From IMG/VR virus record IMGVR_UViG_3300034106_004144, positions 32,764 to 96,763 of that record: DNA of 64,000 nt; one strand, given 5' to 3'. Below are positions 1 to 64,000 of the stretch, piece by piece (the stretch's first letter is position 1; every line of letters starts with the position of its first letter). The DNA is from a virus. The notes under the pieces were generated by a model. It had not been told where the DNA came from, did not search any database, and was given only the letters and a program-made list of their open reading frames with translations. A program made the position numbers and the translations under genes.

Positions 1-777
1 GGTACCATATGTCCCCCATTTCGTTTTACCCTCTTTTATTGTGAGAAGTTTTTTACTATCTGGGGATTCCGTTAATAACTCATCAACTCTGTTAATAACC
101 CACTCATGATCTTTTGGCTCTTTTTTTAATTCAGGAAACATTTTAAGTACAGTTTCTTCACCTATCCCCTCAAGACCAGATATGTTATCTGATATGTCGC
201 CAGCAATCATTTTAATCAACCCAACATTGGAATAGTGGTAATCAAAATAATTTTTGAAGTTGTCTTTATTGATGACAGCTTTTTTACCATACAAATACAC
301 CTTTGTATCTGGTGCAATCAACTGAAGTAAATCTTTGTCGTTTGTGTAGATAATTTTGTTCTCATTTGATGAATTTTTAACATAATGAGCAATGCCATCA
401 TCAGCCTCGCAACCATCAATCTCAACTTGTCTTATAAACAATTCTTCAAGGTATTGTTTTATCCTGATTCTTTGTCTATCCAAGTCGTGTCGTTCATCAA
501 TAGTTACTTTATCATTCCTATTCATTTTATAGTATGGATAGTAACCTTGACGGTAAACTTTTGAATTTTCACCCTCCCAGAAAACAACAACTTTGGTTAT
601 GCCAAAGTCCTGGTAAAATTTTTTGATTGTGTTAACAAAGTGAAATATGGCGCCAACGCTTCCGTGTTTAGTTTGCACTTGTTTGGCGCCATAAAACCCT
701 TGTTTTAATAAAGCCTCACCATCAATCAGTAACGTATTAATCTTCGTCCGAATAGGCAATGGCCTGTTTAACTTCAT
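1..777 (-). CDS. rnh: 5'-3' exonuclease / RNase H (T4 Rnh-like, FEN family), 3' end cut by window edge
   Basis: FEN-type nuclease expected to remove RNA primers and 5' flaps during lagging-strand synthesis. I read it from the minus strand: at least 259 codons are present and the C terminus lies outside the window. Visible landmarks are LLIDG near residue 19, the acidic cluster EADDG at 124-128, TNDKDLL at 146-151 and AGDISDN with GIGEET at 192-208, the helix-3-turn-helix region shared with the 5' nuclease domain of DNA polymerase I. The only in-frame ATG is at 775-777, inside the end of uvsX, giving a 41-nt overlap and a short basic extension (MKLNRPLPIR) before the conserved core. It is the last visible gene of the gene 32-uvsX-rnh group. 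T4 RNase H is about 305 aa, so perhaps 50 residues are missing. Confidence 0.85.
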   Translation of the reverse strand, partial: MKLNRPLPIRTKINTLLIDGEALLKQGFYGAKQVQTKHGSVGAIFHFVNTIKKFYQDFGITKVVVFWEGENSKVYRQGYYPYYKMNRNDKVTIDERHDLDRQRIRIKQYLEELFIRQVEIDGCEADDGIAHYVKNSSNENKIIYTNDKDLLQLIAPDTKVYLYGKKAVINKDNFKNYFDYHYSNVGLIKMIAGDISDNISGLEGIGEETVLKMFPELKKEPKDHEWVINRVDELLTESPDSKKLLTIKEGKTKWGTYGT

Positions 778-1750
778 ACTCCTCTAATTCAAAATTTGTA
801 TCACCCATTTTTGATGCCCAGTAATCAGCTGTTTCTTTCTTGTACTTTTCCAAGGCTTCTTTATTATCTCGTTTATCACTTGTGATAAAACCATGTGGTG
901 TAACTACAATTTGTGAATCAGCGTATCCTAGTCCGTTGATGTGATTCTTGTCAACGGTAACTTTTGTTCTTGTGGCAAAATTAATCTTTCTACCATTCTT
1001 AGTGGCATCAATTTTAGAAATACCACCATCAGCTTCATTACCAAAACGGAAAACCAATGTGGCAGCTTGGTAAACAGCCTCACCACCTTTTGGTTTAATT
1101 TTTGGTTGACCCATTGGCGAATCTGGTAATTTAACCCAAGGTAGGTTACAGATAACCAAACCATTCAAGTATTGTGAGTTTTCTTTTCTACTGTTGTTAA
1201 TTCTTTGGTTAATACCCATGTTAATTTTTTCTGCAAGAACTCCAGCGGTATGTTGTTTACCACCTTTACCCTCCCAGGTCATTTTACAAGGTACAGAACC
1301 AACTGAATCCCAGAAGAAACAAATATCATAAGGAACATTTCCTTTAGCTTGTTCATCCAACACATAATTTATGTAATCGGTAATTTGTTCCACGTATTCA
1401 AAATCATCACGATAGAAGAAAAACCCTTTCCACTCACCCTGATCATCTTTGTAACAATCCAAACCCATTAGTTTGCAATGTTCAAAACTCCATTTTTTCT
1501 CGGTAACCAAAAATATTGGTAAAATCCCTTTTTTCTGCGCATCAATGGATGATGCAATTAACGCACTCGTCTTTCCCGTGTTGGTATGTCCGAGTAACAT
1601 GTTAATGTGACCCATACAAGGGCCAGGTACACCAGATGCCTCTAAAAATGCTTCACCGCAAGATAGAAACAAATCTGGTTTATATTTTGTTGTTGTACTC
1701 ATTTTCTTCTGAAGATCATCAAAAGAAAATTCCTTTTTCTTTACTGCCAT
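737..1750 (-). CDS. uvsX: UvsX-like RecA-family recombinase
   Basis: Strand-exchange protein that forms filaments on ssDNA and drives recombination-dependent replication and repair. At 337 aa it is somewhat shorter than T4 UvsX (about 390 aa). Walker A is GHTNTGKT at residues 54-61; Walker B is the hydrophobic strand ending in D148 (ICFFWD), and the RecA-core loop regions follow (GKGGKQHTAG, about 161-170, and NLPWVKLP). The C terminus is acidic. The gene lies 36 nt downstream of the gene 32 terminator and has no promoter that I can see, so read-through from gene 32 is likely. Its 3' end overlaps the exonuclease gene. Function is assigned by family; the particular identity as UvsX rather than host RecA rests on the divergent core and on the neighbours gene 32 and rnh. 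Confidence 0.93.
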   Translation of the reverse strand: MAVKKKEFSFDDLQKKMSTTTKYKPDLFLSCGEAFLEASGVPGPCMGHINMLLGHTNTGKTSALIASSIDAQKKGILPIFLVTEKKWSFEHCKLMGLDCYKDDQGEWKGFFFYRDDFEYVEQITDYINYVLDEQAKGNVPYDICFFWDSVGSVPCKMTWEGKGGKQHTAGVLAEKINMGINQRINNSRKENSQYLNGLVICNLPWVKLPDSPMGQPKIKPKGGEAVYQAATLVFRFGNEADGGISKIDATKNGRKINFATRTKVTVDKNHINGLGYADSQIVVTPHGFITSDKRDNKEALEKYKKETADYWASKMGDTNFELEEYEVKQAIAYSDED

Positions 1751-1778
1751 ATTGATATATTTTTAAAAATTAATTGTG

Positions 1779-1821
1779 AAAAAAAGGGCACTATAAGAGC
1801 GTAAAATCTCCTATAATGCCC
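1779..1821 (-). terminator. Intrinsic terminator downstream of gene 32
   Basis: On the minus strand, after the stop of the ssDNA-binding protein gene, a 14-nt arm (GGGCATTATAGGAG, 1821-1808) pairs with CTCTTATAGTGCCC (1799-1786) around an 8-nt loop, with one internal mismatch, and is followed by a run of Ts. It would let gene 32 be expressed at a much higher level than uvsX, which begins 36 nt further on. Confidence 0.85.
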
Positions 1822-1836
1822 ATATATTTGTTTTAA

Positions 1837-2760
1837 TTAGAACGGTAGATCATCAGTGTCCAACGTCATTGGCTCACCCGAATCATAACCCATACTATCA
1901 TTGCCAAATGTTGTCGGTACTGGCTCACTTACTGGTTGTGAATAATTTGTGGATTGTGGTGCATATGATGGCGTACCAGCGTCATCAATTCTAGCAACAA
2001 ATTGCTTTGATTCGCTATCCCAAACAGGTTCAGAACCCTCAGCAACAATTCTCAAAAACTCAATAGGTTTTTTTCTGTAAACATCTCTCCAAGTTTGTTG
2101 GTCGTTTAACCAAAGTTCCATTTGTGCTGGATCTTGACTAACTGGTGATGTCTCATCAAAAATGATTTGTGAAACTTTTGTGTACCCTTTAGATTGGTCA
2201 CGAACAACACTGATAACAAGGTCTTTTCCAGCAATAGGATTAAAGAATGCACCAGAGCCTGGATTTTTATCGTTCATGAATTTCATCATGGGTTGAATTT
2301 TGTCCATGATTCCTGAACCATCATTTACTTTAGGGAATCTCCAGAATTTAACTCCCTCGTGTTCTTTTCCACGTTCAATACCTCTAACGATATAGAAGTC
2401 ACGTGAACGGTAATTGCTTGCGATTTTTTTATCTTCAGCATCACCCTTGATTAAAAGTTTGTACATGTCATTAAGAGGTGATTCTTCACCGTCTTGAGCT
2501 GGATCGTACAGTTTATTCCATTTTTTACCAATCTTAAGATTGTGGAATTTAATGATGTCGTACCATTTACCCTCAGTATCCAATGGTAAAATTCTAAAGA
2601 CACGTTGTCCTGAATTTTCTTTTTCACCCAATGCTAATGTAAAGTACTTGGTTAAGTCAACCTCTTTTTTTTCTGTGGTTGTTGCAGAGTTTTTTGATTT
2701 TTCGTAGTCGGCCAGTGAGTTTTGAACAGCCTTGTTCCAATCGATGTTTTTAAAGTCCAT
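1837..2760 (-). CDS. 32: Gp32-like single-stranded DNA-binding protein
   Basis: Coats ssDNA at the replication fork and during recombination. At 307 aa it is close to T4 gp32 (301 aa). The basic and polar N terminus (DWNKAVQNSLADYEKSK) resembles the cooperativity arm, followed by an OB-fold-type core rich in aromatics (FRILPL, FYIVRGIERG, VKFWRFPKV) and an acidic, Ser/Pro-rich tail. Two oddities are visible. The protein contains no cysteine at all, so the zinc site of T4 gp32 (one His, three Cys) cannot be present. The last residues, DTDDLPF, look like the protein-recruiting tip of bacterial SSB rather than the T4 gp32 C terminus. It is bracketed by its own promoter and terminator, as expected for an abundant protein. 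Confidence 0.9.
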   Translation of the reverse strand: MDFKNIDWNKAVQNSLADYEKSKNSATTTEKKEVDLTKYFTLALGEKENSGQRVFRILPLDTEGKWYDIIKFHNLKIGKKWNKLYDPAQDGEESPLNDMYKLLIKGDAEDKKIASNYRSRDFYIVRGIERGKEHEGVKFWRFPKVNDGSGIMDKIQPMMKFMNDKNPGSGAFFNPIAGKDLVISVVRDQSKGYTKVSQIIFDETSPVSQDPAQMELWLNDQQTWRDVYRKKPIEFLRIVAEGSEPVWDSESKQFVARIDDAGTPSYAPQSTNYSQPVSEPVPTTFGNDSMGYDSGEPMTLDTDDLPF

Positions 2761-2788
2761 AATTAAAAAATTTAAGTTTATTATGGTA

Positions 2789-2819
2789 CAATATTAGGCA
2801 ACGATTTTCAAAAAGTCAA
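2789..2819 (-). promoter_or_regulatory. Bacteroidota-type promoter for gene 32
   Basis: On the minus strand TTG (2819-2817), exactly 20 nt, then TAATATTG (2796-2789), 28 nt before the ATG at 2760. The layout matches the Bacteroidota primary sigma consensus (TTTG near -33, TAnnTTTG near -7) with one mismatch in the -7 box. The same 20-nt spacing recurs at 27741, 32503, 41004 and 47946. Confidence 0.65.
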
Positions 2820-2838
2820 GTGCCAGACAAAAAAAAAT

Positions 2839-3123
2839 TTACGTGTTGAAAAGTTGTCTCTTTACTTTTTTACCCACCAACATTACCCCATGTGGGCTTG
2901 TTGTGACTGATACAGAGTTTATTGAATACTGATTCAATACGAAAGCCCCAGGTAAAACCAATTGGGTACCGTTAACAGTTAAAGTGGTGACATCATCATA
3001 AGCACCTAAAAAAATTATACTATGTATTGAATATGTGTGACCAGTGTCGGCTGCTTGAAGTGCCGCGATCGATTGTGTTCCGCCAGATGTTATTTTTTCT
3101 GTATATAATTCAGCTTGTATCAT
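2839..3123 (-). CDS. Small protein of unknown function, probably structural
   Basis: 94 aa. I do not recognise it. It is Thr/Ser/Val-rich with alternating hydrophobic residues, which suggests an all-beta fold: an N-terminal strand (AELYTEKITSGG), a central IHSIIFLGAYDDVTTLTVNG and a basic tail (GKKVKRQLFNT). Its start overlaps the end of the upstream 233-aa gene by 4 nt (ATGA type), so the two are translationally coupled. It is the last gene of the unit that begins at the late-type promoter 4049-4056, so late expression and a virion role are likely but not shown. Confidence 0.6.
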   Translation of the reverse strand: MIQAELYTEKITSGGTQSIAALQAADTGHTYSIHSIIFLGAYDDVTTLTVNGTQLVLPGAFVLNQYSINSVSVTTSPHGVMLVGKKVKRQLFNT

Positions 3124-3821
3124 AGTCTGTTAAATGGGTTTTCTGTTGGTATGTTAAAGCTCTTTTTAATGTCCATATCACTATAATCGTTCATTATGGT
3201 ATCAAACATAGACATTTTAGATGAATTTTCCAAATCAGTCTGCGTTTTAGCCCCAGTACCTTTATTATAATCATCAATTGATACATTAAATGGGTAAGAA
3301 TCTTGGGCCAAAGCCTTTCTTCTCTCTTCTTCAGTTGGTGGCCTCATAAGCTCAACTTGTTTCGCTAAAGATTCCATTTTACCGATTAAATCATCCATTT
3401 TGGTTAAATTTGTCTCTATTTCGGAAACTTTACCCATAATGTCGTTGATTTTTTCTATACCACCAGCTAAACCTTCAATTTTGCTCTTGATATCGTTTGT
3501 GCTATTCACCAATTCTGTCACATCAACCTCAGTAACATCTTCAGCTGGAGCTGGCTCTTCCACTGGTGCATCAACTGGTGCATCCGTAGCAACGTCTGTT
3601 GGTTCTGTTGCCATTGGTTCCTCAGCTGGTACCTCAGCTGTCGCATCGACAGCAGCGTCAACTGGAGCTGCGTCAATTGGCTCTTCAGCTGGTGCAACTT
3701 CTTCAGCTTCATTATAGAATCTATAAGAAACCTCGTCAATTGCCATTTTATCTTGATATGCTATAATAGCATTAAAGCGATTAATTTCGCTTTCCAATAC
3801 GGTATTTAATTTCTTATTCAT
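3120..3821 (-). CDS. Acidic Ala/Pro/Glu-rich protein with coiled coil, unknown function
   Basis: 233 aa with three parts. Residues 1-38 include a helical segment (ESEINRFNAIIAY). Residues about 39-100 are a low-complexity linker of Pro, Ala, Glu, Val and Asp (repeats of the type APVDAAVDA and EEPAPAED). Residues about 100-165 are heptad-like (IKSKIEGLAGGIEKINDIM, IETNLTKMDDLIGKME), predicting a coiled coil. The C terminus has DSYPFNVSIDDY, typical of a short docking segment. This arrangement suits a scaffold, linker or fibre-connecting protein. It overlaps both neighbours by 4 nt. A long antisense reading frame here is only a shadow of the repetitive Ala/Pro codons. Confidence 0.65.
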   Translation of the reverse strand: MNKKLNTVLESEINRFNAIIAYQDKMAIDEVSYRFYNEAEEVAPAEEPIDAAPVDAAVDATAEVPAEEPMATEPTDVATDAPVDAPVEEPAPAEDVTEVDVTELVNSTNDIKSKIEGLAGGIEKINDIMGKVSEIETNLTKMDDLIGKMESLAKQVELMRPPTEEERRKALAQDSYPFNVSIDDYNKGTGAKTQTDLENSSKMSMFDTIMNDYSDMDIKKSFNIPTENPFNRL

Positions 3822-4036
3822 CTTAGAAACATTCTATTTGAGTGGCTAATCGGTGTTTCTTCTCTTAAAAGTTCTCTACCATCTTCAACCACTAATTTTT
3901 TTTCGATTATTTTTCTTTCAATTAAACCATCAGCGGTTTTTATATAACAAACACCAGATTTTAAATCACACACTTCTTCACCAACCTTTGGTTCGCTCCC
4001 TAAAAAATCATTGATTTTATTGTTTATGTTATCCAT
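3818..4036 (-). CDS. Small protein of unknown function
   Basis: 72 aa, not recognised. It starts with a short amphipathic helix (NNINNKINDFLG) followed by a compact strand-rich part with two Cys (CDLKSGVCYIKT) and basic segments (ERKIIEKKLVVEDG). It is the first gene behind the late-type box at 4049-4056, with a 12-nt leader, and overlaps the following gene by 4 nt. The CxxxxxC pair and KTADGL stretch could form a small beta hairpin; no function can be given. Confidence 0.6.
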   Translation of the reverse strand: MDNINNKINDFLGSEPKVGEEVCDLKSGVCYIKTADGLIERKIIEKKLVVEDGRELLREETPISHSNRMFLR

Positions 4037-4048
4037 AAATTGTTTTCT

Positions 4049-4056
4049 TATAAATA
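4049..4056 (-). promoter_or_regulatory. Putative late promoter box
   Basis: The minus strand reads CTGATATTTATAAGAAAA, with TATTTATA at 4056-4049, 12 nt before the ATG at 4036. This is the same GATATTTATA motif seen before the other structural operons (see 25563, 27659, 32477, 35992, 44284, 63756). Confidence 0.6.
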
Positions 4057-4122
4057 TCAGCTAAATGATAAAAGTTATGTGAATGTTTTTAATTTAGTGG
4101 GGTGTCTTTGTTTTAATTTTTA

Positions 4123-7100
4123 TCATACCAAACTATTAAACTCACTAGAAGCGGTATTATATATTGATAATTTAGAGTTGTAAGTTTGACTACCCTTAGT
4201 ATACTGAGCTTTAGCCACTGGACTCCACCATGAATTTATATATGTGGATGTCCATTTATCAGGATCGCTACCACTAAACCCTTTGGCTTTTACTCTGTTA
4301 GCCATAAAATCTAAAAATGATTCATCATTGGCAAATATAGCGAAGGATCTCCTATTACCACCGCTATCAATACGACTATACTGACCTATAATACCAGGTG
4401 CCCCCCATCTACCACTATCTGTTTGTACACCAGCATAATTATAACCACCAGCAGAATTAAATGATTTACCAGATTTTGAAGCCTCCGCAACCATAATTGC
4501 AAACACAGCTTTACCTAAATCACTACCGTATTTAGTGTTTAAATAATTAACCGCTGTTTTATACGGTAATTTATTTGAAGGTGGTGGTGGGTCGGTAAAC
4601 GGTAGTTCTGGGTATGATGTTTTATAATTTGTTGCTACGGTTGTATTTGAAGCAACTGGTTCAAATCTTAAAATAACAGTTCTTGTTGGATTAGCTATTT
4701 TACCATCATTATCTATTGTTAATGTAACCCCATTTGAAAAATTACCATTCTTAACTTTATCTGAAAGATTACCACCAATAACATTTACAGTTTTACTACT
4801 TTGATCGATATTTGTAACACAATCACAGTGTGAATTTCCAACAGAATCCCAATCATTTAATTGAACAACTATTTCTTTGTAATTTGAATCCTGGGCGTAG
4901 CAAAGAATATCGCCAATCTGAATAGGTGTATCTTTGCTTGAATAAGCTTTCCAAGAAGTTTTTGTTTTCCTAATTGTGTTCACATAAACATTATGACTAG
5001 CGCTATAAGGAAAGTCACTTGGTTTTGGCGCCGCTGTTTTAATAATGTAACTTATAAAAGCGGCTGACCAAGGATCGCTTGAACAATTAAATGACGTCCA
5101 ATTAACAGCCGCCCAATATTCTTTTAATAACGGTTGTGCATCTTTATCACATTCTGTTAAATTAACCCATTTTTCTCTTTCTTGATCAGCGACTCTAACC
5201 AATTCATTTACGAATCTAACAGCTTCAGTTGATTGGCCTGAACTAGTTTGTGGCGTATAAATATTTGTTAATTGTTCTTCTCCAGCCGAATCTAATTTAT
5301 ACTCACTATTAGCCTTTGTACTTAATTTTATATTACCAAAAGATCCATTAGAATCGCTTGAGAAAAACGCAATTTTATAATCGTCAGATGAGCCTTGAAC
5401 GGCGCCAAGATATTTTACTTTAATTCCAGATTCGGTTGATTTTTCTATTGATTTATTTTTTTCTTCCCACTCTTTATGTTTTTTATCAAAAATAGCGGTG
5501 TATTGCTCGTAAAATCTTTGATTTACAGCGCTATCACTACCTAGATCTTCATATTGTACATTGCCTTTTTGATCGTTTAAATTAAATTCGTGTATTACGT
5601 CTGTTGACCCAACATCATTAACAGATATACTTTGTGGATTACTCAATAATCCATAATAGATTGCTTCTTTTGCATAAATCCCGCTCGATGTGGTTGGATT
5701 TCTCGGTACTTTACTCCATATATCGTCTTTATCAGCGGTGTAGCTGCCAGATGTGTTGTCTTTTAAATATTGTATATATTCAGATTCGGTTCGTTTACCA
5801 TCTGAAATAAATAACATAAACTTTGCTGCGGCTGGGCTACATTCATCTAAAAAGTCTAATATGTCTTTAATTTGATCGAGACTCTTTTTTATTGGTTCTG
5901 GTGAACCGCTTGTTTGTGTTTGTGTGGTCGTATTTTTAATATTTGCGGCTTCAAAATTATTTATTACCCCGTTAGTGCTTAACGATTTAAATAAATCATA
6001 AACATCCGAATGTACTGTATCAGTTTCATTTTTCACACCAATTCCATATAATTCTGTGTTTGCAAAAATAGCGCTGTCTTTACTATCAAAGAAAAATGTC
6101 GCCGTTTTTATTGGAATCTCACTACCCCTTTTATCCAGTTCGGTTTCCATACTAAACGCAAGTCTATCGCTATTATCTGATATCGTGGCGCCACTTTCAT
6201 TTACAGCTTTTAAATCAAATACGGTACCGTCAAATAATTTTGACTCATTTAATGTCGTATTACTATTTGTCTTAGCCTCATTACCAATTTTATTTAATAA
6301 ATCACCCAACTCACCAACTAAAGAAAAAGATGCGTTTTCTTTAAACACTTTTGAAAGTGATAAAGCACTTCCACTATACCTACTGTCGCCGCTAGATGCT
6401 TTTTGATTCATTATACCGATTGCTACGGTTTTCATATTTTTTACAATTTCTTTTGGTGAATCTGTATTGCCTAATAAGGCTTTTGAATAATTGTACAATA
6501 CGTTTACCAAACCAAGATTTGCATCATTTTTAGCGTTACTTTTGGTCACACTAAATATAAAAGCACCAATAACTTGTATTCCAGAAAAACTATAATATTT
6601 AGTTGAATCGCTACTTAAACCTTGTAATACGCTACCAAATGGGTCGTTACTATCACTATCATCACTATAAATTTTTCCTGACGTGTTTGGTATACCTTCA
6701 GTAACTATCGTATTTACACCAACCGCCGCATCAACTAAAAGTTTTGCGTTTTTTCTCATTAATGTTAAAAGTTCCCTTCTAACATCAATTTTTGATGCTA
6801 TTGGTTGTCTTGCACCTTGAAATGTAGTAATCATTGTGTTTGGTTGTATGTCATGGGCAACATTTGTAATCCAATATGTTCCATGGAACAATGGTACGTT
6901 TCTAAGGTAAAAATAACTTAATGGTTGTATTGTTGAATTACCTAAACTAGTTACCGTGCATGTAAATGCTCTTTTTTCTAGAATTGGGAATAAATTTGTT
7001 GTTTGTAAAGTTGTTTCTGTTTTATTAACAACATCCACCCAAGTTCTTATACTTTCTTCTGTATCATAAAATTCAGCGGTATTTAGTTGTACGCTAGTAA

Positions 7101-10100
7101 ACATTTGTTGTTTTTGGCTACCAAAATCAACGGTAAAGCAAGTTACGTTTGATTTTTTAACATCATCTGGTGCATTTTCTGATTTAATAGAAATTTCTTT
7201 ATTATCATCATAACCAATATCTAAACAAAAGGAATTTAAGTTATCATTTTTCATTGATTGAACGACACCTTCGTTTGTATCTAATTTAGAACCTATGGTA
7301 CCTAATTGAAAAATGTAACCTGGATACCCAGTTAAACCACCAAATTTTTGTGATTGTCTACTAGATGTCCCCAATAAATCCGTATCAGTATGTACGCCAA
7401 ATAATTGATCAACAATATCATAGATCGATTCATCATCGTCATTTGTTGCCGATATTGCACCATTAAGATTTATATAATTTGGTATTTGTTGAAACATAAA
7501 CCCATTGGCTTCAGCTAAACCACTAAATAAATTTGAAAAACTTTTGTTTGTTAAATTGTCAATTGTTAAATATTGGTCATCTTGGGCTTTGTTTGGGTTT
7601 TTATCAAAATCAGCGTACAGATTTTGATAAAAAAACGATAAATCGGCAAGTACATTAACACCAATATCATTATTACCTCTGTCGACTACCTTAAAAATTT
7701 CATATAAATCGTAATTCGTATCTTCTTTTTTATTATCATCACAATATCCAGGATCTATTGAATAATTGTAAAATAATTTATTATTAACTAAATCCGAAAC
7801 TTCTAATGTTTTAATTTCTTGAATTTTAGTTGGTAAAAATATCGGTGAGCTTCTATTTTCTTCAACAAAACTGGTCGATATTTTTTCATACATTGATTTT
7901 ATATTATAGTAAGTTCGTTTTTTAATTTCGTCTTTTAAATTTTCTTCTTCAGATTCTACTGTATATGGATTATTTGCATCATTAGGTAAAGTTTTAGCTT
8001 CCATAGCTTCACTAAATTGATTCAAAAATGAATTTAACCCACCAACCGTTGAGTTGTATATTTCGGTGTTGAAGTATTCAAAAAAAGAATTACAACTTGA
8101 TTCTAAATCCGCTACCTTATACGCATCAAATTCTGTATATTTTGGAGTTTCCTCTTCAATCTCAAGATTATTTTGTGATGGGATATTTGGATTAAAAGGA
8201 GGGACATATACTGTCGCATCACGTGGATTCGAATTATTACCTTGAAGTCTTAATACATTTTTAGTTCTTGTATTAAAAGATACTTTATTACCGTATGATT
8301 CTAAAAATTTATTCATTGATATAATACCATTGTTAGGTAAAAAATCGTAGTTTAAACTATATCCCGTATATCTTATGTAAGATCTTAATAACTTTAATAA
8401 CTGTTTATAATTATTTTTAGTATATTTTATGTTTAAATATTTAAAAAAAGTTTTTACACAATCAAAATAAAAATTATTAAAATTTTTATCAGATGTATCA
8501 GAGCTTGTATTTGCGATCAAATGATGTAATCTACTATACAAATAAGATTTATTTAATTCTTCTATTTCTACTTTATGGGAAGGAGCATCAACATTTTCGT
8601 ATGGCGGAACATATTGGTCGGAAAATAATATTCTTCTAGCAATTAATTTATTAAAATTTTGATCTGTAACACTGCTATCTTTTAATGCGGTTTTTAATTC
8701 ATCGTAATTTGATGCATTTGTAAATAACACTTCTGGTGATGAATGAAAATTATGTAGGGATAATTGAAAATCACCCAGTTTTGTAACAGAATCGATTGTT
8801 GATTTATTTGCTATTGTTATATCATAAGAACAAAATTGATCGGCGATAGATTCACATCTTTTTTTCTGAGTTTGCGTTAAAACAACATTAAAAAATTTGG
8901 ATATGTTTGCTTTAGCCACAAATTCATAATTATACATTGAATTACCAATTAACATATATGAGATTTCGTCTGTGGTTAGCTCTATACCCGTTTTAGGGTC
9001 TTTAAATTTACCGCTAGTTACAGCTTCCTTTATATGTTCAGATGCCAATATTGTTGATGATTTAACTAATGAGTTTAAATTAAATGTGTTTAACGTATTA
9101 TTTGGTGTTAATTTTGCAAATTCCTGAAATAAAGTTGAAAATTCTTCTAATTTTTCAATGTTAACTGAATCTAGTATTCTACTAAAATCGTAGTTATTTA
9201 TATAACCAGATTCAATAAAAGATGTTAAATCTTCATAATCTGATAATTGTGGTGTTGTGTTTCTAAAATAACTTATATTATTTTCACCTGGATAAATTGA
9301 TAATGTAACACCATCTTCAAAATCATATGTTTTTTTATCATCCGTACTTTTATCCATACCCAAATGCGTACCTAAACCAGTACTTTCAAACCATAAAAAT
9401 CTTGTTGTATTTTTTAATATTAAAGAATTATTAAAGTTAGAATTTTTTAAAAACAAAAACCTATCAAATCCGCTATGCACTAAAACTCTACTCAACGTTG
9501 GGTCATATCGGTATGATGTAGCATCCGCTCTTGACTTAAAATTGGTGGCCAACACTTCACGTTGATTCCCATCAAATAATGGGTCTACTACTTTTCCTTT
9601 TGTATTATGTCTACCATCCAAACCAATTGTGGTATTTTGCGGATTCCAAGTTGGTTTATCATTTATGGTGTAAAAATATTCGGCCTGAGTTGCCTTATTG
9701 TTTTTATTCCTAATACGATAGCCATCATAATCATAAATACCCAAATCTTCCCCACCTTCTTTTGAATACAACAATAATAAATTATTTGGTGTTAAAAATC
9801 CACCAGCAGATGGATACAACGCAAATATACCAAAGGATGTTGGGCTAATGTTTTTATAAGAATTATCAACTTTTAAATTTATTTTTTCGATATCCCAAAT
9901 TTTGTATAAGAAATTTGTTAAACTATTTATTTGCTCATCTTTTGTTGAATTTTTATCATTTAAAGAAGACATTAAAGTGGTGTCAGATAAAACTGAATTT
10001 TGATATGATCTGAACCCATCGTCACCAAACTTTAACCTATGTATCAAATCATACGCATGTGGTGTAACTGTTTGGTTACCTATTTTATCTTTTTTAATAA

Positions 10101-11352
10101 CCTCCCTGAACGAGGTAAAAAATACGTGTGAAACCAAAAAATAAAAATCGCATAATTTTTGATCGGTAGATGAAGAATCGTTATAAGCACTTTCAATATT
10201 ATTAACTTCACATAATGATTTTATAGCATCTTTTAACAACGCTTTAGTACCAAACTGACCACTTAAATAAGCCGCTTTTAGTTTTGAATAGACGATAAAA
10301 GATTTTATATAACCAGTTAATAAAGTATTTTCGTTTGTGTTACTTTTTTTGAGTTCTTTGGTTGCTGACTTTAAATCAGAAACTAATTGATTTAAGTCAT
10401 ATGGTACGTTTTTCACGCATAAATTTCTATAAAAAGCGGTAAATTCAATAAAATCAGAATTATACGTTTTAAAAGGTTTTAATATACCAGTATAACCCCC
10501 AGCTAAAACATGCTCAACACCAGGTTGCCTCTCTATTTTTGACCCATTCAAATAATCACCAAATAATGTTTTATTATACTCATTAAGAAACTTATTTTGT
10601 ATACCATACCCTGTTGACGGGATTATTGATTTGTCGTTAATTTTTACAGTTTCAATTATATCACCACCATCATTATTAACCCCAGTTTTTATTAAAAATT
10701 CTGAATCACCCAGTCCCTGAAACCTATTAAAAATTTCAACATGTGGAAATTGTATTGTCTCGGTGAGCCTGCCACCAGAGCTTTCAGATGAATAGCTACC
10801 CGCTTTTCTAGTGTATCGTTTTAAATCATATATATCACGAACAACTGTATCCTCATCAACTCTTTTAATATCATTAATTCTACTAAAAACCTGAGAATCG
10901 CTTTGGTCAGTTATTTCCAACTTGTTTTCTTGAAAATAATATAAACCACCTAATAATAAAACAATTGGGTAAGGTATTTCAACAAGTTCTTGATTTTTGT
11001 TAAATATTGATATTAATCTTTTAGGATTTAACGCAAAATCAGTTGATTTTATCAGGGTGGCCCCATATGATTTTAAAAACATAAGTGCCATTTCGGGGAA
11101 AAAGTTTGTATCACCTTTATCTATTCTTGAACATAAAGAATCTGGCATAGCCGATGTGTTAAGTATAGACTTGTATCCAGCAAAAAACTTACTGTTTTGT
11201 AATTGATATTCAATGTCCTCTTTAATTGCAGCTGCTAATGTATCATTTCTTTCAAAAAACGGCTCAAATTGACCACCACTAATGTTACCATTTTTAGGTT
11301 CACAAAAGTTATAATAATTACAATAATTTTCTAAATGTTTATTAAACTCCAT
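4123..11352 (-). CDS. Giant baseplate/tail protein with C-terminal peptidoglycan-hydrolase domains
   Basis: 2409 aa, one of the two largest proteins in the window. Most of it is beta-rich and Asn/Ser/Thr-rich and is not recognisable. Around residues 1430-1520 a stretch (RNVPLFHGTYWITNVAHDI, then TMITTFQGARQ) resembles the end of gp27/gpD-type hub domains. From about residue 2043 to 2233 lies a DUF2272-like domain (FNCSSDPWSAAFISYII, FPYSASHNVYV, GDILCYA, NSHCDCV), an NlpC/P60-like fold with candidate catalytic Cys and His. Residues about 2260-2405 look like a glucosaminidase or muramidase module (AIMVAEASKSG, GGYNYAGVQTD, FAIFANDESFLDFM). The function inferred is a baseplate hub plus tail lysin that opens the cell wall during injection. 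It lies 5 nt downstream of the 974-aa structural gene. Confidence 0.75.
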   Translation of the reverse strand: MEFNKHLENYCNYYNFCEPKNGNISGGQFEPFFERNDTLAAAIKEDIEYQLQNSKFFAGYKSILNTSAMPDSLCSRIDKGDTNFFPEMALMFLKSYGATLIKSTDFALNPKRLISIFNKNQELVEIPYPIVLLLGGLYYFQENKLEITDQSDSQVFSRINDIKRVDEDTVVRDIYDLKRYTRKAGSYSSESSGGRLTETIQFPHVEIFNRFQGLGDSEFLIKTGVNNDGGDIIETVKINDKSIIPSTGYGIQNKFLNEYNKTLFGDYLNGSKIERQPGVEHVLAGGYTGILKPFKTYNSDFIEFTAFYRNLCVKNVPYDLNQLVSDLKSATKELKKSNTNENTLLTGYIKSFIVYSKLKAAYLSGQFGTKALLKDAIKSLCEVNNIESAYNDSSSTDQKLCDFYFLVSHVFFTSFREVIKKDKIGNQTVTPHAYDLIHRLKFGDDGFRSYQNSVLSDTTLMSSLNDKNSTKDEQINSLTNFLYKIWDIEKINLKVDNSYKNISPTSFGIFALYPSAGGFLTPNNLLLLYSKEGGEDLGIYDYDGYRIRNKNNKATQAEYFYTINDKPTWNPQNTTIGLDGRHNTKGKVVDPLFDGNQREVLATNFKSRADATSYRYDPTLSRVLVHSGFDRFLFLKNSNFNNSLILKNTTRFLWFESTGLGTHLGMDKSTDDKKTYDFEDGVTLSIYPGENNISYFRNTTPQLSDYEDLTSFIESGYINNYDFSRILDSVNIEKLEEFSTLFQEFAKLTPNNTLNTFNLNSLVKSSTILASEHIKEAVTSGKFKDPKTGIELTTDEISYMLIGNSMYNYEFVAKANISKFFNVVLTQTQKKRCESIADQFCSYDITIANKSTIDSVTKLGDFQLSLHNFHSSPEVLFTNASNYDELKTALKDSSVTDQNFNKLIARRILFSDQYVPPYENVDAPSHKVEIEELNKSYLYSRLHHLIANTSSDTSDKNFNNFYFDCVKTFFKYLNIKYTKNNYKQLLKLLRSYIRYTGYSLNYDFLPNNGIISMNKFLESYGNKVSFNTRTKNVLRLQGNNSNPRDATVYVPPFNPNIPSQNNLEIEEETPKYTEFDAYKVADLESSCNSFFEYFNTEIYNSTVGGLNSFLNQFSEAMEAKTLPNDANNPYTVESEEENLKDEIKKRTYYNIKSMYEKISTSFVEENRSSPIFLPTKIQEIKTLEVSDLVNNKLFYNYSIDPGYCDDNKKEDTNYDLYEIFKVVDRGNNDIGVNVLADLSFFYQNLYADFDKNPNKAQDDQYLTIDNLTNKSFSNLFSGLAEANGFMFQQIPNYINLNGAISATNDDDESIYDIVDQLFGVHTDTDLLGTSSRQSQKFGGLTGYPGYIFQLGTIGSKLDTNEGVVQSMKNDNLNSFCLDIGYDDNKEISIKSENAPDDVKKSNVTCFTVDFGSQKQQMFTSVQLNTAEFYDTEESIRTWVDVVNKTETTLQTTNLFPILEKRAFTCTVTSLGNSTIQPLSYFYLRNVPLFHGTYWITNVAHDIQPNTMITTFQGARQPIASKIDVRRELLTLMRKNAKLLVDAAVGVNTIVTEGIPNTSGKIYSDDSDSNDPFGSVLQGLSSDSTKYYSFSGIQVIGAFIFSVTKSNAKNDANLGLVNVLYNYSKALLGNTDSPKEIVKNMKTVAIGIMNQKASSGDSRYSGSALSLSKVFKENASFSLVGELGDLLNKIGNEAKTNSNTTLNESKLFDGTVFDLKAVNESGATISDNSDRLAFSMETELDKRGSEIPIKTATFFFDSKDSAIFANTELYGIGVKNETDTVHSDVYDLFKSLSTNGVINNFEAANIKNTTTQTQTSGSPEPIKKSLDQIKDILDFLDECSPAAAKFMLFISDGKRTESEYIQYLKDNTSGSYTADKDDIWSKVPRNPTTSSGIYAKEAIYYGLLSNPQSISVNDVGSTDVIHEFNLNDQKGNVQYEDLGSDSAVNQRFYEQYTAIFDKKHKEWEEKNKSIEKSTESGIKVKYLGAVQGSSDDYKIAFFSSDSNGSFGNIKLSTKANSEYKLDSAGEEQLTNIYTPQTSSGQSTEAVRFVNELVRVADQEREKWVNLTECDKDAQPLLKEYWAAVNWTSFNCSSDPWSAAFISYIIKTAAPKPSDFPYSASHNVYVNTIRKTKTSWKAYSSKDTPIQIGDILCYAQDSNYKEIVVQLNDWDSVGNSHCDCVTNIDQSSKTVNVIGGNLSDKVKNGNFSNGVTLTIDNDGKIANPTRTVILRFEPVASNTTVATNYKTSYPELPFTDPPPPSNKLPYKTAVNYLNTKYGSDLGKAVFAIMVAEASKSGKSFNSAGGYNYAGVQTDSGRWGAPGIIGQYSRIDSGGNRRSFAIFANDESFLDFMANRVKAKGFSGSDPDKWTSTYINSWWSPVAKAQYTKGSQTYNSKLSIYNTASSEFNSLV

Positions 11353-11357
11353 CTGTT

Positions 11358-14282
11358 TTATATATTAAAAGTTGTTGTGAAATCTTCAATTGGTTTAGTT
11401 ATTCTAAAAAATGGCTGATACTCTCCCATGGATATATAATCATCTGTTATTGTATTAAACGTTAGAGATGGTAAGTCTTCAGATCTAGCATAATTTAAAC
11501 TCCTACTTAAATCCGAATTAATCGATATATTTTTTAAATTTTCATTCATTGAGGCGTAAAAACCACCAAATACATTATTATTACCTTTTAAAAAAGTAGG
11601 TTTATCTTTATATTTTTCATTGTCAACAGAATTAACTATTAAATCAATTTTTAAATCACAATAATAATTAGTGTTAGGTTTTAAATCAATATAATGTTTT
11701 ATTTCGGTTGGTTTTTGATCTGAATGTATTGAATAAAGATTTATATTATTATTTGTTAATTTATAGGTTATTTTATCATATAAAAAATTATTACCCACAC
11801 CAATTAATTTACCAGTACCGTCATCTCTATTAGCTGGCGATTTAAGTACATTATTTAATTTACTAATACTCGCATTATAATTCGATTGTGTGTATGTATT
11901 ACTAGTATAATTAGATAGTTCTGTAAAAATTGGTTTAAGTACCGATTTTGCATTTTCAACTGTCCCATCACCAAATTTAATGTATTTTAAGCCAAAATTT
12001 CCAACATTTGTGTAATTAACACCGTCTTCCGTTAACGTTCTTGTTGCTCTAGCTAAATCATTTGCTATGACAAATTTATTTTGATCGCTAGCCATTTTAT
12101 CAAAAACATTTTTTGTCACACCAACAATCTCAAATTCAGCAAGTTTTTGTGCAACGTTTGATCCAAAGTTAGTTATAGACCTATATGGTAAACCAGAATA
12201 AGCTGAAAATAATGAGTATTTACTATATAACTCACCTAAAATTCTACTAGTTTCTTTAGATGGGTATACCGCTAAATCTGGCTCACCGAGTTGAAATAGC
12301 GATAGTATATTAGTTGGGTTTGATTGTTTTACCCCTGTTTTTTGTGGACTCGCAAAAGCTTTGATTCTATCCAAAGCTTTATAAATTTCTTCAACAAAAT
12401 TAACTTCAAACCATTCATTATTAATTGTTTCATTACCTGGATATGCCAATGTTACCCTTTCAGTGCTTTTACCATTAATATATTCTGTTTTTGTTTTGTA
12501 ATAATTTGGAAATGGCGTGTGTATTATGTTACCAAATTCTTTCTTGTAATCACTAAATTTTTTTTGAATGTTTATTCTTTGTGTATTTGTTTCAAGTTGT
12601 CTTAAAGCACTTCTACCCGTAATATCCAATAGTATTAAAAATGTTTGCATATTATTGGATAAAATCCTTAATATGTTACTCATATTTGGTTTATAACCCA
12701 AAGTTATACCGATATTATTAATTTGTTCTGTTATAAAATTTTCTTCAACAGTTGCCTGTAATTTTGATATATTTTTAAAAACAATTGACATCATTTCATT
12801 GTAATTATCTAAAAAAACAACATTTTTAATATCTTTTGCGTCTGTACCGTTATATAAAAAAATATCAAGAGTTAATATTTTATCTATCTTAAAGTTTTTG
12901 GTTGATGTGTATTTTTTAAATAGTAAACTATTGGGGTCGCTTTCTGGGTTATTTGTAAACTGTACTTGTTTAATTTCGTTTATTAAATCATTTGCAAATG
13001 TTGTTTCCCCGCCAGACGATGTTTTAATATTGGCTATATTTTTTATAGCCTCGTTCATCGTGTTAAGATATTGAAAAAGTTGCGTTGGGGATTCGTTTTG
13101 TTCAACAACCACAAAACTACCACCCTCTTCTGGTATTGGTTGATATAGGATTATATTATTTTCACTAGTGACTATTTTATAATTATCTGGCGAATTTGAT
13201 ATAAAATTTCTAACTGAAGGATCGTAATTCTCTAATACGTTTTTTTCTTTTAATAGAATTTCATTATAATCGATAGCCTCATCGGTTCTAATTGTGTTAA
13301 TAACATCCGCTGGTATTTTTTTTAACGCCTCAGCTAAATCAAATAATGTGGGGTAACTATCTATTATGTAATTTTCATATTGTTGAATATTATTATTAAC
13401 CGATTCTTTTATTTTTTGATTTTGTTTATCGTATAATGATGTTAATATTTTTTTACCCAAAAAACTACCATCTTCAAGTTGGTACATATAAGGTGCAACA
13501 TAAGCATATATTATTAAAAAAGTATTAAATAAAGCAAATATTTCACTTTGAAATTCAGCTGTTATATTATAGTTCCCAGTTGATGGGTCAAATCTTGTAT
13601 TTGATTTTAATAAAACTAACGGAACTTCAACAGCCTTACCATAATAACCTTTATATGTTAAAAGAAATTTTGGGTAAGGATATGTATAAAAAATATTGTA
13701 CGGGTTATCTTTTTCGTTACCACGTTCAAATAAAACTCTACCTTGTACATCTGTAAATTGTATTGTAATTAATGGTAAATTACTTGCATTAATTCGTATA
13801 CTAATATTTGTAATACCAAATGTTTCTGGGTCTAATAAATAATCACTATTTTGTTTGTCATTTGCTGAATCACTTGTAAAAAAATCTGTCCACTCTGAAG
13901 TGAATTTTCCTTTATTTCTATACGAACCATCAGCTCTTTTTTCATTTTTTAACGGATTTAAAAAATTTATGTTAATAGCTTCAGAGATATTTTCTTGTCT
14001 TCTTGTGTTACCGCCACTATTAACAACAGCAGATTGGGGTCTTTTATAAACTTTTAATGACGCATATATTACCAAATCTTCTTGTTTTACATATCGATCA
14101 ACGATTTCATTGTACTGATTAACAACTTTGTTTGGGTCGATAACTAAAACACCCTGATTTTCTTTTCTTTTTAAATCTTCGGGTTTTAATAAATAAGGAT
14201 TTGTGGTAACTTTACTTACACCATCAACAGAATTACCACCTTTTTTAAATAATATTTTTTCGTTAATTCCGTTAATCGCCAT
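11358..14282 (-). CDS. Large baseplate structural protein, unassigned
   Basis: 974 aa. The N-terminal third is the most informative: DLVIYASLKVYKRPQSAV at about 70-90, then GITNISIRINASNLPLITIQF and DVQGRVLF with YPYPKFLLTYKGYYGKAVE at about 150-220, a beta-barrel-like pattern typical of proteins that join the tail tube to the baseplate. A hydrophobic segment (IFALFNTFLIIYAYVAPYMY, about 250-270) follows, then a long mixed helical region. No catalytic motif is seen. It overlaps the gp53-like gene by 11 nt and is followed 5 nt later by the lysin-bearing giant protein, so the three are co-translated. I infer a hub or wedge component, but cannot assign a T4 number. Confidence 0.65.
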   Translation of the reverse strand: MAINGINEKILFKKGGNSVDGVSKVTTNPYLLKPEDLKRKENQGVLVIDPNKVVNQYNEIVDRYVKQEDLVIYASLKVYKRPQSAVVNSGGNTRRQENISEAININFLNPLKNEKRADGSYRNKGKFTSEWTDFFTSDSANDKQNSDYLLDPETFGITNISIRINASNLPLITIQFTDVQGRVLFERGNEKDNPYNIFYTYPYPKFLLTYKGYYGKAVEVPLVLLKSNTRFDPSTGNYNITAEFQSEIFALFNTFLIIYAYVAPYMYQLEDGSFLGKKILTSLYDKQNQKIKESVNNNIQQYENYIIDSYPTLFDLAEALKKIPADVINTIRTDEAIDYNEILLKEKNVLENYDPSVRNFISNSPDNYKIVTSENNIILYQPIPEEGGSFVVVEQNESPTQLFQYLNTMNEAIKNIANIKTSSGGETTFANDLINEIKQVQFTNNPESDPNSLLFKKYTSTKNFKIDKILTLDIFLYNGTDAKDIKNVVFLDNYNEMMSIVFKNISKLQATVEENFITEQINNIGITLGYKPNMSNILRILSNNMQTFLILLDITGRSALRQLETNTQRINIQKKFSDYKKEFGNIIHTPFPNYYKTKTEYINGKSTERVTLAYPGNETINNEWFEVNFVEEIYKALDRIKAFASPQKTGVKQSNPTNILSLFQLGEPDLAVYPSKETSRILGELYSKYSLFSAYSGLPYRSITNFGSNVAQKLAEFEIVGVTKNVFDKMASDQNKFVIANDLARATRTLTEDGVNYTNVGNFGLKYIKFGDGTVENAKSVLKPIFTELSNYTSNTYTQSNYNASISKLNNVLKSPANRDDGTGKLIGVGNNFLYDKITYKLTNNNINLYSIHSDQKPTEIKHYIDLKPNTNYYCDLKIDLIVNSVDNEKYKDKPTFLKGNNNVFGGFYASMNENLKNISINSDLSRSLNYARSEDLPSLTFNTITDDYISMGEYQPFFRITKPIEDFTTTFNI

Positions 14283-14592
14283 AATAATCTAATCGTTGAA
14301 CTAGTTTTCTTTCATATTCTCTTAATGTAACATCCAATGGTTGTGGTATTCTAACCGCTTGACCATCCTTAATGTTCCACTCTAAACCACCAAATTCGGG
14401 ATTCGCCATCAATATTAACCAAGAGTAATAAGGTACTCCATAATATTCTTGACTAACTTTATCTAACCTGGTTTTTCTAATGTCGTAAATTATCATAGTA
14501 TCCGTACTCTTTTCGTCCAATTTGACAAAAGGGGGTGATATGATTGTTTCATCATTATTTAATTTTTTATATCTGTTGTAATACCCTGACAT
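14272..14592 (-). CDS. 53: Baseplate wedge protein gp53-like (LysM-like)
   Basis: 106 aa. The sequence VSQEYYGVPYYSWLILMANP followed by DGQAVRIPQPLD has the LysM-like pattern of tail protein X and T4 gp53: a 'switches on, Y-Y-G, W-x-I, N-P, G-x-x-x-R-I-P' arrangement that binds neighbouring baseplate parts. T4 gp53 is about 196 aa, so this is a minimal version. It sits between the 2485-aa and 974-aa baseplate genes, overlapping the latter by 11 nt and following the former by 1 nt. Assignment to gp53 rather than another small LysM-type baseplate protein is by pattern only. Confidence 0.6.
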   Translation of the reverse strand: MSGYYNRYKKLNNDETIISPPFVKLDEKSTDTMIIYDIRKTRLDKVSQEYYGVPYYSWLILMANPEFGGLEWNIKDGQAVRIPQPLDVTLREYERKLVQRLDYYGD

Positions 14593-14593
14593 A

Positions 14594-17500
14594 TTATATT
14601 ATACCCAATTCTTTTTGATATTTATTAAATTCTGTTTCGGTTGCTTTTTCAATAATTTCTGGATCCTCGCTTTGGGATGTAATATTAAACAAACCTCTTG
14701 TATTTGTAAACAAGATATAGTTATATAGTGAACTACCTTTAACTTCATAAGTGTCTTTTATAACAACAGTATAGTCGTCAACACCACCTTTTAATAGTTT
14801 ATTGGCAATAAAGTCTGGTTTAAAAATGGTGTATGTTTCATTATCAATTAATATCTTATTTAGTTTTTTTACTACATTTTCTTCATTTTTAATGTATTCG
14901 TTATAAAGTGGATTAGTTTTTTGATTTGCAGCTGTCACATAATCTTTTATAATTGTAAATATAGACGTTAATATATTATCAATTTTAGCTAATTTTTTAT
15001 CCTGTTGTTGTTTTTTAGCTTTTTCGTTTCCTGTGATACCCTTTGTTGGTTTTTCAGCTAAAATCTTTTTAGATAAATCGGCTTTATCCGTATCACTTAA
15101 ATCGGCAAAAATTTTAATAAAAAATAGGTCTATAAAACCACTTAAATTTATTGTATCACCACTCATTGTGTTATAGTTTGTTGAACTTTGTTTTGGTACA
15201 AATTGTATTAAACTTTTTGGTATAATATAGTTATATGGTACAAAATCATTTATTTGATTTATAATTGATTCGGTTACAGTTCCAGCTGTACTTCCAGTAC
15301 TTAATGTGTAATAACTTATATTTGTATTTACAAAATTTGCGTTATCACCATAATAAAACAAACTGGTTAAATCATTAGCGACTACTTGCGTATAAAAATC
15401 TTTAGACTCATCAAATTTTATATCTAAATCAAATTTTTTAGACATAAAATTATCATTTAACATTATATCTAGCGCTTTGTTTGAAAACTCAAAAAATTCA
15501 TAATTTAATTTTTCAAAGGTATAAGTCATCGGATAATGTTCGGCGTAGGATCCTGTTGTATCGTCATTACCTGTTGGTTGAACGCTCAATGTAGTTGTCG
15601 TACCAGGAATTGCGTTTTTATCATACGATAAATTTAATGTAATTCCACTTGTAACCTCAAAGTTTGCGGCTGTTGGGGATAACGAAACGTTATTTTTAAT
15701 CGCAACAGATTCAGGTAAGCTATTATTAAATGTATATGCGTTACCCGAAATTTGTTGTATTTTTGAATCTTTAGATATTTGTTTAAAGAAATAGTTTCCG
15801 TTACCCAAAGACAAAAATTTAAGTTTATTACCGTAATTTAATTCAGAGTCATCAATAACAATTTTAATGTCAGCAAATTCTAATAATTCATAATTATTAA
15901 ATGACATTGTTTTATATTTGTAATATGGGTCATAACCAAAAAGTGTTTCAGCCGAAGTTTTTAGTTTGTACTCATTCGGTATCACTTCGTATCTATATGT
16001 TTTTGTTTCGTCAGTTTTAATATCATAACCATCTAAAACAACAGACAAACCATTTACCAAACTAACCAATTTTCCAGTATTTCTTTCCAAATCACGTAAA
16101 ACAACCCTTTTTTCTTCAGTAACACCACTAATGTATGTTTTTAATTTTTCAATTAAAAAATCAGTAAATATCTTTTGGTGCGTAGATTCAAAATTTTGTA
16201 AATATTGGTCAAAAACATTTTTGCTTTTATCAGTTTTATGCCAAAAATGACATAAATTTAATTTAATCTTAAGAGCCATTTCCTCACCTAAAGCTAAAAC
16301 AATATCATTTATGTTTTCACTGTAATCAGTATAATTTTTAAAATAAAAACCAGCAACTTCCGCATTTGTCTTTGTTGTGTTGCTTTGATAACCACCTGTA
16401 AAGTTGCCTGGATCAAACCTACTTAAATCATCGAATGTGCCAGCTGTTGAAACTAACGTATTACCATCACCAATTTTATACATATAATTTTGTGGATTAA
16501 GATGTAATTTTAATGGCGATAATTTAGCCGTTTTCATTTGATCGGATAAATTTTTATTTAATAAATCATACGAGCCATACTCAACATAATTTCTTTCAAT
16601 AGCTTCTTTATCAAAAATAGTAAATAAGTTATACTTACCATTTGTTGTACCAGTTGTTATACCAGTTATATCATTAAAAACATCATCGTTATTTGGAAGT
16701 AAGCCCATCTCGGCTAAAGGATCCGTAAGGTCAATACCCTGATTACTTGTCGTTGAGCCAGTTGTGCCAGTTATTATATTATTTGAATTTGTTTTTGTTA
16801 ACCTTTTATTATAGTTTTTATTTAAAACCAAATCCATTAATGTCATGTTTGAATCCGTAACTGTGTTAAAATTCATATTACCATTAAAAACTTCAGCATA
16901 TGTTTCATAAAGTTGTTTAAATATATCCCTATAATGTACCTCATACCAATTAAAGTAGGATTTGTCCAGATATTGATTTGGGTTGTTTGGGTCTTTCGAC
17001 ACGTTACTAAATTCTAAAACAAACGCCTGTTCTCCATAATTTCTCCACTTTATTTCTTCCCAATACTTTTTATTTGTTACTGGGGCTTGCGATCCATTTA
17101 ATGTATTCTGAGTCAATAAATCCTTTTCATTATCAGCTTTTCTTAGATAAAATTTACCTTGGTCGGAAACTATTTCATATGGTTGATATACTGTTGATTG
17201 GTTATATGCGTTCGCTGTAAACAAATCCATAGAATAATTACCACCTGGTGTCGTTGGTATTCTTTTTTTAGTAATTACACCGATAGTTCCATATGGAACG
17301 TCATCAAGGAAATCGGCTGGAACTATTCTCTCAGCAGCAGCTACAATTGGTATTAAATCTAATGTATTATTATCAAAGAAACTTCTTTCTAAATTAATTA
17401 AATTTCTTTCAAATAAATCTTTGTTCGCAAATGTTCTATCATCGTAAACATCAGCATTGGCATAATAGTTAAAAGATAACGCATTTTGTAACTCGTCAAC

Positions 17501-20500
17501 ATATTTTCTTAGGCCAGAACCACCAATGTATTTAAAACTTAATTGTACATCGGCAATCATTGGTTGTGCCCCAATGCCCTCTGGGTTTAAATCCCAAACA
17601 AGTGGTTCATAAGATATGCTCAAATTATCAATTGCGATTTTTGTATGATAAAAATCGCCAATTCTTAAAACGCAAATAGGTGGTTTACCAAATGCTGTGT
17701 TTGAAGCATCGCAAGAGTCTTCACCATGTTTTCTTTTTATGGTTTCGCCTGGTCTTAAGCATTGTTGCAAAAATGTTAATCTAGCGTTTAATCCTTCGGG
17801 TGTAATCGCATGAAATGCTGGTTGGAAATACTTTAATTTTTGTTTTAAAGAATCGTACATAAAAGGTGTATCTGCTCTAAGTAATTCAAAATAATCACAT
17901 TCGGTGATCATTTTGTTAATAATTCTTTGCGCAATTTCTCTTTTTGTAACATTTTCGTATGTAAGTGGTTTTTCTTCTTGTGTGATAATCGTAGTTTCAA
18001 CTGGAATGGCTTCTTTTGGTTTTTTAATTTCCTCTGGCTTGTTGATAACCTCCACTTTAATTTCAGCTCTTCTCGCAAACGAACTTACAATTGATAGTGC
18101 ACCACAAACAACATCTTTATATGGTCTGTCAATTTTAGCCTCAATTGTGCCAATGTGACTTGAATTAACACCTGGTATCCAATTACCTGTTATTGCTTTT
18201 TTAGCTAAAGCGTCTGTCTCAAAACAACAATATTTAACCTTTGTTGTGCTATTAGGGTCTGGTGCGTCAACCGTGTAAAAAATATTTTTATTTGGGCCAG
18301 CTGTCTGTGGATTTGGTATCATTTCTTTTATAGCATCCGTTGATGTAATACCTTTTGCTTCAGTTAATACAAAAGTAATCGTATCTTTTGTATCTGGCTT
18401 AGCACCATCTCTTTTAAAACTTACAATTGATTGTGTCCCAGTATATAGTTGTTCTAAGTAACTATCAAACCAATCATTAGCCTCAAGTGGGTCATCATTG
18501 TCATAATAAATTTTACCCAAATCACCTTTACTAATTACCTTTGTTACTAACCATTTAAGTGTTGAAATAAACCTTCTTCTTGATAATATGTTGTTATAAT
18601 TTGCCGTACCTTGGTCTGGGCCCAAAGGTGATGCGTGTGTTTCTATTGTAATTTTTAAATCAAATCCTTTATACTTTGGATCGGATAAATCTTGTTCAAT
18701 AGTTTGAAACTGTTTTTGCATACCGTACCACTTTGGTTTTCCAGATTCGGTTGATTCCATGTAATTTTCGGCGGAATCTTTTCCTATTGTATAATTATAT
18801 CTAATCCATTCTGGTGGTATTATACCCGATGATCTATAATTATTTTTAATTGCTTCAGCATTATTAGTTATATCAACACCCTTTGTTAATTCATAATATC
18901 TTGTAAATAAAATATCAAAAGATTCTATTTTACCAGTATCATATATTGGGCTAATATTTTTATCAAAATCATTAGGCCTTAATGGTACATCATTTTCAAA
19001 AAATAAACAATCTCCATCAATTATTGATTTTGGTTTTTCTCTATCAATAGTTATTGTTTGGTCAGCTTCGGGTTGTTTGTACGTTATTACCTTTTCAAGT
19101 TTTGGTTTTAATTTTTCATTTGATTTTGTTAAATCAAGATCACCAATAACTTTTTTAAAATAATCAATATCAGATTGTGTGAATTGATTCCATATTCTTG
19201 CTAACTCAAAAACATCAAAATCTAAACAACCAGCCCAAAAAGCTGCGAGTAATTCATCAACTTCACCGTCTGTTAATCTTGCTAATTCTTTCTGAGTTAA
19301 TAAATTTAATATTGATGGGTGATCAACAACAATTTTCCAACTTAATGTTCCAGTTCTTTCTGAATTATTATATGTGTAAATTGGTTCGGGTCTACCTAAA
19401 AATTGATGGGTTGTCCAATTTGCAGATGTGTTGTCAGTAAATTTAATATCATATGGTGGAAACCACATAACTCTACCACCATTAGGGCCTTTTTCGCAAG
19501 CTGGTAAATCTGTTTTACCATAATAGTTGTTTGCTTTATAATCTCTCCAAGCTAAGTTTTCAATTGAAAACATGTATTTTCTTGCACGTCTTTCACCAAA
19601 ATATTCAACAACGGCATCACCAGAACCATCACCTAGTCGGCCATAACCAGTATTAACATTTAACTCAGATGGAAATATATTGTAATTACCAAATCTATCG
19701 ATAACGGAATTTCGCTCCTTTCTTATTAATTCTTTATATCTAACTAAGTCTGTTACTTTATTGTAAGGTTTAATTTTTGTCCAAACACGACAAAGCTCAG
19801 CTTCGTTATACATTTCTCTATCACTTCTTTTCCCTGTTGGATCTAAACCTGGAACTAAATAACGATAACCAATAACATCACCTTGTTTATTTAATCTTTC
19901 TGTTTTCTTTGGTAATATGGTTCCGTTTGCTCTAGACATAAAATCATAACCATCGTAAAATTTGGTTATGGTTTGATCAATAGGCGAATTAAACACACCA
20001 AATTCAGTTTGAATTCCTTTTTCAAGCAATTGGCTTGTTGTGTATAATATTGAACATTCTCTAAAATTACCTTGTTTAAATTTGTTTACACTCAATAATG
20101 AGCTAGTACCATCTATGTTAATTGGTACTGGTTGTGCTTTTTGATTTGTTTTGAAATCAAAAGCTTTATCTTGAGCTGTTGATGATTTCCAAATAAAGTG
20201 CGTTTTAACCGAACCGTATTCACTCACACCTTGTGGTCTGTCAATACCATCCGTATCAGATCCGCTGTAACCTGGTTCTTCATATTGATTTATAAGGGTT
20301 AAATTACCCTTTTTAAGCGATTCGACAATAGCTTGGTTACTTCTAACCTGATGTCCATCGGCATCTTGTAGTAAATAAAAAGGATCGTCATACTTACCTT
20401 TATTTCCGATATAATATCTACCCTCTGGTGTTTCACCAGCTCCTATACCAAAGTAACCACCAATTTTTCTTAACTCTTGTAACTCTTCTTGCCCTAAGAA

Positions 20501-22051
20501 TAGTGTTGTTTCTTGATCGGCTAAATAATCTGGTTGGTATTTGTTTTTACCAACATTATAAAATAAAGAATATCTTTGGCCTGAACCAGTTCTTCTTATA
20601 AAATACCCATCTCTATCTTCTTTTCTTGTTACTTGTTTACCCAATAAATTATCAATAAATTTGGCAAAGCCGCTTTTTGGTTCGCCGTCTGAATTAAATT
20701 CAACAACATTACCAAAACATTTAGGCGCCAAATCATCGTCAGTACTCATCGCAAAATCAAATGCTATTGGATTTGTAACACCAGCTAAACTACCAGCAAA
20801 TTCTGCGGCTTTTCCTAATGTAGTCGATGCCACACTAATTTCATAATTTCTTTCAAATAAATTAAACCAACCAAACGGATTTCTAACGATATTAGCCGCA
20901 GCAATTGGATTTGTTAAAGCTTCATCTAAGTTTGTACCGCCAAGAGTTTTTCTTTCAATAGCACGTTTAATTCTACTTTCAAAATTAAATTTTAACTCTA
21001 AAGCGGCAATATTCATCAATAACGTTTCGTTTGTTAACGGAGGCGTTCCACCGTTTAATAAAAACGACATAGGATCCGCAGAATTTGTCATAATTGCTAA
21101 CGGATTTATTGATGTTTGTATGTTTAAGAATGAACTTGGTTCATATTCTTGTGGCCCAGCATAATTAAAAACACCAGAATTATAAGCATCCACATATGGT
21201 TTACTAAAAACGTCTGGTTTTAAACTTAGAACTGTTGGTTCAAATTGATTGATCTCAACTGGAAAATATCTATTTTGTTGTAATTGTAGTTGCAATGCAA
21301 CTTCTGGCGTCTGATTTGAAAGTAACGATACGCTTATGGCATTTGGTATATTTAAATCGTTAATTAACGTTAGTTTACCAATTGATTGCAATAATGAGGT
21401 ATATGTGTAACCACCTTGGCTTAAATAATCATATAACGGATCATTTTCTGAAGGGTCACTAATATTAATTGGTTTGTTTTTCTTAAATAATTTTTGTCTT
21501 TCTACATTCGCGGCGTTATCAACTGTACCTGGGTTTAACACAACACTGTCACCAATTGATGTGTCTTGACCAATTCCACTAAGATACCCAGAAGATATAT
21601 TTGCTAAAATATCTGGTGGTGTTTGTAAGTTTCTATTTAAATTCTTTTGTCTCGGATTGATAGAATCAGTCACAACATTACCAGGATTGGTTACGTTATA
21701 ATCGTTGATGTCAGTTGGTAAGCCTCTACCAGAAAGGTATTGTTGAGTTAAACTTTGATTTGCGGTGATATTACCTATACCAGTTGCAATTTCATTAGGT
21801 GTTTGTAAGTTTTTATTTAAATTCTTTTGTCTTGGGTTGACAGAATCGGTCACAACATTACCAGGATCGGTTAATTTAACCGAAGCCTTATCTGTTTTAA
21901 TAACCGCATCCTTACCTAATGCATCAATATATGCCGCATATAACGCAGCACCACTCAAATCAACCAAACCCAGAACAACATCTGGTGGTGTTTTTAAATT
22001 TAATTTTAGAACCTCGTCTCTAAATTGTTCAGAAAATATCTTAAGACCCAT
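14594..22051 (-). CDS. Giant baseplate protein with internal OmpA-like peptidoglycan-binding domain
   Basis: 2485 aa. The N terminus carries a 60-residue repeat with the signature NPGNVVTDS, NPRQKN, NLQTP (two clear copies and a decayed third). Near residues 1010-1175 an OmpA-like domain is visible: LFFENDVPLRP at its start and, after a long insertion, KITIETHASPLG and NILSRRRFISTLKWL, matching the OmpA pattern of a beta strand, a turn and a helix beginning LSxRR. Around 850 there is MWFPPYDIKFTDN, typical of large baseplate proteins. The C-terminal half is Asn/Tyr-rich and unassigned. It lies between the tape measure gene and gp53-like gene. I infer a baseplate scaffold that touches the host wall; it may correspond functionally to several smaller T4 wedge proteins. 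Confidence 0.75.
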   Translation of the reverse strand: MGLKIFSEQFRDEVLKLNLKTPPDVVLGLVDLSGAALYAAYIDALGKDAVIKTDKASVKLTDPGNVVTDSVNPRQKNLNKNLQTPNEIATGIGNITANQSLTQQYLSGRGLPTDINDYNVTNPGNVVTDSINPRQKNLNRNLQTPPDILANISSGYLSGIGQDTSIGDSVVLNPGTVDNAANVERQKLFKKNKPINISDPSENDPLYDYLSQGGYTYTSLLQSIGKLTLINDLNIPNAISVSLLSNQTPEVALQLQLQQNRYFPVEINQFEPTVLSLKPDVFSKPYVDAYNSGVFNYAGPQEYEPSSFLNIQTSINPLAIMTNSADPMSFLLNGGTPPLTNETLLMNIAALELKFNFESRIKRAIERKTLGGTNLDEALTNPIAAANIVRNPFGWFNLFERNYEISVASTTLGKAAEFAGSLAGVTNPIAFDFAMSTDDDLAPKCFGNVVEFNSDGEPKSGFAKFIDNLLGKQVTRKEDRDGYFIRRTGSGQRYSLFYNVGKNKYQPDYLADQETTLFLGQEELQELRKIGGYFGIGAGETPEGRYYIGNKGKYDDPFYLLQDADGHQVRSNQAIVESLKKGNLTLINQYEEPGYSGSDTDGIDRPQGVSEYGSVKTHFIWKSSTAQDKAFDFKTNQKAQPVPINIDGTSSLLSVNKFKQGNFRECSILYTTSQLLEKGIQTEFGVFNSPIDQTITKFYDGYDFMSRANGTILPKKTERLNKQGDVIGYRYLVPGLDPTGKRSDREMYNEAELCRVWTKIKPYNKVTDLVRYKELIRKERNSVIDRFGNYNIFPSELNVNTGYGRLGDGSGDAVVEYFGERRARKYMFSIENLAWRDYKANNYYGKTDLPACEKGPNGGRVMWFPPYDIKFTDNTSANWTTHQFLGRPEPIYTYNNSERTGTLSWKIVVDHPSILNLLTQKELARLTDGEVDELLAAFWAGCLDFDVFELARIWNQFTQSDIDYFKKVIGDLDLTKSNEKLKPKLEKVITYKQPEADQTITIDREKPKSIIDGDCLFFENDVPLRPNDFDKNISPIYDTGKIESFDILFTRYYELTKGVDITNNAEAIKNNYRSSGIIPPEWIRYNYTIGKDSAENYMESTESGKPKWYGMQKQFQTIEQDLSDPKYKGFDLKITIETHASPLGPDQGTANYNNILSRRRFISTLKWLVTKVISKGDLGKIYYDNDDPLEANDWFDSYLEQLYTGTQSIVSFKRDGAKPDTKDTITFVLTEAKGITSTDAIKEMIPNPQTAGPNKNIFYTVDAPDPNSTTKVKYCCFETDALAKKAITGNWIPGVNSSHIGTIEAKIDRPYKDVVCGALSIVSSFARRAEIKVEVINKPEEIKKPKEAIPVETTIITQEEKPLTYENVTKREIAQRIINKMITECDYFELLRADTPFMYDSLKQKLKYFQPAFHAITPEGLNARLTFLQQCLRPGETIKRKHGEDSCDASNTAFGKPPICVLRIGDFYHTKIAIDNLSISYEPLVWDLNPEGIGAQPMIADVQLSFKYIGGSGLRKYVDELQNALSFNYYANADVYDDRTFANKDLFERNLINLERSFFDNNTLDLIPIVAAAERIVPADFLDDVPYGTIGVITKKRIPTTPGGNYSMDLFTANAYNQSTVYQPYEIVSDQGKFYLRKADNEKDLLTQNTLNGSQAPVTNKKYWEEIKWRNYGEQAFVLEFSNVSKDPNNPNQYLDKSYFNWYEVHYRDIFKQLYETYAEVFNGNMNFNTVTDSNMTLMDLVLNKNYNKRLTKTNSNNIITGTTGSTTSNQGIDLTDPLAEMGLLPNNDDVFNDITGITTGTTNGKYNLFTIFDKEAIERNYVEYGSYDLLNKNLSDQMKTAKLSPLKLHLNPQNYMYKIGDGNTLVSTAGTFDDLSRFDPGNFTGGYQSNTTKTNAEVAGFYFKNYTDYSENINDIVLALGEEMALKIKLNLCHFWHKTDKSKNVFDQYLQNFESTHQKIFTDFLIEKLKTYISGVTEEKRVVLRDLERNTGKLVSLVNGLSVVLDGYDIKTDETKTYRYEVIPNEYKLKTSAETLFGYDPYYKYKTMSFNNYELLEFADIKIVIDDSELNYGNKLKFLSLGNGNYFFKQISKDSKIQQISGNAYTFNNSLPESVAIKNNVSLSPTAANFEVTSGITLNLSYDKNAIPGTTTTLSVQPTGNDDTTGSYAEHYPMTYTFEKLNYEFFEFSNKALDIMLNDNFMSKKFDLDIKFDESKDFYTQVVANDLTSLFYYGDNANFVNTNISYYTLSTGSTAGTVTESIINQINDFVPYNYIIPKSLIQFVPKQSSTNYNTMSGDTINLSGFIDLFFIKIFADLSDTDKADLSKKILAEKPTKGITGNEKAKKQQQDKKLAKIDNILTSIFTIIKDYVTAANQKTNPLYNEYIKNEENVVKKLNKILIDNETYTIFKPDFIANKLLKGGVDDYTVVIKDTYEVKGSSLYNYILFTNTRGLFNITSQSEDPEIIEKATETEFNKYQKELGII
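21621..21874 (-). repeat. In-frame tandem repeat, 180-nt period, in the giant OmpA-domain protein
   Basis: Positions 21621-21694 and 21801-21874 are almost identical and exactly 180 nt apart, encoding two copies of a 60-residue unit whose conserved part is PGNVVTDS(V/I)NPRQKN. A third, decayed copy follows toward the protein interior (NPGTV, ERQKLFKKN), and the TPPDV at the protein start marks the edge of the first unit. The units may bind a repeated partner on the baseplate. Confidence 0.8.
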
Positions 22052-22067
22052 TTTATTGAATAAATTT

Positions 22068-24866
22068 TTATATTAATGGTTGTATTGGTGCAACATTACC
22101 ATTTTGGTAGTTACCAAAACCCCTATTGTATGAATCCGTAATTGATTTAAGCCTAGAACCAATCAAATCTCTTGCACCATACATTTGATCCCAAGTAACA
22201 ACTTTTCCATCGTCTGATTTTATTGTAATAACTCCACTATGTTGAACTGCGTTTGTTGAGCCTCGACCACCAGAACCTGCGGCTCTTTCAGCGGCTGCTT
22301 GATCTATAAATTGAACCATATCTCCTTTGTTAAATTTAGCGTATGTACCGTCTTTATAAATAACACCATCGTCAAATGCTCCAGCGTCATAAGCATCTAT
22401 ACCAGCGTTAGCGGCATCTAGCCCAATAGATATGGCGGTTCCAACACCTGGGAATGTTGATGCAACACCCGATCCTAAAGCAAGTGCGGCTTGTCCCCAA
22501 TCACCTTCAGCGGCTTGGCTAATAGCATCTATAATACCTATAGCTAAGCCAACACCTGGTATTCTTTTAGCTATTTGTTTACCAACTAACTTACCAGCTG
22601 TTTGCGCCCCTAATTTAGCGCCAATTTTTTTACCAGCAACGGGTATACCTTTTTTAAGTAAAGCTTCTCCAGTCTTTAAACCCGCTTTAGTTGTAAAATT
22701 ACTAAATGATTTATCACCTTCCATTTTGCCAGCTAATTCAGATTGGGCGTTTTCGCCGTACATGCCTTTGAGAAAATCACTACTAGCTATTGCTTCTTGT
22801 TGCATTTTTAAACCAGCGTTTTTCATTTTATCACCCAAACCAAATGGTAATGAATCACCTATAATAGCAAGTAAAGCACCCATACCATTTTTTAATATTG
22901 GTGTTACAAATGTTATAATTTCACTGATAATTGGTATCGCAACTTCTTTAAACAACAATCCAAGTGTTTTACCAACCTTAGTCATAAAACTACCGTCACC
23001 TTTAAATATCTCTTCGACTTTTTCAAAGATTGATTTTGCTTTATCTAATAATATTTTAAAACCTTCAGCCAAACCATTTGATCCCATGATTTCTTCGGTA
23101 ACAAATTTAGCTATTCTGGTTCCAGCACCCTCAACCATTTGTAAAAATGATTCAAAATCTGTACTACCAAATAATTTATTAAATACAGTTGAAAATCCTA
23201 ACATAAATCTATCAACGATCATTGATAATCTTTCAAGAAGATTTTTTCTTTGTATTGCGGCATCTTCATTTTTCTTTCTAGCATCAATTATTGCCTTTAA
23301 TTGGTTTTTGTCCGTGATATTTTCAAGTAATTTTGTTGTACCATCAGACATTCTTATTTCGTATTTACCCTGTTGGTTTAATTGCATTAAACTTGCAATA
23401 CCTAAACGATCCTCTTCTTCTAAACCCATTAAACTAAAACCAGCTTTACCGAGTGCGGTCATTTTATCCGCAATCTTAGCTTGTTCTAAAGCAGTATTTT
23501 TAAGTTCATTATAATCTTGACCTAATGTTTCAGCAGCTATTTGGAGCATTTTTCTTTCAGCTGGTGGTATAATAAAATCTTTACCACTTTTGATTATAGC
23601 ACCTTTTACTAAACCAGTAACTCTTTCAGCTAATTTAGCTGGATCATTCATGGATTCAAATGCGAGTTGCATTGGATCACCAAAATTCTCAGCAAATTTT
23701 CCACCTAACACTTGCATTTTTGCGGATGCCTCAACAGCTTTTTCTAAATCAGAAAAAGAATCTGTAAACGATTCGGTTGATTTTACAATATCAAATCTAA
23801 TTGCGGTAGCTTTTGCCGCTAATTTTGTTAAATTATCTAAACCTCTACCAAAACCAATACCACTTAAACTTTCAACAAGACCTTTGTATGTTTTTAATAC
23901 TTTTGTGGAGTTTAAATTCATTTTAGCGGCCACATTTCTGGCTTTATCGGTTAAGTTAATTGTTCTTTCGAGTGATATACCAATATTATCAAAGCTAGAT
24001 GCTAATTCAGCGGCACCTTGTACGCCTAAATTTGTACCTAAACCTAATTCAATTAATTGTTCAACCTCACGTTCGTTGAATAATCTATTCTTACCAGTGG
24101 TTTCACTAAATGTTGACATTAACATTGCAACATCTTTCATTGTTCCACCAAATTTCATGGCTGACAATGTAAGTGATGCAAAATTATTTAATAAACCCCT
24201 CGATTCTTCAGCCGTTAATCCAATATCAGCCGCTAAATTTCCAACTGTACTTTGTATTTCTAAAAATGTATTAAAGGCTTTTTTAAGCGGAGCTAAAACC
24301 ATCTTAACAAGAATGCTACCAACCTTTATTAAGGTTGATGCGACAGTTCCTAATATAGAAAATACCGAACCTAATACGCTACCAATACTAACCATAACGT
24401 CAGATATAGCAGCGCCGACAGATCCCATTCTACCCAACAATGGTATAGTTCTTCTCATTTGTTGTTGTGTAACCTTATTCATTTGGTTATCCAACTTCAT
24501 TTTGTCTCTTTGTTTCGTTAAAGCATCAGCAAATGCTGTGTCACCTTTTTTTCTAGCTTTTAATATTTTTAACTCTAGTTTTTCAATTAAAGCATCATTT
24601 TCTTTAATTTTTTTACTAAACTCTAAATTTTGTTTTTGTTGTTCTCTGATTTTTTTACCAACACTAGCAACTCTCTTTAATACATTTAACCCTTTGACAT
24701 CGGATTTTAACATATCTTTTCTTGCTTTACCAACGTTCATTTCTGCGGTGTATACATCATTAAGTATATCACGCATTTGTTCAGCATTAACGACACCAGC
24801 AGCTAGTGCTCGTTCAAGAACACCGCCAGCTTCAGTAAATTGCCTAAAAAGATCTCCTTGAGCCAT
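22068..24866 (-). CDS. Tail tape-measure-like protein
   Basis: 932 aa. Residues 1-135 are basic and helical with coiled-coil character (VGKKIREQQKQNLEFSKKI, KARKKGDTAFADALTKQRDK). A hydrophobic, Gly-rich region follows at about 145-205 (GSVGAAISDVMVSIGSVLGS, ILGTVASTLIKVGSILVKM), then long helices, and near the C terminus a second Gly/Ala-rich segment (KIGAKLGAQTAGKLVGKQIA). This is the usual composition of tape measure proteins, which set tail length and are ejected into the membrane. T4 gp29 is 590 aa, so a longer tail would be predicted if length scales. The gene is downstream of the gp26-like chaperone gene with its frameshift candidate, the normal arrangement. Two long antisense frames here are shadows. 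Confidence 0.8.
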   Translation of the reverse strand: MAQGDLFRQFTEAGGVLERALAAGVVNAEQMRDILNDVYTAEMNVGKARKDMLKSDVKGLNVLKRVASVGKKIREQQKQNLEFSKKIKENDALIEKLELKILKARKKGDTAFADALTKQRDKMKLDNQMNKVTQQQMRRTIPLLGRMGSVGAAISDVMVSIGSVLGSVFSILGTVASTLIKVGSILVKMVLAPLKKAFNTFLEIQSTVGNLAADIGLTAEESRGLLNNFASLTLSAMKFGGTMKDVAMLMSTFSETTGKNRLFNEREVEQLIELGLGTNLGVQGAAELASSFDNIGISLERTINLTDKARNVAAKMNLNSTKVLKTYKGLVESLSGIGFGRGLDNLTKLAAKATAIRFDIVKSTESFTDSFSDLEKAVEASAKMQVLGGKFAENFGDPMQLAFESMNDPAKLAERVTGLVKGAIIKSGKDFIIPPAERKMLQIAAETLGQDYNELKNTALEQAKIADKMTALGKAGFSLMGLEEEDRLGIASLMQLNQQGKYEIRMSDGTTKLLENITDKNQLKAIIDARKKNEDAAIQRKNLLERLSMIVDRFMLGFSTVFNKLFGSTDFESFLQMVEGAGTRIAKFVTEEIMGSNGLAEGFKILLDKAKSIFEKVEEIFKGDGSFMTKVGKTLGLLFKEVAIPIISEIITFVTPILKNGMGALLAIIGDSLPFGLGDKMKNAGLKMQQEAIASSDFLKGMYGENAQSELAGKMEGDKSFSNFTTKAGLKTGEALLKKGIPVAGKKIGAKLGAQTAGKLVGKQIAKRIPGVGLAIGIIDAISQAAEGDWGQAALALGSGVASTFPGVGTAISIGLDAANAGIDAYDAGAFDDGVIYKDGTYAKFNKGDMVQFIDQAAAERAAGSGGRGSTNAVQHSGVITIKSDDGKVVTWDQMYGARDLIGSRLKSITDSYNRGFGNYQNGNVAPIQPLI

Positions 24867-24874
24867 TCGTTAAA

Positions 24875-25546
24875 TTAAAAATCTATTGTAATTATTTTTC
24901 CACCACTACCTAATAAAGCGTTGTTAATATTATAAGATGATTTATTATTATTTAAATCATTATAAAAACTTCTAAAATCATTTTGATTAAAAGCTCTATT
25001 TTTAATTACCATACCAACTAAATCAGTTAACTTATCATCATTAAATATGATTGATATTGATTTACCTTTTAAAAGTACTAAAGTATCACCTTCTAAATTT
25101 GTCGATGATATTAAATAACTGAATTTTGAATTAAAAGTATTTTGGTCTAAATCAGCCGCTGGTAAAACCCTGTGAGTTTTCATTAAGGCGTAAATTTTAT
25201 AAATATCTCTATGGTGTTTTGTTGGTAAATCAACTGTTCTACCATCAATATCAACTCTAGTTGCACCACTACCTCTTAACAATTGATCAGCTGCGTATTG
25301 AATCTCTCTTGTATTTTGGTCTGTCTTGGACATTATATTTAATAGTTTTTGATCTCTATCACTTAACCCAAGTCCTCTTTTAACTTTGTTCATTAATTGA
25401 TTTATGATACCCCTATCATTTGGTTTAAACACTTGTTTAATATCTTGTTGACTACCTTTAAGAACTTCATTAATGTTTTCATCATTTGTTGTGAAATCAT
25501 TATTTTCGATCATACGTATTCTTTCTTTTATTTTTTCGATAGACAT
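24875..25546 (-). CDS. Unknown protein between tail chaperone and tape measure
   Basis: 223 aa, not recognised. It is polar, Asn/Asp-rich and mostly helical at the start (IEKIKERIRMIEN), followed by a part with a conserved look (TREIQYAADQLLRGSGATRV, KHHRDIYKIYALMKTH), then a strand-rich C terminus (GDTLVLLKGKSISIIFNDD). It begins 16 nt after the late-type box at 25563-25570 and ends 8 nt before the tape measure gene, so it heads the operon that continues through the baseplate genes. Position suggests a tail-assembly or baseplate role. Confidence 0.65.
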   Translation of the reverse strand: MSIEKIKERIRMIENNDFTTNDENINEVLKGSQQDIKQVFKPNDRGIINQLMNKVKRGLGLSDRDQKLLNIMSKTDQNTREIQYAADQLLRGSGATRVDIDGRTVDLPTKHHRDIYKIYALMKTHRVLPAADLDQNTFNSKFSYLISSTNLEGDTLVLLKGKSISIIFNDDKLTDLVGMVIKNRAFNQNDFRSFYNDLNNNKSSYNINNALLGSGGKIITIDF

Positions 25547-25562
25547 GATTTTTTACTTTTTA

Positions 25563-25570
25563 TATAAATA
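25563..25570 (-). promoter_or_regulatory. Putative late promoter box of the baseplate operon
   Basis: The minus strand reads AACTATTTATATAAAAAG, with TATTTATA at 25570-25563, 16 nt before the ATG at 25546. It follows directly after the terminator at 25585-25606, consistent with the start of a new transcription unit. Confidence 0.6.
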
Positions 25571-25584
25571 GTTTTAAATTAAAA

Positions 25585-25606
25585 AACCCACAAGAAATTG
25601 TGGGTT
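25585..25606 (-). terminator. Intrinsic terminator after the gp26-like chaperone unit
   Basis: On the minus strand AACCCACAA (25606-25598) pairs with TTGTGGGTT (25593-25585) across a 4-nt loop, followed by a further run of Ts. It lies 5 nt beyond the stop of the frameshifted extension reading frame at 25611, so it ends the transcript after that extension, which argues the extension is expressed. Confidence 0.85.
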
Positions 25607-25610
25607 CTAT

Positions 25611-25880
25611 TTATTTTCTTTTAGAATTAGCTTTGGCAACTTCTCTTTCTCTATGTTCCTTAACTTTTTTATTCTCTTCCATTAGTATATCAATAAAAGC
25701 CCTTCTCTCATAAACTGGCATATGTAATATATCAGCGTAGCTAAAATTACCGTGTTTTATGAGAATGTAGAACTCATAGAGTATATCTTTCTTATAAGTC
25801 GAGGTAAGGCCAAAGAAATTTTGAGGTAATCGGAAGTTCACCAAAAAAAAATTCACCACTTGGCGCTTGGATTGATACAT
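25611..25880 (-). CDS. C-terminal extension reading frame of the tail assembly chaperone (reached by frameshift)
   Basis: 89 codons from the first ATG, overlapping the gp26-like gene by 89 nt in another frame. The residues after the overlap (ILIKHGNFSYADILHMPVYERR, then DILMEENKKVKEHREREV in part) resemble the small helical domain commonly found after the gp26-type protein in T4-like phages and the T part of GT-type chaperones. The ATG at 25880 lies deep inside the upstream gene and nothing like a start signal precedes it, so I think the reading frame is normally entered at the T9 run (25843-25851). The fused product would be about 300 aa. The upstream gene to this frame is a +1 (equivalently -2) shift. 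Confidence 0.6.
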   Translation of the reverse strand: MYQSKRQVVNFFLVNFRLPQNFFGLTSTYKKDILYEFYILIKHGNFSYADILHMPVYERRAFIDILMEENKKVKEHREREVAKANSKRK

Positions 25881-26547
25881 TAAGATCTAAACCTGGTTCA
25901 TTATCATTAATGTACTTTCTAAGAGCCCCAGAATCACCAACTGGCATCTGATCAATAAATGATTGAATTTGTCCTCTATCTCTTATACCATCAATTTCTG
26001 TAACTTGAGCTGTTAATCTCATGGTTAATAATTGAGAAATAGCATTTTGACCAAGCTTCTTTCTTCTAGCTTCATCTTCTTTAACCAGTTTTTCATCTTC
26101 ATCGGCTGTTAAATATTTAAATTTAACTTTCTTTTTACTTCTTGGTAAGAAAAAATCACATTCACCATTTTCATCTGGATTAATAGAAATTTCTTTAGCC
26201 TGGAATTGACTGATATCAATTTCGGTTTCAAATCTTTCCCCAGTCTTAGGGTCAGATAACTCAACTGGATACATTTCACCATAACCAGTAGCTCTTAAAA
26301 AGAAGAGAATTGCGTTTTTATCACCAGAAAGCATTTGACCAGCTTTTAAATCTTGGTCGATTACTTTTTTGTCTAACAAAACGTCAATAACTTTACCACT
26401 CTGTAAAAGGTTTGGTGATGTCAAGATGTTTTCATCAGCAGCTGTTAAGTAAGCCACTTTAACAGTTGATTTTTTATTTTTGTAAAATTTACCTTGCGAA
26501 GGCAAAGAAATCACGTCATGCGCTGGTTCCATAAATGAATTATCCAT
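25792..26547 (-). CDS. gp26-like baseplate/tail assembly protein (T4 baseplate protein family)
   Basis: 251 aa. The N-terminal pattern ISLPSQGKFY followed by VAYLTAADENIL, then GDKNAILFFLRATGYGEMY, matches the family of T4 gp26-type baseplate assembly proteins (Pfam T4_baseplate). The C terminus ends FGELPITSKFLWPYLDL; the F-(F/L)-W-P ending is usual in this family, so the zero-frame stop appears genuine rather than a sequencing artefact. By position, upstream of the tape measure and with a second frame reachable by frameshift, it would act as the tape-measure chaperone. A weak late-like box (CTATTTAAG on the minus strand at about 26592-26584) lies 37-38 nt upstream of the ATG. Confidence 0.75.
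   Translation of the reverse strand: MDNSFMEPAHDVISLPSQGKFYKNKKSTVKVAYLTAADENILTSPNLLQSGKVIDVLLDKKVIDQDLKAGQMLSGDKNAILFFLRATGYGEMYPVELSDPKTGERFETEIDISQFQAKEISINPDENGECDFFLPRSKKKVKFKYLTADEDEKLVKEDEARRKKLGQNAISQLLTMRLTAQVTEIDGIRDRGQIQSFIDQMPVGDSGALRKYINDNEPGLDLNVSIQAPSGEFFFGELPITSKFLWPYLDL
25843..25851 (-). other. Candidate programmed frameshift / slippage site (T9 run)
   Basis: The coding (minus) strand reads GGTGAA, then nine Ts, then GGTGAAC. Zero frame reads Gly-Glu-Phe-Phe-Phe-Gly; the frame of the 89-codon extension reads Phe-Phe-Leu-Val across the same run. A +1 or -2 shift at the ribosome, or polymerase slippage on the homopolymer, would join the two frames 15 codons or so before the zero-frame stop. 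Confidence 0.6.
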
Positions 26548-26666
26548 ATAATAATTTTTTTTGTTCTTTAATTATAATCTATTCTTAAATAGTGTAAACT
26601 ATCTTTTTTTTATTTTTTACCGTTTACTTGAGATTTCACGGTAATTATAGTTAATAATAGAACAAT

Positions 26667-27068
26667 ATGGCTAAAAAGAAAAGTAAAATCGGTAAAATGT
26701 TTAAAAAAATGAATGGTACATCAAGTCTTGAGACAACCTTTGGTGAATTACTAACTTCGATGGGTGTGTCATTTGAACCACATTTTATCTTTAAAAATAG
26801 GGAATATGATTTTTTATTAACTGATTACAATATATTGGTTGAAACCCATGGATGTTTTTTTCATTGCTGTAAAACGCACAACCCAGAACCAAAATACGCT
26901 TTCCAAAGAAAAAATTTAAAAAACGATCAACATAAAGTTAAGATTGTTAAGTTTGATAAGACTTACACTTTATTGGTGATTTGGGAACATGAAATGAAAG
27001 AAACTAAAAACGTTAAAAAAAAGATAAACGAATTTATCAACAAATACGGTAATCTATTGAATGGATAA
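26667..27068 (+). CDS. Vsr-like (PD-(D/E)XK / EDxHD) endonuclease, probably free-standing
   Basis: 133 aa, the only plus-strand gene within the tail region. Residue landmarks are E22 (SSLETTFGELL), D48 in NREYDFLL, the pair around HGCFFH (61-66) and a C-terminal LLVIWEHEM; the order Asp, H-G-C-F-(W/F)-H, and W-E-H is that of very-short-patch-repair nucleases and of the related EDxHD homing endonucleases. The N terminus is strongly basic (MAKKKSKIGKMFKKM), fitting DNA binding. It sits between gp26-like and tube genes with its own convergent terminator. Function could be repair, host or competitor DNA cleavage, or homing; the orphan orientation favours mobility. I cannot decide among these. Confidence 0.65.
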   Translation: MAKKKSKIGKMFKKMNGTSSLETTFGELLTSMGVSFEPHFIFKNREYDFLLTDYNILVETHGCFFHCCKTHNPEPKYAFQRKNLKNDQHKVKIVKFDKTYTLLVIWEHEMKETKNVKKKINEFINKYGNLLNG

Positions 27069-27116
27069 AAAAAAGACCCGATTGCTGATCTTACGGTAAG
27101 CAAATCGGGTACTGTT
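27067..27116. terminator. Bidirectional terminator between the Vsr-like gene and the tail tube gene
   Basis: ACCCGATTGCT (27076-27086) pairs with AGCAAATCGGGT (27099-27110), with one bulge, around a 12-nt loop. A run of As (27067-27074) on one side serves as T-tract for the minus direction, and T-rich sequence follows on the plus side. It separates convergent genes ending at 27068 and 27135. Confidence 0.85.
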
Positions 27117-27134
27117 ATTATCTTTATTACAAAA

Positions 27135-27623
27135 TTAGTATACCAAGATACATCTATCTGGTCTAAGAGTAGCTGTGATTTCAGCAATATCTTCTGCACT
27201 GTAATCCAATGAACCAAAGTCAACGTTGGTCAAGAATGTTCCCTGAAGGATCCATTTTTCAACAACAACACCAGTTGGGTCTAACATCTCAAGTTCGATG
27301 TCTTTCTTATAACCAGCTGCGTAACCCATACGACCTGTAACAGATTCGGCATGTAGACGAACCCACTCCATTAACGCTTGAGCGGCTGATGGCCCAATAG
27401 GGTCTTTAAATGTAACGTCAATAGATTCCCAGTTAAATCTACCAGCTACATAAGTTGATGTATTCAAAAACGGGATTTCAACCTCACCAATGGTGATCTT
27501 AGGTCTTGACGTTGAAATTACAAACCATTCGTTAATACCCAATGAACTTGGAAATCTTAGGATAAACCTGTTTTGTTTCTTCGGTTCGTAAGGTACAGGC
27601 ATTTTCATTAATAAGTTCGCCAT
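27135..27623 (-). CDS. 19: Tail tube protein (gp19-like)
   Basis: 162 aa, the size of T4 gp19 (163 aa). Typical features are the N-terminal MPVPYEPKKQNRFILRFPS, the ISTSRPKITIGEVEIPFLN segment and the final strands (AEITATLRPDRCILVY). These proteins stack as hexameric rings to form the inner tail tube. It has its own transcription unit: a late-type box at 27659-27666 and a bidirectional terminator after its stop, which suits an abundant structural protein. Confidence 0.9.
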   Translation of the reverse strand: MANLLMKMPVPYEPKKQNRFILRFPSSLGINEWFVISTSRPKITIGEVEIPFLNTSTYVAGRFNWESIDVTFKDPIGPSAAQALMEWVRLHAESVTGRMGYAAGYKKDIELEMLDPTGVVVEKWILQGTFLTNVDFGSLDYSAEDIAEITATLRPDRCILVY

Positions 27624-27658
27624 AATTTTCTATTTTTTTTAATTGATTATTTCTTTTA

Positions 27659-27666
27659 TATAAATA
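27659..27666 (-). promoter_or_regulatory. Putative late promoter box of the tail tube gene
   Basis: The minus strand reads CCAGATATTTATATAAAAG, with TATTTATA at 27666-27659, 35 nt upstream of the tube ATG at 27623. It matches the other late-type boxes in both the core and the A-rich downstream flank. Confidence 0.6.
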
Positions 27667-27740
27667 TCTGGTAAAATCGCTTTGTTCAGATACTTTTTTA
27701 TTTTACAATAAATAGTTGAAAAAAAAATTTTTGTAAACAC

Positions 27741-27771
27741 TTGACTTTATCATTTTTTTTCCTTACTATTG
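27741..27771 (+). promoter_or_regulatory. Bacteroidota-type promoter without a protein gene downstream
   Basis: TTG (27741-27743), 20 nt, then TACTATTG (27764-27771). The upstream half (ACACTTGACTTT) is nearly the same as that before gene 32 (GCACTTGACTTT) and similar to that before 32545 (TATTGACTTT). Transcription would run toward the 3' end of the sheath gene on the opposite strand. Confidence 0.55.
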
Positions 27772-27777
27772 AATAGG

Positions 27778-27960
27778 GCCTTTTATATAAAAGGTACTTT
27801 TAATACATACTATATACATAAATAGTTAACAATATTAATAAATAATAGATAAATAATAAAATGTATAATGGTACTCTTATATAAAAGGAACTTATGATAT
27901 AAGGTACTGCGCAATTTTTAAAATTGGTACATAAAAAAAGGGCTCGAGTAGAGCCCTTTT
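27778..27960 (+). ncRNA. Candidate phage small RNA, about 180 nt
   Basis: Begins just after a host-type promoter and ends at a GC-rich hairpin. No start codon in this stretch opens a frame longer than about 10 codons. It contains three copies of a motif close to ATATAAAAGGTACT (27784-27798, 27878-27892, 27895-27908) and two further GGTAC blocks (about 27870 and 27926), suggesting a repeated single-stranded or binding element. A read-through transcript would be antisense to the sheath mRNA. This is an inference from promoter, hairpin and repeats; no known RNA family is recognised. Confidence 0.35.
27936..27960 (-). terminator. Intrinsic terminator of the sheath gene
   Basis: GGGCTC (minus strand 27956-27951) pairs with GAGCCC (27945-27940) around a 5-nt loop, extended by A/T pairs, and followed on the minus strand by seven Ts. 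It is 18 nt past the sheath stop codon. On the plus strand it is also followed by four Ts, so it could serve the candidate small RNA. Confidence 0.85.
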
Positions 27961-27978
27961 AAATTTATTCTATTTTTA

Positions 27979-30900
27979 TTAGATATTATCGAATGATACG
28001 CTTGTTGGTGTAACCACGAATTCCAATTCAATGAATTCCAATGTTGGTGTTGGTTTAAGGAAGATTTTACCTCTAAGTGTATTTCTATCATTATCCTCAA
28101 CTTCATTCACCAATGAAACTCTAAAGTCGGTTAAACCTCTTTCTTTTCTGATGTTATCCAATATTGGGTTAACAAGTGATAAGAATTGACTTCTAACCTG
28201 CGCATCATTTGGATCAAACAATAATCTGTTTGCTACTGCTACAATTAATTTTCTTGCTTGTAACAATAATCTTCTGATGTTTAATCTGTTCAATGCACTA
28301 TCTCTCAATTGAAGGTTTCTGTTACCCCAAATTACATTTCCTACGTCAGAGAATGTAGCGATAGGGTTAATTCTACCTGGGTAAAGAATGTCCCTGCTTT
28401 CTTGATCCAATGCGATACGAGCTCTGATACAGTTAACGATACCTCTATTGTAACCTGCGGTTGCAAACCAAGGATGTGCTACGTTATCAGTAAAGGCTAA
28501 GTTTCTTACAACCTCAGCTGTTGGTGGGATGTAAAGGTTAGCATTATTCTCGGTATCTGAAATTTGAATCCAAGGATAGTATACAGCGGTATAGTTAGAA
28601 TCGATTTCTGTTGTTTCCAATTCATCGATGATATCATTAGGGAATAACCAATCTTCTGTGTTAGCAGCGTTGTTATTACCAATTAACTTGATATCAGGTA
28701 AAGTTGGTAAGTAAATTGAATCTAATCTTTTTTCTTCAACTATTTCAATGGTGTCTCTAACCAACTCTGTGTTGTTAAGTATATCGATACCAGGTGTAGC
28801 TAAGATGTTGATTACTGTTTGTTCTGGATTTTCAAAAGTTTTAACACCATACAAGTATGAGTAGTAATCTGAAGTACCAAACAAGTCACCATATTCAACA
28901 CTTGTGAATGTATCAAATCCAGCGGCTACGAAACCATTTCTACCGATTTTATAATCATCACCATTAGTTCTTTGTTCTCTGTAAATATCCCAACCATCAA
29001 ATCCTCCAGACAATAAAGCTGTGAATTTTCTTGTTTTAATGTCGTGATATGGGTGAGTTAACGTTGAAGCAATGACAACTGGATCAACAAAAGTACCAAC
29101 ACCAGCTGCAAATACATTATTTCCATTTGTATCTACAATTGTACCAGCGTTAATATCCAAGTGGAAACCTTTTGTTTTAGTTGTCCAATCTAAACCATCA
29201 TTGTAAGCATTATCACCAGTTAAAGAAACTTTACCTTTAAATTGTAATAAGTCAGCATCAAAACCGTACTCAAGGTCGGTAAAACCTAAGTAAATCTTTC
29301 TAACTTTATCACCAAGAGAAAATATCGGTGTAGAGAATGGTGGGTTTACGATTAATTCACCTGGAGCGTAGTATTTTGTTTTGTAAGATAATTCAGGTAC
29401 ACCGCAGAAATCAGCTTCAGTTGAACCTGTTCCAAATGTTCTAAACTCATATCCTTCAAAACCTGAAGCAACCGCATCAATTGGGGCGTTTTCAGCCATT
29501 TCAACAACCACATAAGAACTTCTTAATGGGTATTTGTTGTCAATGGTACCAATTCTTCTACCAATGTAATTGTCTTGCGACTCGTCCATAGATACAGATA
29601 AAAATCTTTCAAGGAAGAATGGGTTCTTATCACTATCAGCAAATGCTCTAATGTAAACGTCAAAAGTTTTTCTGTCTAAATCAACGTTACCGATTGAAAC
29701 TTTAATATCCGTGTTAGCGTTACTACCATCAGATATAGATATAAATCTAAATAATCTTTGTGGTAAACCACCTCTTAACTCAGATACGAAAAATGGTGTT
29801 GCGGGTGATTGAAATTGGAATTTTAAATGATCCCAAGTATTAATTGGTATCAAATCAAAGTGCAAACCTTTAATTTCATTAAAGTTCCAACCTTTCTTTA
29901 TAACAGAATCGTAAACTTCTTCAACAAATAAGAAAGCATCTTTATCAAACGCCTGTGTACCTAAAACATTTTTAATATAGTTTTTCTTGGTTTTATCAAG
30001 CGAAACGGTATAAGAGAAATTTGTACCACCAGTAGTTGTACCAGTAATTTCAAAAGTCGCATACGGGTTAGTTAAAGCAGCATCAAATTGGTCATAAGCT
30101 ACTGTTGTTGAATCAACATTGTAACCCAATACGTTCGAAATATATTGACCCCTACTTCTTAATGTTGCAACAGTCTTTTTATGGTATTTTTGATTTGGTG
30201 AACAAACGTAATCGTAAACAACTAATTTAATCTTACCAGAATAAATTGTCGCTGTGGTACCAGTGATATCGTAGGCAAACAATGCAAAAGAGGTTCCTTC
30301 GTATTGATCAGATGTTTCATTAAAGGTAAATTCTTTTATCAAGATATCATCTGTTCTGTCAGCAACTGGAATACCAATAGCCAATTCATACGCATCTAAG
30401 AAAGCGGGTGTTGCTGGGCCAGTGCCAGTTAATACCTGAGCATTTCTATCTGTAACAAGTGCTGTTTGTTCAGAGCTGTCCAAAATACCCCAATAAGATA
30501 CATTGTTTTTATACCAATCTTTTAGAGTGTAGTTTGTTACATTGAAGAAGTTATAATAAGCCGTATCGAATTTAGTTGTATCAACACCAGTTAATGTTGA
30601 TATATGATCAATAACCTCTGTTGAGGTACCAGATAATACAAAAGTACCAGGTTGACCAACAGGTACATCGATATCAACCGTAAAGTCAAATACATAAGTT
30701 GTATCTGTATACGCTAATGTGTTTTTATTACATGTTCCTAAAGTCCTAATTGCATAACCCATACCAGCATCATAGCCAGAAAGACCCAATACACGGGTTA
30801 CAAATAACTGATTTGATTGACTTAAGTACGATTTTGCAATGTACGGTAATTCATATTTTACGATTTGAGTGTTTCTAAATCTTTCTGGGCTAGTACCACC

Positions 30901-31071
30901 AAAACTAACTTTAAATTCATCATAATTTCTGATGAAAATAGGTTGGAAGGCAGGCCCTTTCTTTGTTTCACCCACTAATCCTAGGGTTGTAACACCAACT
31001 GTCTCAGTAGTAAATGTTAAATCTTTTTCTGAGGTATAGACACCTGGTGATGCATAAACTTTGTTTGCCAT
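27979..31071 (-). CDS. 18: Tail sheath protein (gp18-like)
   Basis: 1030 aa, much longer than T4 gp18 (659 aa). The start MANKVYASPGVYTSEKDL and the end (LFDPNDAQVRSQFLSLVNPI, GLTDFRVSLVNE, GKIFLKPTPTLEFIELEF) are the conserved sheath ends that form the contractile core. The C-terminal conserved domain starts near residue 850 (HPWFATAGYNRGIV, a hallmark). The long middle must form surface domains exposed on the sheath. The gene is monocistronic, with a late-type box at 31113-31120 and a strong terminator after the stop. Confidence 0.92.
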   Translation of the reverse strand: MANKVYASPGVYTSEKDLTFTTETVGVTTLGLVGETKKGPAFQPIFIRNYDEFKVSFGGTSPERFRNTQIVKYELPYIAKSYLSQSNQLFVTRVLGLSGYDAGMGYAIRTLGTCNKNTLAYTDTTYVFDFTVDIDVPVGQPGTFVLSGTSTEVIDHISTLTGVDTTKFDTAYYNFFNVTNYTLKDWYKNNVSYWGILDSSEQTALVTDRNAQVLTGTGPATPAFLDAYELAIGIPVADRTDDILIKEFTFNETSDQYEGTSFALFAYDITGTTATIYSGKIKLVVYDYVCSPNQKYHKKTVATLRSRGQYISNVLGYNVDSTTVAYDQFDAALTNPYATFEITGTTTGGTNFSYTVSLDKTKKNYIKNVLGTQAFDKDAFLFVEEVYDSVIKKGWNFNEIKGLHFDLIPINTWDHLKFQFQSPATPFFVSELRGGLPQRLFRFISISDGSNANTDIKVSIGNVDLDRKTFDVYIRAFADSDKNPFFLERFLSVSMDESQDNYIGRRIGTIDNKYPLRSSYVVVEMAENAPIDAVASGFEGYEFRTFGTGSTEADFCGVPELSYKTKYYAPGELIVNPPFSTPIFSLGDKVRKIYLGFTDLEYGFDADLLQFKGKVSLTGDNAYNDGLDWTTKTKGFHLDINAGTIVDTNGNNVFAAGVGTFVDPVVIASTLTHPYHDIKTRKFTALLSGGFDGWDIYREQRTNGDDYKIGRNGFVAAGFDTFTSVEYGDLFGTSDYYSYLYGVKTFENPEQTVINILATPGIDILNNTELVRDTIEIVEEKRLDSIYLPTLPDIKLIGNNNAANTEDWLFPNDIIDELETTEIDSNYTAVYYPWIQISDTENNANLYIPPTAEVVRNLAFTDNVAHPWFATAGYNRGIVNCIRARIALDQESRDILYPGRINPIATFSDVGNVIWGNRNLQLRDSALNRLNIRRLLLQARKLIVAVANRLLFDPNDAQVRSQFLSLVNPILDNIRKERGLTDFRVSLVNEVEDNDRNTLRGKIFLKPTPTLEFIELEFVVTPTSVSFDNI

Positions 31072-31112
31072 ATTTGTTTAATTTTAATTTTTTTTATTTA
31101 CCTTTTACTTAC

Positions 31113-31120
31113 AATAAATA
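31113..31120 (-). promoter_or_regulatory. Putative late promoter box of the sheath gene (variant)
   Basis: The minus strand reads GAGATATTTATTGTAAGTAAAAGG; the core is TATTTATT rather than TATTTATA, 41 nt before the ATG at 31071. The GATATTTAT part agrees with the other boxes. Confidence 0.5.
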
Positions 31121-31177
31121 TCTCTGATTTTTTCAAAAAACAAGAAATACTATTTACTTTTTAAATTATTTTACGAG

Positions 31178-31945
31178 TTATGACTTTTCAACAACTGTAA
31201 ATGTTCTACTTATTGCTGGAGTCACCTCAAAATCTTCTGGATCAAGAATAAAACCTTGTAACATAAACGAATAAAGCTGTACATAAAACCTTTTATTATC
31301 TAAGTCCGTGATTTGACTTTCATCGGATGTATCTTCCAAAATAATTGGTATGTAATGACCATTTACAACAGCATAAGCTTGTCGACTTTGGAAATGCTTA
31401 AAAACTATTGCGTTAAATTTATTTAGATCCTGTTGTCTGTAAGCAAAAATTCTAACATCGTAATTAATGTCAATTGGAATTGGTTGTGGTATTTTGTAAA
31501 TATCAACACCCTTTCTATTACCATCCCAAGTTGGTACTTCCGAATAAATAAATGACTTACCTTGTGGTATATTGTATATCAAAGACGGATTCGTACCTGG
31601 TTTAGTGTCAGGTTGTCTAACTATGTTTACGAATGGTATTTTAATGTTTTTGTATTCATCTGAAAAGTTCCATGTTTTAGAAAACTCAGTCCATTTTTGG
31701 ATACCCATCATAAAAACTGGAACTTTATTACCGTTTAGAGTCAAAGCCATATTTTCGGTTACAAAATCTTTAAAACCAGCATCTAAGTCAATATGTAAAA
31801 CACCCTTAGGTAAATAAGTATCTTTATCGATAATCATGTCCTTCATATTTTCAGCAGCACCACTTTCCATGATGTAAGGATACTCGATATTAGGCCTATC
31901 TCTCGATATATTTATTTTTTTCTTATAAGAACCTGGTAATGCCAT
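31178..31945 (-). CDS. Tail completion / sheath terminator protein, gp15-like (tentative)
   Basis: 255 aa, close to T4 gp15 (272 aa). The most family-like portion is in the C-terminal half: IDINYDVRIFAYRQQDLNKF followed by VFKHFQSRQAYAVVNGHYIP, then a beta-rich end (VQLYSFMLQGFILDPEDFEV). A two-gene unit with the gp14-like gene, 1 nt apart, between sheath and neck genes, parallels the T4 order gp14-gp15 beside gp18. gp15 caps the tail tube and sheath for head joining. I infer the assignment from length, position and pattern; no motif is unique to it. Confidence 0.5.
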   Translation of the reverse strand: MALPGSYKKKINISRDRPNIEYPYIMESGAAENMKDMIIDKDTYLPKGVLHIDLDAGFKDFVTENMALTLNGNKVPVFMMGIQKWTEFSKTWNFSDEYKNIKIPFVNIVRQPDTKPGTNPSLIYNIPQGKSFIYSEVPTWDGNRKGVDIYKIPQPIPIDINYDVRIFAYRQQDLNKFNAIVFKHFQSRQAYAVVNGHYIPIILEDTSDESQITDLDNKRFYVQLYSFMLQGFILDPEDFEVTPAISRTFTVVEKS

Positions 31946-31946
31946 A

Positions 31947-32465
31947 TTAAATACCGTTAAATTGATCTGGATCCGCTGTCACACAGCTAATTGTTCTAAA
32001 GTAACTTTTATACCCAAATTGTGTGTGTGCGTTGTCCGAATTTATTTTACCATCATCAAATACCTCAAAGTATTTTAGATTATTTTCTCTGTCCGAATAA
32101 CCAACAATATCACCATAACTAATATCAACACCCTTTTCATCCAATTGCTTGTTTAAAACAGTGAACGACAGATTGCCATATTCTTGATACCTTAATCTAC
32201 CTTCGGCATATGATTTATTATCAGCTTGTTCTAACGACAATAAAACTTTTAATTCAACTGGTGGTAAAAACCTAACCTCACGAGCCTCACTTTCACCATA
32301 CACATCGTCATTATTACTATTAACCTTATCTATTCTGTACAAAACAATAGTGAAATTAGCATCCTCCTCAATAACTTCTCTAGCCATATCCAATTCAAGA
32401 TCAAAATCTTTTTCGTCATAAAATCGAGATAATCTGGTTATTGGTATCCTATTTTTACGTTCCAT
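31947..32465 (-). CDS. Neck protein, gp14-like
   Basis: 172 aa, shorter than T4 gp14 (256 aa). The C-terminal half has the recognisable pattern VDISYGDIVGYSDRENNLKY, then FGYKSYFRTISCV and a final D-Q-F-N-G: a 'Y-G-D-x-I-G-Y ... Y-(F/Y)-E-V ... G-Y-K-x-x-x-R-T-I' order that I associate with T4-like neck proteins. It connects the portal vertex to the tail. The gene begins 11 nt after a late-type box (32477-32484) and is followed 1 nt later by the gp15-like gene. Confidence 0.55.
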   Translation of the reverse strand: MERKNRIPITRLSRFYDEKDFDLELDMAREVIEEDANFTIVLYRIDKVNSNNDDVYGESEAREVRFLPPVELKVLLSLEQADNKSYAEGRLRYQEYGNLSFTVLNKQLDEKGVDISYGDIVGYSDRENNLKYFEVFDDGKINSDNAHTQFGYKSYFRTISCVTADPDQFNGI

Positions 32466-32476
32466 ATTATTTTTAT

Positions 32477-32484
32477 TATAAATA
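32477..32484 (-). promoter_or_regulatory. Putative late promoter box of the gp14/gp15 unit
   Basis: The minus strand reads AGACTATTTATAATAAAAAT, with TATTTATA at 32484-32477, 11 nt before the ATG at 32465. The host-type promoter of the divergent plus-strand unit begins only 19 nt away. Confidence 0.6.
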
Positions 32485-32502
32485 GTCTAAACAAACTCTA
32501 TA

Positions 32503-32533
32503 TTGACTTTATGGAAAATAATTACTATTTTTG
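32503..32533 (+). promoter_or_regulatory. Bacteroidota-type promoter of the SNF2 helicase unit
   Basis: TTG (32503-32505), 20 nt, TATTTTTG (32526-32533), a perfect TAnnTTTG -7 box, 11 nt before the ATG at 32545. The TTG could be misread as a start codon of a longer frame, but it belongs to the promoter. Confidence 0.75.
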
Positions 32534-32544
32534 TCATAAAAAGA

Positions 32545-33048
32545 ATGAGAGATCATATATTAGAATATTGTTCCGTTGATATAATGGAAGAACACATGTT
32601 TTTGGACGTTATCTTCGATAACGCTTTACTTGGGGTCTGCTATACAATGGAAGATGGGTTTATCCCAGCTTATAATATCGATTTGGTCATCGATAAGATT
32701 GCCCAAAATGGTGATTTAACATATCAAGAAGCCCTTAATGTTTTTAATAATGATATTTTGGATCGTCATCCAATGATATCTTTTATAAAAAAAAGTGATG
32801 AGTCCGAAGAAGAATTATCGGATTATAATAAAGAAATGCTATTCTTACCAGATTATAACAAAAACACGCTTGTTGGTGTAAAAATACAACAAGATAGAAA
32901 TGTGATTGCTGTTTATGATGATTTTATGTGTGTTCAATCATTAATGGATGATGGTCTGACGGAAGAAGATGCTATTGAACATTTTGAGTACAACACTCGA
33001 GGTTCATATGTAGGAGAAAACACACCTGCGTTTTTAACAATGTTTTAA
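32545..33048 (+). CDS. Acidic small protein of unknown function
   Basis: 167 aa if started at the ATG at 32545; an upstream TTG at 32503 lies inside the promoter and would add 14 non-conserved residues. The protein is strongly acidic and has two internally similar parts: ILEYCSVDIMEEHMFLDVIF with DNALLGVCYTMEDGFIPAY, and later EEDAIEHFEYNTRG with YVGENTPAF. The repeated 'LTYQEALNVFNNDI' and 'LTEEDAIEHFEYN' helices suggest a duplicated helical motif. It may be a regulatory or inhibitory protein made early, since it precedes the helicase by 2 nt in a host-type-promoter operon. No family recognised. Confidence 0.6.
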   Translation: MRDHILEYCSVDIMEEHMFLDVIFDNALLGVCYTMEDGFIPAYNIDLVIDKIAQNGDLTYQEALNVFNNDILDRHPMISFIKKSDESEEELSDYNKEMLFLPDYNKNTLVGVKIQQDRNVIAVYDDFMCVQSLMDDGLTEEDAIEHFEYNTRGSYVGENTPAFLTMF

Positions 33049-33050
33049 AA

Positions 33051-34832
33051 ATGAATTTACCAATAGAAAAACTAGCTCTGAATATTTTAAAAACATATGA
33101 GGGTGCTAACGATTATATACGACAAATACAAAAAGATTTTTTCAAAAATAAATCTTTTATACCAACAAAAAATCAATCTGATTATATCATAAAATTTCAT
33201 AATATTGCACCGCATAGTGTAAAAAAAGAAGTTGCGATACACAAATCTTGTAGGGAATTTGTTAAAGACCAATTAAAATTAGATTTTTTACCAGATAAAA
33301 TTTATATAGATAAGTTATTATCCAGAAAAGAAGATATGCTCCATATCTGGGGTTGTTTTGGTGGGGATTGTGGTTATTATCAAACAATATTCATTTCAAA
33401 GGAATGTATAAAAAAATTAAAAAAAGTACCAGAAATTGACTTTTCAAAATACGAAAGGGAGCCAAAACCACATCAAATAGAGGCAATAAATAAATTACTT
33501 GAAAATGAAAAATTTATTTTGGCGGATGATATGGGTCTTGGTAAAACCACATCTTCCATAATAGCCGCACTTGAAGGTGGTTTTAAAAAAATATTGGTTG
33601 TATGTCCAGCATCTTTAAAGTTAAACTGGAAAAAGGAAATAATGAATTATGATTCTGGCGATAACATTTCAATAGTTGATGGAGTCGATTTCAGAGCAAA
33701 AAAATGGACTATCGTAAACTACGATATTTTAAAGAATTTCCATTACTTACCACAAAGGGGTGTTAAATTATCTGATTTACCCCCATCACCAATAGATTTT
33801 CATAAATTTGATTTGGTTATTGCTGACGAAGCACATTATTTAAAGAACTCAACATCAAATCGAACAAAGATTTTTAACAATTTTACATCAAAAATACAAA
33901 ATAGATGGTTCTTAACTGGAACACCAATAACAAACAAACCTGTTGATTTTTATAATTTATTATACCTATGCGAATCTCCGATTGCAATAAACTGGATGTT
34001 TTATGTTAGAAGATATTGTGCGGCAAAACAATTTAATAGAAAAGGTAGTAAACAAAAATATTGGGTAACCTCTGGCGCATCTAACTTAGACGAACTTAGG
34101 GAATACTCTGCTGATTGTATACTGAGAAGAACTAAAAAAGATTCGATCGACTTACCACAAAAAACAATAAAACCAATATACTTACCAATAGAATTGTGTA
34201 CAAACTACAATAGTTACATTGCTGAATATGAGGCGTGGGTTGAGGAAATGTTGGCTATTGGTGAAAAACCATCAGTTACCGATCACCTAACAAAACTAAT
34301 AAAAGTTAGGCAACTTTTATCCCATGATAAAACAAAACACACAATTGAGTTAGCTGAAGATTTAATTGAAAACGGTCATAAAGTTATTATATTCAGTTGT
34401 TTCACGCAATCCATAAACTCAATACATGAACATTTTGGTAAAAGTTCTGTGATAATAGATGGTTCCGTATCAAAAGAAAAAAGACAACTTGCGGTAGATA
34501 GGTTTCAATCAGACGACAAAGTAAAAGTTTTCTGCGGTAATATAGTTGCTGCTGGTGTTGGTTTAACTTTAACTGAAGGTACGATTGTTATATTCAACGA
34601 CCTAGATTGGACACCAACTAATCATGCACAAGCTGAAGATAGGGCCCATAGGATTGGACAAGTTAATGATGTTCACATTATATACCCACTATTTGATGAG
34701 ACTTTAGATGTCATAATGTTCAACACATTAAGACGAAAAATGAAAATAATCAACCAGGTTATGGGAGATAATATGATTACCGATGACTTATCGGTTGGTC
34801 AAGAAGTGATTAAAGATTTAATGAAACAATAA
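33051..34832 (+). CDS. SNF2-family DNA helicase / translocase
   Basis: 593 aa. Superfamily 2 motifs in order: I ADDMGLGKTTS (158-168), II DEAH (259-262), III LTGTPITN (288-295), IV-V FSCFTQ (448-453) and CGNIVAAGVGLTL (495-507), VI AEDRAHRIGQ (528-537). The SNF2/SMARCAL1-like spacing and the GxGLTLTEG segment separate it from T4 UvsW. Residues 1-135 are a family-specific N-terminal domain with GCFGGDCGYYQ near 101-111. It would use ATP to remodel branched or protein-bound DNA, for example at stalled forks. Its 3' end overlaps that of the opposing gp88-family gene by 15 nt. Confidence 0.9.
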   Translation: MNLPIEKLALNILKTYEGANDYIRQIQKDFFKNKSFIPTKNQSDYIIKFHNIAPHSVKKEVAIHKSCREFVKDQLKLDFLPDKIYIDKLLSRKEDMLHIWGCFGGDCGYYQTIFISKECIKKLKKVPEIDFSKYEREPKPHQIEAINKLLENEKFILADDMGLGKTTSSIIAALEGGFKKILVVCPASLKLNWKKEIMNYDSGDNISIVDGVDFRAKKWTIVNYDILKNFHYLPQRGVKLSDLPPSPIDFHKFDLVIADEAHYLKNSTSNRTKIFNNFTSKIQNRWFLTGTPITNKPVDFYNLLYLCESPIAINWMFYVRRYCAAKQFNRKGSKQKYWVTSGASNLDELREYSADCILRRTKKDSIDLPQKTIKPIYLPIELCTNYNSYIAEYEAWVEEMLAIGEKPSVTDHLTKLIKVRQLLSHDKTKHTIELAEDLIENGHKVIIFSCFTQSINSIHEHFGKSSVIIDGSVSKEKRQLAVDRFQSDDKVKVFCGNIVAAGVGLTLTEGTIVIFNDLDWTPTNHAQAEDRAHRIGQVNDVHIIYPLFDETLDVIMFNTLRRKMKIINQVMGDNMITDDLSVGQEVIKDLMKQ

Positions 34833-35984
34833 GAATGAGTATTTAACGTCAGCTCTTTGAGCCCCGATGTCACCCTCACCTTTTGGCGCAATCATTACAT
34901 TATATTGTAGCGGTTGACCTTCTGGCGTTTTAATCAATTCATCGTAGGTTAAAATTGTTTGTGGATCCACATTATAAGTTAACCCAAGTCTACTTTTTAA
35001 TATTTCAGCCCCGTTTTCTTTAGCATAAACAGGTCTACCTTTATCATCAAGTACATAATTACGTTTACTATCATCTTTTAAATAAAGATCATCAAACAAT
35101 TCTTTTGGTACTGTTTCAGCTTGCTTTTTATCCTCAAGATTTTTTATTTTTGATCTTTCTCTTTTGTTAGCGTCTGTTGAAAAGTTAACAACCATATCTG
35201 GATCAGACAAATTAACAACATCGCCCATTTTAGTATATGCGTATGATTTAACATTATAACCCTCAGCCTTAAGTTCCTTGGTTATATTTAAAGCGATTTG
35301 TAAATATTTCTTTGTAAAAAAGTCACCAGCATCATTCCATCTAAATTCAATAACAGCATCTGGGTTTTTAACTGCAACAACCTCTAATTCGTTTTTAAGT
35401 AATTTTTCAAATCTAGCTGGATAATTAAGTAACAAATTTAATATTCTAGTTTGATTAACAAAAACATCTGGATATAAAACATAACTACCTTTTCTTGCAT
35501 AACATATTGTAGCACAAGCACCAGCGCCTGGACAAGTGTTAACAAAATAAAATTGGGAATTTTCAATATCATAAACCAAACCGCGAAGAGCTGGTATACC
35601 GATATTAACAGATATAACACCACCATCGGTTGATTTTTTCATTTTATCGTTAACGCTAATAAGCTTATTTGGCATTGATGTTATATTCTTTATAAAAGAA
35701 TCAATATCGATTTCACCAGATGCAGTCTTTGGTATTCTTTTATTGTGTATATAAGGTTTATCTGGGGATAATTTTTCCCTATCCTTTGGTTTTTTTTCTT
35801 GGTTATCTAAAATCGTATTTAAATACTCAACCAAAGCTGGGCCCATAATACATTTTTTACTAACATCAGCAAACTCCCCTTCCCAATCAATTTCATTTAA
35901 CTCTTCTTCGGTAATCATTTCACCAGATAACATTTTCATTCTGGTAATCTCTTCAAATAATATAGCGTTTTTATATTTATCCAT
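34818..35984 (-). CDS. Gene product 88 (gp88) family protein
   Basis: 388 aa. The region from about 145 to 225 carries NTCPGAGACATICYARKG (Cys151, Cys157, Cys161) and later FRWNDAGDFF, the signature of the gp88 family first named from mycobacteriophages. The Cys cluster looks suited to binding a metal or iron-sulfur cluster; the biochemical function is not known to me. The N terminus (EEITRMKMLSGE, 11-22) is a short helix of a kind that recurs at the front of another gene here (3120-3821). It shares a divergent palindromic promoter region with gp13 and is therefore probably a late gene. The last four codons are read within the end of the SNF2 gene. Confidence 0.75.
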   Translation of the reverse strand: MDKYKNAILFEEITRMKMLSGEMITEEELNEIDWEGEFADVSKKCIMGPALVEYLNTILDNQEKKPKDREKLSPDKPYIHNKRIPKTASGEIDIDSFIKNITSMPNKLISVNDKMKKSTDGGVISVNIGIPALRGLVYDIENSQFYFVNTCPGAGACATICYARKGSYVLYPDVFVNQTRILNLLLNYPARFEKLLKNELEVVAVKNPDAVIEFRWNDAGDFFTKKYLQIALNITKELKAEGYNVKSYAYTKMGDVVNLSDPDMVVNFSTDANKRERSKIKNLEDKKQAETVPKELFDDLYLKDDSKRNYVLDDKGRPVYAKENGAEILKSRLGLTYNVDPQTILTYDELIKTPEGQPLQYNVMIAPKGEGDIGAQRADVKYSFLLFH

Positions 35985-35991
35985 TATATCC

Positions 35992-36011
35992 GATATTTAT
36001 AGATAAATATC
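35992..36011. promoter_or_regulatory. Palindromic bidirectional late promoter
   Basis: GATATTTAT AG ATAAATATC: two perfect 9-nt arms with a 2-nt centre. Each strand shows the GATATTTAT box, 16 nt before the ATG at 36018 (plus, gp13-like) and 16 nt (inner edge) before the ATG at 35984 (minus, gp88 family). It is the cleanest example of the late box in the window. Confidence 0.7.
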
Positions 36012-36017
36012 ATTACC

Positions 36018-37109
36018 ATGAGAATAAATCCAGAAGAAAAACAAAAGATATTTAAACAAGTCAAACACAGATTAGGGGCCCCTATTAGAAAAATACAGCT
36101 TGAAGAGGAGCAAATGGATAGTTTATTAGAAATTGCCACAGAAGATTATATTGAATTTATTCAAAACTACATAATCGAACACCAATGGCCCGCTTTGATT
36201 GGGCTAAACGTGTCTGAGGCTGATCTAACTAGAGCTTTTATCACTAGGGGGCAAGATTTTGTGACCCAATATACTTATTCCTATTCAAAAATTGTTGGAC
36301 TTGGCGCTGGAGAAGGTGGCTTTGTTCTTAAAAAAGATTTTATTGAACTAGTTAAAGGTCAACAAATTTATGAGGTGCCAGCAAATCGTGAAATAAATGA
36401 GGTCATGTGGTTTACACCAGCAACTATCGACCAAGCGGTAATCGACCCGTTTATTGGTGTTTGGAGTAATGCGTTTGGTGGTGAATATATTGGTCTTGGT
36501 AGTTATTACATTTTACCAGCGTTTGATATTTTAATGAGAGCGTCAGATAGAAATCTTAAAAACAGAATCGTTAGATCTGAATTAATTTACAAAATAACAA
36601 ACGCCCCAAATGGAAAAAAGTATATACATTTAATGAATACCCCTGGTGATCGTTACGATTTTAGAAGTAGTCTTTTTGACCAGGGTAAGGTTTGGTATTG
36701 GTATTACGACATTAACCCACAAGATAAAGACGCTTGTTTTAGGGCAAATAAAGACATAATAAAATCGCCTATGGATGTACCATTGGATAATATGTCGTTT
36801 GATGATTTAAATGACCCATCAAAAGTTTGGGTTAGACGATATTTTACTGCACTTTGTAAAGAAACCCTTGGTAGGGTTAGAGGTACATTTGGTGGTAAAA
36901 TACCAGTACCAGATGCACAAATGGAAATTGAATATCAGTCATTATTATCTGAAGGTAAAGATGAGATGGTAACTTTAAAAACGGAATTAAGCACTATGTT
37001 AGGTAGGTTAAGTCCACTTGAAATACTTAAAAGAGTTTCTGAAGAAGCTACTTATGTAAACACATCATTAAAATTCAGGGCGTTTCCTAAACCAATTAAA
37101 GTAATTTAA
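36018..37109 (+). CDS. 13: Neck protein, gp13-like
   Basis: 363 aa, somewhat longer than T4 gp13 (309 aa). The C-terminal part is diagnostic: WVRRYFTALCKETLGRVRG, then FGGKIPVPDAQMEIEYQSL and EGKDEMVTLKTELSTML, the usual ending of T4-like neck proteins that close the portal and receive the tail. The N-terminal helix (EQMDSLLEIATEDYIEFIQN) is also family-like. It begins 16 nt after the palindromic late box and is followed 4 nt later by a small structural gene. Confidence 0.75.
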   Translation: MRINPEEKQKIFKQVKHRLGAPIRKIQLEEEQMDSLLEIATEDYIEFIQNYIIEHQWPALIGLNVSEADLTRAFITRGQDFVTQYTYSYSKIVGLGAGEGGFVLKKDFIELVKGQQIYEVPANREINEVMWFTPATIDQAVIDPFIGVWSNAFGGEYIGLGSYYILPAFDILMRASDRNLKNRIVRSELIYKITNAPNGKKYIHLMNTPGDRYDFRSSLFDQGKVWYWYYDINPQDKDACFRANKDIIKSPMDVPLDNMSFDDLNDPSKVWVRRYFTALCKETLGRVRGTFGGKIPVPDAQMEIEYQSLLSEGKDEMVTLKTELSTMLGRLSPLEILKRVSEEATYVNTSLKFRAFPKPIKVI

Positions 37110-37113
37110 TATT

Positions 37114-37440
37114 ATGGCAAATATCACAAAAATAGATTTAACAAGACAGGCTAAATTAAATGAATTAACTTTACCTGAAGTTGAAAACTTAATTGAGGAA
37201 GGTGAAACTCTTTTATATAAAAAAACAGATGGGTCACTAGGTATGGTCACAAAAGAATCTGGGGTTGCTAGTGAAGTTAATCCAGGTGGTGATGTGATAA
37301 AAAATTTACCGATACCCCCACTACCAGTATCATTTCCCGACCCATTTGAGGGGTACGCCCTTACTGTTGTAAGAGATGGTTTTAATTTTAAATTGGTATG
37401 GGCACTTGTTGACACAAATATTGATTATAACACACCATGA
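37114..37440 (+). CDS. Small virion-associated protein, paralogue of the N-terminal domain of the next gene
   Basis: 108 aa. Nearly all of it aligns with residues 12-105 of the following 556-aa protein: shared landmarks are 'EGETLLY...', 'GDVIKNL', 'GYALTVVRDG' and 'FNFKLVWALVDTN'. The overlap with that gene is 4 nt (ATGA). I take it as a free-standing copy of an attachment or trimerisation domain that docks fibre-like proteins to the neck or baseplate. Expression is presumably from the gp13 late promoter. Confidence 0.6.
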   Translation: MANITKIDLTRQAKLNELTLPEVENLIEEGETLLYKKTDGSLGMVTKESGVASEVNPGGDVIKNLPIPPLPVSFPDPFEGYALTVVRDGFNFKLVWALVDTNIDYNTP

Positions 37441-39107
37441 GCGCAGTTTCTAAATTATTTACAACTGAACAATTAAAAATATCACAATTAAATTTTGGTG
37501 ATTTAAATGCTATTTTATCTGATGGCGAAAGTACTATTTACGTTGACGCAAACAATGTTTTAAAAATTGCAACAAAAAATGGTTTGTTAGTTGAAGAAAA
37601 AAATGCGGCGGGTGATGTAATAAAATCATTAGATGCTGACGAATTACCAAGTACTTTTCCTTTGGCAAATACTGGGTATGCGTTAATTGCGGTTCAAGAC
37701 GGTACTAATTTTAAATTAGTTTGGGGTTTAGTTGACACCAATGGTAATTATAATGTGATTGGCGGATCCACAACTTATACTGTGGTGTTCACCGACCCAT
37801 CGGTACAAATATTTAATCCAGCAACCCCAGGCAATTATCCGTTTAATGGTATTATTAATATAACTGTTTCTGGTGATGGCGCACTTGCGGGTAAACGATA
37901 TAGTATTGATGGCGGAACGACATTCACATCAATATTATACACACCAAGCTATGAATGGCAAACACTTGGTAGTTTAACTGGTGAAACATATAATTTAATT
38001 GTTGAAGATGTTAATAACGAAACTTTACATACCGATACCATAACATTAAATCCGCCAGATTATAGCTGGGATTTTATAAGTCAAGGTTTATATACCCCAC
38101 CAGATTTAATCCCAGTTGAACATTTAATTTATAAAAGCGATGATACAAACCCAACTATACCTGGTATCGAAATTCGCGTAAAAGTTATCGTAGAAGATGA
38201 TGGGGCGGATTATTACCCAGCTTTATATAAATACGATTTTTATCTCGATGGCATCTTGATTTTAGATTCGCCTTATACACAAGACACAGAATACGTGATA
38301 AGCTCTGGTGTGGGTACTGGCGAAGGTACTTGGACAGCGGTTGTTACCAGAAAAAACCCAGGTTATGTTCGTTTAGGGGTTTTAAATATATTCAGTTCTC
38401 CAACATATTACCCAAGTGTTTTTACTTGGTCAACCGACAACGGAAATACGTTTTCTTCACCAGCGAATAATACACCACCATTTAGTTTAAATCCAATAAC
38501 AAATGAAATTACTATATCATATTCAGCGGATTCGTTAGATGTTGGGTCAAATAAAACAATATATATGAAAGAAGGTTTTAATATATATCAATATACCCAC
38601 AGTTTAACACAATCACCAATTACATCAGTTGAAATTAATCCTGGTGTGCTCGTTACTGGTACAACTGGCCTCATTAATGATTTTAATTTTTCCAGCTCAT
38701 TTATTTTTAGCGATAGCTACGATATACCAAATATTATACCTAGAAATAGCCCAATGTGGTCAAGTCCTTCACCAGGTGCAACTTTAAGTTTTAAAATTTT
38801 ATATTTGGATACATCTTATTATGGTTCTTTAACAACACAATTATCATTGAGAATTGAAGATATAAATGGAACTTTAGTGGCAACAGAAATTGCGACATTA
38901 TCAAATGACGACCCCATTAATGGACAAGAGTTTTCTTTTAATATACCCAATTTTGACACATTAATTGGCTCTCCACCCACTGGTTTTAGTTTATTTGGAG
39001 AAGTTATCAGGTTTAGATTTACATTTACTCCAGATAATACGGTTATGCCACCGAATCCAGACAACGATATTTTATCTAAATTAAAATTTGTTAAATTTTT
39101 ACCATAA
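37437..39107 (+). CDS. Fibre- or whisker-like structural protein with Ig-like regions
   Basis: 556 aa. Residues 1-105 form the domain duplicated in the preceding gene (GESTIYVDANN, GDVIKSL, FKLVWGLVDTNGNYN). The rest is Ser/Thr/Pro/Asn-rich and strand-like: NGIINITVSGDGALAGKRYS, TGETYNLIVEDVNNETL and similar blocks look like bacterial Ig-type or fibronectin-like beta sandwiches, followed by a C-terminal jelly-roll-like region (NIPNFDTLIG). No catalytic residues are obvious. It is probably a surface-exposed virion protein binding carbohydrates or the host surface. Confidence 0.6.
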   Translation: MSAVSKLFTTEQLKISQLNFGDLNAILSDGESTIYVDANNVLKIATKNGLLVEEKNAAGDVIKSLDADELPSTFPLANTGYALIAVQDGTNFKLVWGLVDTNGNYNVIGGSTTYTVVFTDPSVQIFNPATPGNYPFNGIINITVSGDGALAGKRYSIDGGTTFTSILYTPSYEWQTLGSLTGETYNLIVEDVNNETLHTDTITLNPPDYSWDFISQGLYTPPDLIPVEHLIYKSDDTNPTIPGIEIRVKVIVEDDGADYYPALYKYDFYLDGILILDSPYTQDTEYVISSGVGTGEGTWTAVVTRKNPGYVRLGVLNIFSSPTYYPSVFTWSTDNGNTFSSPANNTPPFSLNPITNEITISYSADSLDVGSNKTIYMKEGFNIYQYTHSLTQSPITSVEINPGVLVTGTTGLINDFNFSSSFIFSDSYDIPNIIPRNSPMWSSPSPGATLSFKILYLDTSYYGSLTTQLSLRIEDINGTLVATEIATLSNDDPINGQEFSFNIPNFDTLIGSPPTGFSLFGEVIRFRFTFTPDNTVMPPNPDNDILSKLKFVKFLP

Positions 39108-39113
39108 TATTAT

Positions 39114-40589
39114 ATGTTTAAAACTGAGTTAGAAAAAGGAACTTACTATGATTTTGTCTTAACAAACGATTGTAGATCATTTAATAGAAATATTAACAAT
39201 AGTCTTTTATTTCATATTGATGTTACGGAAGATTTATGTGATAAATCTGGTTTTAAGTTAAAAGAAGATGTATTGATAAAAAATATATCACTAACTGGTT
39301 ATGATAATTTTTTTATACCAGCAGAAAATTCATTGTCAGGCGTCATAATCGATCCAGAAATTGAATATCAATTTATATCTGGCGACACATTTTGTCTTCA
39401 TGAAGTTTCTGGTTACACAAAAAACCTTAAATATAATATAGAAGAGCACGGGGGTTATAACCAATTAGATGGCGGTTTTTATCAAGGTTTTTTTAAATTA
39501 TTTGGTTATCCAGTTGAATTTTTCCCATCAAGAATGAGAAAGGGGTGGACTGTTAACATGTTATTACATTTACCAACTGGAGCAACGAGTGGGACAACAA
39601 CTGGAGCAACGAGTGGGACAACATTAAATGATATTTTTAACAATCCAGGTTTTGTTTTTTACATTGGAACACGAGCTGAAAATAAATTTTCAGATTTAAC
39701 CGATGTTGAGGTTACAAAATTAAAAGATGATTACTCGTTTCAATTTTTAGACACATATAATTTATATACCGTAAATTATTACACGTTAAACGGTTTACCA
39801 TATACTGGTTATTTTAATTATTATAATGGTATACCTTACATTGGTAGATCGTATAATTCACTAACATCAGTCCCGTTAACATATAACAACAAATATAAAG
39901 ACATTTTAAATAATGCATTGGGTATAAGAATTACACCAGATGGAAGAGTGGGTTATAGGACAATATATGAAACGGATCCTTGCTACACTGGACAAACACA
40001 AGAGGTTAGTGGTATAACAAACAACTCGTTTATTGATTATACATTACTCTGTGATGATTTTACAACACACAAAATTATCACAAAATATTTCACAATTGAA
40101 GATTCGTATACAAAATTACCTGTTGTAAACCTTTCGGACGAAAAATACGTGTTAGTCACAGTTACATTTGAGAGAGATTTTAGTTATGACAATAAGTGTC
40201 AATTAAAATATGGTGAATATAAGAAAGGTGCTTTAAGTATTTTATTAAACGGATTTACGGTTTATCGTAATCATAAATTTACTGAAATTATACCTCATGA
40301 GTTAGACGTTGAATCAAAATATCAAGAAGGTGTTCCTTTTAATATATCATATGGTGGCGGTACACAAGGATTGTATGAAGCGGTTTATTTAGATGGGGCC
40401 AAAGAGGTTGACGGCATACTTGAAAAGTTTTTTGCTGGAACATTTGATGGTGGTGTTAAATTTATCGAAATGTACTCAACCCCATTATATTCTATTGAAA
40501 TAAGGGATACAATTAAAAATAAATTATCAGAATACGATTTATTTTTCCCAAAAGGAGGTAGGCGTGTATTTATTAAAAACATAATCTAA
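39114..40589 (+). CDS. Structural protein, possibly adhesin or neck-fibre component
   Basis: 491 aa, rich in Tyr, Asn and Gly. The N terminus (TYYDFVLTNDCRSFNRNIN) and blocks such as KEDVLIKNISLTGYDNFFIP and KGALSILLNGFTVYRNHKF suggest concanavalin/LamG-like sheets. A tandem duplicated octapeptide TGATSGTT (encoded at 39575-39622) forms a flexible Thr/Gly/Ser loop around residue 160. The gene is the third of the gp13 operon and precedes the 134-aa gene by one overlapping base. Receptor binding is plausible but not shown. Confidence 0.6.
   Translation: MFKTELEKGTYYDFVLTNDCRSFNRNINNSLLFHIDVTEDLCDKSGFKLKEDVLIKNISLTGYDNFFIPAENSLSGVIIDPEIEYQFISGDTFCLHEVSGYTKNLKYNIEEHGGYNQLDGGFYQGFFKLFGYPVEFFPSRMRKGWTVNMLLHLPTGATSGTTTGATSGTTLNDIFNNPGFVFYIGTRAENKFSDLTDVEVTKLKDDYSFQFLDTYNLYTVNYYTLNGLPYTGYFNYYNGIPYIGRSYNSLTSVPLTYNNKYKDILNNALGIRITPDGRVGYRTIYETDPCYTGQTQEVSGITNNSFIDYTLLCDDFTTHKIITKYFTIEDSYTKLPVVNLSDEKYVLVTVTFERDFSYDNKCQLKYGEYKKGALSILLNGFTVYRNHKFTEIIPHELDVESKYQEGVPFNISYGGGTQGLYEAVYLDGAKEVDGILEKFFAGTFDGGVKFIEMYSTPLYSIEIRDTIKNKLSEYDLFFPKGGRRVFIKNII
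39575..39622 (+). repeat. Exact 24-nt tandem duplication inside a structural gene
   Basis: AACTGGAGCAACGAGTGGG followed by ACAAC occurs twice back to back (39575-39598 and 39599-39622) with no differences, adding one extra copy of an 8-residue Thr/Gly/Ser unit. The perfect identity suggests recent slippage or ongoing length variation in an exposed loop. Confidence 0.85.
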
Positions 40590-40993
40590 TGGTATTTTCA
40601 ATAAGACAATATTCAACTTTACCCACATTAAAAATGAGGTTATACCGAGATGGTAGAAACGATTATAATCGTTTTGAGGAGTTATTGGAAAATTCCGTTA
40701 TAACTTTCGCTATGAAAGAAGAAAAAACTGGAATTTATAAAATAGCAAACAAAGAAGCTAAAATTATTTTAAAAGATCCTTGTTCCGAAAATAGTAAAAA
40801 AGAATATTACATAGCGTATGATTTTACCAGTGAAGATACTGAAAAACCTGGGATTTACATAGGCGAGTTCAAAATTAATTTTTTGGATGCAACACTACAA
40901 CCTAATGGCGAACTTATCGTTCCTATCGGCGAACAATTGTATATTCATATCCTTGATTCTTTCGTAAAAAACGACATCACATATATAAATTAA
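40589..40993 (+). CDS. Small structural protein, unknown
   Basis: 134 aa. The pattern KMRLYRDGRNDYNRFEELLE, VITFAMKEEKTGIYKIANKE and IYIGEFKINFLD resembles beta-sandwich domains found in baseplate upper or fibre-base proteins of other phages, in which a 'v-x-F-x-(L/M)-x-d ... G-x-Y-x-a-x-F' rhythm is typical. It starts on the stop codon of the 491-aa gene and ends the gp13 operon, just before the polymerase promoter. The identification is weak. Confidence 0.55.
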   Translation: MVFSIRQYSTLPTLKMRLYRDGRNDYNRFEELLENSVITFAMKEEKTGIYKIANKEAKIILKDPCSENSKKEYYIAYDFTSEDTEKPGIYIGEFKINFLDATLQPNGELIVPIGEQLYIHILDSFVKNDITYIN

Positions 40994-41003
40994 CGGCCAG
41001 GAT

Positions 41004-41034
41004 TTGCTTTTTAATGAATAGTTTACTATCTTTG
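41004..41034 (+). promoter_or_regulatory. Bacteroidota-type promoter of the DNA polymerase gene
   Basis: TTTG ends at 41006, followed by 20 nt and TATCTTTG (41027-41034), a perfect TAnnTTTG -7 box, 20 nt before the ATG at 41055. It marks the switch from the late gp13 operon to replication genes. Confidence 0.8.
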
Positions 41035-41054
41035 TGGCAAATTTGGGGTAAAAT

Positions 41055-44000
41055 ATGTCTGATTATAAAATATCGTTGAGTGAAGTCGAGTCGTTTTTAT
41101 TAGGTCATGATGACGAAAAATATATCGTAAATTTAGAGTACGATAAAGAAACGAATTTAATTTACAAGTTCAAACAACTACCTGACGGTACAAAAACGAC
41201 CGAAACCGAACCGCTTAAGTCCTTTATGTGGATGAAACACCTCGGCGAGTTAAAAGAAAACCTTAATTTTTACGGTAAAAACGACCTGAATATTCAAAAT
41301 GCTAGAAAAGAATACGGTATAACCATAACTGAACTTGATCACCAAAATCACCCTAAGCTTGAGACTGGTTACCAATATTTGGTAACTTGCGATCAGGGGC
41401 ATGAAAGGATGTTGCAGTTTTTTAGAAACGGAGGTCTCTATGGTGGTGTGTATGATAGACGTAATGGTATAAATGAAAACTTCTTGATTTTGAGTCCTAT
41501 TGAGCAATACCTAATATCAACAGGTAAAAGGCTTTTTAAGGGTTATGAGGACTACGATAATCTAGAAAAATTCGTATTCGACTTAGAGACAACTGGCTTG
41601 GATCCTAAAACTTCTAGAATATTTTTAGTTGGTTGTAAGTCAAATAATGGCTTTGAGGAATTGTTTGATTGTGAAACCGATGGTGACAATGCTGACAGAA
41701 GCGAAGTTGCCGCGATAGCTAAATTTTTTGCGGTTATCGATTATTTAAAACCAACAATAATTGGCGGGTACAATAGTGCAAACTTTGACTGGGATTTTAT
41801 TTTTAAAAGATGTGAGATACTTGGTATTGATATAACTAAAATCGCCAAAACACTAAAAAACGGTGAAGTTATTAATAATCGAGATGGTATATTAAAATTG
41901 GGTAATGAGATTGAAAACTATGTCCAAACAAATATGTTTGGATATTCGATTATTGATATCATACACTCAGTTAGACGTGCACAAGCGATTGACTCTAGTA
42001 TGAAATCAGCGTCATTAAAATACGTTTGTAAGTATAATAAAGTAGCAAAAAAGAATCGTGTTTATATTAAAGGTGATAAAATTGGCGCTTTATGGTCTAG
42101 CGATAAAAAATATTATTTTGATGATAAGACTGGTTCTTATTTAGAGATAAAACCAAAATTTGAAAAAATGGATTATATCACAAGAGAAATTGTTCGAGAT
42201 AATCCTAAAAAAATATTTGTTTTCGGTGATAATGATGAGCGTGATGGTTTTGGTGGCCAGGCTGGTCAAATGAGGGGTGAAAAAAATTCAATTGGAATAC
42301 CAACAAAGAAAAAACCAACAATGGATCCCGATGCGTTCTATTGCGATTCCGAATTTGAAGAAAATAAGAAAAAGATTAATTATGCGGTAACGCAAATTTT
42401 ATCAAAAATACGAGATGGTTATAGTGTTGTTTTTCCATCAGATGGTCTTGGTACTGGTTTAGCTGAATTACCAAAAAGAGCGCCAAAAACTTATCAGTTT
42501 TTAGTTGCAAATATTAATGCGATTGAAAAATATATTAACAATGATTGGATTGAAGTCGATGGTAAATATATAGTTAAAAGGTATTTGATGGATGACTTAT
42601 GGGAAACCATGGAAGTTGACAACATCTATAATCAAACATCTTTTATGTTGGCTAAAATGATCCCAACTACATATCAAAGAGTGTCAACTATGGGTACCGC
42701 TGGGTTGTGGAAACTACTAATGTTAACATGGTCTTATGAGAAAAATTTAGCAATACCAGTTTCGGACAGAAAAAGAGATTTTGTTGGTGGTCTATCAAGA
42801 TTATTAAAAGTTGGGTTTTCAAAAGACCTGAGAAAAATGGACTTTAACTCACTATATCCAGCTATACAATTAGCACATGATGTGTTCCCGTCTGTCGATG
42901 TTAGTGGTGTGATGAAATCTTTCTTAAAATATTTCCACTCTGAAAGATTTAAAGCAAAGGACTTGGCTAAAAAATATGGTAAAGAGGGTAATAAACAACT
43001 TGAGTCACTCTACAAAAGAAAACAATTACCGCTTAAAATCTTTATCAACTCGATGTTCGGTGCGCTTGGCGCCCCAAATGCGTTCCCATGGGCTGAAATG
43101 GATGTCGCTGAGGGTATAACATGTAGAGCTAGACAGTACCTCCGCTTAATGGTTAAATTCTTTATGAAAAGGGGTTACCAACCAACTGTACTTGACACTG
43201 ACGGTGTTAACTTCATGGCGCCAAGTACAGGTGAAGAATATTTTTATTATGTGGGTAAAGGTTATAATAGTGAAGTTGTTGCGGGTAAAGAATACAGAGG
43301 TGTACATGCCGTTGTTGCTGAATTTAATGATTTATATATGAAAGGCGAGATGGCACTTGGTTTAGATGGTATGTGGCCAGCGACACTAAATTTAGCTCGT
43401 AAAAACTACGCTCTACTTGAAAATGATGGTAGTATTAGTTTAACTGGAAATACGATTAAATCTAAAAAGCTACCAATTTATATTGAAGAGTTTTTGGATA
43501 AGTCTATTGTTTTACTTTTAAATGGTAAGGGTTATGAATTCGTCCAACTTTACTACGATTACATCGGTAAAATATGTGATAAAAAAATACCTTTGGCTAA
43601 AATCGCAACCAAAGCGAGGGTTAAAAAAACCATCGAGCAATATAGAAACAGAGGTGTTAATAAAAATGGGCAACCGTTACCAAAGCAAGCTCATATGGAA
43701 TTAGCTATTTTAAATAACATATCGGTTAGTTTGGGTGATACACTTTATTATGTAAATAACGGCACAAAAAAATCCCATGGCGATATTCAAACAACTAAAA
43801 AATGCAAACTAAAAGCAGCTGAAGTTAGATTGTATGAAATTAATAATGGTAAATCACCTGGCCCAGAGTATTATGATATAACTGAAAAAATAAATTGCTA
43901 TCTTCTTGATGAAAAACAAATGGAAGTTAACCCAGAAGCCGTTGGGGAATATAATGTTGAAAAATATGTTGCAATGTTTAATTCGAGAATCAAAGGACTT

Positions 44001-44261
44001 TTGGTTAATTTTGATATTAAGGTTAGAAACCAAATACTAATTAACAACCCAGAGGAAAAAAAGAATTGGATGGTTTCTGAACTTGAGATGGTTAATAGCC
44101 AACCAAATAAAGAATCTGATCAAGATACAATTGAAGAGTTGTTCACACCATCTGGTCTTGAAAAAGATTATTGGGGTAGATATAACTATAACCCAGATTT
44201 TTGGTTTACCGATAATACCAGCTTTACTATCCCAGGTTTAGGTCGAGAAGTACCAGTTTAA
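41055..44261 (+). CDS. 43: Family B DNA polymerase (gp43-like) with an inserted domain
   Basis: 1068 aa, versus 898 in T4. Exonuclease motifs: FDLETTGLDP with D176/E178, and NFDWDF near 243-248. Polymerase motifs: A DFNSLYP (596-602), B KIFINSMFGALG (661-672), C LDTDGVNF (713-720). Between exonuclease and palm, residues about 373-492 are a foreign module (KIFVFGDNDERDGFGGQAGQ, IGIPTKKKP, VVFPSDGLGTGLAELPKRAP) that resembles a free-standing phage protein family of unknown function, while flanking polymerase sequence continues normally (WIEVDGKYIVKRYLMDDLWE). All catalytic residues are present, so the enzyme should be active. It has its own host-type promoter. Confidence 0.95.
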   Translation: MSDYKISLSEVESFLLGHDDEKYIVNLEYDKETNLIYKFKQLPDGTKTTETEPLKSFMWMKHLGELKENLNFYGKNDLNIQNARKEYGITITELDHQNHPKLETGYQYLVTCDQGHERMLQFFRNGGLYGGVYDRRNGINENFLILSPIEQYLISTGKRLFKGYEDYDNLEKFVFDLETTGLDPKTSRIFLVGCKSNNGFEELFDCETDGDNADRSEVAAIAKFFAVIDYLKPTIIGGYNSANFDWDFIFKRCEILGIDITKIAKTLKNGEVINNRDGILKLGNEIENYVQTNMFGYSIIDIIHSVRRAQAIDSSMKSASLKYVCKYNKVAKKNRVYIKGDKIGALWSSDKKYYFDDKTGSYLEIKPKFEKMDYITREIVRDNPKKIFVFGDNDERDGFGGQAGQMRGEKNSIGIPTKKKPTMDPDAFYCDSEFEENKKKINYAVTQILSKIRDGYSVVFPSDGLGTGLAELPKRAPKTYQFLVANINAIEKYINNDWIEVDGKYIVKRYLMDDLWETMEVDNIYNQTSFMLAKMIPTTYQRVSTMGTAGLWKLLMLTWSYEKNLAIPVSDRKRDFVGGLSRLLKVGFSKDLRKMDFNSLYPAIQLAHDVFPSVDVSGVMKSFLKYFHSERFKAKDLAKKYGKEGNKQLESLYKRKQLPLKIFINSMFGALGAPNAFPWAEMDVAEGITCRARQYLRLMVKFFMKRGYQPTVLDTDGVNFMAPSTGEEYFYYVGKGYNSEVVAGKEYRGVHAVVAEFNDLYMKGEMALGLDGMWPATLNLARKNYALLENDGSISLTGNTIKSKKLPIYIEEFLDKSIVLLLNGKGYEFVQLYYDYIGKICDKKIPLAKIATKARVKKTIEQYRNRGVNKNGQPLPKQAHMELAILNNISVSLGDTLYYVNNGTKKSHGDIQTTKKCKLKAAEVRLYEINNGKSPGPEYYDITEKINCYLLDEKQMEVNPEAVGEYNVEKYVAMFNSRIKGLLVNFDIKVRNQILINNPEEKKNWMVSELEMVNSQPNKESDQDTIEELFTPSGLEKDYWGRYNYNPDFWFTDNTSFTIPGLGREVPV
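42171..42530 (+). other. Domain insertion in DNA polymerase (DUF7831-like)
   Basis: Encodes residues about 373-492 of the polymerase. Pattern: a strand (KKIFVFGDN), a Gly-rich loop (DGFGGQAGQMRGE), IGIPTKK, a helix (EFEENKKKINYAVTQIL), a strand and loop (VVFPSDGLGTGLAELP) and a final helix (KTYQFLVANI). This matches, to my recollection, a stand-alone domain found in T4-like phages and bacteria and catalogued as a domain of unknown function, distantly like macro domains. No splicing residues are present, so it is not an intein. Confidence 0.7.
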
Positions 44262-44283
44262 TTAACAAATGCATTTTCCTAGA

Positions 44284-44291
44284 TATTTATA
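44284..44291 (+). promoter_or_regulatory. Putative late promoter box
   Basis: The plus strand reads TAGATATTTATAATAAAATA, with TATTTATA at 44284-44291, 17 nt before the ATG at 44309. It opens the operon of small genes 44309-47071. Confidence 0.6.
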
Positions 44292-44308
44292 ATAAAATAT
44301 TAAATAAC

Positions 44309-44839
44309 ATGGAAGATGGTATAAAAGAGTTTGTTAATTTGGATGGTAGTATTATTAGTAGTAAAGTTCCTAATATTGACCCAAAAACCTCTGCCAAAAC
44401 AACGACAGATAAAAGTGTAAGGATGAGAACTCAACCTTATAACTGGACAATATATAACGTAAAATTACAAGAAAAAGAACTACCTTATTCCAACGAAGCT
44501 AATAAAATGGCTAAAGATCCAGAAAGTTTTTACAAATTTTTGGAATCTGTTGGTGAATCTGAAAAATTTGAAGAGTACTTTGAAGCCAAATCAACGCCAG
44601 AATCTAAACTAAAAGAAATTAGTAAGGAAAAAGCGTATAAAATGATGGAGACTCTTTTAGCGAAAAAAAATCAAGTTGGCGATGTTTTAACAAAACAAGT
44701 TCCCACAATCGATGAAATTAAAAATAAAGAAGTTTTATTATTAGATAAACTAACAAAAATCGCCGAGACAATTAAGGAAGTAATGTCTGAGGACGAAAAA
44801 AAAGTTATTTTATCTTATTTCGGTGAAAAGATAAGATAA
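44309..44839 (+). CDS. Unknown protein, late operon
   Basis: 176 aa, not recognised. An N-terminal extended part contains PYNWTIYNVKLQEKELPYS and is followed by highly charged helices (FYKFLESVGESEKFEEYFE, KEISKEKAYKMMETLLAKK, VMSEDEKKVILSYFGEKIR). The mixture of a short conserved aromatic segment and coiled-coil helices suggests a protein-protein adaptor. It is the first gene behind a late-type box and ends 1 nt before the next gene. Confidence 0.6.
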   Translation: MEDGIKEFVNLDGSIISSKVPNIDPKTSAKTTTDKSVRMRTQPYNWTIYNVKLQEKELPYSNEANKMAKDPESFYKFLESVGESEKFEEYFEAKSTPESKLKEISKEKAYKMMETLLAKKNQVGDVLTKQVPTIDEIKNKEVLLLDKLTKIAETIKEVMSEDEKKVILSYFGEKIR

Positions 44840-44840
44840 A

Positions 44841-45308
44841 ATGTCAAACTCAAAATTAATCGGTAAAATATTCCCAGTACCCGAAAAAGTATTGAAAGAG
44901 CTTGGGAAAAACTTAAAAAAATTCTCGGACAAAAGAGAATCTAAAGGTTTTAATCGAGCTATTTTTATTCTTGAAAGAAAGGCTTGCACATATGAGCAAC
45001 TTAAAAGAATAAAAAATTACTTTGATTATATAACTGACGAAAATTATGATGAGATTGAATATTTATTAAATGGTGGGGATGTTATGAAAAATTGGGTTAA
45101 TTATACTTTAGATCAAGCAAGAAAAAGTGTTTATGGTACAAAATCAGCTAGAAAAAACGCTGGAATGGAAAACCAATTTAGGTCTGACGCTGAAGACAAC
45201 GTGAATCCAGTTACACCAACATTAAAATCAACACCAGAATTTATGTCAACATCAGAGTTGATGGAAGAAGTAAATAAAATAAAAGAAATATACAAAAATT
45301 TAAATTAA
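44841..45308 (+). CDS. Unknown basic protein, late operon
   Basis: 155 aa, not recognised. The first 30 residues are Lys-rich (IGKIFPVPEKVLKELGKNLK), followed by a helical middle (AIFILERKACTYEQLKRIKN) and a segment KNWVNYTLDQARKSVYGTKS that looks conserved. The tail is Thr/Pro/Ser-rich and ends in an acidic helix (SELMEEVNKIKEIYKNL). Start is at AAAATG without a Shine-Dalgarno sequence. The gene is in the middle of a tightly packed late operon; a head or packaging role is possible but not supported by any motif. Confidence 0.6.
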   Translation: MSNSKLIGKIFPVPEKVLKELGKNLKKFSDKRESKGFNRAIFILERKACTYEQLKRIKNYFDYITDENYDEIEYLLNGGDVMKNWVNYTLDQARKSVYGTKSARKNAGMENQFRSDAEDNVNPVTPTLKSTPEFMSTSELMEEVNKIKEIYKNLN

Positions 45309-45309
45309 A

Positions 45310-45576
45310 ATGGCAGACACCGTTAGAATTCCAGCCTCAGAACAGCTTAGAAAAGTCGCTGTTGATGAAAGAGAGGGTAAATTATTCCCTATCAATGAAT
45401 ATAAACCAACTTCATCAGAGTATGGCGCAGGTCACCCAAATGCGTTATCAGATGGTGACGAAAAAGGAAAAGGCGAAACACAGACAATTGGTGGTAAAAC
45501 AGATATTTTAACCAGAAGTGCGTTAAAAGCTGTGAATCAATATAGTGACTCAGCACCATATACTTCACCAGAATAA
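45310..45576 (+). CDS. Unknown small protein, late operon
   Basis: 88 aa, not recognised. It is polar and probably largely unstructured: DTVRIPASEQLRKVAVDERE, then SSEYGAGHPNALSDGDEKGK, ILTRSALKAVNQYSDS. It lacks Cys and Trp. It follows the previous gene by 1 nt. Such small, soluble, disordered proteins in late operons are often minor capsid or internal proteins; this is inference only. Confidence 0.55.
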   Translation: MADTVRIPASEQLRKVAVDEREGKLFPINEYKPTSSEYGAGHPNALSDGDEKGKGETQTIGGKTDILTRSALKAVNQYSDSAPYTSPE

Positions 45577-45594
45577 CTTTACATTTCGAAATTT

Positions 45595-46122
45595 ATGCTT
45601 ATACTTGAACAATCTGAAAGAGATAAATTAACCTTATTAAAAAAAGCAATTGAAGATAAGGTTGAAATTTCTTTTTGGTATAAAGGTATTAAATTTAGAG
45701 ATCCAAAAGAAAAGAATTATACAAGACAAAATTGGAGATTTGCTCAACCAACCGACCTGGGTAAAAGTAAAGCAACCGACAAATGGATGCTTAGAGCCTA
45801 CCAAATCGGTGGAACTACAAACTCAAATCAGAAAGCATGGAAAACTTTTTTAGTTGATGAAATGAGTAGTATAACTTTAATGAATGGTGATAATAGCTCA
45901 TATAAACCTTTTCAGGCACCAGCGGGTTCTGGATTCAGTACAGCGGGTGATAAAAAGATGAAAAATGACAGACCAGAATTAAAATTAGATTTGAGTAAAA
46001 AACCAATTGATAACCAAAATAAGATAGAACAACCACCAGTTGAAAATCCAGAGAAAGAACAGTTAGCTGAAAGCAAAGGGTTTTTAAATTGGATTTTAAA
46101 TTTTAACTATGAATCAGAATGA
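45595..46122 (+). CDS. WYL-domain-like protein
   Basis: 175 aa. Residues 10-95 have the WYL-type order: LKKAIEDKVEISFWYKG, RFAQPTDLGKS, DKWMLRAYQIGG, then a W-K-T-F-L-V-D-E-M-S-S-I strand, which is close to the 'v-x-i-x-Y ... R-x-v-x-P ... W-y-l-x-A ... f-x-l-d-r-I' pattern of this Sm-like fold that senses nucleic acids or small ligands. No DNA-binding domain is attached. The rest is a Pro/Lys/Glu-rich linker and an aromatic C-terminal helix (GFLNWILNFNY). It lies in a late operon and overlaps the next gene by 14 nt. Confidence 0.55.
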   Translation: MLILEQSERDKLTLLKKAIEDKVEISFWYKGIKFRDPKEKNYTRQNWRFAQPTDLGKSKATDKWMLRAYQIGGTTNSNQKAWKTFLVDEMSSITLMNGDNSSYKPFQAPAGSGFSTAGDKKMKNDRPELKLDLSKKPIDNQNKIEQPPVENPEKEQLAESKGFLNWILNFNYESE

Positions 46123-46669
46123 TAAAATGAATTTTTTAGCACAATCAATACAAAGTGCTAGAAAAGTTATGGAAAAAGTTGAGGGTGTTTCAGTAACCGC
46201 AAAAAGTGATTATGGTAAAAAACCCATGACTGAAGAAGATATTGACAGGATGTTAGACTCAGATGGTAATGATTTGATTTCAGAAGCACAAATGCAAAAA
46301 AAATCAAATAATATGAGAAATTTATCAACATCAAAAATGCCAGCGGCGATTTTAAAGTCTTTTCAAGAAAACCCAATCATAGATCCAACAGCTCCAGTTG
46401 GTATGGAATCAATGATGCAAGAAATAACAAAAAAAGTTGCTCCAGTAAAAACGGAGACGATTAACGAAGGCCATGGTATTCTTTACGAATCACAAAAAAC
46501 GGCCCCAGTTATGGACACCAAATTAATTGAATATATTATCAAAAAGACGGTAGAAGAAACATTAGAACAAGTTAGTAAAAAAACCGCTATTGATGAAAAT
46601 ATCCAAATTAAAATTGGTGATAAAACCTTTGGGGGGAAGTTAACCGCCCTCAAGGAAGTTAAAAAATAA
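46109..46669 (+). CDS. Unknown helical protein, late operon
   Basis: 186 aa, not recognised. It is Lys/Glu/Met-rich, with an N-terminal helix (KMNFLAQSIQSARKVMEKVE), a stretch MTEEDIDRMLDSDGNDLISE, and a C-terminal pair of helices (KLIEYIIKKTVEETLEQVSK) followed by KIGDKTFGGKLTALKEVKK, a strand-turn-strand that looks conserved. It could be a head or prohead component, since such helix-rich proteins with a conserved C-terminal strand pair occur there, but no signature proves it. Confidence 0.55.
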   Translation: MNQNDKMNFLAQSIQSARKVMEKVEGVSVTAKSDYGKKPMTEEDIDRMLDSDGNDLISEAQMQKKSNNMRNLSTSKMPAAILKSFQENPIIDPTAPVGMESMMQEITKKVAPVKTETINEGHGILYESQKTAPVMDTKLIEYIIKKTVEETLEQVSKKTAIDENIQIKIGDKTFGGKLTALKEVKK

Positions 46670-46694
46670 AATAAACATTTTAAAAAGAAAAAAC

Positions 46695-46856
46695 ATGAAC
46701 AAAGAACAAGTATTAGGTTTAGTGCGTCACATTTTAACTTTTGTTGGTGGTATTTTAGTTGCAAAAGGACTTGCAACTGAAACACAATCAGTTGAGTTAG
46801 TTGGTGCTTTAGCAACCGCAATTGGTGGCATTTGGTCGATTTTGTCAAAGAAATAA
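46695..46856 (+). CDS. Small membrane protein, holin-like
   Basis: 53 aa. It starts at ATG 46695 and reads MNKEQVLGLVRHILTFVGG, a hydrophobic helix with GGILVAKGLAT, an acidic turn, and a second hydrophobic helix (ELVGALATAIGGIWSIL) ending in SKK. Two short transmembrane helices, a short hairpin, and a basic C terminus are the layout of the small holin-type proteins (for example the r1t/Pam3-gp28 kind). It would form or regulate the membrane lesion at lysis. It is in the late operon with no endolysin neighbour, so the lysis partner is probably elsewhere. Confidence 0.6.
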   Translation: MNKEQVLGLVRHILTFVGGILVAKGLATETQSVELVGALATAIGGIWSILSKK

Positions 46857-46882
46857 TAAGCTTAAAACAAAATTAATAGCAC

Positions 46883-47071
46883 ATGGGTAAAACAATTAAA
46901 TTCTGCAAAAACAAATGCTGCCCAGTTGTTGAAATACAAGAAAATGCCATTGTCTTAGGTGACAAAAATGGCCCAGAAGGTATTACAACATGGACAAAAA
47001 GTCAATTTAAAGACTTTGTTGAGGCGGCAAAAAATGGTAAATTTGATAAAGTTGTCGAAGAAACCAATTAA
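46883..47071 (+). CDS. Small Cys-containing protein, unknown
   Basis: 62 aa. The start MGKTIKFCKNKCCPVVEIQE has three closely spaced Cys (CxxxCC), which may bind a metal, followed by VLGDKNGPEGITTWTKSQFK and a final amphipathic helix (DFVEAAKNGKFDKVVEE). The WTKSQFKDFVEAAKNGKFD part resembles a small family seen in phages and bacteria, but I cannot name it. It closes the late operon, just before a strong terminator. Confidence 0.55.
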   Translation: MGKTIKFCKNKCCPVVEIQENAIVLGDKNGPEGITTWTKSQFKDFVEAAKNGKFDKVVEETN

Positions 47072-47092
47072 ATTATTAGAAAATAATTAATT

Positions 47093-47124
47093 AAAGGGGT
47101 TAAGTGATTAACCCCTTTTTTTTT
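47093..47124 (+). terminator. Intrinsic terminator of the small-gene late operon
   Basis: AAAGGGGTTAA (47093-47103) pairs with TTAACCCCTTT (47108-47118) around a 4-nt GTGA loop, then a run of Ts to 47124. It separates the late operon from the sugar block. Confidence 0.9.
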
Positions 47125-47149
47125 GCGTAATATTTCTTATTATTGTTAT

Positions 47150-47545
47150 ATGAATGAAATAGTTTGGGTAAACGGAACTTTTGACATCTTACATAACGGT
47201 CATTTTAGATTAATTAACTACGCATCGTCATTAGGTAAACTAATAATCGGAATTGATAGTGATGCCAGAGTGAAAAAAATAAAAGGTGATAATAGGCCAT
47301 ACCATAACCAATTTGAAAGGCACTATAATTTAATATCGATAAAGGGGGTTTATAACGTATTAATCTTTGATAGTGATGAAGAGTTAAAAGAATTAATAAA
47401 AATGAACTCACCAGACTACTTTGTTATTGGTTCTGATTATAAAGATAAAAAAATAATTGGCGCTGAATACGCGAAAGAAATGATCTTCTTTAACAGAATA
47501 AATTTCTCAACAACAGAAATCTTAAAATTATGGGACATAAAATAA
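47150..47545 (+). CDS. Cytidylyltransferase-family nucleotidyltransferase
   Basis: 131 aa from ATG 47150 (a longer frame from 47123 starts in the T-tract and is not credible). [12 protein letters not shown] (residues 7-18) is the HxGH nucleotide-binding motif of the TagD/HldE-type superfamily, and [15 protein letters not shown] with the ending NFSTTEIL (compare 'yStT-x-I' at the end of the ADP-heptose synthase domain) fits the HldE/RfaE C-terminal domain. It would join CMP or AMP to a sugar phosphate or alcohol phosphate. It is first in the sugar block and overlaps the cupin gene by 16 nt. Confidence 0.8.
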
Positions 47546-47931
47546 AACCAAAAGTCATCAATGCAAAAGAATGCGAAAGTTGTAATATACCAAAAGGCTG
47601 GGGGCACGAAATTATTTTTGAAAATAATGAACTATATTGTGGTAAATTACTTTGTTTTAAAGCTGGGGCTAAGTTTTCTATGCATTACCACATGATAAAA
47701 GATGAAGCGTGGTATGTTAAAGAAGGTAAATTCATTTACAGGTGGATTGACACGGATAATGCCGATATTCATGAAATTGAATTACGAGAGGGCGACAGTG
47801 TTAGGCAATTACCAGGTCAACCGCACCAATTAGAAGCGGTTACCGATGGTATCGTTTTTGAGGTTTCAACACAACATTTTGATTATGATTCCTATCGCGT
47901 ATTAAAAGGTGATTCAAATAAACCCCAATAA
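47530..47931 (+). CDS. Cupin-domain protein, sugar-associated
   Basis: 133 aa. Metal-binding cupin motifs are visible: [17 protein letters not shown] (two His, Glu) and [19 protein letters not shown] (GxxxxxPxxxHQ). The front, KGWGHEIIF, is like the C-terminal cupin of mannose-6-phosphate isomerase/GDP-mannose pyrophosphorylase and related sugar isomerases. A role in converting or sensing a sugar nucleotide precursor is plausible. It is a single cupin with no second domain. It is coupled to the nucleotidyltransferase by overlap. Confidence 0.8.
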
Positions 47932-47945
47932 AATTAATAAAATAC

Positions 47946-47976
47946 TTGTTTTTTAGCGTATTTTTTTTTATTATTG
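47946..47976 (+). promoter_or_regulatory. Bacteroidota-type promoter of the sugar block
   Basis: TTG (47946-47948), exactly 20 nt, TATTATTG (47969-47976; one mismatch to TAnnTTTG), 22 nt before the ATG at 47999. A TATAAATA on the plus strand at 47990-47997 is too close to the start to be the promoter. This suggests early or middle expression of the glycosyltransferase operon. Confidence 0.6.
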
Positions 47977-47998
47977 GGTAAAACCCAGTTATAAATAT

Positions 47999-49225
47999 AT
48001 GGCAAAAATTAAAATTTTAGTAGCCCCAGGTGATAAAGCGGGTTCTGGTAAATTTAGATGCGTTGATCCGCATGTAAACCTACAAAATAATTTTTCTGAC
48101 GAATTTTTTATCGATATTGATTATGCGATAGATTTTAATAATGTGGAGTATTTAAAAAAGTATGATGTTATTTTTATACACAGAATACCGCAGCATAAAC
48201 ACAAAGAAGCTGTAAACATAATTAAAAATTTAAAGAAAATTGGATTAAAGGTAATCATTGATACAGATGACCACTGGAATTTAGATCCATCACATGGTTT
48301 ATATCATTCAGCTAAAAGGGAAAATATCTCAGGTATTTTAGTTGAGTGTATTAAAATGGCCGACATGGTTACAGTACCAACTACAATTTTAGCTGATGAA
48401 GTTAAAAAATACAATAAAAATGTTTTTGTTTTACCAAACGCAATTGACCCAAATGAAGAACAATTTAAACCTAAAAAAACAGAATCTAATTTAATTAGAT
48501 TTGGTTGGTTAGGTGGTTCTTCCCACATAAAAGATATTGAGTTATTAAAAGGTTTAGGTAATACGCAAAAATCTTTTGATAAAAAAACACAATTTGTTTT
48601 ATGTGGATTTGATACCCGAGGTACTGTTCAAATGTTGGATCCAAACACAGGTGAGATAAAACAAAGACCAATGCAACCACAAGAAACAACCTGGTTTATG
48701 TATGAGTTGTTTTTAACCGACAGTTATAAAAACTTAGAGGGTGATGCTGATTATTTAAAATACTTAGTTTCGTTTGAAGATGATCCAAATTACAGTGTGT
48801 TAAATAAACCTTATCGTAGAATTTGGACAAAACCCATTAGTCAATATGCGACTGGGTATAATCATTTTGACATTGCGTTGGCCCCACTTAACGACTCTCA
48901 ATTTAATAAGTATAAATCTCAACTTAAAGTGATCGAAGCTGGATTTCATAAAAAAGCTTTGATTGCTCAAAACTACGGGCCATATACGATTGATTTGATT
49001 GGCGCTATTGATAAAGGTGGTGCCTGGAACCCAAAAGGTAATTGCTTACTTGTTGAAACTTCTAAAAACCATAAACAATGGACTAAAAATGCTAAAAAAT
49101 TAATTGACAATCCAGATTTAATCACCGAACTTGGTGAAAAATTATATGAAACGGTTAAAGATAAATACGATTTAAATAACGTTACAAAATTAAGATCAGA
49201 ACTATACAAAAATTTAATAAAATGA
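47999..49225 (+). CDS. GT-B glycosyltransferase (GT4-like)
   Basis: 408 aa. The N-terminal domain (IKILVAPGDKAGSGKFRCVD, VIFIHRIPQHKHKE, VIIDTDDHWNLDPSH) and the C-terminal nucleotide-sugar-binding half (RFGWLGGSSHIKDIELL, FVLCGFDTRG, DIALAPLNDSQFNKYKSQLK with VIEAGFHKKALIAQNYGPY) follow the GT-B plan; the ALAPL, K-x-x-E-A-G pattern is the usual donor-binding site. It probably transfers a hexose onto a lipid, protein or glycan. Its end overlaps the HD-like gene by 4 nt. Confidence 0.85.
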   Translation: MAKIKILVAPGDKAGSGKFRCVDPHVNLQNNFSDEFFIDIDYAIDFNNVEYLKKYDVIFIHRIPQHKHKEAVNIIKNLKKIGLKVIIDTDDHWNLDPSHGLYHSAKRENISGILVECIKMADMVTVPTTILADEVKKYNKNVFVLPNAIDPNEEQFKPKKTESNLIRFGWLGGSSHIKDIELLKGLGNTQKSFDKKTQFVLCGFDTRGTVQMLDPNTGEIKQRPMQPQETTWFMYELFLTDSYKNLEGDADYLKYLVSFEDDPNYSVLNKPYRRIWTKPISQYATGYNHFDIALAPLNDSQFNKYKSQLKVIEAGFHKKALIAQNYGPYTIDLIGAIDKGGAWNPKGNCLLVETSKNHKQWTKNAKKLIDNPDLITELGEKLYETVKDKYDLNNVTKLRSELYKNLIK

Positions 49226-49794
49226 TACCAGCAGAAACAATTGAAAAAAACAAAAAAAGTTATTATAGCGCAGCTAAAGGCTATAAAGTTTGTGAATTAG
49301 AATTAGTTGACAAATTAGCTGATATGGGTTTATTCGAAACACCCGCATCGACCATGTTAAGCCTACACAACGCATTTCCAGGTGGTTTAGTTGATCACTT
49401 GTTAAGAGTTACATCATATGCTGTTAAACTAAACGATATGTTACCAGAATCACTTAAACAACCTAAGGAAAGTGTTGTTAGGGTGAGCCTATTACACTCC
49501 ATTGGTAAAATTGGGTTATATTCATTATGTAAGAGTGAATGGCATATTAAAAACCAAGGTAAAATGTATGAATTTAACGAAGATCTAACATCAATGACAA
49601 TTGGTGAAAGAAGCATTTATTACATTATGTCCAATGGATTTGGTGGTATTTTAAGTGATATTGAATACCAAGCGATATTAAATCACGATAAGGGGTCATC
49701 GGATAAAATGTCTGAATGGCACACATCATCTTTAGGTGAAACTTTAAAGATGGCAATAAAATTAGCTATAATGGAAGAAAAGACAAAGAAATAA
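49222..49794 (+). CDS. HD-domain-like protein with altered HD motif
   Basis: 190 aa. FPGGLVDHLLRVTSYAVKLN (H59) and LLHSIGKIG (His of the would-be HD pair followed by Ser, then G-K) and a later LNHDKGS have the order of HD phosphohydrolases; homologues that I recall in T4-like phages read LLHDIGK. The substitution of the metal-binding Asp by Ser predicts loss or change of hydrolase activity. Family HD enzymes cleave phosphoester bonds of nucleotides. It sits between glycosyltransferase and dUTPase genes; start and end overlap or abut neighbours. Confidence 0.6.
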   Translation: MIPAETIEKNKKSYYSAAKGYKVCELELVDKLADMGLFETPASTMLSLHNAFPGGLVDHLLRVTSYAVKLNDMLPESLKQPKESVVRVSLLHSIGKIGLYSLCKSEWHIKNQGKMYEFNEDLTSMTIGERSIYYIMSNGFGGILSDIEYQAILNHDKGSSDKMSEWHTSSLGETLKMAIKLAIMEEKTKK

Positions 49795-49795
49795 T

Positions 49796-50401
49796 ATGAG
49801 CGGAAATAATAAAGAAAAGACCGAATTAGAAAGATTGATGAATTTAAACGTAAATGATTTTCTAACCGATGAGGAAAAAAGTCAAATGAGCGACATTTTC
49901 AATCAAGTTGGTATGGAAGATTGGATTTACGAGCCTGGCGATAGTTCGATGAAGTTAAAGATTAAAATCATTAATAATTCAACAAATCCAGACCCAACTT
50001 ATCAAAAAATTGGCGATAGTGGGTTTGATTTTATGGCTAATTTACCTGAAGGTGAAATGATAGTGGTGGGGCCACTTAAACGAGCCCTTATACCAACTGG
50101 GTTACACTTTCAAATACCTATTGGGTTTGAATTACAGGTCAGACCAAGGAGCGGCTTGGCGCTTAAAAATGGCATTACTGTTTTAAACACACCTGGAACT
50201 GTTGATTCTGGTTATAGAGGTGAAATAAAAATTATTTTATACAACACCGATGAAGCCCCATTTGTGGTTAGAAATGGTGACAGAATTGCGCAAGGTGTAA
50301 TAGCACCAGTGCAATTCACAAAAACAACGAAATTTATACGAGTGAATAATTTAGACGAGTCTGACAGGGGAACTGGAGGATTTGGTTCAACTGGAGTTTA
50401 A
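49796..50401 (+). CDS. dut: dUTPase
   Basis: 201 aa. All five dUTPase motifs are present: DSGFDFMA (74-81), RPRSGLAL (116-123), GTVDSGYRGEI (134-144, catalytic Asp137), RNGDRIAQ (159-166) and RGTGGFGSTG (191-200). A 60-residue N-terminal extension (DFLTDEEKSQMSDIF) is extra compared with the trimeric enzyme of about 150 aa. It hydrolyses dUTP to dUMP and PPi, keeping uracil out of phage DNA and supplying dTMP. Unusual placement inside a glycan-synthesis operon. Confidence 0.95.
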   Translation: MSGNNKEKTELERLMNLNVNDFLTDEEKSQMSDIFNQVGMEDWIYEPGDSSMKLKIKIINNSTNPDPTYQKIGDSGFDFMANLPEGEMIVVGPLKRALIPTGLHFQIPIGFELQVRPRSGLALKNGITVLNTPGTVDSGYRGEIKIILYNTDEAPFVVRNGDRIAQGVIAPVQFTKTTKFIRVNNLDESDRGTGGFGSTGV

Positions 50402-50683
50402 ATGAGAGAATATTTTAAAGCACAGTTAGCTTATTACCCACAAATAACGGAAGAAATTTTAGATAAAATTGAATTTAAAACCGTTTGGTCTGGAAAAAGA
50501 ATACAACCTGGTGATAAAGTTGTATATGCGTATGTTTATTTATTAAATACTGATGACCTTAAAGCAATCTCTTTTTTAGAAAGAGAATTACATGAAATAA
50601 GTGCTAAATTCAAATTGATCAGAGTAGAAGAAGACATTATGCCAATTTTGGCGTTTAAAGAAGATACAAAAAAAAGAGATTAA
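50402..50683 (+). CDS. Small unknown protein next to dUTPase
   Basis: 93 aa, not recognised. It is mixed alpha/beta: FKAQLAYYPQITEEILDKIE, IQPGDKVVYAYVYLLNTDDL, ELHEISAKFKLIRVEEDIMP. The KVVYAYVYLLNTDDLKAI part has the look of a ferredoxin-like or ACT-type strand pair. It begins immediately after the dUTPase stop, so the two are co-translated. No catalytic motif. Confidence 0.55.
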   Translation: MREYFKAQLAYYPQITEEILDKIEFKTVWSGKRIQPGDKVVYAYVYLLNTDDLKAISFLERELHEISAKFKLIRVEEDIMPILAFKEDTKKRD

Positions 50684-50684
50684 A

Positions 50685-51356
50685 ATGGATACTTTTTCAA
50701 TAACAATTGCTTTCTCAACGAGAAAAATAAATCAAGAGTATGTTGAACATGTTAAAAAATCATGTGCATGCCCAGATTTAGAGTTGTTGGTTTATGAAAA
50801 CAATGGTGATAAAAGTTTAACTGAAATTTATAATGAAGTTTTAAAAACAGCAAAAAATGATATCATTGTTTTCTGTCATGATGATTTAATTTTTGATACA
50901 CCTTATTGGGGTAGAAAATTAGTTAAACATTTCAAAAGAAACCCAGATTACGGTATAATTGGAATTGCTGGTACCAACAATTTAATAAATGGTAGGTGGT
51001 GGTCGTTAAGGGAATCAATGCACGGCATTGTCAATCATACGGATGGTAATAGAAAATGGACAAGTATGTTCTCTCAACCACAAGGCAATAAAATAAAACA
51101 AATGGTTATACTTGATGGTTTGTTTTTTGCTGTTGATAAGACAAAAATTAAACATGGTTTTGATGAGGATTTTAATGGGTTTCATTTTTACGACTTATCA
51201 TTTTGCATACCAAATCATTTAGATGGTGTTAAGATTGGTGTTATAACGGATATAATGATCACACACTTATCTGTTGGTATGACAAACCAAAAATGGGAAG
51301 ATAATAAAAATTTATTGGAAAAAAAATATGCGGATAAGTTTCCGATGAGAATATGA
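50685..51356 (+). CDS. GT-A glycosyltransferase, StrF/GT2-like
   Basis: 223 aa. It begins with the GT2-like strand FSITIAFSTRKIN, has VYENNGDKSLTEIYNEVLK, the donor-site motif VFCHDDLIFD (DD), IGIAGTNNLINGRWWS, and DGLFFAVDKTKI with GFDEDFNGFHFYDLSFCI, the usual order of the StrF-like glycosyltransferase family. It would transfer a sugar from a nucleotide donor. Its stop overlaps the start of the next gene by 4 nt. Confidence 0.85.
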   Translation: MDTFSITIAFSTRKINQEYVEHVKKSCACPDLELLVYENNGDKSLTEIYNEVLKTAKNDIIVFCHDDLIFDTPYWGRKLVKHFKRNPDYGIIGIAGTNNLINGRWWSLRESMHGIVNHTDGNRKWTSMFSQPQGNKIKQMVILDGLFFAVDKTKIKHGFDEDFNGFHFYDLSFCIPNHLDGVKIGVITDIMITHLSVGMTNQKWEDNKNLLEKKYADKFPMRI

Positions 51357-52015
51357 AAAATATTAGTGGTTTAAAAAATATCCATGTGGGTGAAGATATC
51401 TACATTTTAGCATCTGGTAAATCTGTTGATTTTTTTGATGAAGATTTTTTTGATGGTAAAATACTTATCGGTGTTAACCAAGCGTATAAATTTACTTGGT
51501 GTGATTACCTGGTTAGAAAAGAAGTTAAATTTATTAAACAGAGTATAGAAACAGATTCCGTTGTTATTGTTTCTGAGTACGATAGTGGTAATTTAAATTC
51601 TGGTGAACAAAAGTTAAATACAAACAAAATTGATCACCCTAATTTATATTATTTTGAACACTTGGATAATCAACATGCAAGGCTTGACACATCTGTTTTT
51701 GGTACAGATAAAATTGTCGTTAGTTTCTCAACTATTACATCAGCCATACACATTGCAGCCTACATGGGCGCTAAAAACATTATTTTAATTGGTCATGATT
51801 GTGGTACGATTGATGGCGAAATGACGTTTAAAGGGTATTATGATTCCATTAAAGATACACCATGGGTGAGCTGGGATCAGTATAAATCTTGGTTAAAAAT
51901 AATTGAAGGGCAAACGATAGAAGTTAAAAAACAAGTAAAAAAACACTATGGTGCTAATGTTGTATCAATGCTACCGTTTGTTTCACTGAACCTAGAAAAT
52001 CATTTATATTTGTGA
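51353..52015 (+). CDS. DUF115/MptE-like protein, possible sugar or lipid-linked transferase
   Basis: 220 aa. The front DIYILASGKSVDFFDEDFFD, then ILIGVNQAYKFTWCDYLVRK and, in the middle, SFSTITSAIHIAAYMGAKNI with ILIGHDCGTIDG, is the pattern of the DUF115 group: a Rossmann-like core with G-K-S, G-V-N-Q-A and G-x-D motifs. Members in bacteria are often found in surface-polysaccharide and sialic-acid-related loci, sometimes near glycosyltransferases such as that for motility-associated (Maf) glycans. It overlaps the NeuA-like gene by 4 nt. Confidence 0.7.
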   Translation: MKNISGLKNIHVGEDIYILASGKSVDFFDEDFFDGKILIGVNQAYKFTWCDYLVRKEVKFIKQSIETDSVVIVSEYDSGNLNSGEQKLNTNKIDHPNLYYFEHLDNQHARLDTSVFGTDKIVVSFSTITSAIHIAAYMGAKNIILIGHDCGTIDGEMTFKGYYDSIKDTPWVSWDQYKSWLKIIEGQTIEVKKQVKKHYGANVVSMLPFVSLNLENHLYL

Positions 52016-52644
52016 TAAAATACATTATACCAGCAAGACGAAACTCAAAAGGGTTCCCATTTAAAAATAGAAAATTAATAAATTATACGTTAGATAATTT
52101 ACCAAAAAACGTATATGACGATGTTATTTTAACTACCGATGATGAAAAGTTATTGGAAATTGGTTTAGAATATGGTATAAAATGTATTAATAGAAATCCA
52201 AGTTTAGCTTTAGATAAAACTTCAACTAAAGAAGTTATGGATGACCTAAAGTTTCAGGGTATTATTACTAACACAGACATTGTTGTTATGTTATATTTAA
52301 CATATCCGCAAAGAAATTGGTTAGATATAACTAACGCTTTACAGTTTTTTGATAATAAAAATGCAAAAAGCCTTTTGTGTAAAAAAGAAATAACAACAAC
52401 CCACCCATATTTATATTTACTTGAAGTTGGTGATTTTAAGGGTAAACAATTAATCCCCCACAATCTATACAGAAGGCAAGATTATCCAAAAGTTTTTGAA
52501 ATATCTCACTTTATATCGATTTTTAAAGTCAGTGAACTCAAAAATTTAAATAATAATCTTTATAATAACGACACCGTTTTTTATCCAATTGATGATATAA
52601 TTGATGTTGACACTGATAAAGATTTAGAAAGGTTTTTAGAATAA
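52012..52644 (+). CDS. neuA: CMP-nonulosonate (sialic acid) cytidylyltransferase, NeuA-like
   Basis: 210 aa, begins with GTG overlapping the preceding stop. IIPARRNSKGFPFKNRKL (residues 5-22) is the CMP-Neu5Ac synthetase signature (family IPAR-x-x-SKG-x-x-x-KN), followed by VILTTDDEKLLEI, ALDKTSTKEVMDDL, VVMLYLTYPQRNWLDI and YRRQDYPKVFEISHFISIF. The reaction is CTP plus sialic acid to CMP-sialic acid plus PPi. The size matches family members lacking an extra C-terminal domain. With NeuB (58548) and a GT29 transferase (52644) it completes an activation and transfer route. Confidence 0.85.
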   Translation: MIKYIIPARRNSKGFPFKNRKLINYTLDNLPKNVYDDVILTTDDEKLLEIGLEYGIKCINRNPSLALDKTSTKEVMDDLKFQGIITNTDIVVMLYLTYPQRNWLDITNALQFFDNKNAKSLLCKKEITTTHPYLYLLEVGDFKGKQLIPHNLYRRQDYPKVFEISHFISIFKVSELKNLNNNLYNNDTVFYPIDDIIDVDTDKDLERFLE

Positions 52645-53795
52645 TGGGTATTTTTATAAAAAATAAAACAAAAAGGGTACAAAAAGATGACACAAAACAA
52701 CCAGTGTTAACTAATACTGCAACTAATAAATCTTTAATAGGTGAAGAGGTTGTCGTTGCTGAAAAAAAAGCAATAAAAAAAGGATTTGGGGATAAAAAAA
52801 TTGTAAACAAAGAACCAGTAAAGGCCACAATTAATTCTGTGGCGGTTGGTAAAGAGGAAAAAAAGTCCGTGTTGTTATTTGAAAACAACGAAAAAAATGA
52901 ACCGACCACAAATTCATTAATTAATAAAATTAATAAATCTTCAGGTAGAAATTCAATTTTTGACAAAGTTGTTGCCCCAGAAATTAAAAATTCAAATGTA
53001 GCTAAATCAAATGACAAAGTTGTTAACGACATTTATGATAAAGCTAGAAAAAATATTAGTTTTATAAAAAATAAAAATAATAAGTACTATGATTTTGTTT
53101 TCACTAAAGGGTACATAAATGAAAAAGATATTAAACATGTTAACACTGAACTAGATAAACAATTAAATAATTTAAAAATAAATCCGTCAACAATGGATTT
53201 ATACTTTTTTAAATCGTTTATAAAAGATAAAACAATCGCTCTTATAGCTAACTCGTCTGATTTATTAAATAAAAAACTTGGTGCGGAAATAGATTCTCAT
53301 GACATTGTAGTTAGATTTAATTCATATAAAATATTAAAAGAGGATACTGGGGAAAAATTAACTATACATGTTAGCATTTATTTACAAAATGAAAATTTAA
53401 ATAATTTTGCACCTATTAGATTTATCCTTTCGGGTAATAAAATAAACTGGGCTAAAAAAATATTAACATTAAATAAGTTTAACCAATCTACAATATTAAA
53501 GTATAATCACCACTCAACATTACCAGGTAATTTTAGAGACGATTCGCCAACCACAACGGGATTCGCCACCTTAATTTTACTACTTAAAATTGGTGGTTTT
53601 CAAAAAATTAATATGTTTGGTTTTGATTTTTATCAAAACGGTAATGATAGTTTATTTAGAACGGACGTTGGTATGGAATCCCCAATATCTACCGTTCATG
53701 ATTATTTCTTCGAAAAAGAATTTATGATGGAATATTCATATGAATATGACGATAAAAAAAATATAATTACTTTTTATGATTATAGCACATTTTAA
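52644..53795 (+). CDS. GT29-type sialyltransferase-like protein
   Basis: 383 aa. Residues 198-226 carry the large sialylmotif: IALIANSSDLLNKKLGAE, then IDSHDIVVRFN. A small sialylmotif-like stretch, SPTTTGFATLILLLKIGGFQ and then MFGFDF, lies at 301-326, and HDYFFEKEF at 352-360 recalls the very small motif with its catalytic His. The order and spacing are those of the eukaryotic-type GT29 family, known in only some bacteria and viruses. The first 180 residues are a Lys/Asn-rich linker of unknown use. It directly follows the NeuA-like gene (1-nt overlap), whose product would supply the donor. There is no predicted membrane anchor. Confidence 0.7.
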   Translation: MGIFIKNKTKRVQKDDTKQPVLTNTATNKSLIGEEVVVAEKKAIKKGFGDKKIVNKEPVKATINSVAVGKEEKKSVLLFENNEKNEPTTNSLINKINKSSGRNSIFDKVVAPEIKNSNVAKSNDKVVNDIYDKARKNISFIKNKNNKYYDFVFTKGYINEKDIKHVNTELDKQLNNLKINPSTMDLYFFKSFIKDKTIALIANSSDLLNKKLGAEIDSHDIVVRFNSYKILKEDTGEKLTIHVSIYLQNENLNNFAPIRFILSGNKINWAKKILTLNKFNQSTILKYNHHSTLPGNFRDDSPTTTGFATLILLLKIGGFQKINMFGFDFYQNGNDSLFRTDVGMESPISTVHDYFFEKEFMMEYSYEYDDKKNIITFYDYSTF

Positions 53796-54624
53796 AGAAA
53801 CGCCAATAGCACATGCACCAGAAGCGATTAGTGATGTTATAAATAAATATACAGATCATAAATCGTATGTTTTTGGCTACGGTTACCCGAATAAAAAATT
53901 AATACCAAAAACCGATATACTCCATTTACATAATAAGGATAGAAATTATAATTTTAATAAAAAAGTAATACAGTATCATAGTGAACCTTTTAGGGTAACA
54001 TTGGATGTAAAAACAAAAAAATTAGTAATAGCTCAGTACCATGCAACCTTACCAGAATATAATAATTGTACCGTTGTTAGAAACCCAATTGACATTTATG
54101 ATGTAAAATTTTTACCAAAATACCAAAATAAAAAAATAAGAATTGGTTATTCTCCGTCAACAGTCAGACCACTATCAATTTGGGCAGATAAAGGATATAC
54201 TGAAACATATCCCATTTTACAAAAAATAAAATCTAAATACGGAAACTCCGTTGAAATTGATATAATTGTAAATGTTTCATTAGACGAATGTTTAAAAAGA
54301 AAATCTCTATGTAATATTTTTATTGATGAAGTAAAAACAATATCATATCATAGATCTGGGTTAGAATCGTTATCAATGGGTATTCCAACAATATGTTCAA
54401 TTGGCCCATCCGTTGAAAAACTTTTATTAAATTCTTCTGGTGCGCCAAATAGCCCGTTTATTAATGTAAATCATAATCAGTTAGAAAAAAAACTAATTGA
54501 ATTAATAAATTTGGGGGTGGGTAATTTGTTGGAAATTGGTTACAATAATAGACTTTGGATGGAAAAATATTGGTCACCAGATACTATCGCAAACGAATAT
54601 ATTGAAATATATAAAAAAATATAA
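53776..54624 (+). CDS. GT-B glycosyltransferase
   Basis: 282 aa. IIAHFKETPIAHAPEAISDV, HLHNKDRNYNF, RIGYSPSTVRPLSIWADKG, IDIIVNVSLDECLKRKSLCN and then YHRSGLESLSMGIPTICSIG: the last (G-L-E-S-L-S-M-G-I-P-T) is the donor-binding EX7E-type region of GT4-like enzymes. It is short, with a reduced acceptor domain. It overlaps the GT29-like gene by 20 nt and is followed 1 nt later by a GT-A gene. Confidence 0.8.
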   Translation: MIIAHFKETPIAHAPEAISDVINKYTDHKSYVFGYGYPNKKLIPKTDILHLHNKDRNYNFNKKVIQYHSEPFRVTLDVKTKKLVIAQYHATLPEYNNCTVVRNPIDIYDVKFLPKYQNKKIRIGYSPSTVRPLSIWADKGYTETYPILQKIKSKYGNSVEIDIIVNVSLDECLKRKSLCNIFIDEVKTISYHRSGLESLSMGIPTICSIGPSVEKLLLNSSGAPNSPFINVNHNQLEKKLIELINLGVGNLLEIGYNNRLWMEKYWSPDTIANEYIEIYKKI

Positions 54625-54625
54625 A

Positions 54626-55297
54626 ATGAAAAAATATTCAATTATAATACCAACGATGTGGATGTCTAGTCATTTATTTAAAATGTTAGACTTTTATGAG
54701 GAAAATGAATTAATACAAGAGGTTATAATTATAGATAATGCGCCAGAAAAGGGGCAACCAATACCAAAACAATTAAGTAAGTTAAAACTACATACTAAGG
54801 GTAAAAACATATATGTTAACCCAGCCTGGAATTTTGGTGTTTCATTAGCAATTAGTGATTATATTATAATTGCTAATGATGATATATTATTTAATAAAAA
54901 AGATTTTGATGAGTTACTAAATAAGTCTTTTGAGTTTTTAAACGAAAACACCATAATTGGCCCATCAATGTATTGTTTTAAACAAAATCCCGAGAATTAT
55001 AGTTTGCGATATAATGGTTTAAAAATCGAAAAGCTTAATGTAGGATTTACTTATGGTTTTGGTACATTTATGATAATGAAAAAAAACTCTTATACAATAA
55101 TACCAGATGATATTTTAATATTTCATGGAGACGTCATTCAACACAGAACAAATGATGTGTTTTTATTTAGTGGTATTGAGATAGATACACCGATGAGCGT
55201 AACACTTAAAAGTGATCCACAAATACATAATTTAGCTAAATTAGACCACGCCAAATCATTAAAGTATGATGTCAAAAAATTAATTAAATTTAAATAA
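54626..55297 (+). CDS. GT-A glycosyltransferase, GT2-like
   Basis: 223 aa from ATG 54626 (an earlier in-frame ATG at 54536 lies inside the preceding gene and adds only non-conserved residues). KYSIIIPTMWMSSHLFKMLD, VIIIDNAPEKG, NPAWNFGVSLAISDYIIIAN with ND and DILFNKKDFDE give the GT2 fold with an N-D-D donor site. The C terminus (LFSGIEIDTPMSVTLKSDP) is less conserved. It is 1 nt before the aminotransferase gene. Confidence 0.8.
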   Translation: MKKYSIIIPTMWMSSHLFKMLDFYEENELIQEVIIIDNAPEKGQPIPKQLSKLKLHTKGKNIYVNPAWNFGVSLAISDYIIIANDDILFNKKDFDELLNKSFEFLNENTIIGPSMYCFKQNPENYSLRYNGLKIEKLNVGFTYGFGTFMIMKKNSYTIIPDDILIFHGDVIQHRTNDVFLFSGIEIDTPMSVTLKSDPQIHNLAKLDHAKSLKYDVKKLIKFK

Positions 55298-55942
55298 ATG
55301 GCTAACGGAATTTACAAAATAACAGAAGAATTTGAAAAAGCGTTAAGTGATTACACAGGCGCACCATATGTTGTTACATTAGATAACCAATCAAACGGTT
55401 TATTTTTATCATTATACTACGAAAATAATATTAAAAAAAGTATAACAACCCCAAAAATTACAATACCATCAAGAACATACCCATCGGTACCGTGTGAAAT
55501 AATACACGCGGGCTTAAAAGTTGATTTTTATCCTATTGAGGGGACAAAATTAAAAGGCGCTTATGAATTAAAGGGTAGTAATGTCTGGGATTCCGCTTTA
55601 AGGTTTACCGCAAATATGTATTTACCATCAACACATATGTGCATATCTTTTACGGGCCCATATAAACATTTTAAATTAAGTAAAGGAGGTGCTATTTTAA
55701 CTGATAGCCATGAAGCTTATTTATGGTTTAAGAGGGCTAGATATAGTGGTAGGAGGGAATGCTCTTATCATGACGATCATTTTGATATGTTGGGTTGGAA
55801 TTTTTATATGATGCCAGAATTAGCGGCACGTGGGTTGTTGTTAATGAATCAATTTTACAACATCGATGGCACAAAAAAAGAAAACGCGGATTTAGAATTA
55901 CCATATCCAGATTTATCAAAGTTTGATATTTATAAACAATGA
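55298..55942 (+). CDS. DegT/DnrJ-type sugar aminotransferase, shortened
   Basis: 214 aa, against about 370 for the family. Visible are VVTLDNQSNGLFLSLYY (the 'TxSGTxAL'-like strand, here modified), IPSRTYPSVPCEIIHAGLKV, WDSA (D98, PLP N1 partner), FTGPYKHFKLSKGGAILTD (K123 or K126 as PLP lysine) and GWNFYMMPELAARGLLLMNQ, the usual dimer interface. The C-terminal substrate-binding domain is missing. Family members put an amino group onto nucleotide-linked keto sugars, a step in pseudaminic and legionaminic acid synthesis. The truncation makes full activity uncertain. It overlaps the next gene by 4 nt. Confidence 0.75.
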   Translation: MANGIYKITEEFEKALSDYTGAPYVVTLDNQSNGLFLSLYYENNIKKSITTPKITIPSRTYPSVPCEIIHAGLKVDFYPIEGTKLKGAYELKGSNVWDSALRFTANMYLPSTHMCISFTGPYKHFKLSKGGAILTDSHEAYLWFKRARYSGRRECSYHDDHFDMLGWNFYMMPELAARGLLLMNQFYNIDGTKKENADLELPYPDLSKFDIYKQ

Positions 55943-56661
55943 AACACATAATTGTCTTTTTGGCTTATGAAAATTTTGATATTATTAAAAAATCATTTAA
56001 TTCGTTAAAAAATTGCGATTCGGATTTTTTTATTATTGAAAATAACTCTAAAAATTCAAATATCATAAAAGAATTTTTTATAAATGAAAATTTAGTCGGG
56101 TATATTCAATTTATAGAAAATGCTGCGGCAAATGCTGTAAATATTTTTATTAAAAAATATTATAACTTATTATCCCAATATGATTATGTGACAATAACTG
56201 ATGGTGATTTATTTCTATATGACGCAACAGAAACATTTGGTGAAATAATTTCATCGTTTAATCATAATAATTGTTATGTTTGTGGCGTTGCCTTATATAA
56301 AGGTAATTATTATGAAAATACAACCAATAGAATTATTGGTACCGAATATTATATTGAACATATGTTAAGTAAGTCGGAACATAAATTAGAGGCAATAAAA
56401 GGTAGAACAGGTAATCATTTATTGACCTTTAATAAAGAAAGTCTACACGTTATTAAAGACATCCATTATATTGATTCAAATATTTTTAAAAAAATAAAAG
56501 AGCTGGGTGGATCTTGTTATAGAACAACAAAAAATTTGGCCTATCATTTAACTTGGGATGTATATTTTGATGGTAATCCATATTATGAGAATAAAAAAAA
56601 TAATTTAAAAGAAATCTGGTCACAATCTGATTTTGATTTTAAATATAATGTTATTATATGA
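55939..56661 (+). CDS. Glycosyltransferase-like protein (GT-A)
   Basis: 240 aa. HIIVFLAYENFDIIKKSFNS, FFIIENNSKN, YDYVTITDGDLFLYDATETF (the D-G-D of a DxD donor site) and CYVCGVALYKG are GT2-like; the end (LAYHLTWDVYFDGNPYYENK) is also seen in these families. It is 4 nt overlapped with each neighbour. It probably adds a sugar to the same glycan as the flanking enzymes. The divergence from standard GT2 is moderate. Confidence 0.7.
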   Translation: MKHIIVFLAYENFDIIKKSFNSLKNCDSDFFIIENNSKNSNIIKEFFINENLVGYIQFIENAAANAVNIFIKKYYNLLSQYDYVTITDGDLFLYDATETFGEIISSFNHNNCYVCGVALYKGNYYENTTNRIIGTEYYIEHMLSKSEHKLEAIKGRTGNHLLTFNKESLHVIKDIHYIDSNIFKKIKELGGSCYRTTKNLAYHLTWDVYFDGNPYYENKKNNLKEIWSQSDFDFKYNVII

Positions 56662-57245
56662 AAAGAGCATTAATTGGTGCTGGTGGTTTTGCACGTGAAA
56701 TTAAATCGCATATTGGTGATGAATCAATGATATGTTTTGTTGATGATAGTTACTATGTTGGTGATACCTATACGTTACCATTAAGTCACTTTAATCCAAA
56801 TGAATATGAGGTATTGATTGCTATCGGAGACCCACGTGCAAGATATGAGATAAGTAATCGCTTACCTAAAGATACTAAATATTTTACGCATATTGATAAA
56901 CGAGCAAATATATTAGATGAAAATATTGAAATTGGCGAGGGTAGTATTATTTGTGCTGGCTGCATATTAACAACAAATATTAAAATAGGTAAACATGCCC
57001 ATTTAAATTTACAAACAACAATCGGGCATGATACAACCATAGGTAACTTTTTTACAACAGCCCCTGGAGCAAAAATATCTGGTAATTGTGTAATACACGA
57101 TTTAGTTTACATTGGGACAAACGCTTCTGTTAGAGAAAAAATAACGATCCATAGCTTAACAACAATAGGTTTAAATGCTGGTGTGGTAAAAGATATAACT
57201 GAACCAGGTGTTTACGGCGGAACGCCATGTAAAAAAATTAAATAA
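56658..57245 (+). CDS. neuD: NeuD-like sugar O/N-acyltransferase
   Basis: 195 aa. An N-terminal Rossmann-like nucleotide-sugar-binding part (MKRALIGAGGFAREIKSHIG, VLIAIGDPRARYEI) is followed by a left-handed beta-helix of hexapeptide repeats (IGEGSIICAGCILTTNIKIG, HAHLNLQTTIGHDTTIGN, VYIGTNASVREKITIHS). The order is that of NeuD/PglD-type acetyltransferases, which O- or N-acetylate sialic acid or amino sugars using acetyl-CoA; the His of IGHDT is the candidate base. It sits in a sialic-acid-type block, in agreement with NeuD. Confidence 0.85.
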   Translation: MKRALIGAGGFAREIKSHIGDESMICFVDDSYYVGDTYTLPLSHFNPNEYEVLIAIGDPRARYEISNRLPKDTKYFTHIDKRANILDENIEIGEGSIICAGCILTTNIKIGKHAHLNLQTTIGHDTTIGNFFTTAPGAKISGNCVIHDLVYIGTNASVREKITIHSLTTIGLNAGVVKDITEPGVYGGTPCKKIK

Positions 57246-57246
57246 T

Positions 57247-57861
57247 ATGCAAAATACAGTAGAATCTTTAAATTTAATTAAAAAAATATCAGATGAGATT
57301 AATAATATGACATTTCATCACCATTATTATGTTTTATATGATATAGCTAAAGAATTTGGAACCTCACCAATTAACTATGTTGAAATCGGTTGTTATGCTG
57401 GGGGCTCCGCTTGTCTTATGCTACAAAGGCCAAATACTAACGTAATTAGTATTGATTTAGGTGTACCAATTAAACCAGAAGTAGTTAAAAATAATGTAAA
57501 AAAATTAAATATTTTAAATAACAATTACAATTATATACAAGGTAACTCACAAAAAAATGAAACGGTTAGTGAGTTAAAAAAATTGGTTGAATTGATAGAT
57601 ATTTTATTTATTGACGGTGACCATAGTTATAATGGTGTTATTAACGATTTTAATTTGTATTCTAAAATGGTAAAACCAGGTGGTTATATTATTTTTGATG
57701 ATTATAACGACAAACAACATAGCCCTCAAGTTAAAGTAGCTGTTGACGACTTATTAAAAAATAACTATGAGTATGAAATATTTGGTACATTACCAAATAT
57801 TTTTGGCGCTAGGCCTAGTGAATTAAAAGAGGGTAATTGTTTTATAATTAAAAAAAAATAA
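57247..57861 (+). CDS. Class I SAM-dependent methyltransferase
   Basis: 204 aa from ATG 57247 (a longer frame from 57208 overlaps the NeuD-like gene and is not needed). NYVEIGCYAGGSACLML is the SAM-binding motif I, NVISIDLGVP motif II, and DILFIDGDHSYNGVINDFNL with VKPGGYIIFDDYND are the motif of the cephalosporin-hydroxylase and rhamnosyl O-methyltransferase-like family acting on sugars. It would methylate a sugar hydroxyl. It is between NeuD-like and glycosyltransferase genes in the same operon. Confidence 0.8.
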   Translation: MQNTVESLNLIKKISDEINNMTFHHHYYVLYDIAKEFGTSPINYVEIGCYAGGSACLMLQRPNTNVISIDLGVPIKPEVVKNNVKKLNILNNNYNYIQGNSQKNETVSELKKLVELIDILFIDGDHSYNGVINDFNLYSKMVKPGGYIIFDDYNDKQHSPQVKVAVDDLLKNNYEYEIFGTLPNIFGARPSELKEGNCFIIKKK

Positions 57862-57862
57862 T

Positions 57863-58543
57863 ATGTTAGCAATTGTCATATCCACGTATCAAAGAAATGA
57901 TGGTACAACACCCATTCATTTAACCAAAGCATTAACTTCGATTAAAAATCAAACATACCAAAATTATATGGTATTTTTAATTGGCGATCGCTATGATAAT
58001 AATGATGAGTTTATAAGATTAGCGACATCAATAATTGATTCTGATAAAATGGTGTTTGTTAATTTACCAAATGCTGTTGAAAGAGAAAAATATCCGTTTG
58101 GTGATGTACGTCTGTGGTCATCTGGCGGCGTAAATGCAGTTAATTTCGGTATTAAACTTGCTTTGGAACAAAATTATAATTATATTTGTAGACTAGATCA
58201 CGATGACTGGTGGGCGCCAGAACATTTGGATTTAATAAAAGATAAATTAAACGAAGATCATATAATAATAGCAACGAAAGGTATGCATTTCACTGATAAA
58301 ATATTACCTGTAAAAGATAGTAACCCATTCTACCCTAAAAGTTCAGATTTATTACATTCGTCTGTTTGTATAAATTTTAAAAAAACTCCGTTAAGGTATC
58401 GCGATGTTTTTGCCGAAGAAGGTAGACCTTATGCGGCTGATGCTGATTTATGGGATAGATTGTCTTATTATATGGTAAAAAACAATAAAACAGGTTATTT
58501 AATAAACAAGGTAACGTGTTATCATAGTAATGAAAGAAGATGA
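57863..58543 (+). CDS. GT-A glycosyltransferase, GT2-like
   Basis: 226 aa. MLAIVISTYQRNDG starts like GT2 enzymes, followed by SIKNQTYQNYMVFLIGDRYD, GGVNAVNFGIKLALEQNYNY, ICRLDHDDWWAPEHLDL (the D-H-D-D donor site) and AADADLWDRLSYYM (acceptor side). Standard GT2 fold without membrane helices. It ends 4 nt before the NeuB-like gene. Confidence 0.85.
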   Translation: MLAIVISTYQRNDGTTPIHLTKALTSIKNQTYQNYMVFLIGDRYDNNDEFIRLATSIIDSDKMVFVNLPNAVEREKYPFGDVRLWSSGGVNAVNFGIKLALEQNYNYICRLDHDDWWAPEHLDLIKDKLNEDHIIIATKGMHFTDKILPVKDSNPFYPKSSDLLHSSVCINFKKTPLRYRDVFAEEGRPYAADADLWDRLSYYMVKNNKTGYLINKVTCYHSNERR

Positions 58544-58547
58544 CTAA

Positions 58548-59393
58548 ATGAAAAAGGTAAAAATAATAGCGGAAATAGGGATTAATCACAATGGCGATAT
58601 TGAAATTGCCAAACAATTAATTATGGTGGCGAAAGCGGCTGGATGTGATTACGTAAAATTTCAGAAGAGAAACCCAGATGTGTGTGTTCCAGAAGACCAA
58701 AAAAATAAAATTCGCCAAACGCCATGGGGTGAAATGACATATCTGGAATACAAATGGAGAACTGAATTTAATTATGAACAATACTCTGAAATTGATGAGT
58801 TTTGCAAACAAATCGGTATAAAATGGTTTGTGTCTGTTTGGGACAAAGATAGCGTAGAGTTTATGGATATCTTTAGAAGATTAGGTAAAGCCTACGATGG
58901 TACAATGAAAATACCATCAGCGTTGATTACGGACTTAGAACTTTGTAAATACGCAAGAGCCAATTGTGATAAATTAATTATTTCAACTGGAATGAGTACT
59001 GAAAAAGAGGTTAGAGCCTGTATTAGTACCTGCAATCCAGATGTTGTTATGCACACAAACTCAACTTACCCATGTCCTGTTGAAGAATTAAATTTGAATT
59101 ACATAAATTGGCTTAAAAGTTGGTACCCAGGCTTAGATATAGGATATAGTGGTCACGAGTATGGTTTAGTTACAACATTTGCAACAATACCTATGGGTGT
59201 CACTTGGATTGAAAGACATATCACCTTGGATAGAAATATGTGGGGTTCCGATCACTCAGCTTCAATAGAACCATCTGGTTTATTCAAGCTAGTTAAAGGT
59301 ATACGTGACATTGAGTCATCTTTAAGTATCCCAATGAAACCTAGAGAAGTTTTTGGCGGGGAATTAGCTAAACAAAAAAGCTTGAGGAAATAA
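58548..59393 (+). CDS. neuB: NeuB-like nonulosonic acid synthase (short)
   Basis: 281 aa. The TIM-barrel signature is clear: IIAEIGINHNGDIEIAKQLI (7-26), VKFQKRNPD, MKIPSALITDLELCKYA, LIISTGMSTEKEV, HTNSTYPCPVEELNLNYINW, GYSGHEYG and ERHITLDRNMWGSDHSASIE, with the metal-binding His and Glu residues of the family. It condenses phosphoenolpyruvate with N-acetylmannosamine (or a related sugar) to give a sialic-acid-type sugar. Bacterial NeuB is about 340-350 aa and ends in a SAF (antifreeze-like) domain; here the protein stops just after KQKSLRK, where SAF would begin, so the domain is missing. Confidence 0.85.
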   Translation: MKKVKIIAEIGINHNGDIEIAKQLIMVAKAAGCDYVKFQKRNPDVCVPEDQKNKIRQTPWGEMTYLEYKWRTEFNYEQYSEIDEFCKQIGIKWFVSVWDKDSVEFMDIFRRLGKAYDGTMKIPSALITDLELCKYARANCDKLIISTGMSTEKEVRACISTCNPDVVMHTNSTYPCPVEELNLNYINWLKSWYPGLDIGYSGHEYGLVTTFATIPMGVTWIERHITLDRNMWGSDHSASIEPSGLFKLVKGIRDIESSLSIPMKPREVFGGELAKQKSLRK

Positions 59394-59719
59394 TGAACAT
59401 TTACGTAGACGTAGATAACACAATAACCGAAACTTCTGGTATGGATTATCAGAATGCTAAACCTATATACGCGAAAATCTCAATCATAAATAAATTATAC
59501 GATTTAGGCCATACAATTACTTATTGGACAGCTAGGGGTTCCATTTCAGGTATTGACTATTATTCACTCACGAAATTACAACTAGATTCGTGGGGTGTAA
59601 AATATCACAATTTCATGGTTGGAAAACCAGCTTTTGATCTTTTAATTGATGATAAAACAATAAACAACATTAATGAAAACCTTTTTACATGGGCAACCAA
59701 AGAAGAAGAAAAAAACTAA
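59393..59719 (+). CDS. HAD-family phosphatase-like protein
   Basis: 108 aa, small and cap-less. IYVDVDNTITETSG has the D-x-D-x-T nucleophile motif (D5, D7), ITYWTARGSISG the second motif with Thr, KPAFDLLIDDKTIN the D-D metal site. It matches the short HAD group found in capsule and sugar loci, so it might dephosphorylate a sugar phosphate precursor, for example in the nonulosonate route. Its ATG overlaps the NeuB stop (1 nt) and its own 3' end overlaps PhoH by 31 nt. Confidence 0.75.
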   Translation: MNIYVDVDNTITETSGMDYQNAKPIYAKISIINKLYDLGHTITYWTARGSISGIDYYSLTKLQLDSWGVKYHNFMVGKPAFDLLIDDKTINNINENLFTWATKEEEKN

Positions 59720-60426
59720 CACCAGAAGAAGAGCTAGAGGCTTTTGAGGCTATTAATCGAGGCCATTCTGGTAATATATTTGATAAAATTAAAATTGATA
59801 TTAAATCAAAAACACCAAATCAAAAAAAATTAGTAAACGAAATAAAAGCCAAGGAGATTGTAATATGCTCTGGCTTACCAGGTACTGGTAAAACATTTTT
59901 GTCTTGTGCCGTTGCTTTAGAATTATTAAAGCACGACCCAAGGTATAAAAAAATTGTTATTGTTAAATCCGTTACTACTTTAAAAGATGAAGAGATTGGG
60001 TTTTTGAAAGGAACCATGAAAGAAAAAATGGAACCGTTTATGTACTCTTTTATGCATAATTTTGAAAAAGTAATCGGTAAGTATAACGTGGAAGCTTTAA
60101 GGGCCGCTGGAATGATAGAAGAGCTCCCAATAGCATACATGAGGGGTATTAATATAGATAATTCAATTACAATCATCGATGAAGCACAAAATATATCAAT
60201 AGATAACATAAGAACCATAATGACACGTCTCGGTGAAAATTCAAAAATGATTTTTCTTGGGGATGAGAACCAAATTGATATGAAGAAAAAGTCTGAAAGT
60301 TCATTGAACTTCATCATCAATAAGTTTAAAGATTTTGAAGAGGTTGGTACTGTTGTTCTGGGTGAAGACGATGTCGTTAGAAACCCACTAATCAAGAAAA
60401 TTGAACAGATTTTCAGAGAAAAGTAA
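59689..60426 (+). CDS. phoH: PhoH-family ATPase
   Basis: 245 aa. After a basic and acidic N-terminal segment (MGNQRRRKKLTPEEELEAFE) it has Walker A SGLPGTGKTFL (61-71), IVKSVTTLKDEEIGFLKGTM, Walker B IIDEAQNI (162-169) and FLGDENQID (sensor-like), typical PhoH2/PhoH-type ATPases common in phages. Function in phages is unsettled; RNA helicase or RNase roles have been proposed. It is placed at the end of the sugar operon and starts inside the HAD gene. Confidence 0.92.
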   Translation: MGNQRRRKKLTPEEELEAFEAINRGHSGNIFDKIKIDIKSKTPNQKKLVNEIKAKEIVICSGLPGTGKTFLSCAVALELLKHDPRYKKIVIVKSVTTLKDEEIGFLKGTMKEKMEPFMYSFMHNFEKVIGKYNVEALRAAGMIEELPIAYMRGINIDNSITIIDEAQNISIDNIRTIMTRLGENSKMIFLGDENQIDMKKKSESSLNFIINKFKDFEEVGTVVLGEDDVVRNPLIKKIEQIFREK

Positions 60427-60434
60427 TAATAACT

Positions 60435-60465
60435 GTTTACTTTTTACACTTTAATCATAAGTTTG
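60435..60465 (+). promoter_or_regulatory. Possible Bacteroidota-type promoter embedded in an inverted repeat
   Basis: TTT (60435-60437), 20 nt, TAAGTTTG (60458-60465), a perfect -7 box but a weak -33. The -7 box lies inside the left arm of the inverted repeat 60453-60517, which fits an operator overlapping the promoter. Confidence 0.5.
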
Positions 60466-60517
60466 CAGAAATAACGCAAAAATAAACGTTTTGCAAAAAT
60501 AATGCAAACTTATGATT
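60453..60517. repeat. Perfect 15-bp inverted repeat spanning a promoter and a start codon
   Basis: AATCATAAGTTTGCA (60453-60467) and TGCAAACTTATGATT (60503-60517) are exact reverse complements, 35 nt apart. A nested pair GCAAAA (60475-60480) and TTTTGC (60489-60494) lies inside. The left arm holds the -7 box TAAGTTTG and the right arm holds the ATG (60512-60514) of the following gene. In RNA the arms could pair and hide the start codon. Confidence 0.9.
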
Positions 60518-61147
60518 ATTGGTATTACTATTAACAACATTGTTAGAGACCACATAAGCCAACTTAAAAAGGCTTATACCCTATTAACAGAAGAGGAGGC
60601 TATTGAGCCAATTAACCCCTTTGATTTGGAATCTTCTTTTCCAAATAAAACATCAACAGAATTGATACAGGAGTTTACTGTAACCGAAACTAGTGATGAA
60701 ATGCCATTAAATGAAGTTAACGAAGAATTTAATGTGTATGAGTTTATGTACCACGAAGCCTCATTTGAGATCTTTGGTAGATCTGAGGAATCTATTGATG
60801 GTATTGTTCGCAAATTAAAAGAATACGAAAAAAAATTAAAGGTGAATATTGTTTTAATTAACAAGGAGTCGCCGAGATCAAAGTGTGCTACATTATTCTT
60901 TTTATCAAAAAACGGATTTGATTTTGATCGAATTTTATTCCCAAAAGATTATAAGAATTTTTGGGATGAAATTGATGTGTTAATAACCGACAACCCAAAG
61001 GCACTCAAGAAAAAACCTAAAAATAAGTATTCAATAAAGGTTAAAAATGATTTTAACATTGACATAAAATCTGATTTTACTATTATTGACTTAAATGATT
61101 ATAAAACTTTAAAAAGTATAATAAAAATGATAAAAGAAAAAGTTTAA
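60512..61147 (+). CDS. HAD-like 5'-nucleotidase relative lacking the catalytic Asp
   Basis: 211 aa. The order MIIGITINNIVRDHISQLKK, EFMYHEASFEIFGRSEESID, CATLFFLSKNGFDFDRILF and DVLITDNPKAL parallels a HAD-like 5'-nucleotidase family of Bacteroidota phages whose start reads IGIDINxVxRD. Here the nucleophile Asp is replaced (IGIT instead of IGID), so phosphatase activity is probably lost; the C-terminal Asp motif (LITDNP) remains. The start codon is inside the right arm of the 15-bp inverted repeat. It stands apart from the sugar operon with its own regulatory region, 1 nt before the next glycosyltransferase gene. It may serve as a structural or regulatory protein. Confidence 0.55.
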   Translation: MIIGITINNIVRDHISQLKKAYTLLTEEEAIEPINPFDLESSFPNKTSTELIQEFTVTETSDEMPLNEVNEEFNVYEFMYHEASFEIFGRSEESIDGIVRKLKEYEKKLKVNIVLINKESPRSKCATLFFLSKNGFDFDRILFPKDYKNFWDEIDVLITDNPKALKKKPKNKYSIKVKNDFNIDIKSDFTIIDLNDYKTLKSIIKMIKEKV

Positions 61148-61148
61148 A

Positions 61149-62225
61149 ATGGAAAAAATAAACGAGACATTAAAAAACATCGAAAGTGCGATCGAAAAAG
61201 TAAAAAACAAAGAAAGTAAAATCGTATTTTTATCACCAGACACAAAAGGTACCGCTAGAGCGAGTGTGTCGTACATTTACCGACAAGCCTTAATATTAAA
61301 AAATGCGGGCTACACAATTAACATTTTACATGAAAAAAATGACTACATCAAAGTTGGTAGTTGGTTGGGTGAGGATTACGACAATTTAGAGCACAAGTCA
61401 ATCGAAAACAATGATTTGACTGTCGGGCCTCAGGATATTATTATTGTTCCTGAAATATATGGAAATGTTTTTGAACAAATATTACAACTACCTGTACAAA
61501 AAGTTATTCTTGCCCAATCTTATGATTATTTGTTAGATAGTTTTTCACCTGGTAAATCCTGGTTAGATTTTGATGTTATGACTTGTTTGACAACATCAAA
61601 AACTTTATCCGATACTATAAGCGAATTAGTACCTTCAAGTAATATTGAATTTGTTAACCCAGGAATCGCTGAATGTTTTTCACCAAGCGAAAAACCGCAA
61701 ATGCCTGTCATTGCAATTCATTGTAGAGATCAAAGAAAAGCGGCAAAAATAATTAAAAGTTTTTATCTAAAATACCCATTATATCGTTTTATTTCTTTTA
61801 AAGATATGCACGGAATGACTGAAAGTGATTTTGCAAAAAATTTAAAAGAATGTGCGTTATCTGTTTGGGTTGACGATGATAGTACATTTGGTACATTTCC
61901 TGTTGAATCTATGAAATGCAATGTTCCTGTTATCGGTAAAGTGCCTAACATTATTCCAGAGTGGATGAATGATGACAACGGTATTTGGGTTTACGATGAA
62001 AATCAAATTGCTGATTTAGCATTTAATTATATAAAAAATTGGATGGAAGATAGCTTACCAGAAAACCTATTAAAAGTAAGTGAAACTGTTGATGGTAAGT
62101 ACACCATGGAATTATTTGAAAAAGCAACAATTGAGGTCTATGACACAATGTTTAAAAAGTGTCTGGATAGACTTAATAGAATAAAAGAAACCTTTGAAAA
62201 AACACTAGAAACTAATGAAAACTAA
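61149..62225 (+). CDS. GT-B glycosyltransferase
   Basis: 358 aa. After a charged helix (EKINETLKNIESAIEKVKNK) there is a Rossmann-like N-terminal half (ASVSYIYRQALILKNAGYTI, IIIVPEIYGNVFEQIL, KVILAQSYDYLLD) and the C-terminal half (CRDQRKAAKIIKSFYLKYPL, LSVWVDDDSTFGTFPVESMK with CNVPVIGKVPNIIPEWM), in which D-x-x-F-G-T-F-P-V-E-S-M-x-C-x-V-P-V is the donor-binding E-x7-E-like pattern of GT4 enzymes. It overlaps the following GT2-like gene by 11 nt. Confidence 0.8.
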   Translation: MEKINETLKNIESAIEKVKNKESKIVFLSPDTKGTARASVSYIYRQALILKNAGYTINILHEKNDYIKVGSWLGEDYDNLEHKSIENNDLTVGPQDIIIVPEIYGNVFEQILQLPVQKVILAQSYDYLLDSFSPGKSWLDFDVMTCLTTSKTLSDTISELVPSSNIEFVNPGIAECFSPSEKPQMPVIAIHCRDQRKAAKIIKSFYLKYPLYRFISFKDMHGMTESDFAKNLKECALSVWVDDDSTFGTFPVESMKCNVPVIGKVPNIIPEWMNDDNGIWVYDENQIADLAFNYIKNWMEDSLPENLLKVSETVDGKYTMELFEKATIEVYDTMFKKCLDRLNRIKETFEKTLETNEN

Positions 62226-63039
62226 TATAGACTTAACAGTTGTTATCCCCGTACACTCAATTGCGGATGAAAAATTTAATGAATTATTGAGCGGTGCGTT
62301 AAATAGTATTGAAAATAATAATATACACCCATCAAACGTAATGATTGTTAGATGCGGTTGTTCTGAAGTTAAAGAAGTTTTGAAAAAATTTGATTTTTCA
62401 AAATATTCTTTTCATGTAACATTACTTGAAAATAAAACAGGAAAATCATTTCAAAACCAAATAAACGAAGCTGCAAAAAATATAGAAACAAAATATTTTA
62501 GCTTTTTAGAATTTGATGACGAGTATTCAGTTAATTGGTTTAAAAATGTTAAACAATATACGGAAGCTTACCCTGAAATTGACATGTTTTTACCCATTAT
62601 AACCGATGTTACAAATGAAAATAATTTTGTTGGATTTACTAATGAAGCAGCTTGGGCTTATAATTTTTCTGATACATTAGGCCAGATTGACCATGAGGTT
62701 TTAAATGAATTCCCAAACATCAATCCAGATGGTATGGTTGTTAAAACCGAAGTCTTTAAAAATATCGGCGGTTACAAATCTTCGATTAAACTCACATTTA
62801 ATTATGAATTTTTACTAAGATTTACTAAAGGTGGTAGAAATATTATGGTTATACCTAAAATTGGTTATAAACATGTCAATATGCGACCAGGTTCTTTATT
62901 CTGGGAATATAAAAATAGTGAAATCCCAGAAATGAGAATTACACCAGAAGAAGCTAAGTTTTGGATGGAAGCTGCTAAAAAAGAATTTTTTTATACTGAA
63001 GATAGACCAATAACATACGAAGAAAATGAAACAGCTTAA
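62215..63039 (+). CDS. GT-A glycosyltransferase, GT2-like
   Basis: 274 aa. IDLTVVIPVHSIADEKFNEL, MIVRCGCSEVKEVLKKFD, QINEAAKNIETKYFSFLEFD (the D-D-E donor site follows) and NPDGMVVKTEVFKNIGGYKS are GT2-like. The end (RITPEEAKFWMEAAKKEFFY) is a helix not typical of the family. It follows the GT-B gene with an 11-nt overlap and precedes the sigma factor by 2 nt, so glycosylation and late transcription are co-expressed. Confidence 0.75.
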   Translation: MKTNIDLTVVIPVHSIADEKFNELLSGALNSIENNNIHPSNVMIVRCGCSEVKEVLKKFDFSKYSFHVTLLENKTGKSFQNQINEAAKNIETKYFSFLEFDDEYSVNWFKNVKQYTEAYPEIDMFLPIITDVTNENNFVGFTNEAAWAYNFSDTLGQIDHEVLNEFPNINPDGMVVKTEVFKNIGGYKSSIKLTFNYEFLLRFTKGGRNIMVIPKIGYKHVNMRPGSLFWEYKNSEIPEMRITPEEAKFWMEAAKKEFFYTEDRPITYEENETA

Positions 63040-63041
63040 AC

Positions 63042-63755
63042 ATGTCAAGAAAGAAAAAAGACCGCAATTATTATGGCGCGGATCAAGAGTCGGCGGTTGT
63101 TGCTTTCTTAAACGCTAAGACGGTATCGGAGAAAGAAAAAATTTATCGCGAGTTCTTACAAGAACCGATTAATAAAATGATCGAAAGTATTATTAGAACT
63201 TACAAACTATATCGACAATCATACGAATTTAACGATTTACACGCAGACACTTTGTCTTTTTTAATGACAAAGTTTGACAAATTTAACCCCGAAAAAGGTA
63301 ATAAATCATTTTCTTATTTTGGTACTGTTTGTAAAAACTACCTTTACAATGAAATGATGAAGGAATATAAAAAAAGTACTTCATTTACAAATATCGATGA
63401 TAGTGAACAAGATTTTTTAAGGAGGGACGATTTACTATATAGAATTGATGAGCAAGAAATTGATTTATCTGATTTTATTGATAAATTATGTAACTCAATA
63501 AAGGAAGAGCTTAAAAACGACAACTTAAATGAAAATGAATTTAAGGTTGGTCATTCCCTAGTTAAAATATTAGAAGATTGGAAAGAATTATTCGCGCAAA
63601 ATGATACGGGCAAAAATTCTACCAAATTCAACAAAAACTTAATTTTACTCTATATCAGAAACATGACTGGTTTAAATACAAAAGAAATCAGAAACAGTAT
63701 GAAAAGATATAAAAGTTTATACGGCTTATTTAAAGATAGATATTTAGATGAGTGA
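63042..63755 (+). CDS. 55: Late-transcription sigma factor, gp55-like
   Basis: 237 aa, a bit longer than T4 gp55 (185 aa). FNDLHADTLSFLMTKFDKFN and EKGNKSFSYFGTVCKNYLYN (about 67-106) form the sigma region 2-like helix pair of T4-like late factors (compare 'a-F-x-K-F-(D/N)-P ... K-a-F-s-Y-f-x-x-i-x-x-N'). A C-terminal helix-turn-helix-like stretch (LLYIRNMTGLNTKEIRNSMK) could bind upstream DNA or the clamp. It would direct host RNA polymerase to late promoters, plausibly the GATATTTATA boxes in this window. Confidence 0.8.
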   Translation: MSRKKKDRNYYGADQESAVVAFLNAKTVSEKEKIYREFLQEPINKMIESIIRTYKLYRQSYEFNDLHADTLSFLMTKFDKFNPEKGNKSFSYFGTVCKNYLYNEMMKEYKKSTSFTNIDDSEQDFLRRDDLLYRIDEQEIDLSDFIDKLCNSIKEELKNDNLNENEFKVGHSLVKILEDWKELFAQNDTGKNSTKFNKNLILLYIRNMTGLNTKEIRNSMKRYKSLYGLFKDRYLDE

Positions 63756-63763
63756 TATTTATA
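63756..63763 (+). promoter_or_regulatory. Putative late promoter box
   Basis: The plus strand reads GTGATATTTATAGTTAAAAC, with TATTTATA at 63756-63763, 15 nt before the ATG at 63779. The box overlaps the gp55-like gene's stop codon region. Confidence 0.6.
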
Positions 63764-63778
63764 GTTAAAACAAATACT

Positions 63779-64000
63779 ATGATTAACAATCAAAGAAAGA
63801 AAAAAATTGATGTTTCTGAAGAAAGCATGAAAGAACTCATGCAAGAAACATATAATGAAATCGTTGATGAAAGAAATAAAGCCTTAACTGCTTATAAAAA
63901 ATTCAGTAAAGACATTAATGAAAATTCAGATATAGCTTTAGTTGGTAAGATTACAAATGATCTTTTAAAAATAATTGATGGAACCATCGAAAAAAAACTA
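63779..64000 (+). CDS. Unknown late protein, cut by window edge
   Basis: At least 74 residues, starting MINNQRKKKIDVSEESMKEL and continuing as a long charged helix (ETYNEIVDERNKALTAYKKF, ALVGKITNDLLKIIDGTIEK). The composition is that of a coiled-coil or scaffold-like protein. It is preceded by a late-type box, so it opens a new late operon that continues beyond the window. The rest is not visible. Confidence 0.65.
   Translation, partial: MINNQRKKKIDVSEESMKELMQETYNEIVDERNKALTAYKKFSKDINENSDIALVGKITNDLLKIIDGTIEKKL

Follow-up and report, generated by a model that had tools for sequence, protein, structure and literature searches.

A probable nonulosonate-capping gene cassette in the genome of a very large bacterial virus

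Introduction

Nonulosonic acids are usually treated as bacterial and eukaryotic products. The bacterial NeuB-NeuA clusters for Neu5Ac, legionaminic acid and pseudaminic acid share with the phage cassette described here a PEP-condensing synthase, a cytidylyltransferase and a transferase of the sialyltransferase fold, and a NeuD-type acetyltransferase is likewise common to both. Unlike these clusters, the cassette is phage-borne, its synthase lacks the SAF domain, an extra HAD phosphatase is present, and the NeuC-type epimerase family and NanE are unmatched in the phage record.

A three-enzyme logic for Kdn has been described for Bacteroides thetaiotaomicron and Prymnesium parvum (available part of PMC6200933). 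As in the cassette, this pathway comprises a synthase, a HAD phosphatase and a CMP-synthetase, with no epimerase; unlike in the Kdn pathway, the phage HAD belongs to another family. T4-like marine phages carry lipopolysaccharide (LPS) and O-antigen auxiliary metabolic genes that similarly occupy a hypervariable region, as clusters in which glycosyltransferases accompany sugar enzymes. The present cassette, however, goes beyond glycosyltransferases alone: its genes cover the synthesis, activation and transfer of an acidic sugar that would serve as a cap.

Results and Discussion

Layout and phage origin of the cassette

The window, that is, the whole 64,000-nucleotide stretch analysed, is part of a 298,833-base phage record that represents a very large bacterial virus, the host of which probably belongs to Bacteroidota. 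A sequence-only reading of the window had described a sialic-acid-type synthesis and transfer operon at positions 50685-59719. The named open reading frames (ORFs), for NeuB, NeuA, GT29, NeuD, DegT, methyltransferase and HAD proteins, are indeed present where it had placed them, in a packed run whose neighbours are separated by no more than 4 bases or overlap by as many as about 20. Families were called with Pfam, NCBIfam and PHROG (phrog_) profiles, judged against curated cut-offs where given, and the profile matches support the earlier assignments of the synthase, CMP-transferase and sialyltransferase. The run consists of the following genes:

50685..51356, + strand: Glyco_tranf_2_5 / GT2-type glycosyltransferase (PF13712, E 5.5e-26)
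51353..52015, + strand: sialyltransferase-fold protein, GT42/Maf-like (phrog_4603 'alpha-2;3-sialyltransferase', 6.1e-8)
52012..52644, + strand: NeuA-like CMP-nonulosonate cytidylyltransferase, GTG start (PF02348, 3.3e-11)
52644..53795, + strand: GT29 sialyltransferase (PF00777, 9.8e-10)
53776..54624, + strand: glycosyltransferase-like protein without a confident family (no Pfam match over cut-off)
54626..55297, + strand: GT2 glycosyltransferase, variable cargo (PF00535, 7.8e-6)
55298..55942, + strand: short DegT-type aminotransferase, variable cargo (PF01041, 6.5e-10)
55939..56661, + strand: protein without a family match, variable cargo (0 Pfam families)
56658..57245, + strand: NeuD/PglD-type sugar acetyltransferase, variable cargo (PglD_N, 3.1e-9)
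57247..57861, + strand: sugar O-methyltransferase-like protein, variable cargo (PF13578, 2e-17; RMNT_CmcI, 1.2e-8)
57863..58543, + strand: GT2 glycosyltransferase, variable cargo (PF00535, 2.9e-9)
58548..59393, + strand: SAF-less NeuB-type nonulosonate synthase (PF03102, E 3.1e-60)
59393..59719, + strand: small HAD phosphatase, 108 aa (phrog_1238, 2.7e-25; TIGR01689, 8.4e-9)

For two of these genes, the mechanically assigned starts (TTG at 54536 and GTG at 57208) are likely to be incorrect, with ATG codons at 54626 and 57247, respectively, as the predicted starts.

The phage origin assumed in the sequence-only reading holds: in a single record, the run is flanked by genes for dUTPase, PhoH and DNA polymerase, among other genes of phage type. 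This context, together with frames that remain open and active sites conserved over dozens of phage contigs, makes it very improbable that these are functionless bacterial passengers or host DNA contaminating a viral contig, an explanation that we disfavour even though several middle genes are low in GC (down to 23.4% in the gene at 55939, the lowest among the genes measured) and neuB in viromes is listed in a study that, in its available part, warns of cellular contamination (PMC3877843).

A shortened NeuB-type synthase

The window NeuB matches the catalytic TIM-barrel domain profile PF03102 with 204.1 bits (cut-off 22.1), as well as 8 distinct PDB sequences. Its best NCBIfam models are NeuB_NnaB (TIGR03569; 202.5 bits, below the equivalog cut-off of 399.65) and PseI (148.6 bits, also below cut-off), so that it falls inside the nonulosonate families, as the operon interpretation assumed. 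At 281 aa, the protein stops about where the SAF domain would start. This C-terminal domain, typical of the long characterised NeuBs, is absent from the phage NeuBs: the intact ones (63 distinct sequences) span 270-297 aa, too short to accommodate it, and the SAF profile PF08666 matched in none of nine phage records searched, the cassette's own included. A short NeuB-type chain is already present in the PDB (6ncs, 290 aa, named sialic acid synthetase). In a 30-row NeuB alignment, E9, K37, F38, Q39, K121, H203, H224 and D235 are invariant; all but F38 presumably have catalytic-type roles. In the tree, the phage NeuBs and nine MAG sequences form one supported branch. In one locus (L055), NeuB is split into two ORFs.

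CMP activation

The product of the gene at 52012 matches PF02348 with 43.9 bits (cut-off 22.6) and resembles the CMP-N-acetylneuraminic acid synthetase 1eyr over residues 5-207 of 210 (6.2e-12). Residues R9, S12, K18, N19, R155, Q156 and D200 are at least 97% conserved among 53 distinct phage sequences. Homology places this predicted enzyme in the CMP-nonulosonate cytidylyltransferase class; the PseF model is matched at E 3.8e-13, yet with 49.6 bits against a cut-off of 205.7. Kdo cytidylyltransferase models are matched too, the best at E 1.7e-4, which raises the alternative of a Kdo-like sugar acid with eight carbons, or of some other ulosonate, in place of a nonulosonate. We regard this as improbable given that PseF and CMP-Neu5Ac synthetase fit the protein far better, that the synthase is of the NeuB type and that the transferases have sialyltransferase folds.

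Two predicted sialyltransferase-fold proteins

The assignment of the protein encoded at 52644 as a GT29 CMP-sugar transferase is well supported by profile and model comparisons. The match to PF00777 reaches 38.7 bits (cut-off 23), and a family profile, 23 of whose 26 members match PF00777, aligns full length with a mammalian alpha-2,3-sialyltransferase (E 5.4e-23). With the predicted model (pLDDT 81.2) as the query, a Foldseek search of the PDB returned 30 hits with E <= 0.001, all of them GT29 enzymes (best E 8e-9). The protein shares with the mammalian ST3Gal, ST6Gal and ST8Sia enzymes the fold, a long motif that includes IDSHDxVxRFN, and a terminal His-x4-Glu. It contains IDSHDIVVRFNS, TTTG and HDYFFE, which we take to be motifs L, S and VS; the His-Tyr pair (HY) of the family consensus, presumably motif III, was not seen in it. 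Its core spans approximately residues 150-383, the first 150 residues being poorly conserved. Unlike the mammalian enzymes, the phage proteins have cores of about 180-280 aa; outside near relatives, these are 16-31% identical to the window protein, and in some relatives a GT8 domain precedes the core.

The gene at 51353, beside neuA, encodes a second protein of the sialyltransferase fold that had not been singled out previously. For its predicted model (pLDDT 84.5), the top structures are of the GT42 (CstI/CstII) and Maf types, the latter being flagellin nonulosonate transferases: CstII is the top Foldseek hit (3.2e-5) and Maf 5mu5 the top VIA hit (Z 14.2). HPPK 8sd5 also scores Z 12.2, so the fold is not diagnostic, and the protein further resembles the MptE/HPPK fold, with PF01973 at 28.7 bits (cut-off 34.6). 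Its sequence similarity to the GT42 and Maf enzymes is weak, as is the profile match: with the family profile, bacterial sialyltransferases appear at E 0.0009-0.014 and unrelated chains from 0.029 on. The invariant columns of the family alignment include no histidine; H11 is nearly invariant. Sequence and model comparisons moderately support a CMP-sugar transferase, and a CMP-nonulosonate transferase is probable. In six loci (L007 and L015-L019), a GT29-type gene of 177-179 aa occupies the equivalent slot, and none of these six yields a match to the 51353-type profile.

HAD phosphatase and sugar supply

The HAD protein at 59393, although part of the cassette as reported previously, is not specific to a nonulosonate pathway: many phages that lack NeuB carry a member of its family, which was found in 375 annotated phage records compared with 3 for NeuB. 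The match to TIGR01689 is at 35.4 bits (cut-off 162); NF046079 was matched as well, and the Kdn-9-P phosphatase model NF058599 was not, at E up to 0.1. The catalytic-type residues D6, D8, T10, T46, K78, D82 and D87 show conservation of 97% or more across 55 sequences. Neither PF02350 (NeuC-type epimerase) nor PF04131 (NanE) was matched in a profile search of the phage record, which suggests that NeuB would draw on a host sugar.

A sharper form of our preferred explanation, which needs no epimerase, is a phosphorylated route in which Man-6-P (or ManNAc-6-P) would be condensed with PEP, dephosphorylated by the HAD protein and activated with CMP, yielding Kdn (or Neu5Ac). It would explain the NeuB-HAD-NeuA trio because it uses exactly these three steps, and we advance it tentatively, at somewhat below even odds. 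Besides the Bacteroides and Prymnesium precedent and the lack of epimerase matches, the route is favoured by the occurrence of the HAD gene, with its conserved DxDxT/T/K/D set, in most of the phage loci compared (see below), and by several cellular SAF-less NeuBs whose neighbouring NeuA carries a fused Kdn-9-P-phosphatase-like domain. Moreover, in one of the three genomes scoring over the Kdn-9-P phosphatase cut-off (L157, 189.7 bits), the same run encodes a NeuB of 288 aa together with a NeuA. However, the loci with the strongest Kdn-9-P phosphatases (221.6 and 213.7 bits) adjoin a 347 aa NeuB rather than a short one; the cellular loci were selected by the phosphatase hit and are hence biased; a NeuA-type ORF of 370-400 aa is listed for 7 of the 62 loci of the cellular scan; and the phage HAD represents another, smaller family.

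Conservation across phages

Across 64 phage loci with distinct NeuBs, profiles detected NeuA in 58, HAD in 57, a GT29 or GT42/Maf-like protein in 45, and NeuA, NeuB and HAD together in 52; clustering gave 58, 59, 42 and 53, respectively. When the comparison is restricted to loci 19.5 kb or longer, of which there are 39, the counts are 38 for NeuA, 36 for HAD and 30 for the transferases, leaving nine without a recognised GT29 or GT42/Maf protein. For the sole long locus lacking NeuA (L046), a NeuA match lies about 2 kb beyond its stretch. NeuA and NeuB thus are the constant core of the cassette, and the co-occurrence of both with a sialyltransferase-fold protein favours a pathway over stray genes, as had been proposed. 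A chance origin is unlikely because the core is conserved across many phage loci.

The middle genes, by contrast with this core, are cargo that is swapped between close relatives. Thus, the DegT, NeuD and methyltransferase families named in the sequence-only reading are present, but as variable cargo, not as constant parts of a pathway. Among eight related contigs compared, the glycosyltransferase at 50685 is conserved in the lineage (52-95% identity) and the gene at 53776 is present in three; the gene at 54626 is full length in only one of the contigs compared (that of L005). The DegT protein has 214 aa, compared with 360-380 for the profiles, and D98, K123, G130 and G131 are conserved in 17 distinct phage homologues. 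The NeuD protein scores 157.8 bits with TIGR03570, just under the cut-off of 160.8.

Proposed mechanism and target

We consider it likely that the cassette is a phage-encoded, cytoplasmic nonulosonate-capping module that uses host sugar. The SAF-less NeuB, assigned to its class by homology, would condense PEP with a hexose or hexosamine from the host pool, or with its 6-phosphate; the HAD protein would dephosphorylate the product, should this be a 9-phosphate; and NeuA would form the CMP-sugar. The GT29 protein, the GT42/Maf-like protein or both would then transfer the sugar to an acceptor glycan made by the GT2/GT4-type enzymes, and the swappable aminotransferase, acetyltransferase, methyltransferase and additional glycosyltransferases may vary the glycan between close relatives. 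The acceptor could be virion proteins, or the nascent surface glycan of the host, which the host would then export. Transfer is most likely cytoplasmic because the tested priming-transferase and flippase families (PF02397, PF13440, PF01943) gave no match in any of nine phage records, and the cassette proteins contain no strongly hydrophobic segment (highest 19-residue mean hydropathy 1.46).

The same two observations fit a virion target, in which cytoplasmic glycosylation of capsid or tail proteins would alter adsorption or shield the particle. Flagellin is the cytoplasmic substrate of Maf enzymes, and Maf is the best structural alignment of the 51353 protein; however, fold similarity does not reveal the acceptor, and the top Foldseek hits are of the CstII type, enzymes that act on lipooligosaccharide. 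This target is a serious candidate, though short of an even chance, and we give equal weight to the host envelope, where nascent LPS or capsule would be capped before export, masking receptors and excluding other phages. The rapid swapping of cassette genes fits a surface under changing selection, and host-envelope readings have been given, in the available parts of the sources, for the glycosyltransferase and LPS genes of pelagimyophages (PMC7029224) and, with reference to previous studies, for the genome of a marine virus encoding NeuA and KdsA (PMC5332604). Against this target, the missing priming-transferase and flippase matches imply a need for host machinery, and the early promoter claimed for the cassette is no better than chance.

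That promoter, a host-type candidate at 47946, reads CTTG-N20-TATTATTG and departs from both Bacteroidota-type boxes by a single base each. Of 2000 random stretches of 150 bases, 954 contain a match as loose as this. A strict match is found at 47015-47045, with a terminator-like stem at 47093-47118 between it and the cassette run. Since this stem intervenes and the window contains about as many strict matches as chance would give (8 observed, 6.27 expected), early expression is unsupported.

Implications

Genes for synthesis, activation and transfer thus recur together in phages as a module. Its synthase is shortened, and one of its transferase families is GT29, for which none of 247 sampled genomes that are probably Bacteroidota, the likely host phylum, scored over cut-off. 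If the module is active, viruses would be able to cap themselves or infected cells with a sialic-acid-like sugar wherever the host supplies a common sugar; biochemists would also gain NeuB and GT29 enzymes of minimal size, and one would have to ask how GT29 originated. A broader proposition, which we consider rather doubtful, is that large phages possess a sialic-acid biology of their own, in which a SAF-less synthase clade, GT29s and CMP activation would convert an ordinary sugar phosphate of the host into a glycan, on the virion or infected cell, that is capped and diversifies rapidly, independently of any host sialic-acid pathway. If so, prokaryotic viruses would be a reservoir of GT29, a family otherwise best known from animals.

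Among 50,697 annotated phage records, NeuB was detected in 3, NeuA in 2 and GT29 in 1, and the window GT29 as a query matched none of them. The 484 kb LR756508 encodes five GT29 genes, NeuA, NeuB and HAD within about 19 kb.

Genomic setting of the cassette

The cassette, at positions 50685-59719 of the window, belongs to an IMG/VR virus record 96,763 bases long, which is itself part of a 298,833-base phage record (G001): the 32,764 bases preceding the window are 100% identical in the two records, and the whole window matches G001 at 100% over its full length (exact pieces; blastn). The first 126 bases of G001 are repeated 145 bases before its end, which suggests a complete genome. Host DNA contamination as the origin of the cassette was rejected. 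The thirteen cassette genes lie on the same strand and almost abut each other. Those discussed here are the following, labelled by start coordinate.

51353, same strand, GT42/Maf-like protein
52012, same strand, NeuA
52644, same strand, GT29
54626, same strand, GT2
55298, same strand, DegT-type aminotransferase
55939, same strand, protein without a family
56658, same strand, NeuD
57247, same strand, methyltransferase
57863, same strand, GT2
58548, same strand, NeuB
59393, same strand, HAD

Family searches upheld the family recognitions of the sequence-only reading, with three corrections: NeuB is so short that no SAF domain fits, the aminotransferase also has a short length, and the sialyltransferase fold occurs a second time, in 51353. 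We conclude that the cassette is real, goes beyond a chance assembly of sugar genes, and exemplifies a phage module that recurs and looks built for a nonulosonate; its product, target and timing we infer.

A search of open-licence papers turned up no recognised description of a phage nonulosonate pathway. A virome gene table in PMC3877843 includes neuB (126) and neuA (11); PMC6292376 was a false lead.

Elsewhere in the window, a protein of 2,408 aa at 4123 contains DUF2272 (Pfam scan only). Residues ~375-545 of the DNA polymerase ORF (41055-44261), taken alone, match hypothetical proteins from Caulobacter, from Mesorhizobium and from huge phages, and therefore may be an inserted domain.

Conserved core and variable cargo

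Relatives of NeuB were found encoded on 109 IMG/VR stretches, of which 80 were kept; together with the window these made 81 loci, reduced to 64 by merging identical NeuB proteins only, so that near-copies persist among the 64. Profile searches detected NeuA in 58 of these loci, HAD in 57, GT29 in 27, a GT42/Maf-type protein in 26, one or the other transferase in 45, and NeuA, NeuB and HAD jointly in 52; the respective counts from single-linkage clusters were 58, 59, 32, 23, 42 and 53. The immediate neighbour of NeuB is NeuA in 33 of the 64 loci and HAD in 22. In 15 whole records that were searched separately, NeuA was present in 14 and exceeded the cut-off in 13.

Among 50,697 annotated phage records, the window NeuB matches three and NeuA two, the window GT29 matches none, and two GT29 queries from relatives match one. 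One of the NeuB/NeuA-matching records, labelled Moritella viscosa, looks bacterial. LR756508 (484 kb) carries NeuA, five GT29 genes, NeuB and HAD inside ~19 kb, and in Marine virus AG-345-L05 a DegT-type gene is directly followed by NeuB, HAD and a weak GT29.

The six cargo genes from 54626 to 57863 (GT2, DegT, the protein without a family, NeuD, methyltransferase and the second GT2) are 82-90% identical in a sister contig, L005, and have no full-length form in loci L003 and L004, the NeuBs of which are 97% and 91% identical to that of the window, respectively. Turnover in this region is thus fast, between borders that are conserved.

A largely phage branch of short NeuB synthases

The window NeuB (281 aa) matches PF03102 at E 3.1e-60, as well as pseudaminic acid, spore-coat and sialic acid synthases of solved structure. 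When ORFs of 255-320 aa were considered, the 63 distinct phage NeuBs were all 270-297 aa long, with many conserved residues and a C-terminal end close to the SLRK motif. No NeuB-labelled ORF above 297 aa was found among the phage loci, and the ten outside the 255-320 aa range were each shorter. In L055, the NeuB gene is split into two halves. Eight loci (L022, L024, L025, L034, L038, L041, L058 and L061) contain, adjoining NeuB, a second NeuB-labelled ORF of 191-253 aa that matches NeuB at just 17-29 bits and is possibly a distant paralogue.

A quick tree with SH-aLRT support only was built from 46 of the 63 phage NeuBs, chosen as representatives at 80% identity, together with cellular ORFs no shorter than 250 aa, 109 rows altogether, with cellular rows called SAF-less by length alone (<325 aa). 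Six longer NeuBs (336-408 aa) split from all short ones (SH-aLRT 100). On the short side, the 46 phage and 9 MAG-contig rows form a single branch (SH-aLRT 99), adjoined by a branch with 45 cellular rows, plus three deeper ones. The phage label is not pure on this tree, requiring 8 changes, at least 1 of which is forced by well-supported branches. Among the MAG rows, L089 also holds NeuA and a 51353-type protein, and L094 has a NeuA match of 212 bits; part of the nine may be binned phage contigs.

In the cellular MAG loci L116, L112 and L148, the short NeuB repeatedly has as neighbours a PseC-like aminotransferase (406 aa) and a radical SAM/SPASM-like protein (351 aa), an arrangement that we regard as an unfamiliar nonulosonate cluster (the neighbours were annotated in L116, and L112 and L148 were likened to it by similar ORF sizes).

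Two sialyltransferase-fold proteins

Taken alone, 52644 matches PF00777 at 9.8e-10. A profile of 26 phage relatives, made by removing three poorly aligned rows from a larger alignment and trimming three more, reaches a mammalian alpha-2,3-sialyltransferase at 5.4e-23 and CstII chains at ~1e-13; PF00777 is matched singly by 23 of the 26 members. The AlphaFold2 model of 52644 has a pLDDT of 81.2, and all 30 structure matches with E <= 0.001 are GT29. The conserved histidine of 52644 is H352. The cellular sample comprised 247 genomes from the same phylum as G025, the Flavobacteriales-titled genome that carries cellular locus L091 (so the phylum is probably Bacteroidota); none of these contained GT29 over the cut-off, with 2 weak matches, and none of 14 control genomes was matched.

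Three relatives of 52644 include a GT8 domain (L004:7128-9020, L007:8170-10005 and L009:8173-10005), and their C-terminal part fits the GT29 core loosely (by alignment for L004 and L009; 20.7 bits for L007). The N-terminus of 52644 (window 52644-52720), MGIFIKNKTKRVQK, resembles those of the L004 and L009 GT8 proteins, which are far longer; it is a possible targeting or anchoring peptide.

The 51353 profile reaches bacterial sialyltransferases at E 0.0009-0.014 only. The top Foldseek match of its model (pLDDT 84.5) is CstII, and VIA places a Maf glycosyltransferase first (Z 14.2), with HPPK at Z 12.2. In six loci, some of them near-copies of one another (L007 and L015-L019), the 51353-type gene is absent and a 177-179 aa GT29-type gene occupies the slot before NeuA, as if one CMP-sugar transferase replaced another. 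The longer GT2_5 proteins of the same loci (477-481 aa) hide no 51353-type domain, their second half matching GT2-type queries only.

Sugar supply and site of transfer

HAD was rejected as proof of a 9-phosphate route: 375 annotated phage records hold this family versus 3 with NeuB, which makes HAD alone weak evidence. As a mark of Kdn-9-P synthases, the absence of SAF gave a mixed picture over five Kdn-9-P phosphatase loci, drawn from the family to which a Prevotella-titled genome belongs: NeuB is 347 aa in the two loci with the strongest phosphatases and 288-300 aa in the remaining three. Mannose-6-phosphate is an attractive substrate because a three-step Kdn pathway described in PMC6200933 begins there.

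No constant sugar-supply enzyme was found near NeuB over the 64 phage loci. A dehydratase-type cluster, with a representative closest to dTDP-glucose 4,6-dehydratase, occurs in 29 and a WecB-type epimerase cluster in 9. G001 has no matches to UDP-GlcNAc 2-epimerase (PF02350) or NanE (PF04131), and PF02350 is present in 2 of 9 phage records. The sugar is probably supplied by the host. At 281450-283095, G001 encodes a Gmd-type dehydratase followed by a reductase-like protein of 266-270 aa, with a second, weaker match near 281-283 kb; a GDP-6-deoxysugar may be a further product of the phage.

The priming-transferase and flippase families PF02397, PF13440 and PF01943 are absent from all 9 phage records, and nonulosonate transfer is most likely cytoplasmic.

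Promoters and timing

A host-type promoter had been proposed at 47946, but 954 of 2000 random stretches contain a near-match as loose, which is thus at chance level. A sigma-70 scan yielded 92 sites versus 85.8 in shuffles. The strict motif TTTG-N17-22-TAnnTTTG occurs 8 times within the window versus 6.27 expected; one occurrence, at 47015-47045, has a terminator-like stem downstream. Across G001, this motif is strongly enriched, being present in 25 of 163 upstream regions versus 0.38 in shuffles (L164-L178), and a Shine-Dalgarno-like pentamer precedes 4 of 277 genes. Both the motif and scarce Shine-Dalgarno sequences are marks of Bacteroidota.

A second motif class, of the TATTTATA type, appears in 18-26 of the 163 upstream regions versus ~2.6 in shuffles, begins, for 12 of 17 copies, 19-25 bases ahead of the gene and is plausibly a late promoter. 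It was not found before 47147 or 47999, and a single copy lies just before 55939, within the preceding gene. Early expression of the cassette is possible. The repeated motif TTTTTDGCGTAT gave no clear signal (6 versus 3.52).

A 28-base element occurs twice in the window (47118-47145 and 47949-47976; 86% identical), each time preceding a gene, and in just two more, weaker places in G001 with up to 6 mismatches allowed. An inverted repeat at window 60452-60518, with 30-base arms that are 80% complementary, extends into the start of the 60512 gene.
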